Part shown: positions 1-64,000 of the stretch, in pieces
Layout: every line of letters starts with the position of its first letter
Numbering within the stretch: the first letter of the stretch is position 1
NCBI GenBank assembly: GCA_037043015.1
Contig: CM073321.1
Span: 34,884,101 to 34,948,100, forward strand
Length of the DNA: 64,000 nucleotides
DNA from: Bryum argenteum
Lineage: Eukaryota > Streptophyta > Bryopsida > Bryales > Bryaceae
Reading direction: 5' to 3'
Translations under genes and position numbers: made by a program
Notes under the pieces: model-generated
What the model was told of the DNA's origin: nothing
The model's input: the letters and a program-made list of their open reading frames with translations, nothing else
The model's database searches: none

Positions 1-1907
1 GCAGGATCAGCGTCTGCTTCCGCTCCGGCTCAGGAGGAGCCCAAATTCACGATCAAGTTGGTGCTTCTGACCATTCCGGCCGAGGAAGAAGAGAAGAAGA
101 CGTTGATGGAGGACCTCGAACGCATGGGCCTGTCCGGCATGCTGGACACCCCTTGGGGATTGCCTGATGCGGGAATGGTGCGCAAGATAAAGACCGGCGC
201 GCCCAACCAGTTTGAAGGGGAGGTTAGAGGGAAGCCGACGACCTGGACGGCCGATCATTGGAGGGCGATTTACGGCCTCATCGAAAATAGTGGTGTAGGG
301 TTATGCGGCCGGAAACACAAGTGGGCAAAGACGGCCTTCTACAGGAAGCCGCACAAGAACAGATACGCAGTGGAGACCTGCAAGGTTCCGAGGGAGCGCG
401 CGGTGATCATGTTCCTAGCGCCAATCATTCATGCGGAAAAGCCGCATCGAATCACCGTCCGGCTTGCCAACACCGTCCTGGGGTCAGTGTGTGGAGAGCG
501 CGAAGTCGACTGGGGTACTGTGATCCGCGACTATGTCGCTCGGCTCGCGGAGAATGTGGGTAACTGCGTGCCGAGCCCTTTAACCCTTTGTATCACAAGG
601 AGGAGGTCCTGACAGAGAACGAGGAGTCGGCATATGGGATGACGTTGGCAGCCCAGAACAACGGCGTTTTAGAATCTGAGGAGGACGTAGACAGCAAGGC
701 CGTCTACTCGAACAAGGAGGACGAGGCCGGATCCGAGGAGGAAGAAACGCAGCCGGATGCGCCTCAAGAGCCAGCTCGCGAGGAAACCCCGCCGCAAGCC
801 GCACCCGAGGTAATCATACTTCCGTCCCCGTCCCCTCCTGAGAAACCGGCTTCGGTCGAAGTTCAAACCGAGCGCGGCTAGACTGCTACGGCCGAGGACG
901 ACTACGAAGATACAGCGGATTGGGAGAATCGGATGCGGCCTAACGACCCCCGACTCCCTTCGGCCGCCAATCCGTCCTTGCCAAATCATCCGGATCCGAT
1001 GAGGAGGGCATGGTATCATTTGACGGAAGCACACACCACGTACTTCCATTACCAAGGACTAATTGCAAGTATGTGTAAGGAGTTTGGAGTGCAGACCTTG
1101 CTCGAGGTAAAGCAGAAGTGGAACTCCAAGCCGACCAAGGAGCAGTACCAGCAGTTGGAGAGGCAGATTAGAAAGCTCACGGTGGATAATCGACGTTTGA
1201 GGGAGACGGTCAAGCGGAGGGAAGAAGAGCTCGTGATTGGCCGGCAAGCCGTTCAGACCGCTCATGAGCAAGTGGTGAAGCTCGTGGAGATTTGTGAGAC
1301 TTCGGCCGAGGTGCTGTAGAAGGCAAATCTCTTCGAGGCCGGAATCTTGCAATCGGAAGTCTTCAAGGCGGAGACCTTCCGCAAATTCCTGCTGGCAGCA
1401 AAGACGTACTCCACAAAGATCGAGAAGAGCAACGCCGAAGTAAAGGTGGTGTTGGACTCCGTCCGTGAGCGGATTGCGGAGATGGCGTCGACTCCAGCCT
1501 TTGCAACTACGCCAGCACCGACTCCAACCCCGAGGCCCAAGCCGGTCGAAGTTCAAAGGACAGATGCTGGACCTTCGAGTCCGACCGACCCTAAGGGCAA
1601 GGCCAAGAAGAAGACGGAAGAAGGCGTTGCCGGCCCAACTGATTCTCCGGCCAAGAACACCCGATCAGTGAAGAAGAAGCTTTCGACCGAAGAGTGGGAG
1701 AAATTCCCAGGCGCCCAGAAGCTCCACGAGTTTGGCTTCAAAGTCTCTAAAGAAGAGGAGTTAAAGAGCGGAGACGAGACGGACAAGGGTGCAAGCGACG
1801 AAGAGTACATGATCACGGACGCGGGCAAGAGAGTCAAGACGGGCCGGATTGCAGCCACACTACTGACACGGCCAAAGAATGGGGTAAGCTCAAAGAAGAA
1901 GAAGTAG
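1..1907 (+). pseudogene. TE structural-type protein, family F (5' truncated)
   Basis: This is a decayed reading frame whose start lies outside the window. Positions 58-560 encode a globular domain ending in a V-x-L-A-x(2)-V...V-D-W-x-T-V motif that recurs in the element E gene at 26.4 kb and resembles plant transposon proteins. After a frameshift near 555-590 the frame runs on through an acidic linker, a coiled-coil heptad region (about 1,100-1,300) and a basic C-terminus ending in four lysines. Two in-frame TAG codons, at 879 and 1317, interrupt it. The coiled coil and the charged tail suggest a gag-like or DNA-binding structural role, but this is inference. I do not recognise the family with certainty. 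The 3' flank recurs at 19.4 kb, which supports a mobile origin. Confidence 0.5.
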
Positions 1908-4290
1908 AACGGACTCAAAATCTCTAAGTTAGAATCCGACTCATGGTTAGGAAGTCGGATCAGTAGATAGGATCTTTTTTTAGAAAGTGGATCGCTTTTG
2001 GCGGAGTTAGCCAGGTAGGTCGGCGCCGCAATCTAGTTAGGTTTCTAAGTCGTTGACTTAGAAGTACTTATAGGTGGATGTTTGATCACCTAAAACATTC
2101 CTTACTTGTTAGTCAACAAGTATGCACATATTTGTTATGCACATATTCAGTGTGATTCTTACTCTGTCTCCCTTTTGAAGTCGAGTGCTCAGAAGTTGTA
2201 TCTACTGTTGCAGGGTTGTAAGTTGAGAGTTAGGAATCTGGATTCCTTGCTAGATCGTATCTGTGGCGTTGACGTCGGGTTGGGCGTATTAGCGAGTGCC
2301 TTATGTCTTGAGCTGGTCTAGGTGTCTGTGATGCTAAATTCCGGTTGTCCGGTTCTACCTCAAAAGTTGGGCCGTGGGGGGGTACAACCAATACAACCTT
2401 CCAAGCAATGGACACACAACTCCCTCATATAATAACACAATTCAACCAATTGCAACCACAAGAATCAAATCGTGCAGCGCTTCCGCATTTCGCTAAAAAT
2501 CCTAAAATGTTAATCCAATCATGCAATAATTTACCCTAAGGACCGAGGTGATTCGCATAGCGCTTCCGCACTTAATCCACACCCCGTACCCTTAAGGATG
2601 CAATTCAGCAATCAACAAGCAAAGACATGCGCAACCATACACAACATGCAATCTTACAAACCAAGTGGAAGCAAATCAAACTAAATCAAACCAACATTCT
2701 TTTTGGGCAATTACTTTGTCATTTTCATATTAGGTTCCAATCTATACTACTAGGATTCTAAAACACCAAATGGAATGAACACAATCACAAAGAGGTAGGA
2801 AAGAATGAAGAGGAGATCTCCCTCTTTGTTCGTTCCGCCGCTACTAGACCCTTGGCCACGAAAACGGCCGGCAGTCCCTTGTCCTTAATCCGATGAGGTC
2901 AAACCAAGTCTTTTTGGTAAGACCACTTGAAAACGCTCCTAGATCCGAAGGCTCGTTTTCTAGTTCCTCCTAGAACGTGAGCTATGCCGCCTCAAAGATG
3001 GTCTTTAATTCGGCCACCGCAGCAGACCCATCTCCACTTGATCGGCTGCCAACCTTCTGTCCTTGATCTGATGAGGTTGAGCCTAGTCTCGTTAGAAAGA
3101 AGACCCGACAATGCTTCCGGATCTATAACGCATGCCTCCTAATTTGGTGTAGATCTCCAAATCTCGCTCTTCAAAGTTGGCTCTCCATCGCTGCCCTCCG
3201 AAACGTGTCGTGACCTTGGCCAATTCCCTTCAAACCACAAAAAAACATGACCCAAAACAATTCTAGATCTCAACCATGCACACACTCTTCTCACAAAAAC
3301 ATAGAAACCTCTAACCTAACTCTCACCCTCTCTCCCTAGTTGGATACTTGAAAAGGGTAAAGCTTCATCCGTTCCAAACGGATGAAACTTTGTTCATCCG
3401 GCAATTCATCCGCAGAGTTTAATTAATTTTCTAGATTATTAAATAGGAGGAATCCAAGCAATTATGAATAATGATAGAGTCATAAAACATAACCAAAAAC
3501 ATGTCATGAACTTTGACACAAATTAATTTTACTAATTTAGAATAAACTAAATAAACGCCGGGCCATTTAGGCAAGACCTCTCCAATTATCATGGATTTTC
3601 CGGAAACCGGAAGAATTATCCTAAATGACCCAATTAGGGAGTTCGAATATGAAAATATTAAACTAACGCTTATAGATTGTAATTCGTACAAGCGTGAACC
3701 GTTTCGGCGGTTCACAGTGTCTGAGAGAGGGAAACTACTGTGGTAAACACCTTACAGTCTGGAAGGGTCCGGGAGTAGAGTGTGCGAGGCCGGATTACAA
3801 TCCGACCTCCAATCGCTATAGACTTGGATTTCTCTGTAGTCTCAGGGGACGGATCAAGAACAGTACGTGACCGGAATACGTGTACACGTCCTCTAGTCGG
3901 ATTTGGATCACTTGGGGTTTGTCATTGTAGTAAGTAGAGCAACCGGCACGGCCTGCGTGACTTGCTAATCCGGACGGCTAGGACGGATTAGTTGTGAGGA
4001 CGTAATGATTGTCTAAGTGTGGGTGTTTGTGTGAGTAGAGTTTAAGTGTGGACGTTTCCGCCATGATAAATATAAGGAAAAGAGTCTTTGTGCATCCTCT
4101 CTTGCAAAGGGATACCCTTGCCAAGCAAGGTTAAACATAAGTTTGGGAATAGAACGGTTGGTGGTTGGTTGTTTTAGCACTACTCGTCTTGGTCACTTCA
4201 GAGAATCCCTGGAACGATACACGAGTCATCTAAACACGGGTATTACACTAATAAACGTGTAAGGGAAGACAATGTAGATACATGGCATCC
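1908..4290 (+). repeat. 3' region of family F element (interrupted)
   Basis: Non-coding sequence after the family F stop codon, continuing beyond the nested solo LTR (2327-3716) from 3722 to about 4290. It is clearly similar to 19,390-20,105: both hold the blocks TTTCTAAGTCG, ACTTAGAAGTACTTATAGG, CACCTAAAACATTCCTTA and TCTGAGAGAGGGAAACTACT in the same order. A TATA-like GATAAATATAAGG lies near 4,070. It may be an LTR or a 3' UTR. The comparison with 19.4 kb gives the empty site for the solo LTR. Confidence 0.6.
2327..3716. mobile_element. Solo LTR, 1.39-kb family, copy 1
   Basis: The insertion begins TGTGATGC and ends GGTTCACA, so it has TG...CA ends and a 5-bp terminal inverted repeat (TGTGA/TCACA). 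It is flanked by the 5-bp target duplication GTGTC (2322-2326 and 3717-3721). The uninterrupted counterpart near 19,840 reads straight through. No coding sequence is seen. A relative of nearly the same length lies at 14,828-16,224. The last 22 bases form a hairpin with an 8-bp stem (3694-3701 with 3708-3715). Confidence 0.75.
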
Positions 4291-6170
4291 AACAGTTAGC
4301 AAGGAAAAAAGGCAAGTTCAAGAAAAGGTAGAAGACATCAGATAGGAGTCAAAACATCATAGTTTAGAGAAGAACAAGTAGGAAGAAAGATTGGTCTTTT
4401 GCCTTGTATTAATAATGGTAATAAGAGTACAAGCTTTCGTAACCCTCATTCTTACATCTCAATGCGCAAACAAAAAGTGTCTCCTCTGTGTTTACTATGC
4501 CCTTAAGTACTATTGAAGCTTCCGTAGTCTTTTGCCCCCGATCGGTGACCCTATCCTCCCGCCTTGATTGCGCCCCTTGATGTCAACGCTGGCTTTTGGT
4601 AACATAGGTAAAGGTTAAGAGGAAGAGGAAATAAATAAGGAGGGGAGCAGCTGAACCGGAGGAGTCCGGTGGAGAGGAAGTCTACCGAGATTCCGCTCTA
4701 ATGCAAGATTTGAATTCGACCTCGGTAGCCACATTTGTCCCGGAGGTTCGATATCGGGATGGTGATTGTTCAAGAACCAGTCTTGCCCATTAAGCGGTCC
4801 CTACCGGTTCAGCCTGACTGGCCAATTTCAATGCTACGGTTCGCTTCGGAGACGTTCAACCGGCCTACTCCACATGCCAAGAAAAGAACAACACATTCTT
4901 CAGTACGGGGATCAGCGTATTGGCTCCACACGAAAGGAAATCTGCAGCCGATCCGGCTCACACTCGAGACGGTGGAGAAGGACAATCAATAACTCTTCTC
5001 CGCGCTCTCTGACTTGTGTAAGTTAATCCAATCACGCAATGTCTGCAGATGTCTAGAGTTTGTGAGAGGTGTGAGCACAAGAATTGCACCTTTTAGTGAT
5101 GAATATTGGGGATCTTCAACTTTATGGTACACCTACTTCTATTGTGAATTTACTTTAATGATCGTAAGAATGGAAGTGTAAAAACAATTGTCATGACATG
5201 ATTCTAAATCTTTTGAAATGAAGGGTGTGTTCATTAAAGTGAAATAAAATGCAAATTTTGAGATTTTCAAACACTCAAAATTTACTAAATTGTACTATAA
5301 GTTGTTGAAAAGTAATATAATTATGACTTGCAAATTAGTACCACATTCAAATTGAGCGTTCAAGATCCCAAATACACCAAGGGATGGAAAGGAAACTACT
5401 CATGTATAAACTACTTTAAATAGAATAAGGTAATTTTTAATTTAACCGTTTACTAATACTAAAAATAGTAAGCTGAGTATACTATATAAAGTACATTTAT
5501 TTCGACGGAACTAAACAAAGTGGAGCATTCATAACCCACAATACATATAAAATTCAGAATGTCATTCAGTAAGGACAATAGAAATAATATTTCAATATTA
5601 ATAGGTACATACATTTATACACTAATATAAAGTGTAGGCCTACAAGTAGGAGGATATATCAGTTTGAGAAGTAGACAAAATATATACTAATTATACGGTT
5701 GACATTTTCTATGTTGAGAGGATAATGTAGGGGCTACGACCTGTGTACTATTTATTCACGATATCAAAAATGAACATATAAGTCATTAGGCTTGGAAGAT
5801 TTCTCCAACAACTTTGCATCCCCCTCCCGTTGCGGCATTATTCCGCAAATAAGATCATTGCTACGGGAGGAGGCCATGCAACTAGTAGTACCTTAGAATT
5901 CACTCCGACGTGCAAGTCAAGTGTCAAAACCTTCTCCCTTACGCCCGCTGAGTGAATCGAGAGAACGGCAGGGACGTGAAAGGAGAGGTGAAGCCAGCGC
6001 GACCGGGGCAGAACGCGGACGCATGGTGCATGATGCTCCCCTCGAGGGAGGGCAGCGCATTTGAACTGAGTTTGGATGAGGCAAAGGATTTCCTCTTGCT
6101 ACAGCGGGATGTCGCACACAACCAAAAGAACGTATAGTCCTTGTAAAACAGTTGTTAAGGGCATTATACG
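4291..6170. other. Intergenic, no supported gene
   Basis: Only short open frames (for example 4735-5026) without recognisable motifs. 5,100-5,800 is AT-rich and featureless. 5,930-6,120 has a more coding-like composition (an open frame at 5952-6137) directly outside the left end of MULE copy A; I cannot assign it. Confidence 0.5.
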
Positions 6171-6217
6171 GAGGGAGAAATGCACAAGTGTAAGCGGAGA
6201 GCGGTGCGCGGTGAGCG

Positions 6218-6930
6218 TGAATTCTTGGCAGGTTTTTTTTTTTTTTTTTTTTTTAATGGAAGATTAGGACCCTATTACCACTCCTTATATTGGAGATAGT
6301 CACCCTATGACCATTCAATTAAGTGGCCTGAAATTTAAATAGGATTATGAATACCCTCAAATCCGTGGAGTTAGATCCTATTTCCGCGCAAATGTAATGT
6401 TGGCTCCATTCTATAATTCCTCAAATAATTATTAATGGAAAGTTTTTACATAGTCGTCAATAAATTAGAGCTGACATCATCGCTTTCAACCTTATGAAAT
6501 TGGAGGCCACTTTAGCCCCAAATTAAGGATTAGAATTTTTACACATTACGATTGCAGTTATGGGTTCAAGAGAATAGCAACATCGATGCATTGAAATTGG
6601 AGTTGAAGGATTTACATCTAAATTACGGCTGACTTCACCATTAGAGGCAAGCATGGCTACGATTACAACATATTGACATACTCCGAGTAATACTTGAAGC
6701 ACTTAGTGTAGGTTAAGGTATAAACAATAATCATAATAAGTAAAAATATGAAACCGTATTGAAAAACTCATATAGATAATAGATAAATAATAGATAATGG
6801 CAACTATAGATATATGGCGGTACCATGTCGAGTACTTATCAGAAAACAGATTACATACTAAGCTGAAGGTGTAGCACCATTGAAGTGCTGGTCACACTTA
6901 TCAGCCTCAAAGTCTATAAACTTAAGCACA
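6218..6930. repeat. Left subterminal region of MULE copy A
   Basis: Non-coding: a poly-T run at 6232-6254, then AT-rich sequence homologous to 29,005-29,880 and 31,046-31,208 of copy B. Shared blocks include CCCTATTACCACTC, ATCGATGCAT, GAAATTGGAGTTGAAG and GGCTGAC. At about 6,740 copy A has one TAAAAAT where copy B has the 1,157-bp ADD-gene insertion, so copy A shows the empty site. Confidence 0.6.
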
Positions 6931-7617
6931 TTATTGCTGAAACGTAGGTCTACGTGTACTGTCAAACAGAATGGGAGATGGAGAACGAACAAACTCTTGC
7001 TGAAGACGCCTGGCATAGGAAGGTAGGGTGAATGTTGATGGAGGGTAGTTGTAGAGATGAGCGTTGTGAGTCAATCGCTCTTTCAGACCTGCGATACTAA
7101 AAGTACAAAGAAAATCAGTACAATATATTCATTAGTGCGGAATTCAGAGTTGAGGAAGAGATTAGATGATGACATTACGCACCAATGAACTTTTGTCGCT
7201 TCTTTACTTGCGGTTTGTCAGAGTCATAATCCGCGGGTGGGGCTGATTCTTCACTTTCTCATCAACAGGAGTACCATCCTTGTTGTCCGCTAGTACACGA
7301 TCAAAGATCTTTTCGTCAGGTTCCATAGCAATCAGGTGTAGGTTTGAGCGTGCGCAAGCAATTACAGATGCACCTAAAGATTCAAAAACCCATGTTAGGA
7401 ATACGGAATGTATAAACGACTTCTAACGTAGCTGTTACAGAAACATTACGTGTACTTGCGCTCCAGTCGAAAACAATACCTCCATCGTTTCTAAGACAAT
7501 CCACGAAGCATTTAATGAAGGAGGGGTCCTTCTCTCGCGAGCCTTGTTATGGCGTATCGTTCGCATGATAACGCAATGTCTCATAATTCGCAAAGTTACA
7601 GACGTGGTTTTGTTCAT

Positions 7618-8655
7618 TGTTAACCGAGTAATTACCTAGCCAGTAATCCTTTAGTTACTAGACCAGTAGTCAGGACTTTCTGCGTTACTCTAAGTCAGGT
7701 TTTGGATGAAATCTAATGAATGGATGAAATCCTGTAGATGGATGAAATGAGTTAGGGTTTGGAGACCAGTGTGGCGGCTAGGGTTTGGAAGGGGTTTGGG
7801 GAGTGAGGGCTCTCTCTCTCTCTCAGGAAGTTGGAGGTAGAGCTAGGAGCTGTGTGTGTGAGTGTGTTTGTCAGTGAGTGTGTGTTGAATAGAGGAGATA
7901 ACTACTGCTTTAGACATATATATGGAGGGATCAAAGAGTGAACTGCCACGGGCAGAAGTTATCTGTAAAATCATGAGTTTTCAATGAAGTATGTTTGGAT
8001 TTGTGTGTAGATGTGTTGGAACGTGATTCTAAGTTTTCCACTGTGGATTATTGGAGGAATAGGGTTAGAAGGTGGGGTTGATAAGTAGTATTGTTGGAAT
8101 TGTAGTACCATTGTGGAACTGTCTAGGGCTTATACGAATAGTGTCCAAGCCAATTTCAAAGTTGATACAGGGCCGGTTTCAAGGTTAGTTCAGAATCAGT
8201 TAGAAGTCCAGGGTAGGATAAGTCAAGGTCCACGCCAATTTCTAGTCCAATTTAAGATAAGTCTAGAATCTAGAGCAAGACCAGTTTTGAATCTAAGACA
8301 GTTTTAGGAATAGGTCTGGACGAGTTTGTGATCCAAGGCAGGATAAGCTTTGAGTCTAATGCAATTCCAAGTCTAACCTAGGACCAGTTTAGGGTCCAGG
8401 CCAGGACCGGTTTGGAGTGCAGTTTGGAGTCCAAACCAGTTTGGAAACTAGTTTGGGGTCCAGAACAGTTTGTGAGACCAGTTTGGGGACCAGTTTGGGA
8501 TCCAGACCAGTTTGTGGGACTAGTTCGGGGACCAATTTGGGGACCAATTTGGGGTCCAAAACAGTTTGTGGGACCAGTCGGGGGATCAATTCGGGGACTA
8601 GACGGAGGTCAGTGGATAAGATACTTGAAGGGGTAGGAAGGATACCACTTTCACA
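7618..8655. mobile_element. Solo-LTR-like insertion, 1.04 kb
   Basis: The insertion splits an exon of the copy A methyltransferase-like gene. It starts TGTTAACCGAG and ends CACTTTCACA (TG...CA), with near-identical 5-bp flanks TTCAT (7613-7617) and CTCAT (8656-8660). Copy B at about 31,910 gives the uninterrupted sequence. It contains CT and GT microsatellites near 7,810-7,890 and the minisatellite described separately. Confidence 0.6.
8100..8600. repeat. Minisatellite GGACCAGTTTGGG
   Basis: Degenerate tandem units of about 12-25 bp built on GACCAGTTTGGGG and TCCAGACCAGTTT. Open frames across it are repeat artefacts. Confidence 0.7.
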
Positions 8656-11600
8656 CTCATCAGGCATGATTGCCACACCCGCGTATACGTGTGTCACTTG
8701 CCAAGATTTGAATTTCGAAATAAACTACTTGCAAACGTATACCTTGATATTGAAGTTGTGAGTCTATGAAACATAAGTATATTAGATATATTAATATACA
8801 AGTATAGAACAAATCAATAATGATTTGTGTAATTTGAAACTATGAATTGTTTCGTACCTGTTTCTGGTGCGGTAGAGTAGGAGGGGTCCTTCTTCCGTGA
8901 GCCCCGCCATGGCGTACCATCCGGACGATAACGTCATGTCTCTTTGTCTGCAAAGTTAGAGAGGTTACGAAGATAAACTTTGATGTGGAAGCAGTGAGTC
9001 TGCAAAACACAAGTATAGATATATTAACATACAAGTATAGAAGTTAGTAATCATGAATTGTGAAATCGAAAACTACAATATCTCCGTAACTCTTTCGGGT
9101 GCGATACGGTAGAGGTCATAGGGAGGGAATTATATTCCTACCAGTCTCGAACAACACGAAAATTATATGTTTTGGACTCAGAATCGAGAGTACGCTCGAT
9201 TCTACGATCTTTGGGATGCATCACAAGAATGGCTCCAACGTTGGTCAAGTGGTATGCGGCAAAGATGAAGAGGTTCTGAAAGTAGATTTTATCACGCTGG
9301 TTCTAGGATGAAATTTCCGTAGCAGACAAACCAAGCACATGCAAGTTCTCAGGAGCGTCTGCAAAAATGGGATCAATCCCTATATGTATGGAACTATATT
9401 CCATCGCCGTACAAGGGTCTTCCAGTCTTTTCCAATCTGCGGAACACGTAAATAATAAGATTATGAATACAAGATTTACAATTTGGGAATGAAAGTAAGG
9501 AGGAAATAAATGTTAAGTGTACGTAATAGTACCTTGTTGAGTGTTTGTCGATGTCCAGGATTTGTGAATGCCAGTTGTCAGTCGCCAGCAATTGATGAAC
9601 TAAATCTCGGATGTTCTCTTTCTCTAGATACGTAGGCAACGTGACTGATATTTTTGACAACAAGCTGCTACCGATGTGTTTGGGTTTCAGAACAGGAAGC
9701 TTGGCGAAGTTGGGTTGATTGAGGCAATAAGGAGACTGCAGAGAGTTGTGATTGAGGGTGAAAGACTAAAGAGGCGACCCTGCATTCTACCTACGGAAAT
9801 CTAAGTCAATTGTGCAACGCGTCTAACTGCATTGATTGTCGCTCCATTTGAAGTGTGAGTGAGGTCAGATTCTTAAGGCTCCGCAATCTCTTGTGGAATA
9901 GGAGCGATTTCTTCAAATTCTTGTTGAGGTTCAAATACAGGGTCCGCAGCTTCATTGCGCCGCTTTTTGTTTGCTCAAGGCTTGGGTTGTGCAAGTGGTG
10001 AAGAAGGTGAAGAGATTCGATCAAGTGCGCTTGGTAAAGTCGAGAGGTCATTGTCGTCATCATCGTCAATATCCATAGGTGCAACGTCAGCTGCGTTTCA
10101 ACCAAGCTTCCGAAGAAGATACTTCTCATCCTTGTGCACAAAGTTGTCGTTGCACTCAAGGAACCAACCACCGGTCGTCAATTGGGAGTTTGTAAACCCC
10201 TCTTGTTGGGCTTCTGAGAAAAAGCTACACGGTTTATTTTTGACTTAGACGTTTTTAAACTCTAGTGGAATGGAGAACGAAGCTAATGCTCCCTTGGCAA
10301 CAAGCTCTTGTTCGAAGTACCTATAGAAAAAGTAAACATTTGAGATTGTGAAAATTGAATACGCTGTTCAAATCTGATTAAAATTGGATGTCGAATTGAA
10401 TACATACCGGAATAAAAGACGCTTAATAGTATCTTTGCCCCCAGCAATTATTTGAATAGCTGAGCCTTAAATGAACTTTGGACTCGCAAGGAGCAAGGTA
10501 GTTGCCGAATGCCTTCTCCCATAAGAGCAACCTCTACTTCTCAACATACGCTGATCGCTTTAGGACAGCACTAGACCACTCAATGTTGAGGTTTTCGTTG
10601 TCAATCAATTTCTGCAATTCACTTTAAAGTGATTGCTCGAGCTCAGAATAAAGAAAACATGTTAGAATTTAGAATACCAGATGAACTCAAATATTGTAAA
10701 CACGTAACAAAAATGCAAGTTACCTGTGCCCAAAGAAAAGCACGATGTAGAAATGCAACCAAAGCTTTATCTTTCATTGGACGTTCTCGAGAACGAACAT
10801 CCAATGACATCGTCGAACTTTGTTTGGTGCGTTCCACCATTGCAGCCACTTTCCCTTGAAATCGGAATGAACATTGGTAGTAGCTACCATGTGTAAGCGA
10901 TCGATTGTCAAATCGGGTTTCAAGTTTTGGCTGTAATGAGAATAAATCTGCACATCAGATGCATAATTTTGATTTGAGTTATGGAACAGAAAGACAGATA
11001 CAATCATATGAAATCGAAAAATGGAGCCCTCTACATCTTTTTCGGAAATACTTTCTAAAGTTTGTTATTAGCCACAACAACCATCTCGTCAAAGTTTTTG
11101 CCAAGAATTGATTTGATTTGTACTTTGATGGCGTTATCTATGGCACTCCACACTGCCGGTCCTGTTTGTTTATCTTTTGGAATAGTGGCGTAGTAAGTAG
11201 TTTCAGCATCGTCCGATGCTTTCGATAACCTCCTCTACATACCAAACTGAATAAAACTGAGAAGTTGTTTCAAATTTTTTTTTATGCAAACAGTGAAGCA
11301 CATATTTAGTGATCATACCGCGTATAAATTATTTACCAAAACGTCTACTGTAACAGGATACCAAGTCTCTTTTTTTGCTTTCGCGTTCGTATAGATCCTG
11401 AAATTCTCCGGAAAAATGAGGTCCTTGAAATCTTTAAGTTTCAATTACCAAACTTCCTCATGCGTTGCAGTTTTGCACACAAACTGTCTTTGACATGATC
11501 ATGTTCAATAGACCTACATCGGAGAACGAGAGATGAAAATAATTGTAATTGACGAAAGTATAAAATGATTTGAAGAAATGCGACATTTACTTACCAATTT

Positions 11601-12577
11601 ATGTCGTTCATAGCATTAAGAAGCAGATTGCTCTCTCCTCGAGCATCGAGTACGATGCAGTTAACCGAAATGTACCGCGAAGGATCATTCTTATGGTACC
11701 TCTCGATATGTTGCATTCATGCCGTAATACAATAATTACCTTTGTAAACATAGAAGTAGTTGTCACTAAGGTGATGAAGATTTTGATCGGACCGCAGCGT
11801 CCTCTCGAACTCTTGATTAGCAGCTCTCCAAAGCGGATTCGTCCAGAGTTCACCTTCTTTATCAACAATTTTTTCTCGGCCTTTCCTATCAAAGGGAGAC
11901 ACGTACATTACCTGATTGCTTTTGCGGTAACCTTTGTTGAACTTGTTTTCTAGTTTCTTGACGTCTTGTCGAGAGATCGGTCGAACCTCTGGATAACAAA
12001 CGAGGCGACACAAAGGAATAAGCATATGAGACTTCTTAATAGGTTTGTAACGTAACCTGTTAATGATTGCAATTGAATCACCCTTGTGAAGCATACGCAT
12101 CTCGTTCGCACTCCAATCGAGGTCCTTGTTTTGAAGATGTGGAGGCATGTAAATGATTCTAACGTTGACACCTCCAGGCAATGGAGTTTCTTCATCATCC
12201 GAAAGGGATTGGTGTCCATCCTGGTCTTGAGTTGGTAGATGAATATCTTCAGTTTCCAGAGGAATTTCATGTGAAACTGCATTGCAGACGCGTGCAACAT
12301 TTTGTTGTGGTACCAGATTTGTATCATCACCAAAGATGCCATCATGTCCGTTGGACGTTAAAATGGCTAGATCGTTTTGAGAAAGATGAGCGTCTTGTCC
12401 ATCTTGAAGGGAAGGGACTTGAGATAATATCATCTGACAATCAAAAAACCAAGTACAACAAAGCACCTTGATAAAAAGAATTTGTCAAAATGAAAATGAG
12501 ATATAATTAGAAAAATATATAATCGTATCATACTGCAAATGTTGACATGCGTATCATATAAACTAAGCATAGATCTA

Positions 12578-12916
12578 TTAGGATGTAGTCTTTGCTGCAA
12601 GTCGTGGTGAACGTCGTGGTTCAGTTCTTGCCAATGCTTTTGTATGGAGACGACGCGCCTTTGCTTGAGCATAATAATTTAGTCTTGTGCGATTCTCTCG
12701 TGCAACCCGAAGAACGTCATCACTAGAAGTGTAACGGACAGGAGTAGCAGGAAAGAGCGTTGCAAGAACCGCAGACAATATTATTCCTAAACAACGAGAG
12801 TCAACTACAGCTTGTACACGAACTCTCATAGCAGATAGATTGCTATCCGCATCGGATTCCTCCTCTGCAAAGAGTTCTTTCATGCCAATGAATACTTTAA
12901 GGACGTAAAATATCAT
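12578..12916 (-). pseudogene. Small basic protein gene, 3' exon, copy A
   Basis: Open frame ending in RRSPRLAAK just before its stop, matching the terminal exon of the copy B gene at 35,591-35,908. Both have an acidic E-E-S-[DN]-A-D start, a middle PVR[YH]TS segment and the basic end. The upstream exons present in copy B (36.9-38.9 kb) are missing here. The stop codon before the ParB-like gene is kept in both copies, so this is probably the end of a separate gene, although splicing into the next gene cannot be ruled out. Confidence 0.5.
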
Positions 12917-13485
12917 AAATCATATGAAAAGACAAAACAAATATATGATACAGGAAGCCATTCATCCATTTTGTAAAAATTAAAACAACATTATCAATAT
13001 GGCAAGTGTAACACATGTCTGTTCAATTTTGAAAATAGCATCCACTAATCTCTTAGTTATGTAAAAACTTCCAAAAACAATGTCAAGAAAACCGACCCCC
13101 CAAGGCCCTTTCTGCAAGCTCAGCCGAGAGCTTCATTGCCGCCAATTCGCAAGACCAGCAACCTCGGTGACACTACGAGGAGCCTCCTTCAAGCATGTTG
13201 TCGGGCGAATGAAGGGAGGCAAGCACCCACATTCACAGACAAGAAGCAAGACCAACACCTCCCTCGTCACAAAACAACACAATCAGAAAGCCACCTCAAT
13301 TAAATAATCATCCTTTCATTCGAATGGGGTCTAGACTTGCGTTGACGCAAGTCTGACACTTATCCGTGCAATTCCGAAATTCGCATCCTATACTTCCTCC
13401 CTTGGGCAAAAAATCACAACAACAATGAGAACAAAAACGACACCGTCATGCCAGTTCGAGGAGGCTCAGCCAGGAGCTTCATGTT
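12917..13485. other. Junction region inside MULE copy A
   Basis: In copy B this interval corresponds to about 3.5 kb (upstream exons, bidirectional promoter, transposase N-terminus). Here it is short. It holds an unrelated segment rich in CAAGCTCAGCC and GGAGGCTCAGCC-like motifs (13,080-13,480). No gene supported. Confidence 0.45.
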
Positions 13486-16400
13486 TTGTACTCCATGGTT
13501 GTAGATCCTGTCATCTTAGAGAATAATACTACAATCTGGAAGCTTAGACCCGGAAAGTATCGCCTCTATGACTTGACAGATTCCGTCATGAACGCGTCAA
13601 CAATTCTCCTGACCCCACATATTTCTTCTACTATCTATACGGTTGCTCCAGCACTTGCCCGTGTCAAGGTCGAAACAGGTCTTCAAGTCACTATTCACAT
13701 ATCCGATTCATCTGAAGACAAGAAATAGTCATCCTTGCAGCCATGTCGTCCATCATCACATATTCCATTGCCGTCTTCTATATGAGACAATTATCTCAGA
13801 TCCACCCCTTCTTCCCTTCTTTCCTCACAACTTAAAAATCCAAAAAAAATTCTTCCCTCTGTGTGCAATCTCGCTAGAATGCCCAGTAGTAAGACTCTCC
13901 TCAAAAAAATTGATTTCAATACCATTCGCACTATCAACGTATCTTTCTTGCCTCTATTTTCAATGGCAATGTTCTCTTCATATTCCCTCTTACTATTCCG
14001 TCTGCAACTCACAAGGTCGCAAAGTCATTGGAGGGAATGGATAAACGGTATGACGGACATGTGTGGACTAAGACAATGACTATCAACATCAACAACATCC
14101 AAGGATTGTCTTTCCTATACTCCAATTGTGTTGGTCATCTACAATGCCACAACCCAGAGTGCGACTTCTTGCAACGGCCTGATTGAGTCGCTAGAGTGAA
14201 CGATGTGGAGTTTGAAAGCATTCCCAAAGACCCCTTCCCAATAGGCGGAGCGCCCCCGCCCACCTCGATATTAGTCTGTAAGCTTTGCAAAGAACCTCCT
14301 GTTCGTGTTGCGCCTTATTCCGCCAAAATCTTTTATGTAGTTGGAGAAGATTGTCACGAGCGTGCATGTGTCCATATAAAAACCCACAAACACCCTCTCA
14401 AAGTCGGAGATTATAGATGTGTACGGAATAAGATAGATGAGTTAGTCGAAGAGCATGTTGACCGTAACCCTCAAGCAACTGTTTCGAAAATAGTTATGTA
14501 AACGAGCATAGACTTTTTAGGTAACTTACTTCTCAGTGACGAAGGTGACTCCAAAACCGGCAATATTTTTCTCCAGCAGCTACAACTTGTCTTTGAACAA
14601 TGCAAAGAGTTAAACTCTCCAAGCATGCGGAATCGTATCTACACTTTCAAGTACTTGCGTAGGTATGGCATTCTCGATGGGATCACAAAGCTTTGAGGTC
14701 TCAGCAATTGGGTGTATGTGCAACACAACAAGTTCCCTAGCCACGGAGACGAATATGAGAAAGTCTTCATCTTCAAGATGTCCGAGGTCGGCCTTTGCAG
14801 CCGTGTTGACCTTGTTCGCCGCATGCATATGAGCAATTCAATTGGTGGGAAGAAAAGCCATAGAGTTGGGCCGTTTGAGATTGTAGACACACTAACCTAG
14901 CCCTTCCAAGCATTGGACTCCAAACCTCTAAGAGAATGAAATAATAGCATGCATTCATGTATACCCATTATTCACCATCAGGTAACCACCAACACATGAT
15001 CAATGCAATGAAAATCACAAAAAAAACAATGGGGGAAGAAGAAGTACAATTGGGGTCCAACCTCAGTTGGACCCTTGTCCACTAAAGTGGCCGTATCTCC
15101 CTTTTTATTGCTCCTCTTGAAGCAAGCTAGGAGTCTACAAAGAGCTACTTTGATGATGTACTTGAATCCGGAAGCAAGTCTTGTGGTTCTTCCTACAACT
15201 TGAATTATGTGGCCTCAAAGTCAGGCCCTCTATTTGCCCTCCACAATAGACATGCTTTCACTTAATCGATCACCATTCCTCCGTCCATGATCCGAGAAGA
15301 GAAAGCCTAGGCTCTTTGGAAAGTTGGCTTCAAGACGCTCCTCTCCTCCAAAGGGCTTGCTCAAGTTTGTCTCCTACTGATAGAAATTGTTCTTCAAGTC
15401 AGCGCCGCCTCTTCTCGTCGTCCGCCACAAGCCGGTGAAGTCTTCTTGGGAGATCCGCCATAGCTCCCCCGTCGCTGCTCCTATGACCCCGCGCTTGAGC
15501 TTGTTGGAAAGCTGGCTTAAAGACAATCCTTTTTTTTAAAGGGCTTGCCCCAACTCGTCTCCAGCCAAACGCAACACCTTCCCAAAGTTGGCAGATCCAG
15601 ATCTTGGTCGGAAAATCCACTCTCCTATCTTCTACCCTAACCTATCCACACTCACACCCACACTCAACAACTCCACACCTCCTACTTGCATATTTTCTTC
15701 TCATATTAGGTCACACATTTCAAATTTCCATAGCTACAATCCTAGAAGCATCTCTAATCACACACACACATCCAAAAAACAAGAGAGCCCAAAAACTAGC
15801 AAGCCCTAGCGAAGAAGTGAGAGACGAAGTGGAAAGGAAATGAGAGAAAGAAAAAGAAATATGACACCAAAGAAAAGATGAGGGGAGAGGGGGAAACATG
15901 AGAGAGGAATTGTCCTCTCTCACATTCCTTCCTACCTTGTTGCTTTCTCAATTACCTATCTACCTATAACTCTAATACTACCTAACATCTAATATTCTTC
16001 AATTCCAATAATTTAGTTATCCTTCCTAACATACAATCATGTAATTGTCACTAAACTGCCATACTCAATGCTTTTCATAATCATTCTAAAAACTTCCAAG
16101 CCTAGTTCTATATATTCCAATTTAATGCTATTAGTCTATAAGAACCACACAAACTACTATAATCAAATGTATTTTGTATCTAGATATTCAATAACTAATA
16201 CGTGAGCCATTTGGATGGCTTACAGTGCAGCCTGGAGGAAACCTCTCCCATGCATGGATGATGTTTGACCATGTCAAACGCGTTACAGATTGGACCGCCA
16301 TGGCCCCCCACGTGTACAACTCACGTTACCAACACATTATAACCATTGCATGCTGTGATTTCCAGTCCGAGGACAAAGCAGCTCAACTCGTCATCTGGAA

Positions 16401-16560
16401 GAACCTCAACCACGCCATGGCAAGGAAAGGAGTACCGAAGCCGCAATTTTAAGGATTTATGGCTGATAGTGCTCAAGCCAACTGGAACGCTGTGCGCATC
16501 ATCTACGGCTCTAGAAACCCCGCTATCTCCATGGAAGGCCGCGAGCGGACATGTTATGCT
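13486..16560 (+). pseudogene. MULE transposase gene, copy A (broken)
   Basis: Homologue of the copy B and copy C transposase genes. It begins inside the N-terminal domain (YSMVVDPVILENNTTIWKL at 13,489). It contains the cysteine-rich segment (LVCKLCKEPP, about 14,270) and the linker domain, is interrupted by a solo LTR (14,828-16,224), and resumes at 16,230 with PGGNLSHAWMMFDHV and the RNase-H-like core (FMADSAQANWNAVRIIYG at about 16,457). It stops at 16,560, where the Ty3 fragment starts. Several stops and frameshifts are visible. The C-terminal SWIM region is absent. Confidence 0.7.
14828..16224. mobile_element. Solo LTR, 1.39-kb family, copy 2
   Basis: 1,397 bp, starting TATGAGC and ending GGCTTACA, flanked by ATGCA (14,823) and GTGCA (16,225), that is, a 5-bp duplication with one change. 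It interrupts the transposase gene of MULE copy A; the uninterrupted sequence is at about 40,330. It is related to 2327-3716 in order and content (GTTGGGCCGT early, paired plant-like pyrimidine tracts, a terminal hairpin). The hairpin stem 16,202-16,209 / 16,216-16,223 differs from copy 1 by paired base changes. Confidence 0.7.
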
Positions 16561-18040
16561 CAAACATTAACCTTGCCGTGGTCTTCTTGTCTGCGGTCTT
16601 AACTGCCTTGGCTTCTACCCATTTGGTCAAGTAATCCACCGCCAATAGAATGTATGCATTTTGACGTGGTGATGTAGGGTGAACCGGTCCAATATAATCT
16701 ATGCCCCATTTCTCAAATGGCAGCAAGGGTAAGGAAGGATGAAGTGGAAGTGCCATATGAAGATCATTTTTTGTACACCTTTGGCAAGCATCACATCGAG
16801 TGGCATGTCGATGTGCATCTGAAATTAGGTGGGCCAAAATTAACCGGCTCGAACGATTCTAACTGCGGTATGACACCCGGAAAAATGTCCTCCACAAGCG
16901 CGATCATGACATGCCTCAATGATTTTAATAGCTTGGGGCTCACTCACACATCGACGAAGAACACCATCAATGCCTCGTCGGTACAACCGATTTGCAATGA
17001 TTGCATAGTGTCGGCTATCCACTCTAATCATCCTCCTCTCATTAGCGTCCAAGTGTTCAGGAAGCTTTTCAGTACTTAAAAATTTGGATATGTAAGTACC
17101 TCATGTAGGAACTACGGTAATCAAAAACAAATTAGTATCGGGAAGCTCATCACCAATCTCCACCATACCCAAGGATTCCGAAATTCTAGATAGGTGATCC
17201 GCTTGTAAGTGCAGGCGCCCGGGTTTGTACTCCACCGTATAGTCAAGCTCTTCTAATAGCAACACCCATCAAGCCACCCGACCACTAAGATCCGATTTGC
17301 TGACCACGTATCTCAATGCCAAATTATCAACAAAAAACACCACCGAATTCATGAGTAGTTAATGGCAGAACTTCTTTGCACTAAAAACCATGGCTATTCC
17401 CTATCCGTGGTTGAATAATTCCCCTCTGAAAGTGTTAATTGCCTACTAGCAAAAGCAATAGGATGGTCTTTGTTCTCAGGACCATGAGCTTGACACAATG
17501 TAGCTCCAACGACGACTGCCGATGCATCACAATATACATGAAAGGTCTTCTCCCAATCCAGCGCAACAAGGCAAGGGAAGGATGTCAACTTGGTTTACAG
17601 AGCATCAGAACCTTCTTGACATTTGGGGGACCACACAAACTTAACATCCTTGCGTGTGAGATTGGTGAGTCAAATGGTCGCCGTGTCATAATTTGGCATA
17701 ATGTCTCTATACCACCCAAAATTTCCTAATGCTTGTTGAATTCCCTTAACTAAAGTAAGAGGCCCAAGATTGAGAATCACTTCTATCTTCTCGGGATTTG
17801 GCTCCTTCCCAGCATTAGATACTACATAGCCAAGCAACACTCTTTTTTGTACCCCCATATATACTTTGGCCGGATTTAATGCTAGTTGGTTGCGCCGACA
17901 CCTCAAAAAACATTCACGGAACATGACATAATGGTCTATTGCTTTGGTTTGGGTGCTAAAATCTTCAGTGAATATCGACATGGATTTGTCAAGGAAATCA
18001 AAGAAGATGGCGCTCATGGCTCTTTCAAAGGCCGATGGAG
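16561..18040 (-). pseudogene. Ty3/gypsy pol fragment (RT, RNase H, integrase)
   Basis: Read on the minus strand, the order is reverse transcriptase C-terminal part (18,030-17,690; AMSAIFFDFLDKSM, then LLGYVVS), RNase H (17,588-17,394; FHVYCDASAVVVGATL and IAFASRQLT), integrase zinc-binding domain (17,052-16,800; H-x(4)-GGH then CDACQRC) and the integrase core start (WGIDYIGPVHP, LAVDYLTKWVEAKAV) up to 16,561. This domain order identifies the Ty3/gypsy superfamily. Frames are broken between domains, and both LTRs and gag are missing, so it is a dead fragment. It abuts the truncated transposase gene of MULE copy A. Confidence 0.85.
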
Positions 18041-19389
18041 CATTAGGTTAGATTTAGTATGGAAGGACTAGAGGAGGGAAGATCCCGCCTAGTGGATCCG
18101 ATTGATGATGGAGAAGGACTAGAGGAGGGAAGATCCTCCCTAGTGAATCCTTGAATTAAGAATATGGTTAGTTGCTTAATTTAGGATTGAGTGTTTTACC
18201 ATGGGCCTTCCGCAATTAGCTTTTAATGTTCATGTTTGTGTTTATGGCTTCATTGTCTTGGTTTTGTTCATTTAACTTCAGAGTGGTAATTGTGGGTTAC
18301 ATCCATTTGTGAAGGTTCTTCAAGATGGAACGCCGTGGAGGAGCACCATTCATCCATTAAGGCCTAGTTAGGGCTTGAGCCTTAGTTACGGCTAGGGTGA
18401 GCCGCCTCTTTGGCGGCTCCGATTTTGTACTTAATAGTTTGTTTCCAAGCTATCTGGACTACTCAATCTAGTTAGAGTAAGAGAAGGAAGGCCATGGGCC
18501 TCCTTCTCCTCCATTTTGTTTCTCATCAATCTCTTGTTTCTCTACCTCTATTTCATTGGAATGCTTAGTTAGAGTAGGAGTAGGGAGGTAGGTGGAATAC
18601 CTTTTCAATTTTGTTTCTCTTGATCTCTTCTTGAATTGCTTAGTTGTTGGTAGAAGAAAGAAGCCGTGGGCCTCTTCTATCAATTCTCTCAATCCCCATT
18701 AAATGCCTGTCAATTTTTTACGCCTCAATACCTCAGTTTTTGTCCAAATACTTCAAGATTTGAGATGATGGTAGATCTCCTTAGTAGCTACCTATTGGTA
18801 TATGGCATGTCTAACTCCGGATTTAAGAGAGGGAGAAATGGGCTCCTAAAGTCGGGGTGTTGGAAGAGTTCCCACCCCCCCCAGTGAACAAATCAGCGGT
18901 ATTCAAATGACAATCAATCACAGAGGTTTTCTCTAATGCTTCTGAGATTTCTAGAATACGTAGAGCTCTAAGATGGCTTTCTTGGGGTATATGGCATGCT
19001 CCCATATATTGTTAGAGAGGGAGAAATTGGCTCCCAAAGTCGGGGTGTTGAAAATCGTTGCCCCTCGGCAGTGACGAAAAAGAGCCACAGTCAAATGGCA
19101 ATCAGTCCTGGGTTTTTAACCCTATACTTTTGAGATTTTAGACGTGCATGCAAAATAAAGTAAGCTCTCTAAAAAGTCATGGCACGCCCCATTTGGAGTT
19201 ACGACGAAGAAATGGTGATCAAAAGATTAGAGATCACTTCCAAGGCATCCGGCCGGTGGTTCTTTCCTTCTTCTTTCCTTTCTCCCTCATTCTCTTCTTT
19301 TCTCCTCTTCTCTCTTCTTCTTTCCTTCATGTAATCTCGTTTCTTGAAACCCCTTGTGACCAAAGGCCACTCCATGGTGGTTTTTTGCC
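18041..19389. repeat. Non-coding repetitive stretch with short tandem duplications
   Basis: Holds two copies of GGACTAGAGGAGGGAAGATCC (18,066 and 18,115), a perfect hairpin GAGCCGCC-TCTTT-GGCGGCTC at about 18,395, and an imperfect tandem duplication of about 190 bp (18,794-18,980 and 18,984-19,150) whose units share GGTATATGGCATG, GAGAGGGAGAAAT and AAGTCGGGGTGTTG. No coding sequence supported. Confidence 0.55.
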
Positions 19390-20105
19390 TCATAGCATGG
19401 AGTGAGCTCAAAGAGAAGAAGATAGGACGGATTCAGATTCTGTAAATTCGAATCTGATCGCGTGTTAAGAAGTCGGATTAGCACAGTAAATAGAATCTTT
19501 TGGGAAAGCGAGTAGCTTTTTGCGGAGTAGGCCGTGTGGGTCAGCCGCCGCAACCTATTTAGGTTTCTAAGTCGGTGACTTAGAAGTACTTATAGGTGGA
19601 AGTTTTGTCACCTAAAACATTCCTTAGTTGTTAATCAACAACCTCTTATGCGCATATTTAGTGTGATCCTAGCTTTGTCTCCCTTTTGAGGTGGAGTGCT
19701 TAAAAGTTGTATTTGTTGTCTCTGAGTTGTAAGTTGGAGGGTTAGGAATCTAGATTCCTTGCTAGATCATATCTCTGGAGTTGGGGTCGTGTTGGGTGTA
19801 TTAGCCAGTGCCTTGTATCTTGAGCCGGTCTAGATTGTCTGAGAGAGGGAAACTACTGTGGTAAACCCTTTATGGTCTGGGAGGGTCTAGGGATAAAGTG
19901 TGCGAGGCCAGATTCCAATTTGACCTCCAACTGCTACAGACTTGAGTTCCTCTACAGTCTCGGACGACAGATCAAGAAGAGTAAGTGACCGGAATACGTG
20001 TAGCCGTCCACTAGCCGGATTCCGATCTCATGGAGTTTGTCATTGTAGTAAGTGTGATAGGGCAATCAGGGCGACTTGCATGACGTGCTAATCCAGACGG
20101 CCAGG
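19390..20105 (+). repeat. Second copy of family F 3' region
   Basis: Closely follows 1,890-2,326 plus 3,722-3,990, beginning with AGCTCAAAGAGAAGAAGATAG, which matches the 3' end of the family F reading frame. It lacks the solo LTR and thereby defines that insertion site. It ends where the MITE fragment begins. Confidence 0.65.
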
Positions 20106-20290
20106 CAATGTTGTCATACCAGGCGGGCATGCCGCCTGCCCGTTTGTCCGCCTTGTCCGTTCAATTGAGCTCTCGCTCACCCGATATGGTCAAACCTCAG
20201 TTGACTTTTAGTTTAGATAAAAAAATAAGGACGTGCCAAGGGTTTAGGTAACAAACAAGCCACTTCGCCGCTCCGTACATGCTACGAAGA
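20106..20290. mobile_element. hAT-like MITE fragment
   Basis: Starts CAATGTTGTCA and then follows, in inverse orientation, the MITE at 43,275-43,613: GTCCGCCTTGTCCGT, CAATTGAG, GTTGACTTTTAGTTTAG, AAGGGTTTAGGT and AAGCCACTT occur in the same order. The second half is missing where the G-rich block begins. Confidence 0.7.
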
Positions 20291-21460
20291 ACTGAGGACA
20301 GGGCGGGTGAAAGGGGTTAAAGGTGAGTCAGGGGGGGCCGGGGCGGGTGAGAGGGGTCCGGGGCGGGTAAGGGGGGGCAGGTTACCGCAAAGGGGGGCGG
20401 GTACGGGGGAACAGGGGTGGGGGAGGGGTGGAGGAGGGGGTAGAGCGGGGGGGGGGGTTACGGGGGGGTAGGGGAGTACGGAGGGGTAGGGGGGGTACCC
20501 GGGGATTAGGGCGGTTACCGGGGAGAAGGGGCGGATCCTGAAGGGGTAGAGGCGGTACCACGGGGAGTGGGGCAGATACCACGAGGGGTAGGGCGCGTAC
20601 TAGGGGGGGTAGGGGCAGGTACCAGGGGGACAGGGTGGAGGGGATAAGGGGGAGTGAGGAGAGAGTGATGGTGAGGGGGAGGGGGAGTGCGGGTGAGGGG
20701 GAGGAGTGAGAGTGAGGGGGGTGAGGGGGGGGGATGAGGGTGAGGGGGGGTGGAGAGGAGAGGAGAAGAAAAGAAAGGGAGGAGTGGGAGAGAAGGGGAG
20801 GGAAGAGTTGAGAAGGTGATGGGTAGGGAAAGAGGAGGGGAGGGGTGGTCAATCCAATTATAGCAAATCCAAACATTCTCCCACTATATCCGGGATACTC
20901 CAAATCTCGGCTTTAGTGAGGGAATGTTTGGATTTGCTTATTCTATAAATGATGCTTCATTGCAAAACATAAGATTGGTGAGAGAGATGAGAAAACTAGG
21001 TGGGGTGCGTGAGAGGAGAGGGGCAGGTTACGGGGGAGAGGGGCGGATTACGGGGGGCGAGATACCCGAGGGGAGGGGCGGGTACTGGGGGATAGGGACG
21101 GGTACCGGGAGGTAGGGGCAGGTACCACGGGAAATAAAGGTGGGTACCGGAGGGACAGGGTGGAGGGGGTAAGGAGGAGTGAAGGGAGATTGAGGGAAGT
21201 GACAGTGAGGGGGGTTGAGGGCGGGGTGAAGGTGAGGGGGTGGAGTGAGAGTGAGGAGGTGAGGTTGAGGATGAGTGGGGGGGTGAGGGTGAGGGGGGGA
21301 GTGAGTGAGGGGGTGAGGGGGGGAAGTGAGAGTGAGGGGGTGAGGGTGAAGGGGGCGGGTGAGGAGGGGTGAGGGTGAGGGCGGCGGGTAGAGAAGAGAG
21401 GAGAAAAAAAGAAAGAGAGGAGTGGGGAGAGAAGGGGAGGGAAGGTAAGGCATAGTCAAT
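20291..21460. repeat. G-rich simple-sequence block with inverted-repeat junctions
   Basis: Two successive blocks dominated by GGGGCGGGTACC, GGGGTAGGGG and GTGAGGGGG motifs. Each ends near a 35-45-bp-spaced inverted repeat: AGCAAATCCAAACATTC (20,862-20,878) with its complement at 20,922-20,938, and a similar one at about 21,470/21,530. The proline-rich open frames on the minus strand are composition artefacts. Many G runs of three or more could form quadruplexes. Confidence 0.75.
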
Positions 21461-21750
21461 CCAATCATAGAAAAGTCAAACATTCCCCCACTATATCCAA
21501 GAAATTCCAAATCCTGACTTTAGTGAGGAATGTTTGGACTTCATTAGCATCAAAATACCCGGAGTTTGGAAGAAGGGGGAATCTAAGGAAAGAGAAAATT
21601 CAAGTTTTTGTACTTCTCCCTCTTATTCAAATATGCCCCTCCACACACCAATTCCCCCCTCTATTTCAAATTCATGGTACCACATCCCAAATGAATGATC
21701 TTCTTAAAATGTGTGCTATTTCTCTCCAATCCCATGTTGAATTATGTTTC

Positions 21751-22008
21751 TTTGATTCTTCTTTCCAATGCTATATTACAAATAAATTTATCATCCTAAT
21801 GTTTTAATCATATATTTGATTTTACAATCAAAATTTATATTAAGACTAAAAAATATACCGGTGGGTGGTGTAATGTTTGTTTGATTCTTCTTCCCAATGC
21901 TATATTACAAATAAATTTATCATCCTATTGATTTAATCATATATTTGATTTTACAATCAAAATATATATTAAGACTAAAGAATATACTGGTGAGTGATAT
22001 TATAATTA
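21751..22008. repeat. Tandem duplication of a 129-bp AT-rich unit
   Basis: Units 21,751-21,879 and 21,880-22,008 share TTTGATTCTTCTT, CAATGCTATATTACAAATAA, TTTGATTTTACAATCAAAAT and AATATAC-GGTG with a few substitutions. Confidence 0.8.
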
Positions 22009-22074
22009 TTTTATTCTTCTTCAAATAACATTTTTAAAAAAAATTAAAACTTTAAAAAAAAATTAGAAACGCAG

Positions 22075-22565
22075 CAACCCCATAACCTCCCCTTACCCCT
22101 CCCCTACCTCCCCTTACCCCTCCCCTACCTCCCCTTACCCCCATATCTCCCCTCGTACCCCGCCTCTCCCCCCCGTATCCGCCCCTATCCCCCGGTACCC
22201 GCCCCTCCCCCCTTATCCGCCCCTCCCCCCGGTACCCGCCCCTCCCCCCTTATCCGCCCCTCCTTACACCGTAACCCACCCCCCCATATCCGCCCTCCTC
22301 CCCCATGTACCCACCCCTGCCCCCTGCCCCCGCCCCCTTCTCACGCCTCTACCCCTTCTCCCCATGCCGCCCCCTTTACCCCCCTCGCACCTCAGTCACC
22401 CGCCTCCCTCCCACCCGCTCCGCCACCAATGTCACCCGCCCCCTCTAATTAAAGTTCACCCGCCCCTCCTAATTAAAGTTCATCCGCCCTCTCTAAAGTT
22501 TACATGTCCCCTAAAAAGTTCACCCGCCCTAACAAAAGTTCAACCACCCCCGCACAATCTCACCC
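22075..22565. repeat. C-rich simple-sequence block
   Basis: Runs of CCCCTTACCCCTCCCC, then CCCCTATCCCCCGGTACCC and AAAGTTCACCCGCCC units. It looks like the inverse-strand counterpart of the G-rich block at 20.3-21.4 kb (shared GGTACC with G or C runs). Confidence 0.7.
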
Positions 22566-23135
22566 GGCTCACTTAGTTGGTAGCAACCGGCCACGACTTT
22601 GCTAACACTTGCATGTGTCCCACACCCACAATATTAGCACCATTCTAAGTCAAGGTGTCCAACCCACCTTGACTCCATAACTCATTACCCGATACTCGTT
22701 ACCCAGAACTCCCACCAACACATGGGCATGCCAACCCAGAACTCCCACCAACACATGGGCATGCCACTTGGTGGCACAGGGCGGCCTTCCACAAATGTCC
22801 AAGCTCCAACGGGTGATACTAATCACCCCCGGAGCTAACCGCCCTTATCCATTGTCCAACTTCCAACTAGTCCCCTTCCACTTTTGTTTCTCACTCCATT
22901 CGGGACTTTGCCGGAAACTGTCCCGGAATCCAGCACTAGTTTTTCTGGGGACTAGTTTGGAGCAGGACTCTTTCCAACCTAATGTTGCGGGATACTCAAG
23001 AGCATCCCACAATGCCCAAGGTGTAGAAGTGAGGCTTCTTTTCCTTGCCTCACCCTTTTGAGCCATTCCCGGTCACTCCCGGGAACCGGCACTACTTATC
23101 ACGGGAACTAACTTGGAGAGGGACACTTCCCAACC
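22566..23135. repeat. Dispersed repeat, copy 1 (pair at 49.3 kb)
   Basis: Begins CTCACTTAGTTGGTAG and shares long stretches with 49,286-49,830 in the same orientation (GCTAACACTTGCATGTG, AGGTGTCCAACCCACCTTGA, GGCGGCCTTCCACAAATGTC, GGGAACCGGCACTACTTATC). It includes a local 30-bp tandem duplication at about 22,706-22,766. No coding sequence. It may be an LTR. Confidence 0.65.
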
Positions 23136-23344
23136 TCAGGTTTAGAGCAGGGTTGTCTTATGAGACATTGTCGAACATCAGACAGACACGACATGTCAGA
23201 CGGACATTGAGCCTCAGAATGTCTAATAGAATCTACAGAATCTTTTTTTACAGAAAAGTTTGCCTTGATTTACCTTGTCCACGTTGAATCCTACGTGGCT
23301 GTCACGTGGCCTGTACAACTCACCAATATGATGCGCGACTGCGC

Positions 23345-23570
23345 CACGTAGGACTAGACCGGCCGTCGCCTCGTCTGGACCGGCGGTCGCCTTGTCCACC
23401 GCAAGTCGTGGCGGACGCCGGTCGCCCCTCAGCTACCGACGTTTGCCATTGAGCTATCGACGTTCGCCCCTATGCTACTGATGTTCGCCCTTGGGCGACC
23501 GGCAGTCTCGCTGGACCGGTGGTCGCCTATTGTCGCCATTGGACCGGTGGTCGCCTAAGGTCGCCTTACA
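23345..23570. repeat. Array of GACCGGCGGTCGCC-type units (downstream of kinase-like gene)
   Basis: About eight degenerate units around GGACCGGYGGTCGCC; the core GACCG-S-CGGTC is palindromic. The same units recur at 25,690-25,925 on the other side of the kinase-like gene, which marks both arrays as parts of one element (E). Confidence 0.7.
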
Positions 23571-23968
23571 TTGGAGGCTTCCTCTGAGTAGAATAAGCCA
23601 TTTTGCTATCCAACATTACCCAAAATTCTTCTGTTTACATTATCCAAACGTAGATGAAGCATTAAGAATTTAAGAGGAAACAAATTACAACAATCCACGA
23701 ACCCCTGAAGAAAATGCTAACATCAACCATGAGGTTTGAAACTCATGTAACAAAAAATGTGGTGACATACATATGTAACTAGTGTAAAAAGCGAACATAA
23801 TTATAAGAGTTGCAAAAATCCATTAAAACTGGAACAATATGTCTAAAAGTAGATTGTATGTATTGCAAGTATAATTTGTGAATTACATGGCTAAATGAGC
23901 ACTCAATGACGTGAGATGGTCATCCCTAGGAGCCTATGAATTACAAGAAGAAATACCGATATTGTAAA

Positions 23969-25516
23969 CTAATTACTGTCCTCTCTAAATACAGACTCTG
24001 GTGGAAGCATATGATATGGTTTTCCCATCAAGCGGTTCACCACCTCCCCACAGGTCATTCTCTACTCCAATTCATGCCCGGTCAGTGATAACACTTTTGA
24101 TAGGAATGAATCTCGCACTGTCAAATTTGGGAATAATTCTTCGTCGAATTCGTTTTGGACATTAATCAGTTGGATGAACTTGCCAACCGCATACGAATCT
24201 GATGCTACTGTGGTTGGATGTCGGAGTTCCTGGACGTGCAAATTTGTATCAGAACTTTCTGGTCCATAAGTATAGAACATCTCGGGCGCCACCTACCATC
24301 GACGTGCCATATCGTCATCCTTTTTCTTCTCCGACTGGTATCTGTAACGTGAAGGCTCTTGTTCTACTATACGAGATGCCATCCCCCAGTCACACACTCC
24401 AATACAAATCTTGTCTTCTCCGACAGTTGGGAAATGCAATAGTATGTTTGAGGGGGATAGGTCGTTGTGAAGTACTCCTGTCTTATGCACCAAATTCATG
24501 ATGTACACCAAACGCCAAGCTATCTTCATCCTATGACAACGGAAAAGGCTAATTTGGACAGCCTCTTGTGTAGTAAGACTCCAAACGTCCTTTACTTTCG
24601 ACCAGTGAAGATGTTTGTCGCCGACCTTCTCATCTAACTTCAGCATTTCGTGTAGTAATCCTCCATTCCACCAAAATGTGTAAGCCTCGAATGTTCCTGT
24701 ATGCAACGCCCAAAACTTGATAATATCTGGATGATTCAAAGGACATATAAGAGCTTCTGCTGCAGTCTCTATCCTCTTCTTCTGAATATTCATATTCTTG
24801 GAAAGCTTTGCTCCAAACTCGATATGACCTGGAACGTGGTACACTCCAACAATCCGCACCTTCCGCACGAGTCCATGGCCTCCCTACATGTTGCGGGCTG
24901 ATAGAGCTCCTATCCTAGCGTCTTGAGGAATCCACACCACTCCCGACCCTATGTCTCGTTCAAATGTGGCGCGCAAAGCGGTTTTTTCCCATGCCATCCC
25001 TCGGCTTTTATTTTTGCTAAGCTTTTGGATTAAGTGTTGCTACCAATCCATCTTGCGTTTAAACTGGTCTTCTTCTTGTGTTAGACGCCTCTGTCCAAAT
25101 CGCTTCTTCCACAACTCTTTCACATTGAAGATGCATTGTTCAATTGTATTCTCCATCCACAACTGGTACTGCAAATGATAATCCACATCTTGGAATTCTT
25201 CCGATTCCGCCATAGCCTTCATAATTACCGCCTCCAATTTTTCCTTCAGTCTCTCTTTACCTGTCCTAACATTCTTCAAGTAGTTGTTCTAGGAATTGAG
25301 CCTCCGTTTCCTCATACCAATCCAAACACGCTTTTTCTGCAAACCTAGTATAACCTGATGTTGGGGATCCCGGAGCTACTTCTTTTTGGTGTCTCCTCTT
25401 CCTCCTATGGCCTGCGCTTCCACTAGGTTGTTGCATAGCACGGTCTGGTGCAAATGCTTTGGGGGCATCAAGATTCCATGTTCGCTCTCCCTCCTGTTGC
25501 TTTTTGGATTTACTCA
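23969..25516 (-). pseudogene. TE-linked protein-kinase-like gene (element E)
   Basis: It starts at ATG 25,516 (MSKSKKQQEGER) and has a basic, coiled-coil N-terminal half (25,516-25,000) that includes KERLKEKLEAVIMKAMAES. The kinase fold follows: a glycine-loop-like GGHGLV (about 24,880), AKLSK as candidate ATP-binding lysine (about 24,800), the catalytic loop HNDLSPSNILL (about 24,440), DWG in place of DFG (about 24,375), and APEMF (about 24,290). The frame ends at TAG 23,969 after a C-lobe-like GEVVNRLMG. HND instead of HRD is atypical. In-frame TAG codons (about 24,886 and 24,065) and a frameshift in the first half make it a pseudogene. It diverges from the TE gene at 26,058, with the palindromic array between them. 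A host kinase captured by a TE is possible. Confidence 0.65.
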
Positions 25517-25689
25517 TTGTTGAACTTGTTGTGAAAACCGGAAAAAAATCTCCCCCTGCTATCAATGTGCACCAAACCCCAAGAACCCCTGTGACGACCC
25601 GGCAGTGCGCATTTACACGAGCAAGGACACAGGGCGGAGGAGAGTTTGGTAGCGGTTTGGGAAAAAGTAATATGAAACCCGCGCGTTCG

Positions 25690-25925
25690 GGTTTATATAT
25701 CCCTGGAGACCGGCGGTCGCCCCACAGTCGCCCATCGCTGGTCGCCCCATGTCCCGCTGTCGCGACAGTTGGACCGGCAGTCGCCCCACGTCCCGCTGTC
25801 GCGACAGCTGCACCGGCGGTCGCCCCACCTCCTACTGTTGCGACAGCTGTACCCGCGGTCGCGCTCTTACTGAACCGCCGGTCGCCTTGATTCTGTAACA
25901 GCGATCGCCCCAACGCGAGGTTGCC
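25690..25925. repeat. Array of GACCGGCGGTCGCC-type units (between divergent genes)
   Basis: Units alternate GGACCGGCAGTCGCCCC with CACGTCCCGCTGTCGCGACAG, the latter containing the palindrome CTGTCGCGACAG (twice perfect, once degenerate). It lies just upstream of the kinase-like gene start, in the interval between the two divergent genes. Confidence 0.7.
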
Positions 25926-26057
25926 CTATGAAATCCCCATCGTATCTGAACTTCTTAGTTTGGTTTACTGGCCTGGCGCGCTGTCTTATATCCATTAAAT
26001 TGGCTGCATGCTCGTTCCGGGTAGGTAATACTATTCGCCATTTTGGCTATTTCATCC

Positions 26058-26990
26058 ATGGCTACTCCCGGGCAACTTAGGAAGGCACAGAACGACAAGA
26101 AGAGGAAGAGGAGGGGCAACCCACAAGGGAAAAGATTACACGTGCTTGAAAATCCGAATAAGCTTGCCTTTAGAGGTTGAGAAGATGAACGAGATATGTG
26201 GACGATGGCCACTTGTGAATCGTTCATTCAAAGTGGTATCGCATTAACAAGAAATTCCCTCTCTCACGTCACCATTTTCATCGGCGCACCAACAAGGCAA
26301 ATCTTACGTTTTGCGATTGCCCAAACTTCAAACAACGATGCATTGAGGTTTACCAAGTCTTGTATGGCACACCACGTGTGGAGCGCAATGAGGTTCTCTT
26401 GTTTCTTGCTCGTGGAGTATACGCTGAGGTTGCTCTTGGTAAACGAGTAGATTGGACAACTGTCAAAGAGGGGAAGCATGTAACACGACCTTCAACGAGT
26501 GACATTCCGACAGGCATTCTAAGATTCCTTGACGCTCCTAATGGTGGCATGGGAGTGACGAGGTCTATTATCAAGGCTATGGAAGAGGCTTCCTATAATA
26601 GTGCTACATCGGAAGAGGACGAGGACTCAGATGGTTCGTTGCCTCGTAAGGCGGTGTGTCAAGTACGGTGTGCTATTCCTCCCTCCAACGTTGTGATTGA
26701 TGCAAATCATTGTCGTAATTTACCTGGCCGCGTTCCTCAAAGAGGTGGCTTTCGCCCTTCAATAGCAAGTAATCATTCACCCGTAGTAGAGCCCCATGGT
26801 ACTAGCATCATACCATTGGAAGAACTTGACACATCTTCAGATCTCAAAGCTCTTCTGAAGAGCAAAGACAATATCATAGCAAGATTGCAAGCAGATCTCA
26901 AAAAACACAAGCAATATATGAGGAGAAGGTGAGAGAAGGGGACCAGCTTTCCGCGGAATATGCACGCATGCGCAAGAAGGTGCAAGAACT
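26058..26990 (+). pseudogene. TE structural-type protein of element E
   Basis: Starts at ATG 26,058 with a basic segment (KKRKRRGN). A TGA at 26,178 and a frame change follow, then the frame at 26,290-26,932 carries NEVLLFLARGVYAEV...GKRVDWTTV, which resembles the V-x-L-A...VDWGTV motif of the family F protein at the window start. An acidic segment (about 26,600-26,640) and a coiled coil (LLKSKDNIIARLQADLKK, then EEKVREGDQLSAEYARMRKK after a frame shift) end it. The layout of domain, acidic linker and coiled coil matches family F, so both probably belong to one protein superfamily. Function unknown. Confidence 0.45.
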
Positions 26991-27007
26991 ATCTCACCCA
27001 CGTAACA

Positions 27008-28107
27008 TGACGACATTGATGCATCCTTTGGACGTTGGAGTATGCAACTCTGGGAGAAAGACTATCCAACCCTCCCCTTGTTGATGCAATCTTATATGGA
27101 CATGGAAGAAGATGCCATGATTCCTCACTTGGTCGAAGAGGTGCCCAACTTCAAAGCTTTCATTTAACCTTACATAGCCATCGGAGCAAAAAAGCTCGTC
27201 GAGCATGCCAAGGGACGACAATTCAAATTCTTCGTGGATGACAATGAATGGCCGATCATGAAATACAAACTGAAATGCACGGTAGAAAACTGGTTGCCAG
27301 AGGCAGGGATCAAGCTTTGGAAGCAAGACGCAGACGGCCGCCCAGTGTTGCCGGAAGGACAACCTCCTGCGGGTCATGCCGCATGTAATGAAAGGCGAAG
27401 CTGACATACTTCGCAGACTCGATGGATACATCAGGCACTGGGAGAGCTTGTTGGAAGAGGATGCTGGTGCTCATTACCGCAGACAAGTAGTACAATATAT
27501 CCAGTACTGGCCAAGGGTGAGGAATAGCGTGATGAGAAGGGAGTACTTAACAAACTCTAGGGGGTTGAAGGGTGGGATTTGGCCCCATACGAGACAACCG
27601 GGAGACATCATGACAAGCATCATGTACGATGGAGAAACGAGAGAGGAGATGGACGAGGACAGACCGTACATTGGAAGTATGGAGGGGAGGCCACCGCCTT
27701 CATATAGCGTAGCCGTCAATGTGCAAAAGAAGTTCCTACTCTTTGTAAGACCTGCATCTGTGGCAAGGGAGCCTGTATGGCTGGGAATGGCGGAGGACAA
27801 CCCATAGTTTGATCCTACACGAGAACATTTTCGGGAGGTCCCTCTGAAGTGGTACATACCATGTGCAACAACAGACGACGTGGAGCAAAGGTATCTAGGT
27901 TGGGACACGCATAAACGGTTCATGTGGAAGCCGGATCCGACATGCACCGTGGCAAACTACACATCAACAGACAGCATCCTAGCGTCATGGAAGCCAAGGT
28001 CGACAAAGAAGGACATACAAGTTGCACCGTGTGTGCAAGTAAAATTTGCCGTGGATAATTTACGGCGAATTGCAATTAAAGAGAGTCGAGGCATGAGAAG
28101 GTCATGA
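27008..28107 (+). pseudogene. DUF7869-type protein, C-terminal part (element E)
   Basis: Starts abruptly at DDIDASFGRW, the middle of the domain that is longer in the element D gene at 43,248-46,413, and follows that gene to its end. Paired segments include VPNFKAFI with VPDFKTFI, QFKFFVDDNEWPIMKYK with QFRFFKNASGWPLMQYK, PYIGSMEGRP with PFVGQIRDRP, and WDT...ILASWKPR with WDT...IMGAWKTR. Two or more frame changes and a TAG at about 27,805 disable it. The N-terminal half, with the conserved LDN and GHT motifs, is missing; instead the coiled coil of the preceding gene joins on. It is either a chimera or a recombined fragment. Confidence 0.6.
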
Positions 28108-28613
28108 TTGAACAATCAATTGTAGACGGTGAGGTTGTGCCTTGTATGTGGCATGGAGTAGTTATTATTAGACCGAGTGCTAGGCTTTGGAGTTGGCTAA
28201 AGTCAAGATGAATGCACGATAAGAGTAGGCTCAGAAGTGAGAGAAAGATTGAATATCATAAGAGTCGAAGGATAAGCATACTAATAGGTTGTGTGAGAGA
28301 CAATGAATGCTTTCAACCGAAGTAAAACGGTTGTCATGCTTAGCAGTGTTGCAAAATAATTATCTAGCGAACCTATATGATGAGTCTTGCTCTAGTAAGC
28401 TGTGAATACTAAATAGAATGTACTACAACGTCGATGGTTGATATGTAGAAATCCACTGAAACAATACATAATAAGTACTAGCGACTTTTTACCCAATGAG
28501 GTATAATGAAGTATTGCGCATCCTGTAACACAGGGTTTTGTACATGATACTTAAAGTAAAACAGCCTTGTAATTACCTTGACATGATTGTATTATTGTAC
28601 GAAGCTCTGGACA
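28108..28613. other. No gene seen
   Basis: AT-rich non-coding sequence after the DUF7869-type fragment. No motif or repeat recognised. Confidence 0.5.
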
Positions 28614-28858
28614 GGTGATATTACAGAGATAATGTGATATTACAGAGATAGTGTGATATTACAGAGATAATGTGATATTACAGAGATAATGTGATATTAC
28701 AGAGATAATGTGATATTATAGAAATAGTGTGATATTACAGAATGCATGTGATATTATAGAGATAGTGTGATATTACAGAATTCATGTAATATTACAGATT
28801 CACAAAGTGCATGTGATATTACAGAAATAGAGTGACATTCCGCGGTTCATGTGACATT
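28614..28858. repeat. Minisatellite GTGATATTACAGAGATAAT
   Basis: About a dozen 18-19-bp units with small changes (ATAAT or ATAGT, TTATAG, TTCATG). It ends about 100 bp outside the left end of MULE copy B. Confidence 0.9.
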
Positions 28859-28958
28859 AAAGAGCAACACTTAGTCCTCCCAATCATCACCCGCTCCACA
28901 GTTCTAATAATATAACAACATATGCCGCTAAAATGGCACGTTCCGCACAATGTCGCAC

Positions 28959-28995
28959 GGGGAATGCACGGGTGTGAGCGGAGAGCGGTGAGCGG
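28959..28995 (+). repeat. Left terminal inverted repeat of MULE copy B
   Basis: GGGGAATGCACGG followed by GTGTGAGCGGAGAGC and GGTGAGCGG. Preceded by the target duplication ATGTCGCAC. Copy A (6188) and copy C (55,857) share the inner part. Confidence 0.9.
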
Positions 28996-29881
28996 TGATT
29001 GGCAGATTTTTTTTTTTTCATTAAAGAATAAGACCGTATTACCACTCATTGCAAAAGAAATTTAAAAGTTAATAGCCCTATTACCATGAAATGGGTGGTT
29101 CTGAATTTTTGAAATGGTCGTTTTTAGGCAAAAAAGAACACAACACCGTGGATATAGGTCCTTTATCCATTTATTTTTATGGTATTGAGGTTATACAATA
29201 TTTCATAAATTATCCACATTTGCAAGTTTAAATAAAAGCTAATTAAATTATGGGCTGACATCATCATGTGTAACCAATACAATTCAAATCATATACAATA
29301 TATAAACCATAATTTGGGATGGCCCTTTAGGTAATCAATAAGTTTAATTTATCAATATTAAGATTTAGGGACTAATTAGGGCTGACGTCATCAATTTCCT
29401 ATTACACCTGTCAGAATTATATGTAAATGCTTCGGTTCATATAATCTGAAATTTATAACTACAGGTCGTCTTCCCGTGTCACCTTGTAAGGTGTACAGAA
29501 AGACATTCACGTGGCATTGTAGTGGTCCGAGTTCGATTCTCCTTGGCCTCGTTTGAGCGTTGCACCGCGTCTTAAAGCAGCTATCCTGAGCTATACAAAT
29601 ACTGGACTATAGCCCCTACCAACGTTGGCAAGATTCAATCACTCCAATGGAAAATTAAAAAAACCTTCTGAAACTTTTAGTCTGCATTGAGTTTTAAACT
29701 TAAACATTTACATACATCGATGCATGGAAATTGGAGTTGAAGAAGTTACATCAAAATTAGGGCTGACGTCACCGTTAAAGGCATGCATGGCTTACATTAC
29801 ACTGTATTGAGATACTTAGAGTAATATTTGAAGAACTTATTGTAGCTTAAGCTATAAACGATAATCACGATAAATAAAAAT
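28996..29881. repeat. Left subterminal region of MULE copy B
   Basis: Poly-T at 29,007-29,018, then AT-rich non-coding sequence homologous to 6,232-6,740 of copy A. The homology resumes at 31,046 after the ADD-gene insertion. Confidence 0.65.
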
Positions 29882-30403
29882 CGGACTAGATGGGAATGGA
29901 TTGTGTCATAAGGAGTGTCGGAGTGTCGGTCGGTGAATACGTCCCATGTACAAAATGTCTGTGCTCATGCATTATGATGTTGGACTTCATGAGATTGGAT
30001 GGGTTGTGTCATAAGGAGTATCGGTTTAGGGGTGAATACATCCCATGAAGCTGTGCAGTGTCGGTGCTCATTGTGATGTGCTACTAGAGATGGGAGAATA
30101 GGATGTTGTAGTGATTCGATTACTCACGAGAATGTAAGAAAAGTGCAGTGATGGTGTCCCTGAGAACTCACGTCCATTGTCATGAGAGTGTAAGTGAATT
30201 GCTGTGTCGATTTCTAATTCGTTGGAATGTCGGTGCCGGTGTAGAGTTCAGAAAAGCTGACAAAAAATGTCAAAAAATCTCAAAAAATGTCGGTGCCGGT
30301 GTGCCGATTCTGACGGCGCTGCCGGTGTGCCGATCCTGACTGCACTGCCGGTGCTGAGAAATCATGTTGGTGAGGTTGGATGGGAAATCGAGAGTTCTCT
30401 CCT

Positions 30404-30409
30404 TATATA
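30404..30409 (+). promoter_or_regulatory. TATA box of the ADD gene
   Basis: CCTTATATACAGG, 93-98 bp upstream of the likely start codon at 30,502. Confidence 0.5.
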
Positions 30410-30501
30410 CAGGAACGGAGGAGCAGGAAGCCAGCATCTCAGAGCAATTCGTTGGCCATCTCTCTTTTGAAACTTCTCACTCTTGCACTGTTGTGGATCA
30501 A

Positions 30502-30939
30502 ATGGCGGGGCATTCGGGCGATTTTGATCCTCTATACTTGTATTCCTGCACTGCCTGTGGAGAGAAAAAAATCCGTGCTTGTTTGTTGGAGCATCCTCGT
30601 CTCGGTGTTGGCATATGCATTTCGTGCAAACTTGTGTTGGACGACGTTGTATTCACGAAGAACGCCCAGTACAATGATGAGCAATGCAATTGATGTGGGA
30701 AAATTCAGTTTGTGATCCCGTGTGATTATTGTAACAAGGCGTGGTGTGCAGCGTGTATCGCACGGAAGAAGGGAGACGACTACCTGAAGGACATGACGGG
30801 CAAAAATTGGGGGAGCTTCAGCTGCAACAGGTATGAGATAGTGCCTCTGCAGACGATTTGGGAGGATTTCGTGGAATTCACTTCAGAAGCTGGTGATTGC
30901 AGCAGCAGTGATTCCGGGAGTGATTCCAACTACGACTAG
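30502..30939 (+). pseudogene. ADD-type zinc-finger protein (one internal TGA)
   Basis: A 145-codon frame starting MAGHSGDFDPLY. It shows the cysteine ladder of the ATRX/DNMT3/DNMT3L ADD domain: SCTACGEKK (residues 13-21), H-P-x-L-x-V-x-I-C-x(2)-C (29-42), DEQCN-stop-CGK, IPCDYCNKAWCAACIARKKG (about 71-90), and a closing W...FSC. ADD domains bind the histone H3 tail, reading unmodified K4 with or without K9me3. The TGA at 30,691 falls where the family has an aromatic residue between two cysteines (C-x-W-C), so one TGG-to-TGA change explains it; the frame is otherwise open. The tail is serine/aspartate rich. In plants ADD-like fingers occur in ATRX relatives; here it is a small stand-alone protein. 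The gene lies 3' of the methyltransferase-like gene and converges on it. Confidence 0.75.
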
Positions 30940-31208
30940 TTGATTGCTAGTTATAGTAGTTGTATGGCCACGACTCACACTTGGATTGAGAGTTGGCTTA
31001 AATGTGCTGGAAATTTTTGGATACAAATTACCGACTTATAAAAATATAAAACCGTATATATTGAAAAACACATATAGATAGTATATAAGTAATAGATCAT
31101 GGAAAACTACAAATGTATGGCGCTACCATGTCCAGTACCTATTGGAAAACAAATCACACACTAGGCAGACGGTGTAGTACCATTAAAGTGCTGATCACAC
31201 TGATCAAC

Positions 31209-34200
31209 CTAAAAGTCTATAAACTTAAGCACACTATTGCTATAACGTTGACGTGGAGTGTCAGACAGAATGGGAGATGGGGCTTGAACAAATTCTTGAG
31301 CAAGACGCTCAGCGTAAGATGGTAGAGTGAATTTTGATGGAGGGCTCTTGTAGAGATGAGCGTTGCGAGTCAATCGCTCTTTCAGACCTGCGATCCTAAA
31401 ATTGCAAAGAAAGTCAGTCCTACCGATATGTAAGTGCTTTTTTTTAAATCGTTAAAGAGAATACAAGATGGAATTACGCACCAATGAATTTTCGTGGCTT
31501 CTTCACGACTGGTTCGTCAGAGTCATAATCTGCGGGAGGGGCCGATTCTCCACTTTCTTCATCACCGGGAGGACCATTCTTGTAATCCGCGAGTACACCA
31601 TCAAAGATTTCTTCGTCAGGTTCCATGGCGATCAGGTGTCGGTTGGAGCGCGCGCAAGCAATCACAGATGCACCTAAAAAACCAGAAGCCCACGTTAAGA
31701 ATGCAAAATAAATAAACGAATTCTAATGTAGAGTTTACGAAAACATTACCTGTACTTGCGCTCCAGTCGAAGACTATACCCCCCTCGTCCGTGAGACAAT
31801 CGACGAAACATTGAATGAAGGAGGGGTCCTTCTCTCGTGAGCCTCGCCATGGCGTACTGTCCGGACGATAATGCAATGTTTTTTTCTCTGCAAAGTTACA
31901 GAGGTGGTCTTCCTCATCAAGTACGATTGCCACACCCGCGTATGCGTGTGCCACTTGCCGAGTTTGGAACTTCGAAACATACTCTTTGCGAACATACACT
32001 TTGATATGGAAGCAGTGAGTCTGCAAAACACAAGTATAGATACATTAACATACAAGCATAGAAGGCAATAACCATGAATTGTAAAATTGAAACTTAGAAT
32101 CTGGTCCGTACCTCTTTCGGTTTGGGTACGGTAGAGGCCATAGGGAGGGGATTATATCTCCACCAGTCTCGAACAAGACGAAAACTATATGTATGCGACT
32201 CGGAATCGAGAGTACGCTCGATTCTACGATATTTTGGATGCATCAGAAGAATGGCTGCAACGTCTGTCAAATGATTCGCGGCAAACACGAAGAGGCTCTC
32301 AAAGTAGGTTTTGTCACGCCGGTTCCAGGATGGAATTTCTGTTGGAGACACACCTGGTACAGGCAAGTTTTCGGGAGCATCTGCAAAAATGAGATCAATC
32401 CCTGGATGCTTGGGTTCATACTCCATCGCCGAACACGGGTACTTACGGTCTTTTCCAATCTGAGATGCAAGTCAAAAATTAGATAGTGGCTAATAGATTT
32501 ACAACTACAAAACGCAATAAGGGAGATTATGAACGACAAATGTATGAATTCATACCTTCTTGATGTGCTCGACGATATCTAGGATTTGCGAATCCCATTT
32601 TGCAATCTTCGATGACTGGTGAACCAAATCTCCAATGTTGCCCTTCTCCAGATACATTGGCAGAGTGACTGATATTTTGGACGACGAGCTGCTACCAATG
32701 TGATTGGGTTTCGGAAGAAGGCGTCTGGCGAATATTGGCTGGCTGAGGCAACGCGGGGACTGCTGCGAGTTGTGGTCGACGGTGAATGATTGAGGTGGGG
32801 ACCCAGCATTCGTAAGTCCACCTGTAGATAGTTGAGTCAATCTTGCACCGCGTCAAATTGTATTGTTGGCAGCTCCCGCTGAAGCCTGAGTCAGATCAGC
32901 ATCTTCAGGCCCTGCAATGTCTTCTGTGAGCGGAGCATTTTCTTCGGATTCTTGCTTAAGATCTATAGCAGGCTCTGCAACAGCGTTGCGTCGCTTCTTG
33001 TTTGTACGAGACTTGGGCACTGCAACTGGTAAAGAAGGAGAAGAGATTGGATCAGGTGCGACTGGTAGAATGGAGAGGTCGTCATCGTCATCGTTGTCAA
33101 TGTCCATCGGTGCAGAGTCAGCTGGGTTTGAAGCGAGATTCCGAAGAAGATGCTTCTCTTCCTTGTGCACGTAGTTGTCGTCGCACTCAAGGAACCATCC
33201 ACCGGTCGTCAATTGGAAGTTAGTAAGTCGCTCTTGTTGGGCTGAAGAGAAAAAGCTGCGGGGATCATTCGTGACTGAAATGTCCTCGAACTCCATTGGA
33301 ATGGAGAACGAAGCTAATGCTCCCTTCGCAACGAGCTCTTGTTTTAAGTACCTACAAAAATGTGAACAAATCAGTTAGTGAAGATTGATCAAGTTGTTCC
33401 AATTTTATTAATATTGAAGAGTAAATTAGAAACATACCAGAACAAAAGCCGCTTAATTGTAACTTTGTCCCCCGTAATCTTCTGAAGATCTGAGCCTTTG
33501 ATGAACTTTGGGTTTGCATTAGGACCAAGATAGTTGTTAAATGCCTTGTCCCATAAGAGCAACCTCCACTTCTCCACATACTCAGATGGCTTAAGGACAA
33601 CACTAGACCACTCTATGTTGAGGTTTTTGTTGTGGATCACGTTTTGCAATTCACTTTGAAGTGAATGCTCGAGCTGTGAAAAAAAAAAACATGTTAATGA
33701 TGAAAATACTATATGAACTCAAACTTTAACAACACGTAACGATAATTTAAGATACCTGTGCCCAAAGAGATGCGCGATGCAAAAGTGCCACCAGAGCTTT
33801 ATCTTTCATAGGACGTTCATCTGGGAAGCAAAAAGATCGTCCAACTTCGTCTGATGAGTTCCACTATTGGAGCCACTTCCCCTTGAAATCGCAATGAAGA
33901 TTAGTAGTAGCTATCATTTGTAAGCGATGGATTGTCATATCGGGTTTCAGGTTCTTGCTGTAATGGGAATAAATCTGCACATGAAATTTTTAAGTAAGAA
34001 TCAAGTTTTAAAACATGATTACAAATAGAGTCATATGAAATATGAAAGGGGTGTTCTGTTTACCTCCTTCGCAAATACTTTCCCAAGTTTGTTGTTGGCC
34101 ACAGCGACCATCTTGTCGAAGTTTTTGCCACGAATCGACTTGATTTCAGCCTTGATTGCATTATCCATGGCACTCCATACTCCGGGTCCTGTTTGTTTCT

Positions 34201-35447
34201 CCTTTGGAACGGTGGCGTAGTAATTTGTTTCAGCGTCATCTGATGCTTTTGCTAATCTCCTCTGTATAACAAATAAAAATGATTAATAAGTTGTAAAGAA
34301 CCGAACAGAAAGAATCAAATGTGAGACACATTAAAGCCAACTTACCGCGTATAAGAACTTTCCAAAAACGTCAACTGTTACAGGATACCAAGTATCTTTT
34401 TTTGCCTTAGCGTTTTTGCAAATTTGGTAATCCTCAGGAGATATCAGATCCTTGAAATCCTCGAGTTTCAATTTTCCGAACTTCTTCATGCGCTGCAATT
34501 TCGCACACAAACCGTCTTCGACATGGTCATGTTCAGTAGACCTGCACAATGGGATGAAACATGAGAGATATTGAAGTTATATAGAATACATATATATTGT
34601 TTTTGGAAAATATGAGAATGACTGACCAGTTTATGTCGTTCATAGCGTCAAGCAGGAGGTTGCTCTCTCCTCGTGCATCAAGTACGATACAATCTACGGA
34701 GATGTGCCACGAAGGATCCATCTTATGATACCTTTCAATGTGACGCATCCACGCCGTAACACGGTGGTTACCTTCGTAGACGTAAAAGTACTTATCACTC
34801 AGGTGTTGAAGATCCGGATCGGACAGCAACACCTTCTCGAACTTTTCATTTGCAGATTTCCAAAGTGGATCCGACCACACTGCATCTCCGTCGTCAATCA
34901 TCTTCTCTCTCCCTTTCCTGTCGAAGGGAGAAACGTACATGACTCGGTCGCCTTCGCGATAGCCTTTGTTGAACTCATTCTCCAACTTTCGTACGTCTTG
35001 TTCGGAGATAGGCCAAACCTTAGGATAGCAAACAAGACGACACAATGGAATTAGCATGCGAGACTTCTTCACAGGTTTGTATCGCAACCTGTTGATAATG
35101 GCGATTGAATCACTCTTGTGAATCGTGCGCATCTCATTTGCACTCCAGTCAGGATCTTTGTTTTGGAGATGAGGGGGCATGTGGACAATCCCGACGTTGA
35201 CACTTCCCGGCAATGGAGTGTCTTCATCTTCAGAATGAGAGACGTCTCGATCGTGATCGGGCATGGATTGAGGTTGACAGTCAGTTTCCACTGGACTTTC
35301 CTCCAGAACTCAGTTGCCCACTTCTTGAGCACTTCTGCCACTATCATGTATGAGTTTATTCTCATCCACAGATCGAGTTGGTGGAGAATGAATCAGAGTT
35401 GGTGTGGCTTCCTCATCATGAACGGATTGGACTTGGGCTGTGTTCAT
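31209..35447 (-). pseudogene. ParB-like / DNA-methyltransferase-like gene, copy B
   Basis: Spliced gene of about ten exons with GT-AG borders, starting at ATG 35,447 and ending at TAG 31,209. The first large exon holds a ParB-like segment: ISEQDVRKLENEFNKGYREG, then YFYVYEGNHRVTAWM (34,791-34,747), comparable to the G-x-H-R-x(2)-A signature. Middle exons (34.5-32.6 kb) are unassigned and include an acidic DNDDDDD stretch. The C-terminal third looks like a beta-class amino-methyltransferase: a motif IV-like GIDLIFADAPENLP (32,400-32,353), then TPWRG, and a motif I-like GGIVFDWSASTG (31,786-31,751) spliced to ASVIACARSNRHLIAMEPD. ParB plus methyltransferase fusions are known from phages and bacterial mobile elements. 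Motif IV is DAPE, not DPPY/SPPY, so activity is uncertain. In-frame stops (TGA about 35,333 and 32,848; TAG about 33,870) disable this copy. Confidence 0.6.
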
Positions 35448-36124
35448 CTGAGAAACCAAAACCAGAATACAACATAGCACAAAAAGAATAAGAAGATATC
35501 AAAGTAACAAAGTTAGAGATATAGAAAATAATTTAGGACCTTTTAATGATTAAACATATGATAAACATATCATATAATCAATGGATACAATTAAGCAGAT
35601 GGCAACTTTGCGGCAAGTCGCGGAGAACGTCTGGGTGCAAGTCTAGCTAATTCTTTCTCTTGAATACGACGAGCTTTGGCCTCATTTTTCTCAATGCCCC
35701 TGATAATCGCAATCCGATCAACGTCAACACGTGAAGTGTGACGGACAGGGGTGAAAGAAGGCGGAGTTTCAGGAACCAAAGACAATGGTATAAGGAGTCG
35801 ACCGGATTCCACATAAGCTAACACTTCGTCTCTCAAAAAGGAGAGGTGGCTGTCCGCATTGGATTCCTCTTCCTGATGAACAGGGAGTGGCTTTAACGGT
35901 ATCTGCAATACAAGTCAAAACAACCACCATGCAAACTATCAGATACTATACAAAGACAGAACTTCACAAACATCATAAATATTAAACCAAATCTCATGCA
36001 TTTGCACATAAAGATACATTCGAAGCTAAACATATTTTTAAGCAGAGAAATCAGGCAGCAGCCCACCAGAGCATATCACAAAAAGAATCTGTTTAAATCG
36101 GCCTAAAATACGACCCCGTCCACC

Positions 36125-36735
36125 CCTTAACGCTGTGATCCTAAACAGCACACCAAAAAATGCTCGAGGAGAAGCAAACATTCAACAAGAGCCCACGAGC
36201 ACAACCACAAGTACAAGTAGAACATCAGGGCGAGCCCACGAAGGCCACGAGCACAAGCAGATCCAGCAATCGCAACATTTTCGGCGACTGCATGATCCCA
36301 GCCTCGGGCATGGCCCTCATTGGCATTTTTTCCATCTGCACTCGACGAAAACAAGATCGGTGAACCACCATCGTGGATTTTCTTCGCCTCTCAAGCAGTT
36401 AGATCATCAGGATCATCAAGAAGTCGAGGAAGGTGGCATCACCCCGCCAGAGCTTCGTGGACGAAGGTCTGCGAGCTCAGTGAAGGATTCGGCAACAAAA
36501 AGAGCCCTCTCCACCCCTCATCGCAGGGATCCTAATAAGCACACCAAAAAATGCTCGAGGAGAAGCAGACCAACAACAAGAGCCCACGACCACAGCCACG
36601 AAGACAAGCACAACGTCACGGCGAGCTCACGAAGGCTAGGAGCAAGAGTAGATCCATCAATGGCAATCTCATCCGCAAGTTCATGATCTCAACCTCGGGC
36701 AGGGCCGTCATCGGCATTTTTTCCATCTGAGCAGA
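36125..36735. repeat. Spaced direct duplication of about 210 bp
   Basis: 36,125-36,340 and 36,525-36,730 share GCACACCAAAAAATGCTCGA, ACAAGAGCCCACGA, CGAGC[CT]CACGAAGGC and TTGGCATTTTTTCCATCTG-like blocks. It lies in an intron or gap of the small basic gene; the open frames are not supported as genes. Confidence 0.65.
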
Positions 36736-37539
36736 ACCATCACGAATCCATGCATACGGAAGAAGCCGAACTATCACAGATCCATCACGATCCCAGGTAG
36801 ATACTCGCGCCGATGGACACAGTTCCTCGACCTGGTCTAATGTAAACCCTAACTATTCTCCCTGCTTCGATTCAAAATTTCAGTGAGACACAACACAAAC
36901 TAAGCTTATATAATTACAAGTATCGGATTGAGAATAAGATGAAATAGATGATTCTAACCTTGAATGCCGTCACGAACCAGGCCTCCTTTTCTGCACGAGT
37001 TTGAAATTTCTTTGCTGGAGCGTACTGAAGAGCGTATTCCCTGTAAAACTCAGAAAAGATGCTTGACTCAGATTCGAAACTCACATTCTCCAACTCCTTC
37101 TCGACGTCCTCTCCTTCTCGCCGCATTGCCATCACCTCTTTGTGCTGCATTGCCATCTCCTCTTGTACGCCCAAGTTCGCCATCGAAGCTCCTTCATTGA
37201 AACCAAACTGATTATTGACAAGAAAGGAGTTGTTCATAGGAACAGGTAGGCCATATTAGTTCGTGGAAAGCATCTTCACTAATTGCATCCTTTCTATTCT
37301 GGTAGCTAAAATCCAAATTGTCACTCTTTCTGTCAGGCATCTCTCCTGACAGCTTTTCAAAACTGTCCCCAACCAAGCTTATCTGAGCCGGATCTAGCCT
37401 CATCGGCGACTCTTCTTTAAGTTGCTAGGGTTTGGCGCCGGCGCATTGAAGATGACCTCTCGCTTCCAAAATTACTCAGGATCACTTGCCGATGGAGCGG
37501 GCATCACCTGGCTATTCTCAGCTTTGCGCCGCAGGGGGA

Positions 37540-38060
37540 GGTGAGCGGATGGGGAGGAAGCGGACGGAGAGAAGTTGCTCGAAGAGCGAGCTGGCGGACA
37601 GGCCGGGTATGGTCAGGGCCCGTATATGGGCAGGGAATCAACGGAAGAGGGCATGAGCAGGGCTTAACGGGGCAGGGCAGGGCTCCATACCTGCAGCAGG
37701 GGCCGGGGGTTTATATCCCGGTACCCAACGGCGCTGCTGCATGGGCCGAGTTATTATACCCCAGTACCCAACGGCGCTGCTGCCAGGGCCGGGGATTTAT
37801 ACCCCGGTCTGGGTCTGCCGGGGCCGGGTGCTATTACCCTTGCCGGGGGTTTATACCCTGGTCTGCCGGGGGTTTATACATCGGTATTGGGCCGGGGTTT
37901 ATACCTTGGGTTTATACCCTGGTCTAACTTGGTCAGGGCCTTTTACCCTGCTCTACCCGATACCCTGATACCCCATTACCGATACCAAGGATGTCTCCAT
38001 GTATACCCGTACCAACTAGGAGTTATACCCTCCAATCCTTTATATTATCACACTGTGCCT
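37540..38060. repeat. Minisatellite with GGGTTTATACCC palindromes
   Basis: Begins GGGCAGGG-rich and continues as 8-10 units built on CCGGGGTTTATACCCYGGTCTG; the core GGGTTTATACCC is an imperfect palindrome with ATA centre. Absent from the corresponding part of copies A and C as far as visible. Confidence 0.7.
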
Positions 38061-38943
38061 CTTTTCTTTCAAGGAACTTTACACTTCTCCCGCATTCAAA
38101 ACTGACTAGATTTAGAATTACCAAAACCAAACAAACATTCTTTTAAATAGTACGTCACATTTTTCTTAGTGTCGCAATACTTAATTGAAATCTACATTGG
38201 CGTCCTGTGCAAACATAATCACATATCTAATCTATGGACGTGAATGCTAAAATGTGCCCTGATTCCTTCATGACACTTAAAAAAAACGTCATGTCATTTA
38301 CCTGCTCCTCTAAAATACGATCACTGGTATCTTCATCTTCTTCAACATCTACAAACTTCTTCTTTTCGTCCATTCGCTCCTCGTTCTCAGAACAGTCTTT
38401 GAAATCTTCTCCGTACCGTCAACACTTAAATCATCTATCTCATCGTCCTTCAGACCTTCATCGGCATCACCCTAGAACACAAACATTCAACTCATTAAAC
38501 TCAAATTGCAATAATTTGATTGCGAAAACTAAAGAATACTGCCGTACCTGCTTCTCAGAATCCTGTACAACTTCATCACCTCCTAAGTAATAATTTAGAG
38601 ATTCGCTAGAAGTCGATCCACTTCTACTGCGCTCCTGTTCTTCTATAAATTTCTTGAATTCGTTTCTATCTTCAACAGTGTCTTTCTCGTTAATCTCGAT
38701 CACTGTGTCAAGATTGATCGACCGCATTTTCAGATTCCGCCTATACTGGGGCCCAATTTCATCATCGTTAAGATAATATTCAGCAGGGCCTCCCTCATCT
38801 CCACTCAACCTAGACGCACCCACCTTTCGCAATGCACTTCGTTTGCGCGCTTTCGTATTACTAAAACGAGTACCCCCTCTCTTCTTCTTCTTCTTAGGCA
38901 CACTCTCATTGGATCTCTCAAACCCCAAGCTCACCGCGTCCAT

Positions 38944-39454
38944 AACGTCGAGACTCTAAACAAAAGGACACAGATCGTTCCGTCTCAATACCTTACCAAC
39001 ACCAACTAAACGAACAAATGAAAGGACCATCTCGTCGTCCTACTCCTATTTAAACAAAGTTTACAAGCCGCCCCCTAACCTAATTTGCCCAGTTCATCAT
39101 AAATTATCCCAACAACTATGACGGCTCATGGTCTGTCAATTGTGACAGTCTCTGACATGAGATGCTAATCTATTTTTTGAATTTGCATACAAATGCTCTG
39201 ACAGTGACGGCCGCCGTCACTTTTCCAATTTTGAGACTGTCAACACTGACACATTAATGATACTAATTACAATTGCCTAATGGTATACAATATTTACCCT
39301 GGATTATGGTAATTGTCTGATTTATTCACTCTCCAAATCTTATTTACTTTACTACGTGTTCCTACTACCAATTTTCTTTTATAGTCTGCATCATACCTAG
39401 TATGTATCCTTTTCTCACAAACACTGTCGATGCTCGTTGGTCCTCTCGCACATC
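38944..39454. promoter_or_regulatory. Divergent promoter region of MULE copy B
   Basis: 511 bp between two start codons on opposite strands. A TATA-like element for the minus gene is at 39,047-39,054 (TATTTAAA). 39,130-39,252 is packed with TGTCA/TGACA words, including TCTGACA at 39,151 and 39,197, CTGTCAATTGTGACAG, and the palindrome GTGACGGCCGCCGTCAC at 39,204-39,220. The equivalent 518-bp region of copy C also has TGTCAGA twice. Confidence 0.5.
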
Positions 39455-42400
39455 ATGGCTTCCTCCTCCTCTGAACCCACTCCTGCAGACATCGTTGAGA
39501 TTGTGTCACAGGGAGCACTTGTTCCCATTTGCATGTCCGTAGGGCTTGAAGGTGTCGTAGAGATCACTGCATCGTGGCTTGGAATTCGGCTCGGCTACGA
39601 TGCATCTTCCATGTGGTTAGAGAGAGAAGTTCTAGAACCTGATACTAATCATGTTCAGTACTCCATGGTTGTAGATCCAATCATCCTAGAGAATAATACT
39701 ACAATCTGGAAGCTTAGGGCTGGAAAGTATCGCCTCTACGACTTGACGGAGTCCGTCATGAACGCCTCAACAGTTCTCTTGACCCCACGTGGTTCTTCTA
39801 CTATTTCCACGGTTGTTCCAGCTCTTGCTCGTGTCAAAGTCGAACCAGGTCTAGAAGTCACCATTGACATATCGGATTCATCAGAAGACGAGAAGAAGTC
39901 TCCTCTGCAACCATGTCGTCTATCCTCTGATATTCCATTGCCACCTCTTGTTAGGGATAACTATCTAAGAGCCACCCCTCCTTCTTTACTTTCATTGCAA
40001 ACTGTAAAACCCGAAAAAATTCTTCCATCCCTTTGCAATCTCGCTACAATGCCAAGTAGCGCCTTGTTCTGCAAAGATCTTTTACGTAGTTGGAGAGGAT
40101 TGTCAGGAGCGTTCATGTGTCCATATAGGAAGCATGCGCAATCTTATCTACACTTTCAAGTACTTGCGTAGGTATAGCATTCTCGATGGGATCACAAAGC
40201 TTAGAGGTCTCAGTAACTGGGCATATGTGCAACGCAACATGTTCCCTGGCCAAGGCGACGAATCGGAGAAAGTCTTCATCTTCAAAATGTCGGAGGTCGG
40301 CCCTGGTAGCGGTTTTGATCTGGTTCGCCGTATGCAACCTGGAGGAAATCTCTCCCACGCATGGATGATGTTTGACCATGTCCAGCGCGTAATGGATTGG
40401 ACCACCATGGCCTGCCACGTGTACGACTCACGTTACCAACGCATTCTAACCATTGCATGCTGTGATTTTAAGTCAGAGGACAAAGATGCTCAACTCATCT
40501 TCTGGAAGAACCTTAATCATGTGATGGCAAGGAATGGAGTACCTAAGCTGCAGTTTCAAGGATTTATGGCAGATAGTGCCCAAGCCAACTGGAACGCTGT
40601 GCGTATCATCTACGGCTCTGGAAACCCTGCTGTTCCCATGGAAGCCCGCGACCGCACATGTTATTTCCATTGGACTCATGCTCTTGAAAAACATACGAAA
40701 CAATACATTGTGCCCGAAGTACAAGGCCAACACCGGATTCTCTGTAAGCAGTACAAGGATGCGCGCACCATGGAAGAGGCTGAGACCCAATATTGGGCTA
40801 TAAGAGCGTGGTGGGCATCCTCGAAGGCTACCTCTGAAGTTGGTTCAAAACACTTAGGTCATTGGCTTGCGTACTGGAACTTCAGATACCGACAATGGGG
40901 TGGATTTATGGAACTAGTAAGTATTCAATTTTTGTGATATCTTTGCCTATGACATGCTCTACGGTAGCTTCTCGAGTGTTATGACAGTACCAAAGAAATC
41001 GACAGTTATTGTTTTAATAATATATATTATTAGTTGATTTTTTATGTGGATTTATAAACTTTGAATCTGTATTAAGTACAAATCTAAATTATGAATAAAG
41101 TCTTAATACGTTTGTACATTGCAGGAAAAAAATATATTCGGCCGAAGAACTCGCAGAGATGCCTTCATGTAATCTTGCGGAGTCAATCCATAACAAGTGG
41201 CTGCAAGCGTCTGACAATAAGGGTAGGGATTTCCACGTCGCAGCCGTTGACGACTACGTTCGGGCCATCCTCCAAGTGGTCGGCTACCATCAATTCAACA
41301 AAGGCGGTGCAAGTGGTTCTGGACCATCCGTAGAAGAACTTCGTCAGCGTCTTTATGTTGCTCAGCGTCGGGCTAATCTATCAGGCAATCCATCATTCCT
41401 CAACAAGGCAGTTATGGACTTCCCTGAAGCTGAAGCTTACTGTACGCGTAACGCCCACTTGGCGGGGGCTAAGATTTTTGGTTCCAGGAAACGTAAGGCT
41501 GATGTTCCCATTGGTGCTGAAGATGAAACTAATCAACCTCACACCGTGAGTTACTCACGTCCTCGAATAGGGAGAAGAGTTACACGAGCTCTTGCTGAGA
41601 ATCTCAGTCCTATCGACGAAGAAGATGAAGTTCAGGAGCAACCGCTGGAACCCCCCGCTTCTCCAAGACCCAGTATTCAGCGCGTCATTGCTATCCAAGA
41701 GACGAGAGTGAATGAGCGTCTATGGCACATTGCTCGTTTGAAGGAATCCTCATCTAAGGCTTGTTGGGGTATTATGGCTAAGACCAGGAAGAAATGCGAA
41801 TCCCGCATTGTCCAAAACGGGAAGGCGACCGCAGCTCCAACTTACACCGGAGTATGGCAACGTCCTCAAGAAGGTCCTAAAAAAACTGATCAGTTTTTTT
41901 TTTGTCCAGACGACATTGAGTGTTGTGTGAAGGGCAGTCGTCGTAAATGGATTGAGCCGTTCTCTCGGAAACAAGGTCGACCGCCTATTCCCTCTATTTG
42001 GCCCGTGAAGATTGGGAGTAATCTCACACTGGATGAAATAGAGGCGTTGACAAATGCGGGTTTTCGGCTCCTACAAAAGGAACGCCTTCCTCTCAACCGC
42101 ACATTCAATAATTCTGCACCACCGAGAGACTTGTCACATATTCCTGTGCCAGATAGGGCTGATGTGTACCCCAAATCAGGCAAGTCTAAAGTTCTTCGAC
42201 GCATCAAGGCTGTGACTCCGAAGCACATGAAGAACATTGACTCAGCTCGTGCCATGGAGGCAAAAATACTCGAGGTGACCATGATACCACAACCTGGTTT
42301 TGGATGTATCGTTGCTTTGGAGTCGGATTCAGAGTCTATCTATAAACTATCTCTAAGTGAGAACCCTGAGTGTTCTTGCCCAGTGTTCAAAAAAACCATA

Positions 42401-42577
42401 TCTAAGTGAGGACGAAAAGGCGAACCGTATAGACATTGCAAGCACCTATACTTTGTGTTGGTATTGGTTTGCAAATTTGATATTGATAGAGACCTCTTCA
42501 TCCACGCGCGGACCTTCAGTTTCAACGAGGTGAAAAACATTCTAGAGAGGGGAATTCTAGACCAAGTTAGAGAGTAG
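39455..42577 (+). pseudogene. MULE transposase gene, copy B (internally deleted)
   Basis: Starts at ATG 39,455 (MASSSSEPTPADIVEI). The N-terminal domain reaches about 40,050. Two internal deletions relative to copy C, at about 40,060 and 40,130, remove most of the cysteine-rich segment and linker. The RNase-H-like core follows at 40,330-40,920: MACHVYDSRYQRILTIACCD, then E-D, FMADSAQANWNAVRIIYG and CYFHWTHALEKH, the MULE pattern. An intron (about 40,920-41,124) precedes exon 2 (KYSAEELAEMPSCNLAESIH). Near the end is a SWIM zinc finger, CSCPVF...CKHLYF (about 42,375-42,455), across a frame break; the stop is TAG 42,575. SWIM fingers are typical of Mutator transposases. The deletions make this copy non-functional. 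Confidence 0.8.
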
Positions 42578-43022
42578 ACTACCTCAAGGTCACATTACAT
42601 AAACCGACATCCACATCTACCCATTCCACATGTTAAACCTGTAATCGTGTGTTTCACACGTTATTTATTTTGATTTCAGCGTTTTACTAAATTCAATAAA
42701 TGTATCCCTATTTACAAAAATTTATGAACTGCTATACAACTTCGACTTCCGATTTCAAAGTTATGATATACTAGCCTCCTCTGTAAAATTTGTAAATGTC
42801 TCTTAACGTTTGAAGAACGTGGTTTAAGTCTACCAAATTTCAGAAATTTTAGCCTTATCTCCACGGGTTTAGGAACACAAAACCACGGTAATAAGTCAAG
42901 AATATTCGAAGATTCTTGAGAATATTCCAGGAAAAAATAGTAAAATATTATTTTTAGAAATTGTTTTGCTAAAATACCAATTCACCGCTCAAATCCCTGA
43001 AACTTGATGGCTCAACGCTCAA
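42578..43022. repeat. Right subterminal region of MULE copy B
   Basis: Non-coding. 42,830-42,970 (CCACGGGTTTAGGAACACAAA, GAATATTC repeats, TAAAATATTATTTTTAGAAA) matches 55,905-56,050 of copy C in inverse orientation, which confirms the same element end. Confidence 0.7.
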
Positions 43023-43058
43023 CGCTCACCGCTCTCCGCTCACACCGTAGCTACGTCC
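43023..43058 (-). repeat. Right terminal inverted repeat of MULE copy B
   Basis: Inverse of the left terminal repeat, ending CCGTAGCTACGTCC. Followed by the target duplication ATGTCGCAC (43,059-43,067). Confidence 0.9.
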
Positions 43059-43247
43059 ATGTCGCACTTTAGCTTCGCTAAAATGGCACATGGAATGGTG
43101 CCATTTTAACGGAATTGAGGTTCATCTTACTATAAATGAATTAATGATATTCAAGAGTAGTGTCATACTACTCTAATTAGCGTTGGCTACATTGCAATGA
43201 GAAAGGGTGTACTATTGTAACTAATATAATCTAATATAACGTGAAAA

Positions 43248-46200
43248 CTACTCATCAAAATTGATAATTGAGTCCAAGGTTGTCCCATCGGGCGTGTTGA
43301 GGTAATTGGGAGGGCAAAACAGGCGTACAAGTTGTCCCGGACGGACGGGCGTGTCCGCCGACCTTGATTGTAGGGGGTGTGTTATTTTTTGTGGGTAACA
43401 AACTTTGAAGTAAAAAGCGTGTGTGGCGTTCCGTGCAGCCCATACGCGGCAGCCAAGTGGCTTATTTTTCACCTAAACCCTTGCCACGTCGTCGTTTATT
43501 TACCTAAACTAAAAGTCAACAGCCGTTTGACCCAATCGAGTGAGCCACAACTCAATTGGACGGACAAGGCGGACGGACGGGTGGGCAGCGTGCCCTCCCG
43601 TTTGACAACCTTGATTGAGTCCTTAATAATTGAAATTTGCAGCTCCGGTATGCACATCTTGGGATTAACGGTTTGAAGATGAAATCTTGTCTTCCAAGCT
43701 CCCATGATTGATGTTGTAGCCACCCAAGTTGGATCATAATCCATATCTTTACACCAAGAGTTTCCTCTTCTTGTATCCCACCTTTGGTAAGTGTCAGGAT
43801 TGGCATGTTTAGAAGATACTGGCTTCCAATACTCAATGTGGATTTCTTGAGGATGATCCACACTAGCTTTTGGGTTGCTCAACGCACGAGCTATCCAAAG
43901 TTTCTTGAGATCTCCATCTGTTGGACGTAGCACAAGTAGGTATCTCTCTTAAACATCCCCTCCAACTCTGAATGATGCCTGTGGACGATCTCGTATTTGC
44001 CCTACGAACGGAGGATCAACAGCAAATTCCTTGCGCAATTCTCCGTTATCTTCAAATCGATCATCTTCACTTAGAGAATACCTAGAAGTAGGCCAAAATC
44101 CATCTCTAAACGTTGATAAAGTAGGCACAGGTAAATCTAAAGCCTCACAAACTGCTTTCTAATAGTAGATGAATTGTTCATGATGTCTATGATAGCTGCC
44201 TGCTGGATCGGCATCCGCCAAAGACTCTCACAAGCTCACGAAACCACTAACTCCCTTACGAATGTCTTATATATTCTTCATTTCATTTGGAACTAGTAAC
44301 GTTGGATCCCCAAGAGGAACTTGAGGTTGACCATTTGGCATAACTTTCCACAACCTAACCCTTGCACTATCTTGAGGAAGCCAATTGCTATTCGTACACA
44401 GAATTTTGTACTGCATCAAAGGCCAGCCGGAAGCATTCTTAAAAAACCTAAATTGTTGGGCACTGGTATGCCCCGATAACGTCTCGTCGCCATCACAAAG
44501 GTAACCTTTGATGAACGTCTTGAAATCAGGAACTCCCTCAATTAAGTGAAGAATAACCGGCTTATTCTCAGTGTCTATGAAGGATCTCATGAGAAGGATT
44601 ACAATAGGGTAGCTATTGGTCTTGAGCTTATTACTCCATCGCCCAACAAGAGCATCAATATCTTTATAAGTGTGACCCACGATAATGAAGTTCAAGTGAA
44701 TTTCTCTAAAAACGCCCTTGTAAACGAGCAGTGAAAAGAATGCAAAAACAACCTGATTCTTATTATCCCCACAAGCATTATCAAGCTGCATGTATAGCAC
44801 TGGAGGAAGAGTCTTTCCCAAGATTGGTGCCTCCGGGAGAAGACCAAGCAAATCTAAGCACATGTCTACCCCATCCAAAACAGCCTCAGAGAGAGAGGGC
44901 TACTTCTACCACCCGCAAACAGCTGCCTAGAAGAGCACTTTGGAGGAGATTCCAAATCTCTTAGTAGTTGAGCAAATGAACCGATAGTATGATTTGAATC
45001 TGTCCGACATATATCGAGGCCATAATGTGCGTAACGTACATCTCCGTGTCCATGAGCAATCATGCTTGTGATGGAAACCGGCAATTTCATGAAGGAATCG
45101 GTCGATTTACTCTTGTGTGAGAATTGCGGAGATGCTGTCTTGGAATGATCCATTTTGTCATGAATAATGCACTAAGACAATTCGGGCCGTGCCTCAGACT
45201 CTGAACGGTTGCTATAATAGAGCAACCTATGCGCATTTTGAGAAGTATTATGACGTTTGAATTACGCATCATGAAGAGCTCATGCGCGACTGCCTCGAGT
45301 ACTAGATGCTCGAAGTTGTTTGATTTTGTCACATTCACCACAACGCGCAAATGTGTCACCCTTTTGCTTGGAATAGTACTCTTGGAATGAGTCTTGCCGG
45401 ATCCTATTTAAAGCTCACTTTGATATAGGAGGATGAGCGTGTACGGCATTGATGGCATTCACCTCTGGTAAATTGTCCCTCCAACGGTAGAAAGAGGGTA
45501 AGCATTTGGACACTACCTTCTCGCCTATATCAATAGTCTTCGTTCGATGGGACCTGAGATCAGCAGCATTTTCCACAATGGCTTGAAGAGATGTTGTGGC
45601 TTGCAATGTCTGGATACGAGGTTTCTTTGAACCACAATTTCCATGGTCTCCTACTTGTTGTCCGTCTTGATCGGCATACCTCCATCGCAAAAACCTGGCA
45701 CGTGACACACCCACAATCAAGTGCCGCGCCACGCAACACACCTCAAAACCCTCCAACATGATCATGTCAGTTCCGTCCGCAGCGTCGTGGACTCAACCAT
45801 GCACACTAAGGAGACAATGTTTTCTGAAGTAAGCATCGCCGCGAACAAAGAACTGGAACCTCAGATCTTTAATTTTGCCTCGAGGATAGGGCTGCACACA
45901 ATTCTTTCGACAACAATAAGTTGTGGCAACAAAGTTGATGGACTCCGATGTAAGAAAGTACTCCTTCTTTGGTGGTGAATCCCGAAGACGCCTTTGACAT
46001 TTGCTCTCGTACTGGTGAAGGCCAACTCGTGGTGGCCGATCGAAAACCTTGCAAGCAGCATTAAAGATGGCGCGTTGGTTGTGATCGTTGAGACTTGCTC
46101 CGTTGAGAAGGACATGCGTGATTGGCCATGCACGCAAAGAGTAGATCCAACCAAAAGGAACCTCCGCTTCTACTAATGACTTCGCTATCTGCACGAAGAC

Positions 46201-46413
46201 AAATTCAGATCCGAGAGGCCGACCACCAGTCTCCAAGACAACGTGAGAGTCAACCGATTGACAGACAGCTTTTGCAACGTCGACACTAGTGTCATTTAGA
46301 AGAGTGACTCGTTTCGACACCCGTGATGAATAGTTGAAACGCTCACACAGTGCAACTCCGTGAGGTAGAACTGGTGGACCGAAATCGACACCGTTGACAA
46401 CAAAAGTCTCCAT
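43248..46413 (-). pseudogene. DUF7869-type transposase-like gene (element D)
   Basis: Starts at ATG 46,413 (METFVVNGVDFG) and ends at TAG 43,248. The frame is continuous over long distances but broken by about eight stops and one or two frameshifts. Family features: a cysteine pair CGECDK (about 45,345), KMDHSK (about 45,150), IAHGHG then GLDI..TDSNHTIGS (about 45,060-44,980), MQLDNACGDNKNQVVFAFF (about 44,790-44,735), and IIVGHTYKDIDALVGRWSN (about 44,690-44,635). The LDN...KN and GHT-x(2)-DID signatures are those I associate with the DUF7869 domain, common in TE-like genes; an RNase-H-like transposase role is inferred. A C-terminal domain with WDT...W follows. A hAT-like MITE sits eight codons before the stop. 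Confidence 0.6.
43275..43613. mobile_element. hAT-like MITE, 339 bp
   Basis: Perfect 10-bp terminal inverted repeats, CAAGGTTGTC and GACAACCTTG, and a perfect 8-bp target duplication ATTGAGTC (43,267-43,274 and 43,614-43,621). The 8-bp duplication points to the hAT superfamily. No coding capacity. A partial relative is at 20,106-20,290. Confidence 0.9.
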
Positions 46414-46588
46414 CCTACAGAAAGGAAGAGGATTGATTACGATGCCTTAGTGCTCGGTTAATAGTATACGAGATGATATGAGGAGCAAGAAAATGAAAGC
46501 ATAGAAATACACTGCTAATGATTCCAAAATCAATCGATATTATGCAATCATGATCAAACGAGAAATCTAAAGCAAAAGTTGCACTACA

Positions 46589-47253
46589 GTTATCCCCGGT
46601 TCGGGGATAACAAACCATCCTTAGAGAAGGAAAGATGACTCCTTGCCCGGCAAAACCAATGTTAATCTTTGGGCGTAGACAGTAATCTGGTCAAACTATT
46701 AATGTTCGATGCAAAAGACTGTTTCTCTATCTCTGAGACGAACATAGTATTCCCGGCCCGAGGATATCATCGTGAGGAGGAGAATGGTCTCCGACACCAG
46801 GATCATGAACAATATGAGGAAAACCGAAATTATCCCCCGACCGAGGATAAATATTCTTATGACGGTGCTGACAAATTATATCTTTGGCCCGTGGATAACG
46901 TTTAGTAGAATAGAGTAGGATATTATCCCCGGCCCGGGATAATTATTAAACTGCTGAAACCACTGATATCCCCATACTCAGGATTAATAATTAGTAAGTC
47001 TTGTACAGGGATTTATCCCCGGACCGGGGATAACTATGCAACTGCCAACGATAACATGTATTATCCCCGACCCGGAGATGACTATGCAACTGCCCACAAA
47101 TATATTTATTATCACCGACTCGGGGATACTATACAGTGACGTAAAAGGTGCGAAATTATCCTCAGGGCGTGGATACTCATCCAATGAATGAGCTCAGATT
47201 CCAGGACATAATTCCGACAGACACAGAAAAATTATCCCCGACCCGTGGATAAC
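46589..47253. repeat. Palindrome array, upstream cluster (11 sites)
   Basis: The unit is a 23-bp palindrome with arms GTTATCCCCG and CGGGGATAAC around a 3-base centre; the first site (46,589-46,611) is perfect. Others start at 46,747, 46,829, 46,876, 46,922, 46,965 (weak), 47,012, 47,061, 47,107, 47,155 and 47,231. From 46,829 to 47,155 the step is 43-49 bp, close to constant. The cluster lies just upstream of the DUF7869-type gene start. Confidence 0.9.
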
Positions 47254-49285
47254 ATGCATGCTATTAATTGTAAGTGTTGAAACATTGAGGATTTCTGCCT
47301 TGCACTCAATTTGCAAACCACGCTCACCTGCGTATTGTAGATTTTGAAAGGAAAAGTACGGCTTGCAACTGAAGAAACCACGCACAACAATCAGTAGCTA
47401 ATACAGAAGTCGAGAAATACATGACGAGCAACTGTCATAACTTGAAACATTATCAAACTAATACATCATGGGCCTCTTCCACAATACTGAAACCTCTAAA
47501 TGAGAAACGGCATCGAACGCAGTTAGCACCAATTCAAACTCCATCTACACAAACACGCAACCTTGAACACACACACCGGAAGGAAATATCAAACTAAGCG
47601 CACCATGAGAGCACGGACGAGAGTGAGAGAAAAAGAAAGGAATGATTGAGAGACTGAGTTAGCAACCCCAAACCGACCTCAACGGCTACATTGTGAGAGT
47701 ATCCTCAACGCCCGATATCGTGCAAAAAGCCAACACATTTTGTCGCAACATGAATTTTGTCTTCATTAGGCTCCTAAATAGGATGCCACTTTTTAAAACT
47801 GAATTTTGAAAATATATGGCAACAAAGATGTTTCGGCGAGAAACTCATTTTGGAGGGAAACTCATTCATAAATATGGATTTTTAATTTTTTAGTCATAGT
47901 TGTGTCTTAAGTTTTTCTCCATAAAATTCAACATCTCATACACAACTATGACTTGTGAAAAAAAATACAAATTCATTTTCATATATTTAATGAATAATAT
48001 ATAATAATTATAAAATTAGAGTAACTAGAGTAATTGAGAACATTCCATTCACAAAACTTTACTTAATAACGAACAATCAATGGAATAAAATATGTGGTAC
48101 ACTACTAAAAAAAATACCTTAAAAAAACATAAAATACTAATATAGAATAAAATCAGCACAAATAAATGGGCATATGAATAAATATAAATATACGAATATT
48201 TATACATAATATGTTAAATACATAATATTTTAATTCAATTATAATTTTTTATAACATAAACTTGAATAACAAATTAAGCATTTATTGTGCAAACTTAATA
48301 TAGAATGAAAAAAGCGCAATTACATGCCCATAAGAGTACAAATATGTAAGAATAAATAAATATATAACTAAATATAAATATATTTATAGATATAGATATG
48401 AGTATGAATATGGAAATATAAAGTTATGAGTATAGATGTTAAATACATTATATCTTAACTCAATTATAGTTTTTTATAAGATAAATTTAAATACAAATTA
48501 AGCATTTATTGTGCTATCTTAAACAACAACAACCTGCTAAAAGTAATTTAAAAAAACTATAATCTAAACTAAGAATATTTAAAATAGTGAATGTGCACTC
48601 TTTTAATCAAATCCAACTTAGGTAAAAATGATAGAAAGTATCCTAATATCATTTTTGAGAAACAAACTTGCCATGCCCATCATCATGTGCATGGGCATGG
48701 TCATGTACAAGTCCATGCTTGTGCTCAAGATCATGGGCATGGCCATGATTTTAATGATGGGAAGGAGTCATGATGACCCCCCTCCGCCGTCATTCTTCCC
48801 CTCTATCTTCCTGGTCTACCTCCGCTCCTCTCCTCCGTTTCCGCTCCTCAGGTTCTTCCTCCGTTTTTGTCGCGCTGCTTCATTTCTGCTCGCAGCTCGC
48901 CTTCTCCGTTGTTGTCGCGCTCCTCCGCTACACTTGCACTGTGTTCGTTGTTGTCGCGCTTAGTTTTCGTTACTCGCGCTTTGCGGTTGTACTTGCTTTT
49001 CTTGCTCTATTCGCGCTTCCAACGCACTTCTCTTTGTGCTTTATTGTCGTGCGCACTGTAGGTTTGTCGCGCTTTTGCTTCCTGCGCTTTGTTTGTCGAG
49101 CTTTTGCTTCGTTCGCTTGCCTTCTGGGGTCTTGGCTTTTGTCGTTCAAGAGCTCTAGAATTGTTTTCGGTGCTTTTAGGGTTTTAGTAATTGGTAAGAG
49201 AAGTGAGTGCAAAGAGCAGATGACGCGACCCTAATTACTCCAACTCTTTTTATTTCTTAGTGAGCCGTACCTCGTAGCGGAATCC
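47254..49285. other. Spacer with AT-rich DNA and a degenerate low-complexity frame
   Basis: 47,254-47,740 is non-coding. 47,760-48,620 is very AT-rich. 48,650-48,775 has a CATGGGCATGG-rich stretch that reads as a histidine-rich peptide (HGHGH) in one frame. 48,780-49,200 is built from GTTGTCGCGCT-like units. No gene can be supported. Confidence 0.5.
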
Positions 49286-50725
49286 CGACTCACTTAGTTG
49301 GTAGTAACGGGCCACAAATTAGCTAACACTTGCATGTGCCCCCCCCCACACACAATGTAAACACCATTTTAACTCAAGGTGTCCAACCCACCTTGACTCC
49401 CATTGCCCGATACTCATTACCTAGAACTCCCACCAACACATGGGCATTCCACTTGGTTGCAGGGGGCGGCCTTCCACAAATGTCCAAGCTCCCAAGGGTG
49501 AATCTAATTACTCACGGAGCTAACCGCCCTTATCCATTGTCCAAATTCCCACTAGCTCCCTTCCACTCTTGTCTCTCACTCCATTCGGGACTTTGTGCGA
49601 AACCCTCCCAGAATCCGACACTAGTTTTCCGGGACTAGTTTGGAGCGTGACTCTTTCCAACCCAATATTGCGGGATGCTCAAGAGCATCCCACAATGCCC
49701 AAGGTGTGGGAGAGGGGCTTCCTTTCCATACCTCACCTATTTGAGCCATTCCCATCAATCCCGGGAACCGGCACTACTTATCATGGGGACTAACTTGGAG
49801 AGGGACACTTCCCGATCCCATGTATAGAGATGCTATAAAACACCGTCCATTTTCTCCAAGCTGCGGGAGTCAGACCCCATCCCAAGCCTCACCCTTGGAG
49901 CCACCCCGGCTCCTCATGGCACCATGTGCAAGTGAGGAGGGAGACCACCCCTCTCCATAGTACTCTCTGGAGTCTTTGGTAGGCTCCCCCTCTTGTGTTG
50001 AGGAGTCTTCAATGACACACTTTATCTTTGGAAGACCACCCGATTTTGCCTTAATCTCAAAATCGGGCCGTAACTCCTTCTCGAGCTAACTTGTAGCTTT
50101 GTTACTCAAATGGGCCGTGCAAGCCCATTTTCAACATTCACTCTTTGATTAGATGTTGATAGACTCCTCACTTGTCCCAATTGGAGCTCCCATGTACGAG
50201 CTATACTCCTCTGAACATTCGGGAGTTCCGGGAGGCAGCAGTCCCGGAGTCCTGGAGTCCTGAAGTCCCAGAGTGCCGAAGTCCCAATGCTTTGGAGAGC
50301 CATATCTCCCAAAGAATTGTTTTGCTCCTCACGAGCCTTAGCATTTTGGGAAGCTCTTGTTCATAGCTTTCCAACGACATGCGACATGCCGCCATCCATG
50401 AAGGACAACAAATTGAGTTTCGAAAGGCAACACTTTCGAGTCCCGGAGTGTCCCGGAACGCGCTCTGACTTTGGAGAGCCATATCACATGACTCACAACT
50501 CCAAATCGCGCGTTCTTTAAACCGATGGGTGCATTCTTGGACAGGGTTTCCAACCATGTAAGGTACACTACCAAGTTTGTCTTGAGCACAATGCTAGTGC
50601 GTGCTATTTGCTCGGAACTCTCCTTGGTCACCTCACCTTGTCTCTTGCCAAGCCCGGAGCATCACTCCCAAGGTTTTCTTGGCTCACCATGGTGTTCGGG
50701 CATCCTTTGGAAAGGAATGTGATAG
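49286..50725. repeat. Dispersed repeat, copy 2, with longer flank
   Basis: 49,286-49,830 matches 22,566-23,110. The sequence continues beyond the end of copy 1 with non-coding, LTR-like DNA, including CCGGAGTCC(T/C)-type repeats at 50,225-50,290. A TATAAAA lies near 49,832. No TG...CA borders with target duplication were found. Confidence 0.5.
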
Positions 50726-51255
50726 CAGGATTGTGAGGTGTGGTGGAAAGAGTCGAAGTTCAGTCACTTCAAGTTCACGTTTAGAAGTAGCAAGAGCAAC
50801 TGCTGGACTCGCCAGCACCTTCAAACAGCAGTGTAGGGGTCCATCACACTGCAACCTTTTATCGATACTTATTCTGACTACATTTTCTATCTCAACACAT
50901 TCACTTTGCTTGATTTATACACATTGACGCTTTGAATTGGTACTAGGGTTTCAGCTGATTCAGTTGAATTTGTTTTTCGTATTTAAGGTTTCTGGTTTGG
51001 AGGCGTTGGAATTGCTGTGTATAACTATACTCAGCATCATATTGGGCTTTACTTTGGAGTAGCACATCCAGCCTTCATTGAGCATTCTTTTCAGGTGAGC
51101 TCCCAATTTTATTTGTTTTGCATGGATTGACGAACTCATTCCCATTGATTGAAATTGCTGTTGAGTGCTGAAATCTACGTTGTATGTAGATATTAGCTTC
51201 GTATCACATGATTCTCTGCATGCTAATGCGTGATATTTCATCTCTGGCTCCCAAT
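50726..51255. other. No gene seen
   Basis: Non-coding transition between the dispersed repeat and the second palindrome cluster. Confidence 0.4.
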
Positions 51256-51735
51256 GTTATCCTTGGGCCGGGTATAGATCTTGCGCACACCCGAATATTT
51301 GTCTTATGTACAAAGGAGTTATCCCCGGCCTAGGGATAATATTCTAATTTTGCCATGCAATAACAAAAAAAGAATACAAATTATCCCCGGGCCGGGGAGA
51401 AAATAATTTATTTTGCCATCAGTATTCATAGGACAACGACAAAATATCTGTATGTCAGTAGATATATCCTAAGCCTATGTCTTAGAAGAATTTCTCACAG
51501 ACGTGAATTATCGCCGCCACGGAGATAATACTGTCAGCTGTCCGAAATTTCTTAGAAAAACACAACAAATCTTCATCGATCTAGGCATACATCGTAGCCC
51601 ATGGCGTACTTGGCAGCTTCAAACCAATGAATTATCCCTGCCCTTGGGATATTTTGTCGCCATACATCAAAAGCATACCAATAGGCACACATAGAACATA
51701 AAATAGCCATGTTTAATGTGAGTGACACGGGGATA
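51256..51735. repeat. Palindrome array, second cluster
   Basis: Sites start at 51,256, 51,318, 51,380, 51,507 and 51,631, plus a half site CGGGGATAAT near 51,728. Steps are 62, 62, 127 and 124 bp, that is, one or two times about 62. The cluster lies just upstream of the ParB-like/methyltransferase-like gene of element D. Confidence 0.85.
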
Positions 51736-53245
51736 ATTTCATATGTCTATTCATCTATACTTTAGATTGTTTCAAATATTTCAGATTCTAACTGTAACAT
51801 TTACAATTGCAGACAGAAGAATGGCTCTCAGCGCCACCAATCCCCTCGACATGTCCTTGAACAAGGTCCAGCACCCATTTGGGTTTAACCCATTCCTACG
51901 GAATAACAATGAGGAAAGCCTTGATCTCTGGCTCTTCAAAGATGTGGTCGTTAGCTGGACACTTAAAATCGTCAAGAACCATGTCCTTGTCATGACCAAG
52001 TTGATCTACACAGACCCTTTCCTTCCCTTACACCAGAATGTAAGGGTAACAACATTTGAGGCATACAGGCAGAAGTACATGCTGCTCAGATGTGTCCTTC
52101 TACTGCAGGATGAGGGTAGGGAACCTTACCACTTCGGAGTTGTGGTGTAGGTGGGAGAAAACTGTGGACCACAGTTCCACCCGCACGGCTTTCTTGAAGA
52201 ACTACGCAAGACTCGGCATGGCTTTCTCAAGTTCTGGCAAGACAACATCAACAGGTGGGAGAACATCAACTAGGAAGATACACTTTGTAAGCTTGCGACA
52301 ATGTTGTCAAGACTCTCACAGACGCATGAAGGATCAAGCAGTAAAGCGGCGAAGAAAAAGAAGGCACTCGCCGCCTTTGCACTTGTCCTGCATTCTGAAG
52401 CTTCAGTTTTGCTATCAAGTGGTGCTCTGCCGGCTCCTCCGCGAGTGCCTGCGAAGAAGTTAATGAAAGATGCAATTGTAGCGGGCAAAGCCGCCCCCAA
52501 AAAAAAGAGGCAGCGTACAGCTCCCCCTGCAACCGCAAGTCAAGGATCGGCCTTAACTTCTACCGTCGAAGTGCATGCTCGACAGAAGAAGGATACATCC
52601 AAACCTATGGTTGAAGTGGTAGACTATGTGAGGTTTGCTTCTGAGCAGACAGTCTTCAATGCAAGCTTCAAAGACTCATTCATGTTCAAGAAAGAACAGA
52701 AGCTGGTGTCCATTTCCCAGCTTGAGAGGGGAAAACACACGTGGGTAGTGCGAAGTCTTGAAAAGAACATCGTAACAAACACCAAGCAATACCTCTCAAT
52801 GATAGGAGATATCAACCGGAGGCAGACAATTATCATCACCCCCATTGACGCCGCAGGAAATCTGCTCCCTAGGCGGATGACATCATGGGAGGCAATCAAG
52901 GATGGAAGATTTGCCATCATTGATGGCAAGTACTCCGTCGAAGCCTCGAAATAGCTTCAGAACAAGCCCTTGACAGAGGATAGGAAGAAAGAACTTCTAT
53001 CGTGGTATGCGTATATTCTTTACGAGACCAACCCGAAGCGCCTCATAGCGATTTTGGCATTCTACAACACCACGAACCCTCTTAAGCACGCCCAGCTGAC
53101 GTGGGGCAACCAGATAAAACCTGGGAGGTCTATTTGGATTGATTGTGGCCGTCCCTCTGCAAGCGAGAACGAGAACGCTACACGGAATAACAACTCGGTC
53201 TACAATCCCACCAATTTCAAGATAAGACAATAGCCATTTCCTTAG

Positions 53246-53440
53246 ATTATCCGCGGCCCGGGAATAACTTACTGTCAGTTTCATTATAGGCCCCACTGCA
53301 TTCAATCTAATCTCTCACTCTAGATTATGTTGCTAAATTTGTTGGGCACTTGTTCAATTTCATGGTTGATATAAGTCTCCTCTAGAACCCCATGCGATTA
53401 CGAGGAAGACTGGAACATTTATCCCCGACCCGTGGATAAC
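53246..53440. repeat. Palindrome sites in an intron of the element D gene
   Basis: Two sites, 53,246-53,268 and 53,418-53,440, in the non-coding gap between coding blocks ending at 53,233 and starting near 53,560. Confidence 0.85.
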
Positions 53441-54893
53441 TAGGCTATAGTGCTCAGAAATAAGCAACAACAAACTCCCTGTATGCTCTCACTAGGTACA
53501 GTCTTTGCATCTTATACTTATTTCCTTGTTCTCTCAGGAATTTACGGATCTGCTCATCATCCGATTTCGCAACATCAATCCCAGCAAGGCAAGAAAGACT
53601 ATTGACTACATCGGACCTCAAGCACAAGATCCAAATCATCACATTTTTGGACACCATAAACGATAAGTTCAAGGAGTTCCTCGAACTCCATTTGCTTGGA
53701 AATTTGATCAACCCTGACAAAGACTTGCCTTATCGCATGAACACATCTTACTTCACGCATGATAAACATCATGTGAGTCGGAAGTTCTTCAGGAAGTTTG
53801 GTAATCTTTCCAATGATGACATCGACAGAGTCATCACTTACCTTGTCCATGTTGAAACCGCCGGTGGAGTGATGAAGTATCCAAGGTTGTCCTTCCACAA
53901 GACGAAATACTTTCATCGCTTGAGCCACGCGTGAGGTGATTGGATACTTTGTCAAAAGTGCAAGGGAGTCGTATACCAAGAGTTGAAGGCAGTGAGGCCA
54001 TCTCTTCCATTTTTCCTTCCCAACGGCAGAGCAATATGCCCTGAGAAATGGAAGTCGAACACCGGGTTTCTCACTGCGTCCTCGAACATGCTGATCAGCC
54101 ATGTCGAGGCTAGATTCTACTCGATACGCTTGCAGAATCAAGAGAAGTGCAAGACGGCTGGGGAGATGAAGCTCATGTTCCCGAACATCGAGGACTTCTT
54201 CAAGAACTTCCTGTGGGATCCAAACATCAGGAGTCCAGCAAGGGATTTGATCTCCAAACCTTCGAATTGAAGGCCATAACTCTTAGTGGCAAATTCTCGA
54301 CGGAGGCGCCTGCAGGAACAGTTTTGCTGGGGCTGTTCGACTTGCGAGACACAGCCTTCTCGCTGTGCAGGGACACCAATTCTTCAAAGGAGTTCTTCAA
54401 AGCCTTGGTAGCAAAGTTCGCGGTGATATCAAGTCCAGCTTACAGAGACCCTATTGTTTGGGTCTGGATCGTGAATGACGCCATTGCAAAGAAGCTGGAT
54501 AAGAAGCTGGATCCCAACTACACAATGAGCAATCCAAGTACCTGGTGTCAAAAGCTGAGAAGATCTTCAACGCTCCTGCCCCAAAGAAAGCTGTAAACGA
54601 CGTGTTCATCGTCTTCTTGTTCAAGAAGACACCAGAAGAGTATGCCTTCATCGCTACCAATCCCTCGGAGTTGAAAGCCCCACTTGTGCCGTATTACACA
54701 AATACTGGGCACTACAATGAATCCAAGTGGAGTGCTAAGTACTTGACTTGCAGATGGAGCTATACATTGGACTCATCTGCCAGTACTGCAAGAAAGGTCA
54801 ATCAAATCTTGAAATCTTCTCCGGCTCCAAATTCATGGTCGCCTCCTTGGTAAGTACGACATCCACGCTTCTCTCATGGAATGAATTAGTGCC

Positions 54894-55073
54894 ATTATCC
54901 CTGCCCCAGGGATAATTAGTTACCGTGCTCTTATAACTTCAACTGTAATCTTGTGAAGATATTCCGCCGTTTCATCTGGTTAGATTTTCTTGTTCATATC
55001 TATTCGTGATGTTGAAAATCTTGCTTATCTCCCGCTGTCAAGTTCTATCAGTTATCCCCGGACCGGAGATAAC
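54894..55073. repeat. Palindrome sites in a later intron of the element D gene
   Basis: Two sites, 54,894-54,916 (ATTATCCCTG arm) and 55,051-55,073 (GTTATCCCCG arm), between the GTAAGT donor at 54,851 and the next coding block at about 55,100. Confidence 0.85.
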
Positions 55074-56292
55074 TATTCCCTGTCCAACGTCACTGGTCGT
55101 TAATTCTCCACTGATGCGGATCCTGAAACATGCCTTTTATGGCTTGGTTGACAAGCACTACTACGGGGGTTACCTGCTCTCTGCGGGCAAAAGGGCCAGG
55201 GTTGACTGTAGAAACTTCATCCACCATGAGTGTCTGTACGACTCCAAGAAGAACTCATCATCTCACGAAATGGCTGTCCTCAGCCTCGTAACAAGGGCTT
55301 CATTCGAGGGTAGTCAACCACCATCTTCTGCAGCTGAGTGACTGTCCGACTTGAGAGCTGAGAGTACGCGGTCGCCTCAAACTCAGTATCCAGTTACTTC
55401 ATCAGACTCCTCGGAGGAGAAGAACAGCGATGACTCTTCCAGCGACTCCGATGGTGACAATTTCGACAATTCGGACTATGATTCGGTTGATCAGGCGACA
55501 GGAGATTCCCCAGTCATGCTATCTCCGCATCCATCGCCCACAGCACCATCACAGGAGGCAAGGCCCTTAGCACCATCAGCGGAGGCAATAGAGACATCTC
55601 CTCCTAGGTCCTCTTCGATGAGTGTCGAGCACCAGGCGCAAGAGCCTGACACCGAGGACCAACGCCCTAGTAAGGAGCCTATGCCAGTGATTCCGTCGAC
55701 GCTCGTCACGACGACGACAATGCCTGTTCAATCATCTGCGGATGTTGTCGTCGGATCATCGCACAACCCCAAGGCGCTTGTTGATTCGCAGAGGCCATTG
55801 AATCGTCGGCTCGATACCACAGCTGAGACCACGACTTTGAGTCGGACGTTGCTACCGTGTGAGCGTTGAGCGGTGAGCGGTAAGATTCTTGATTTTTTAG
55901 GGTTGACTTTGTATTTTTAGTAAAAACGTTTCTAAAAATAGTATAATATTTTTATTGGAGAATAATTCTCGAATATTTTCGGGAATATTCGAATATTCAA
56001 GACTCATTACCGTGGATTTAGTGACCCAAACCCGTGGAAATAGGGTTTAAATTCTGTGAATTTGGTTGGACTTGAGCTACAAACTTGACAGTAAATGACA
56101 ATTTGTTAATGTCAAGAGGTTTCCAAGGTAATATTTCTAAGTGATTAGTACTCCAAGTTAGACAAATTGGCAAGGTTTGCTGTACATGTAGGTACTGGTA
56201 TAATTATATTTAATATGTTGTGAAAATATATCACATACACCCAATCATAGGACTTACATATGGCGTATGTAAATGAGGGGATTTGAGGCATT

Positions 56293-59200
56293 CTAATCTG
56301 TAGCATGGTCTAGGATTCCTCCCTCCAGAATTTTCTTCACCTCATTGAAACTAAGAGTGGCCGCGTGGATGAAGAGGTCAGCATCCGGATCAAGTTTGCA
56401 AACCAATACCGAGATGAAGTATAGGTGCTTGCACGGTCAGTATGGATCTCTCCGTCCTAACGAAGAAATTGTTTTCTTGAACACTGGGCATGAGCAATCC
56501 GGGAATTTACTAATTGAAAGTCTATAAACTGCATCCAAATCCGACTCCAAGTCTACGATACATCCAAAATCAGGCTGGGGATCATGGTCACCTTCAGAAT
56601 TTTGGCCTGCATTGAGGTGGCAGACTCAATATTCTTCATGTGCTTTGAAGTCATAGCTGGAATGCGTTTCATGTTCTTCAATCTTCTTGACCTAGGGAAC
56701 ACGTCCGGCTTCTCAGGGACTGGAATATGGGACAAGTCTCTTGGTGGGGCAGCATTATTGAAAGTGCGCTTCGTAGGAAGCTGTTCTTTTTGTGGTAGTC
56801 GAAAGCCCGCATTCTCCAACGCCTCCATTTCATCACGTGTGAGGTTAGTCCCTATCTTAACAGGCCATATTGAAGGAATAGGGGGTCTATCCGAGCTTAG
56901 AGAGAATGGCTCAATCCACTTGCGACGATGACCCTTCACACACTTGTCAATATCATCCGCACAAACAAAGAACTGATCAATTTTTCTTGGCCCCTCTTGA
57001 GGGCGTTGCCATACTCTGGTGTAAGTTGGAGCTGCGGTCGCCTTCCTTTTCTGAATAATTCGTGAGTCACATCTTTTTTTACTCTTTCGCATGATACCCC
57101 AACAAGCCTTGGCAGAATTCTCCTTCAAACGGACAATGTGCCACAGCCTCTCGTCTACTTTAGTCTCCTGAACAGCGGTCACACGTTCAATACTAGGTCC
57201 AGCAAAAGTGGATGGTATTGTCGGTGGCTCCTCAACTTCATCCTCTTCATGGATAGTACTCAGATTTTCAGCCAAGGCTCGGGTAACCCTTCTCCCAATT
57301 CGGGGACGTGAGTAGCTCACGTTGTCAGGTCTGTGCGTTTCATCATCAGCTCCAATTGGAACATCAGCCTTGCGTTTCTTGGATCCGAAAACCTCGGCCC
57401 CCTCAAGGTGGGCGTCTCGGGTACAAATCATTTCAGCTCCTGGATAGTCAGAATCTGCCTTTGTGAGGCCTGATGGATCGCCGGTTCGTTGAACTTTATG
57501 AGCAACACGAAGTAATAGTTCTTCGGATGTTGGTCCATTACCACCCTTACCACCTCCGTTGAAATCGTGGTAACCCACAACTTGGAGGAAAGCACGAACA
57601 TAATCATCTACAGCTGCAACGTACAAGTCCCCACCCTTGTTGCCGGACGCTTGCAACCATTTGTTATGGATAGATTCCGCAAGGTTACTTGAAGGCATCT
57701 CCGCCAGCTCCTCCCCAGAATATTTATTTTCCTGCAACGTGCAGAGACTTTTGACTTAGTATCAAAAGAAGTTGATCACGACATCTAGAGCGGGTTAGAC
57801 TTGCTGCACCGCAAGTCTGATCTAAAAATAGATTTTTTTTTCCCAATTTTCTTTAAATAATTCTTACTGAAAAATATCAAAAAGCAGAATATTCTATACT
57901 AAAAAGGTAAATAAATTTTACAGAGTTGGTAGACATACATGCGCATGTACATAATTGTTACAGCGACTGTGGACTCACCAATTCCATGAAGCCACCCCAC
58001 TGCCTATATCGGAAGTGCCAGAATGCAAGCCAGTGTTTGAGGTGACCTAATCCAACGTCGGAGGTGGCCTGCGCCGACGCCCACCATGCTCGGATCGCCC
58101 AGTATCTTGTCTCTGCCTCAGCCATGGTGCGTGCATCTTTGTATTGCTTACAAAGATGTCGATGTTGATCCTCCAACTCATGCACGATGTATTCTTTGGT
58201 GTGTTTCTCTAGGGATTGCGTCCAATCGAAGTAGCAAGTCCGCTCGCGGCCTTCCATGGGCACTTTAGGGTCTTCGGAGCCGTAAATGATCCGTACAGCG
58301 TTCTAGTTGGCTTGTGCACTGTCCGCCATGAATCCTTGAAACTGCGGCGCTTCCACTCCGTTCCTGCCCATGACGTGGTTTAGGTTCTTCTAGAAGACGA
58401 TTTGAGCTTCTCCGTCTTCAAACTGGAAACCACAGCATGCAATAGTTAGAATGCGGCAGATTTTTGAGTCATAAACGTGGCACGCCATAGTGGTCCAGTT
58501 CTTGACACGCTTGACGTAGTCGAACATCATCCACGCGTGGGACAGGTCGCCTCCGGTCTGCATACGTCGAACAAGGTCAACACCGCTTCCGGGACCGACC
58601 TCGGACATCTTGAAAATGAACACTTTGTCACATTCATCTCCTTGCCCCGGGAATAGGTTACGTTGGATGTAAGCCCAGTTGCTGAGGCCTCGAAGCTTGG
58701 TCATCTCATCAAGAACACCGTATCTGCGCAAGTGCTTAAAAGTGGTAATACGATTTCTGACGCTGGGAGAGTTCAGCTCTTTACACTGATCAAAGATAGG
58801 TTCTAGCTCCTGGAGGGTGAGCTTGGAGGTTACAGGGTCACCTTCTTCACGGAGAAGTAAGTTTCCGAGTAAGTCCTTGCTTGCCTCCATGACTATTTTG
58901 GACGTGGTAGCTTGTGGGTTACGTTCTACGTGCTCCTCTATTAACTCATCAATTATTTTACGTGCACATCTGGAGTCTCCGACCTTGACAAGATGTTCGT
59001 GCGTACCGATATGCACACACGCCCGCTCTTGACTCTCCTCTCTGAATACGTAGAAATTTTTTTAGAAGGGCATACAGCAACACAAACGGGAGGTTCTTTG
59101 CAGATCTTACAGACCAGTGTTGAAGAAGGAGGAGACTCGTGGCCGATAGAGAAGGGGTCCTTGGTAAAGCCCTCGAACTCCACCTCATTCACTTGTGCTC

Positions 59201-60137
59201 TGCGGTCAGGTCGTAGCAAGAAGCCGCACTTGTCATTGTGGCATTGAAGATGCCCTACACAGTTAGAGTAGCGGAATGACAAACCGAGGTTGTTACTGAT
59301 GTTAGTAGTCATTGTCCTGGTCCAGACATGACCATCGTATCTTTTGTCCATCCCTTCCATAGATTTGGCTACCTTGATAGCAGTAGTTGGTAGAACGGGA
59401 GGGAGAATGTACAGGACATCATTGTTGAAAGTGGGAGGCAGGAAAGAGACGCTGTGAGTACGAATGGAATGGAAATCGATTTTTTTGAGTAGAGTTTTGT
59501 TGCGAGACATACTACCTAGTCTACGGAGCGAGGAAAGAATGTTTTTGGGTTTTACAACTTTGGAGGGAGGAAGAGAAGTGGGGGTGGTTCTGAGACTCTG
59601 TTCAGATAGAGACGAGGGGGGAGGCTGATTCGATGATAGTCGACGGGACTAGATGGACGATTCCCTTTCATCGTTGGATGAATCAGAAATATCAATACGG
59701 ACTTCGAGTCCGGGTCCAACCTTGACACGAGCAAGAACTGGAACAACTGTAGAGATGGTAGAAGAACTACGAGGAGTAAGGAGGACAGTGGAGGCGTTCA
59801 TTACAGACTCTGTCAAGCCGAACAATCGATACTGTCCAGGCCGTAGCTTATACATTTTACAATTACTCTCTTTGTCGAGTGGTTCGACTAGGACGGAGTA
59901 CTCGACAAGATTAGTGTTAGGATCTAAGACATGTTTCTCTAACCAGAGAGAGGACTCATCAAAACTGAATCGAATTGCTAGCCAAGACGGTGTGACTTCA
60001 GCCACTCCATCCACCCCCGGAGGAATGCAGATTGGGGGACTTAAGTCTTCAGACCTAATGGCAATGACGTCTGCAGCGGGAGGCAGGGGTGCAGAGGATT
60101 GCATGATAGACGGAGGCGAGGAAGACAACATCAACAA
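56293..60137 (-). pseudogene. MULE transposase gene, copy C (most complete)
   Basis: Starts at ATG 60,137 (MLMLSSSPPSIMQ) and ends at TAG 56,293. Order: N-terminal domain (60,137-59,560), a cysteine-rich segment with CVGHLQCHNDKCGF and LVCKICKEPP (about 59,250-59,080), a linker, the MULE RNase-H-like core (58,500-57,960; FMADSAQANWNAVRIIYG, then RTCYFDWTQSLEKH), an intron (about 57,957-57,735), exon 2 with KRKADVPIG and a basic region, and the SWIM finger CSCPVF...CKHLYF (about 56,480-56,415). Damage: TAG at 59,649, a frameshift near 59,000, TAG at 58,390, and TGA inside the SWIM segment. Apart from these it is collinear with copies A and B and serves as the family reference in this window. 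Confidence 0.85.
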
Positions 60138-60655
60138 GTGCGCAGAGAAAGAGAGTCTGAGGTGCGTTTCGAATGTTCAAATACGAGAAATTGGTGTAGG
60201 GTGTTTACATACGTTTGGTATACTTATTAAACGTAATTTCTTATAATAAAACGTACATATACTCGATACTCTAAATTGAACCGCAAGATCATTTAAAAGC
60301 ATTGTACTTGTAATACTTAAAATATTGGGTTTGACAGAATTGCATTAAGTAGTTACGATTGAAAATATGAGATTCGTCCATAAATTAAGTAGGTGGAGAA
60401 GGAAAAATGAGGGCGACAGTCATTGTCAGAGATTAGTTGGATAATAGATGCGTTCAAAAGTAAGCTTATTTTGGATTGTCAGACACGGAGAGAGCGGCAT
60501 GTCAGGGAATACACGTTGGCTGATTAGGGTTTCTTAGCCGCATGGGGGAACTTATATAAAGGAGATGAAAATCATAGTTCAACCTCTTCATTTGCAGTGA
60601 GAACACTTGGACTCGTTTAGTGGAACTTGTGAAAAGTTATCTCATTGCAAGCAGC
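60138..60655. promoter_or_regulatory. Divergent promoter region of MULE copy C
   Basis: 518 bp between divergent start codons. TATATAAA at 60,553-60,560, about 96 bp upstream of the plus-strand ATG. TGTCAGA occurs at 60,424 and 60,477 and ATGTCAGGG at 60,500, echoing the TCTGACA words in copy B. Confidence 0.5.
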
Positions 60656-60764
60656 ATGGACGAAACCGCTGGCGGTAGTGAGAGAGGAAAGGAGATAGGT
60701 CAGAGAAAGAAGAAGCGGAGGGGTGGTACGAAGTTCACTTGTAACAGGGCAAGAACTAGATTTT
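60656..60764 (+). pseudogene. Small basic protein gene, first exon, copy C (interrupted)
   Basis: ATG 60,656. The first 35 codons match the start of the copy B gene at 38,943: both have an acidic/serine start, then a lysine/arginine cluster followed by RGGT[KR]F and an A-R-x-R segment. Homology stops at about 60,760, where the Ty3 LTR begins. The position head-to-head with the transposase gene matches copy B. Confidence 0.6.
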
Positions 60765-61224
60765 TGTGTTTGCTAGAAAAGTAGATAGATAGTTGAAACC
60801 ATTTTAGGAGTTTTTAGAAAATTTTAGAATTTGAGGTAGATGGCCTATGTGGGACCCACCATAGAAGCTTCGAGAAGGTGGGGCCCACCTCTAGAGTCTT
60901 CTAGAAGGGCGGTTATCTAGGTGGGGCCCACCTCTAGGACCTTCCGGAAAGTTCCATGGTGGGGCCCGCCATTGGAACATTCTAGAAAGTTCCAAGGGCG
61001 GTTAGGCGAGTATAAATAGAGCGGCCGGGGCCATTTGGAGGCATTCGGTCAGCACGCCTTAGTCCCTCTCTCTCGGTAAAGTTTGGTTTGTACTTTGTTT
61101 CTTTAGTTTCGCTTTGTTACATTCATTTCAAGTCTATTCGGTCTTGTTTAGTCCGGTTTTCTCGAGATCTTGTTAGGTTAGCGAGTGTTTGAGTTGTGAC
61201 CAAAAGAGAATTGATCCCGTTTCA
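60765..61224 (+). mobile_element. 5' LTR of a Ty3/gypsy retrotransposon
   Basis: About 460 bp, beginning TGTGTTTGCTAG and ending CCCGTTTCA. The end is fixed by the primer-binding site two bases later. The start is chosen because homology of the interrupted gene to copy B ends at 60,760; an alternative start at TGTAACAGGG (60,740) is less likely. TATAAATA is at 61,011-61,018. The 3' LTR lies outside the window. Confidence 0.75.
60849..60992 (+). promoter_or_regulatory. U3 array of heat-shock elements and GTGGGGCCCAC palindromes
   Basis: Four GTGGGNCCCAC-type palindromes (60,849, 60,878, 60,921, 60,959, the last with CCCGC) alternate with four heat-shock-element clusters: GAAGCTTCGAGAA at 60,864-60,876, TTCTAGAA at 60,899-60,906, TTCCGGAAAGTTC at 60,942-60,954, and a perfect four-unit GAAnnTTCnnGAAnnTTC at 60,975-60,992. 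The array ends 18 bp before the TATA box. GTGGGNCCCAC resembles plant TCP-factor sites. Confidence 0.75.
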
Positions 61225-61225
61225 T

Positions 61226-61237
61226 TGGTATCGGAGC
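61226..61237 (+). other. Primer-binding site, initiator tRNA-Met type
   Basis: TGGTATCGGAGC, one base different from TGGTATCAGAGC, the common plant LTR-retrotransposon sequence complementary to the 3' end of initiator tRNA-Met. Two bases after the LTR end. Confidence 0.85.
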
Positions 61238-61407
61238 GAGTGTCGAGTCTATCCTTACGTTAGGTGCTATTAGCAAGAGTCTACTTGAGAGTCGATCATT
61301 GTGGTTTCATCAAGTCTTGTCCTTGGATCTACTTGGAGTTACTTTCAAGGATTTGGCTAGAAACGAGAGAAGACGTCGCGTGAAAGGAGGTCGGAAGAAT
61401 TGCATCA

Positions 61408-62317
61408 TGGGAGAAATGGCGGAACCTACTCATATGGAGACTCAGATTCAGCACCTACTAGACCAGATTCTTTGCATTACAAGGACAAGCGGACGCTTCT
61501 AGAGCTAGAGAATTGACAAGCTGCGAGGTGAAGTTGAGCAAGCTCGAAACATATTCGGGAACTTCAAGACAAGATGATGTATCTCAATGGCTTTTCAAAG
61601 ATGCGACAATATCTCCACTGTCCGGGCGAACTCAACCGACGGAATTATATATGCGGCCCGACTATTTGAGGGGTGCAGCTGACCATTTTGGTGGCGACTT
61701 GAGCTCAAAACTATGGAGCTCAAGGCGGATTTCAAAATTGGGAGGAATTTGAGACCGAGCTCACAAACCATTTCGGCCCATCAATGCGGAGAAGTTAGCG
61801 CGATCGATTTGGCCACCTTGACACCTGGCTAAGGTCGGTGCAAGAGTATGTCACCCGGTTCAAATCCATATGCCTCCAAATACCCAATGTTTCGGAGGGA
61901 GAGATGATGGATCGATTTGCTCGAGGATTGAAGCCGATCGTTCAACGAGAAGTGGAATTAAGAGACCCTCAAACATTTGAGGAGGCGGTTAGGATTGCAG
62001 AAAGAGTTGATGCCATAAACTTTAGAAATCGTGGAGTACGACCTGCAGTATGGAACCCTACGCCACCACCTACTATGGTAGCCCAACAACCGACGCCAAT
62101 GGAGATTGACGCCCTACAAGGACCATTGACGCCGCAGAGGAGACGACAATTATTGGCACGGAAGGGATTGTGCTTCTACTGTCGGGAGTCAGGCCATCAG
62201 ATTGGAGAGTGTCCAAAACGTCAGAATTTCGGTGCCAACAAACCAAGGCGGATTCACAACCTCGAGGCTGACCAAGATGATGAAGGAATGGAGCAGGGAA
62301 ACGGGGCTCCCCAGTAA
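61408..62317 (+). pseudogene. Ty3/gypsy gag with CCHC zinc knuckle
   Basis: ATG 61,408 (MGEMAEPTHMETQ) opens the gag frame, which shifts near 61,490-61,510 and again near 61,740-61,830. Recognisable parts are KLETYSGTSRQDDVSQWLFK, the capsid-like YVTRFKSICLQIPNVSEGEM...RFARGLKPIVQREV (61,845-61,960) and the zinc knuckle CFYCRESGHQIGEC at 62,171-62,212 (C-x2-C-x4-H-x4-C). Gag forms the virus-like particle and binds RNA. Frameshifts make it non-functional. Confidence 0.8.
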
Positions 62318-62370
62318 GGGCACCGAGGACCAATATCGGGATAGTTGTTGTCTCTCGAGTCAAACAAGAC

Positions 62371-62961
62371 ATGGCCTCGGCAACACTCAAAAAGGTCGGT
62401 GATATGTCTCACGGTCGACTTAGAAGACAACCGTGTCAAGTACTAGTGGATTGCGGTTCTACGGAGAATTGCATCTCGACCGCAATTGCCAACCGACTTG
62501 GGATCAAGACTAAGGTGATCACCGGAGGGACTATATACCTCGCAGACGATCGAGAAAATGATTTAAGTGAGACATGTGAAGAAGAGACCTTGAGATTGTG
62601 GATGCCTATGCACTACGAGGAAAATTTAAGGTAACGAAGCTCGAGATATGATGTTATCCCAGGAATGCCGTGGTTGGAGGCGGGAAATAAGCGATTGGTG
62701 GTGGCAAGAACCATCTCTTTTAACGAAGGTGGGCGCAAGATAATTCTTCATGCTTCAACATCAAGTGGATTGAAGAAACGACGGACAACTAAAGGCATAT
62801 TGGTGGGGATGGCCTTCATGAAGAAACAGATGCGACAAAAGCAGCCGGTGTATGTGGTGGTTCCAAATATTGCTTCAATGGTAGAGAAGAGAGCCGAAGG
62901 AGCGAACGAGTTGAGCAACTTATCGGCGAGTTCGAGATGTCTTTCCCGCCGACTTACCTAG
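62371..62961 (+). pseudogene. Ty3/gypsy protease region
   Basis: Retropepsin-like VLVDCGSTENCISTAIANRL at 62,440-62,499, with D-C-G-S in place of the usual D-[ST]-G active site. A following stretch (VIPGMPWLEAGN at about 62,650) fits the conserved G-x-x-W-L end of such proteases, in another frame. Stops and frame changes are present. Confidence 0.7.
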
Positions 62962-62984
62962 TGGTTTACCACCCGATCGAGGTG

Positions 62985-64000
62985 CTCCTTCCACATAGAC
63001 TTAATGCCGGAAGCTAAACAAAGCAAATCGGCCAATTTATCGCCTAGCACCAAACGAGCTTGAGGAGCCGAGGAAGACGTTGGACGAGCTTTTGGAGAAG
63101 GGCCTCCTCATTCGAGAAAGCACATCGCCATGGGGAGCACTGTCCTTTTGCACCCAAAAGGATGGTGGATTGCGGCTATGCATCGATTATCGGGGCCTTA
63201 ATAAATGAGACCATCAAAAATGCTTATCCACTCCCACGTGTGGATGACCTTCTTGATCAACTTCGAGGCGCAACCATTTTTAGCAAGCTAGATCTTGAAG
63301 TGGATCTTGCGGATACCAATTGCAAAAGAGGATATTGAAAAGACTGAAGATTTAAATGACGCGCTATGGACATTTTGAGTGGCTCGTTCGCCTTTTGGTC
63401 TCACCAATGCCCTGACTTCCTTCATGGGTCACATGAGCAGGTTGTTCCGGGACCTTTTGGACAAGTGTGTAGTTGTTTTCATTGACGACATTTTGATCTA
63501 TAGTAAAACCCCGGAAGAGCATGACCAACATCTACGGGAGGTGCTACGTCGGTTACGGGATAATCACTTCTATTGCAAGCAATCAAAGTGTGAACTTTGG
63601 AAGTCCGAGGTCACCTTTTTGGGGCATGTAGTATCATTCGAGGGTGTGTACATGGAACAAGCTAAGGTGAATGCGGTGAAGGATGGCCAACTCCCAAGGA
63701 TGTTTTTCAAGTTCGTTCTTTCTTAGGCCTCGCCGGATACTATCGTCGTTTTGTTCGGCGGTTTTTGCACATTCTTTGCTCCTCCGACAAATCTATTGGA
63801 GAAGGGCGCTTCATTTGAGTGGAAACTACAACAACAAGGCGCTTTCAATAATTTGAAGGAGGCACTCACTCTTGCTCCAGTCTCGCAACCATATGATCGA
63901 CCTTCCGCAGACGGTTGACATTGACGCCTCCGACTTTGCTATAGGCGCGGTCCTCCAACAAGACTTCGGTAGGGGCCTTCAACCGGTGGCATATGAGTCA
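62985..64000 (+). pseudogene. Ty3/gypsy reverse transcriptase and start of RNase H (cut by window end)
   Basis: Fragments in several frames: [18 protein letters not shown] then STSPWG (about 63,059-63,135), [16 protein letters not shown] (about 63,160), [20 protein letters not shown] (63,222-63,280), FGLTNALTSFM and VFIDDILIYSKTPEEH, the catalytic -DD- box, at 63,476-63,525. RNase H begins near 63,900 (VDIDASDFAIGAVLQQ). Domain order and the FIDDILIYS box are typical of Ty3/gypsy. It is broken by frameshifts at about 63,190, 63,300 and 63,720. Confidence 0.85.

Follow-up and report, generated by a model that had tools for sequence, protein, structure and literature searches.

Transposons with a ParB-methyltransferase accessory gene are already known from algae (PMC12477816). 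The giant DNA transposon Sola1-1_Ec32 of Ectocarpus is described as encoding, opposite its transposase, a protein of ~1100 aa with ParB-like and N4/N6 methyltransferase domains, with relatives of the gene in red and green algal transposons, and the passages describing it name no target site (PMC12477816). In Arabidopsis, the targets of the VANDAL protein VANC are described as noncoding, rapidly diverging tandem repeats (PMC10398659). Fungal transposon-encoded TET/JBP dioxygenases illustrate how one type of epigenetic accessory gene can occur in several superfamilies; they act on 5-methylcytosine, and the passages on them mention no ParB part (PMC12730594). In bacteria, VirB offsets silencing (PMC10653881).

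Here we describe an element in a 64,000-nucleotide stretch of DNA from Bryum argenteum (the window) which is an abundant land-plant (moss) DNA transposon with a conserved ten-exon fusion of ParB-like and class-beta methyltransferase-like regions, both recognised by profile (Table 1). The LEAFY sequence of the host, by its residue types, likewise points to a moss. Like Sola1-1_Ec32, it combines ParB and methyltransferase domains in a gene opposite the transposase; unlike it, as far as the published description of the alga's element goes and with the sequences themselves uncompared, it belongs to another superfamily and another host lineage, has non-canonical methyltransferase motifs and comes with a co-varying upstream palindrome. 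The element extends this kind of gene to a land plant and to a different transposon type, where it is present in very many copies; what is new is a candidate target sequence, upstream of the ParB region, whose evolution is symmetric. Like VANDAL/VANC, this is a plant transposon with an accessory protein, and its arrays also diverge rapidly; VANC itself is, to our knowledge, unrelated and has neither a ParB nor a methyltransferase domain. The locus resembles ParB-parS and VirB, itself a ParB relative, in pairing a ParB-like region with a palindromic site close to its own gene, and differs in being a eukaryotic transposon and in that no helix-turn-helix was identified in the ParB-methyltransferase-like protein; we also take its main dyad site to differ from parS. 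We propose, with roughly even confidence, a ParB/parS-like self-targeting module in which the protein is predicted to bind its own upstream palindromes and so keep the promoter region open.

Table 1. Features of the transposon and its relative, in window positions.
Feature	Position	Strand	Details
Transposon	28959..43058	+	14.1 kb; homology with other copies stops here; terminal sequences and duplications compared
Transposon termini			left GGGGAATGCACG...; right ...GTAGCTACGTCC
9-bp target duplication, left	28950..28958		ATGTCGCAC
9-bp target duplication, right	43059..43067		ATGTCGCAC
Inner inverted repeat, left arm	28971..28998	+	96% over 28 nt
Inner inverted repeat, right arm	43019..43046	-	
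ParB-methyltransferase-like gene	31209..35447	-	10 exons, divergent from transposase
Exons 1-5	35447-34627, 34541-34346, 34261-34064, 33974-33756, 33673-33438	-	
Exons 6-10	33351-32556, 32459-32112, 32020-31750, 31673-31482, 31387-31209	-	
ParB-like region	34627..35225	-	exon 1, EGNHRVTAW
Class-beta N4/N6 methyltransferase-like region	31482..32459	-	exons 7-9; motif IV FADAPEN, motif I FDWSASTG
Variable open frames	35591..37424	-	between the two main genes; possible third gene
Dyad site of window copy, 24 bp	36448..36471		CAGAGCTTCGT-GG-ACGAAGGTCTG; 10/11 arm pairs; ~1.0 kb upstream of gene start
GC-rich tandem tract	37691..37923		21-43 bp units; ~1.5 kb upstream of transposase
Transposase gene	39455..42574	+	DDE-like region and CxC...CxH SWIM-like region; start approximate; internally deleted here
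Copy A	6741..16557		diverged relative, gene order kept: gene minus, transposase plus
Dyad site of copy A	13332..13355		TAGACTTGCGT-TG-ACGCAAGTCTG; 10/11 arm pairs; ~0.9 kb upstream of copy A gene

A sequence-only reading of the window had described a 14.1-kb element with a perfect 9-bp target duplication, and this was borne out: both flanks match, and other copies have the same ends. Among ten additional copies (c1-c10) retrieved for the comparison of ends, the left boundary of homology lies at 28,957-28,959 in eight and the right boundary at 43,058 in four. Besides the window copy, c5 and c10 have perfect 9-bp duplications, and a further copy (C9) has one with 8/9 letters identical; the flanks of c9 were inspected and contain no 9-bp duplication. 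The duplicated sequence has one additional occurrence in the window, at 6,109. The inner terminal repeats, thought to be 23 bp long and perfect, are present and measure 28 nt at 96%; they begin 12 bp inside the element ends, and the outer 12 bp at left and right do not form an inverted repeat. The element had been called complete, which applies to its ends only: with internal stops in the gene and coding sequence missing from the transposase, both genes of the window copy are defective. Copy A does keep the gene order, as had been noted, with its gene at ~12.43-6.74 kb and its transposase at ~13.5-16.6 kb; its exact ends were not found. Between the two genes, c2, c5-c10 and the C9 copy carry short-unit arrays of different sequence, and the C9 copy shows no similarity over the region of variable open frames.

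MULE transposons duplicate 8-11 bp of target sequence, mostly 9, and the 9-bp duplications of the window copy, c5 and c10 are of this type; MULE membership of the element is plausible. Two coding segments present in other copies, of ~0.4 and 0.24 kb, are missing from the window transposase. Its family matches the SWIM profile PF04434 at E 0.13-0.14 in three of three copies and at 0.13 in a fourth, weaker than the cut-off, and gave no match to the MULE transposase domain PF10551. That domain is found at 74 places in the genome, none of them 3 kb or less from any of the 150 transposases listed for the family, and an hhalign comparison with MULE transposases of the same genome gave E 0.25. Because PF10551 is not matched despite the 9-bp duplication, we call the element MULE-like rather than MULE; what stands of the SWIM-type MULE transposase originally reported is the duplication and the weak SWIM match.

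The accessory gene is spliced and lies on the opposite strand, and the motifs EGNHRVTAW, FADAPEN and FDWSASTG follow one another in it, both as first read from the sequence. All junctions of the ten exons are GT/AG in the window copy, c1, c3, c8 and c10, while one or two splice sites are altered in c2, c4, c5, c6, c7 and c9. The window gene comprises 1152 codons with three internal stops and ends early, most near copies continuing for ~16 codons beyond; in the C9 copy, the reading frame is intact. The gene is under purifying selection, with synonymous single changes outnumbering replacement changes in 10/10 copy pairs (e.g. c1 vs c10, 164:84).

A profile search against ParB and methyltransferase families, proposed earlier as a check, returned weak matches to both. 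The ParB-like family phrog_1033 matches 6/6 members (E 0.0048-0.04), and PF01555 matches 7/7 members, with a best E of 4e-4 and, for member 1, a score of 17.0 bits where the cut-off is 26.7. The ParB-like region had no ParB match in Pfam, and its best match among those listed from phage and plasmid sequences had E 7. A PDB sequence search found nothing with the two regions separately and only four chance-like matches with the whole protein (E 0.33-0.43), and no relatives of the protein were found in the viral contigs searched. Weak matches to the methyltransferase part came from 97 phage records, where E 8e-4 was the best value listed, and from nine plasmid records (best E 0.2). Aligned by hhalign with five phage and plasmid methyltransferases, it reached E 9.2e-10 over 202 columns, a value flattered by the choice of these enzymes from tblastn matches to the same query; unrelated profile comparisons gave E 0.25 and 0.084.

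The motifs themselves are unusual. Motif IV reads D-[AV]-P-E-N in six of seven members and DVSEN in the seventh (L026), so that D, E and N never vary and no member has the aromatic residue; none of the seven matches the catalytic tetrapeptide (D/N/S)PP(Y/F/W), for which reason we name the region methyltransferase-like. Motif I is FD[WF]S[AP]STG, as opposed to DPFxGSG, with a stop at the W in one member. The idea that the transposon carries its own DNA-modification gene thus stands as to the gene's location inside the transposon and its profile matches, and is weakened as to modification by the missing aromatic residue. An active 4mC or 6mA writer, guided to the element by its ParB-like part so that the transposon becomes methylated, would be in keeping with the class-beta motif order, the profile match, the purifying selection and the methylation idea in print for the Ectocarpus Sola1 protein (PMC12477816). 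Given the departures in motifs IV and I, we consider such a writer unlikely. In the self-targeting module that we favour, classical catalysis may be lost, and the region may serve in DNA or SAM binding or in dimerisation instead.

The candidate target of this module is a dyad-symmetric site, CAGACTTTCGT-SS-ACGAAAGTCTG, present in 1-12 core copies per element, often in arrays; perfect sites share the core A[CG][TC]T[TG]CG[TG]-NN-[AC]CG[AC]A[AG][GC]T. Every site in the 17 elements scored (17/17) is found on the upstream side of the ParB region. Sixteen elements have their nearest site between -917 and -1341 bp, and c3, which carries an insertion, has it at -7,671; L053 and L054 entered this set because of their sites, and L021, L024, L026, L048 and L049 were left unscored for too little upstream sequence or a missing 5' half. 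Upstream of three distant genes that lack the consensus lie other palindromes: one at -1193, one at ~-1172 and a third in six copies, the closest of them at -1708. Their symmetry and position suggest that they are equivalent to the consensus site. In L051, one of these three, the nearest palindrome copy lies farther out. A CCGGGG...CCCCGG array in the window was dropped as a target because it is missing from 12/12 other sequences scanned.

Across the genome, CAGNCTTNCGTSSACGNAAGNCTG occurs 449 times and its reversed control not at all. Among the genes listed, 5' sides face 18 of the 21 core-pattern clusters and 3' sides none, against a random expectation of 0.8 (maximum 4) under simple random placement with partly approximate sequence sizes. 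The first gene list placed a gene beside at least 13/21 of these clusters and at least 7/17 clusters on C1, and adding the ParB-region list raised this to 18/21 and 9/17, leaving 3/21 and 8/17 with no listed gene within 13 kb. Two clusters without a listed gene, retrieved blind to their neighbours as a test, both adjoin the gene. One of the 17 clusters has a listed gene at its 3' side, and another (C1:294134) has no listed gene and a listed transposase nearby. The palindrome could also be the target of a different factor, the transposase included: the sites may be operators for this enzyme, a host regulator or the variable third frame, lying near the gene through a shared intergenic promoter region. 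Their location between divergent genes and the cluster beside a transposase speak for this explanation, whereas the narrow spacing to the ParB region and the outcome of the blind retrieval speak against it, and we give it little credence, as much as the writer. The marking of element ends suggested earlier finds no echo in the palindromes, which point instead to self-targeting near the gene.

We also found that half-sites tend to change jointly between subfamilies. Among 50 distinct sites listed, all from the 17 clusters on C1 and retrieved with a pattern that left pairs 4-21 and 8-17 free, these pairs are complementary in 47 and 49, respectively. A larger set of representatives showed 14 two-sided changes against 3.2 after shuffling (0/500) and a smaller set 10 against 2.9, counts that lean towards pairing because both sets were picked by hand; in the larger, the sites of c2, c7 and c10 are not the nearest, and c3/c4 and l44/L053/L054 were each merged as identical. 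Pair 5-20 is unpaired in 8/17 representatives, many array units have one-sided changes that break the symmetry, and sites within one array are not independent events. Reading the palindrome as coding sequence (xFVDESL, plus strand) fails to explain the mirror-pair changes. An RNA hairpin or DNA cruciform in place of a protein site would likewise give two-sided compensatory changes through its stem, but the two-base centre with paired neighbours fits a dimer site and the sites are arrayed at long, variable spacing, which makes this explanation improbable.

In the self-targeting module, which is probably for anti-silencing, the ParB-methyltransferase-like protein would bind as a dimer to the palindromes upstream of its gene, like ParB at parS. 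Once bound, it would cover or mark the promoter region that separates its gene from the transposase; this region would stay open against host silencing, as happens with VANC at VANDAL tandem repeats. With protein and site co-evolving, each subfamily would act on itself. A self-addressed ParB/parS-type module, predicted to consist of the protein and co-evolving palindromic loading sites and to cover or mark the element so that it escapes silencing, is a more tentative proposal, to which we give somewhat less than even weight. If true, this would make it, among the literature matches listed, the first loading system of its kind on a eukaryotic transposon, as well as a bacterial-type DNA-loading module in a plant nucleus and a second system beside VANC anti-silencing. 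With a candidate site in hand, binding, spreading and the effect on DNA modification or silencing can be tested directly.

The gene is also tied to the transposon at large. Of 40 left termini scored, 21 enclose a listed gene in the expected orientation and none, among the genes listed, one in the wrong orientation; the remaining 19 had no listed gene, and one terminus had a gene on its outer side. The gene thus occurs within the same ends elsewhere in the genome, as the first reading had proposed to check, and not only outside them. Of 160 gene loci listed, at least 36 lie no more than 18 kb from a divergent transposase; the same simple random placement predicts 1.6. That the gene is a captured passenger with no role in the life of the element, as its many broken copies might suggest, is very improbable in view of the excess of synonymous changes in every pair, the divergent arrangement kept at these loci and the maintained upstream site. 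A first look at the genome gave 1,205 candidates for the ParB region.

The element carries, between its two divergent genes, a dyad-symmetric site of 24 bp upstream of the ParB-methyltransferase-like gene. Its core, TTCGTNNACGAA, is common to all 11 near copies compared (c1 to c10 from the same genome, and the window); the exact core was not found in the C9 copy (a complete element on contig C9) or in copy A (a diverged relative inside the window), and its reversed control occurred in 0 of 13 sequences. The flanks around the core differ strongly from subfamily to subfamily. The fullest form of the site is CAGACTTTCGT-SS-ACGAAAGTCTG, variants of which are present in copy A and the C9 copy. Tandem tracts lie between the two genes in 11 of the 13 sequences scanned (c2-c10, window and C9 copy), with no clear tract in c1 and copy A. 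Across the genome (258.8 Mb, 25 contigs), we counted 143 occurrences of AGCTTCGTSSACGAA versus 3 for its reversed control, and 449 versus 0 for CAGNCTTNCGTSSACGNAAGNCTG, in which positions 4, 8, 17 and 21 are left free. Among the 50 distinct CAGNCTTNCGTSSACGNAAGNCTG sites listed, all on contig C1 in 17 clusters, the two free pairs were complementary in 47 and 49, and their letters form three main types. Compared with the other near matches, the c10 site (8,574) and the C9 site are altered in mirror pairs; many array units show one-sided changes. When each of 20 elements was represented by one site picked by hand (17 distinct rows), complementarity over the 8 inner pairs was 90.4%, versus 79.5% when shuffled. 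Cells changed on both sides numbered 14 versus 3.2, a count that none of 500 shuffles reached; pair 5-20 was non-complementary in 8 of 17 representatives. An 11-pair version and a smaller site set gave the same outcome.

In each of the 17 elements scored (c1-c10, window, copy A, C9 copy and the further loci L046, L047, L053 and L054, the last two chosen by their sites), all sites lie on the upstream side of the ParB region. In 16 of them the closest site stands at -917 to -1341 bp; the exception is c3, at -7,671 owing to an insertion. Of 21 core-pattern clusters on C1, at least 18 are faced by the 5' side of the gene and none by the 3' side among the genes listed (random placement 0.8, maximum 4). 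For the 17 clusters of the 24-base pattern, the corresponding counts were at least 9 and, among the genes listed, 1 (random 0.78, maximum 3). As a prediction test, we examined two of these clusters without a then-listed gene (ten of 17 when the pair was chosen, eight of 17 once the ParB list was added) and found the gene at both, with 66-74% identity across most of exon 1 (four query copies); the nearest site precedes the ParB core by ~1.0 kb. The consensus site was not found upstream of three more distant genes, which have upstream palindromes of their own: ACCTTCGG-TG-CCGAAGGT at -1193 (L050), six copies of AACCTGCGGTACCGCAGGTT between -3276 and -1708 (L051) and AGTTTCGT-CA-ACGAAACT at about -1172 (L052). 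These differ from the consensus arms in mirror pairs, and shuffled stretches held ~0.3 inverted repeats of equal or larger size each. L052 (C3:24106500-24109700) also has a second, 28-bp palindrome, AGTCCACATGAA-ACAG-TTCATGTGGACT, at about 2779-2806, ~370 bp upstream of this most distant ParB-like gene. One half, TCCACATGAAACA, matches bacterial parS in all but one letter, possibly by chance.

On the basis of ParB biology, of VirB and of VANC targets, we propose that the ParB-like part would bind the upstream site as a dimer and might then spread or load over the intergenic region, an outcome of which could be anti-silencing. VirB is reported to counteract silencing (PMC10653881), and the plant-transposon sequences targeted by VANC proteins are tandem repeats that diverge rapidly (PMC10398659). 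The accessible portion of the published account of an algal ParB-methyltransferase transposon gene makes no mention of a palindromic site (PMC12477816). Among the titles and abstract openings covered, largely of openly available papers, none described parS-like sites on a transposon of a eukaryote, or a ParB-methyltransferase-like gene in moss. Many transposon lineages are reported to have acquired TET/JBP genes (PMC12730594), and Mariner elements of viruses to contain methyltransferases (PMC3627910). The MT-A70 6mA enzymes (PMC12695648) are a different family from the methyltransferase-like region here.

By profile, the gene product comprises a ParB-like and a methyltransferase-like domain, as the sequence-only reading had suggested from motifs. 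For the methyltransferase part, all 7 family members matched PF01555 (N6_N4_Mtase), with E 4e-4 at best and short of the curated cut-off; a phage methyltransferase family was also matched (E 2.5e-4). A seven-member profile aligned to five phage/plasmid enzymes over 202 columns with probability 96.5% and E 9.2e-10, a value flattered by the enzymes coming from records found by the same query; unrelated controls gave E 0.25 (methyltransferase-like profile versus MULE transposases) and 0.084 (ParB region versus methyltransferases). For the ParB part, all 6 members compared matched the ParB-like family phrog_1033 weakly (E 0.0048 at best), and no ParB family of Pfam matched. Motif IV reads D-[AV]-P-E-N in every one of the 7 members except L026, which has DVSEN, and motif I reads FD[WF]S[AP]STG. 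The canonical sequences, close forms of which were also seen, are DPPY and DPFxGSG. Because both motifs are altered yet conserved, classical catalysis appears doubtful and a methyltransferase fold likely.

Features of the window
Feature	Position	Strand	Remarks
Transposon under study	28,959-43,058
ParB-methyltransferase-like gene	35,447 to 31,209	minus	ten exons
Extra open frames between the main genes	35591-38955	minus	possible third gene
19-bp tandem array	28615-28798		9.7 copies
Third transposase relic	55968-60176	minus	diverged, same family
Imperfect palindrome TAGACTTGC-TGCACC-GCAAGTCTG	57796		between frames of third relic

The gene has been under selection. In five copies (ten pairs), synonymous single-change codons (83-182) exceeded non-synonymous ones (73-107) in every pair, and exons are more similar than introns (e.g. 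0.947 versus 0.886, window versus c1). GT and AG stand at all junctions in the window, c1, c3, c8 and c10, and one or two splice sites are altered in the remaining six fetched copies. Internal stops number three in the window, one each in c1 and c10 and none in the C9 copy; the window gene stops early, most near copies running ~16 codons beyond. The extra open frames differ among copies, several of which also have tandem units of 147-426 bp in this stretch.

The 14.1-kb element described in the sequence-only reading is real: its flanking duplication ATGTCGCAC is perfect, and its inner inverted repeat spans 28 nt (96% complementary). The gene sequence occurs in at least 36 genome places including the window (41 matching stretches). 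Homology to the window starts at 28,957-28,959 in 8 of 10 fetched copies and ends at 43,058 in 4 of 10; c5 and c10 have a perfect 9-bp target duplication and c9 has none. In the C9 copy, a complete element of 13.2 kb (8 of 9 duplication letters match), the ParB-methyltransferase-like frame is intact and the transposase has two long frames (762 and 489 codons). The window transposase lacks two coding stretches that other copies have, so the window copy is not autonomous. The 19-bp array lies just beyond the element's left end. The window lies at 34,884,101-34,948,100 of contig C1 (44.1 Mb, 17% of the genome), where the listed gene copies are concentrated: it holds 26 of the at least 36 full gene places and 90 of the 160 gene loci listed. 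This contig could be a sex chromosome or be rich in heterochromatin. The genome has telomere repeats of a plant-like type and a LEAFY gene, which points to a streptophyte; residues typical of mosses in the LEAFY DNA-binding region suggest a moss.

The predicted arrangement, with the gene inside the element ends and divergent from the transposase, recurs across the genome. Of 40 left termini scored, at least 21 have the gene inside on the expected strand and 0 on the wrong strand, 19 have none among the genes listed, and one has it on the outer side (<6 kb). A divergent transposase lies within 18 kb of at least 36 of the 160 listed gene loci, versus a random mean of 1.6 (maximum 5, 200 random shifts); among these loci, 0 have a transposase on that side in the wrong orientation and 5 pairs are on the opposite side. 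As to the proposed MULE identity, the SWIM match recurs in 3 of 3 transposase copies and is weak, PF10551 has no match in the element's transposase, and comparison with the same genome's MULE transposases gave no significant match. We therefore term the element MULE-like. None of the 74 genome places of PF10551 is near the 150 listed transposases of the element's family. The window also contains a third relic of this family with an imperfect palindrome, and many transposase copies ~86% identical to c10, with frames of at least 735 codons over many contigs, suggest a recently active sister lineage.
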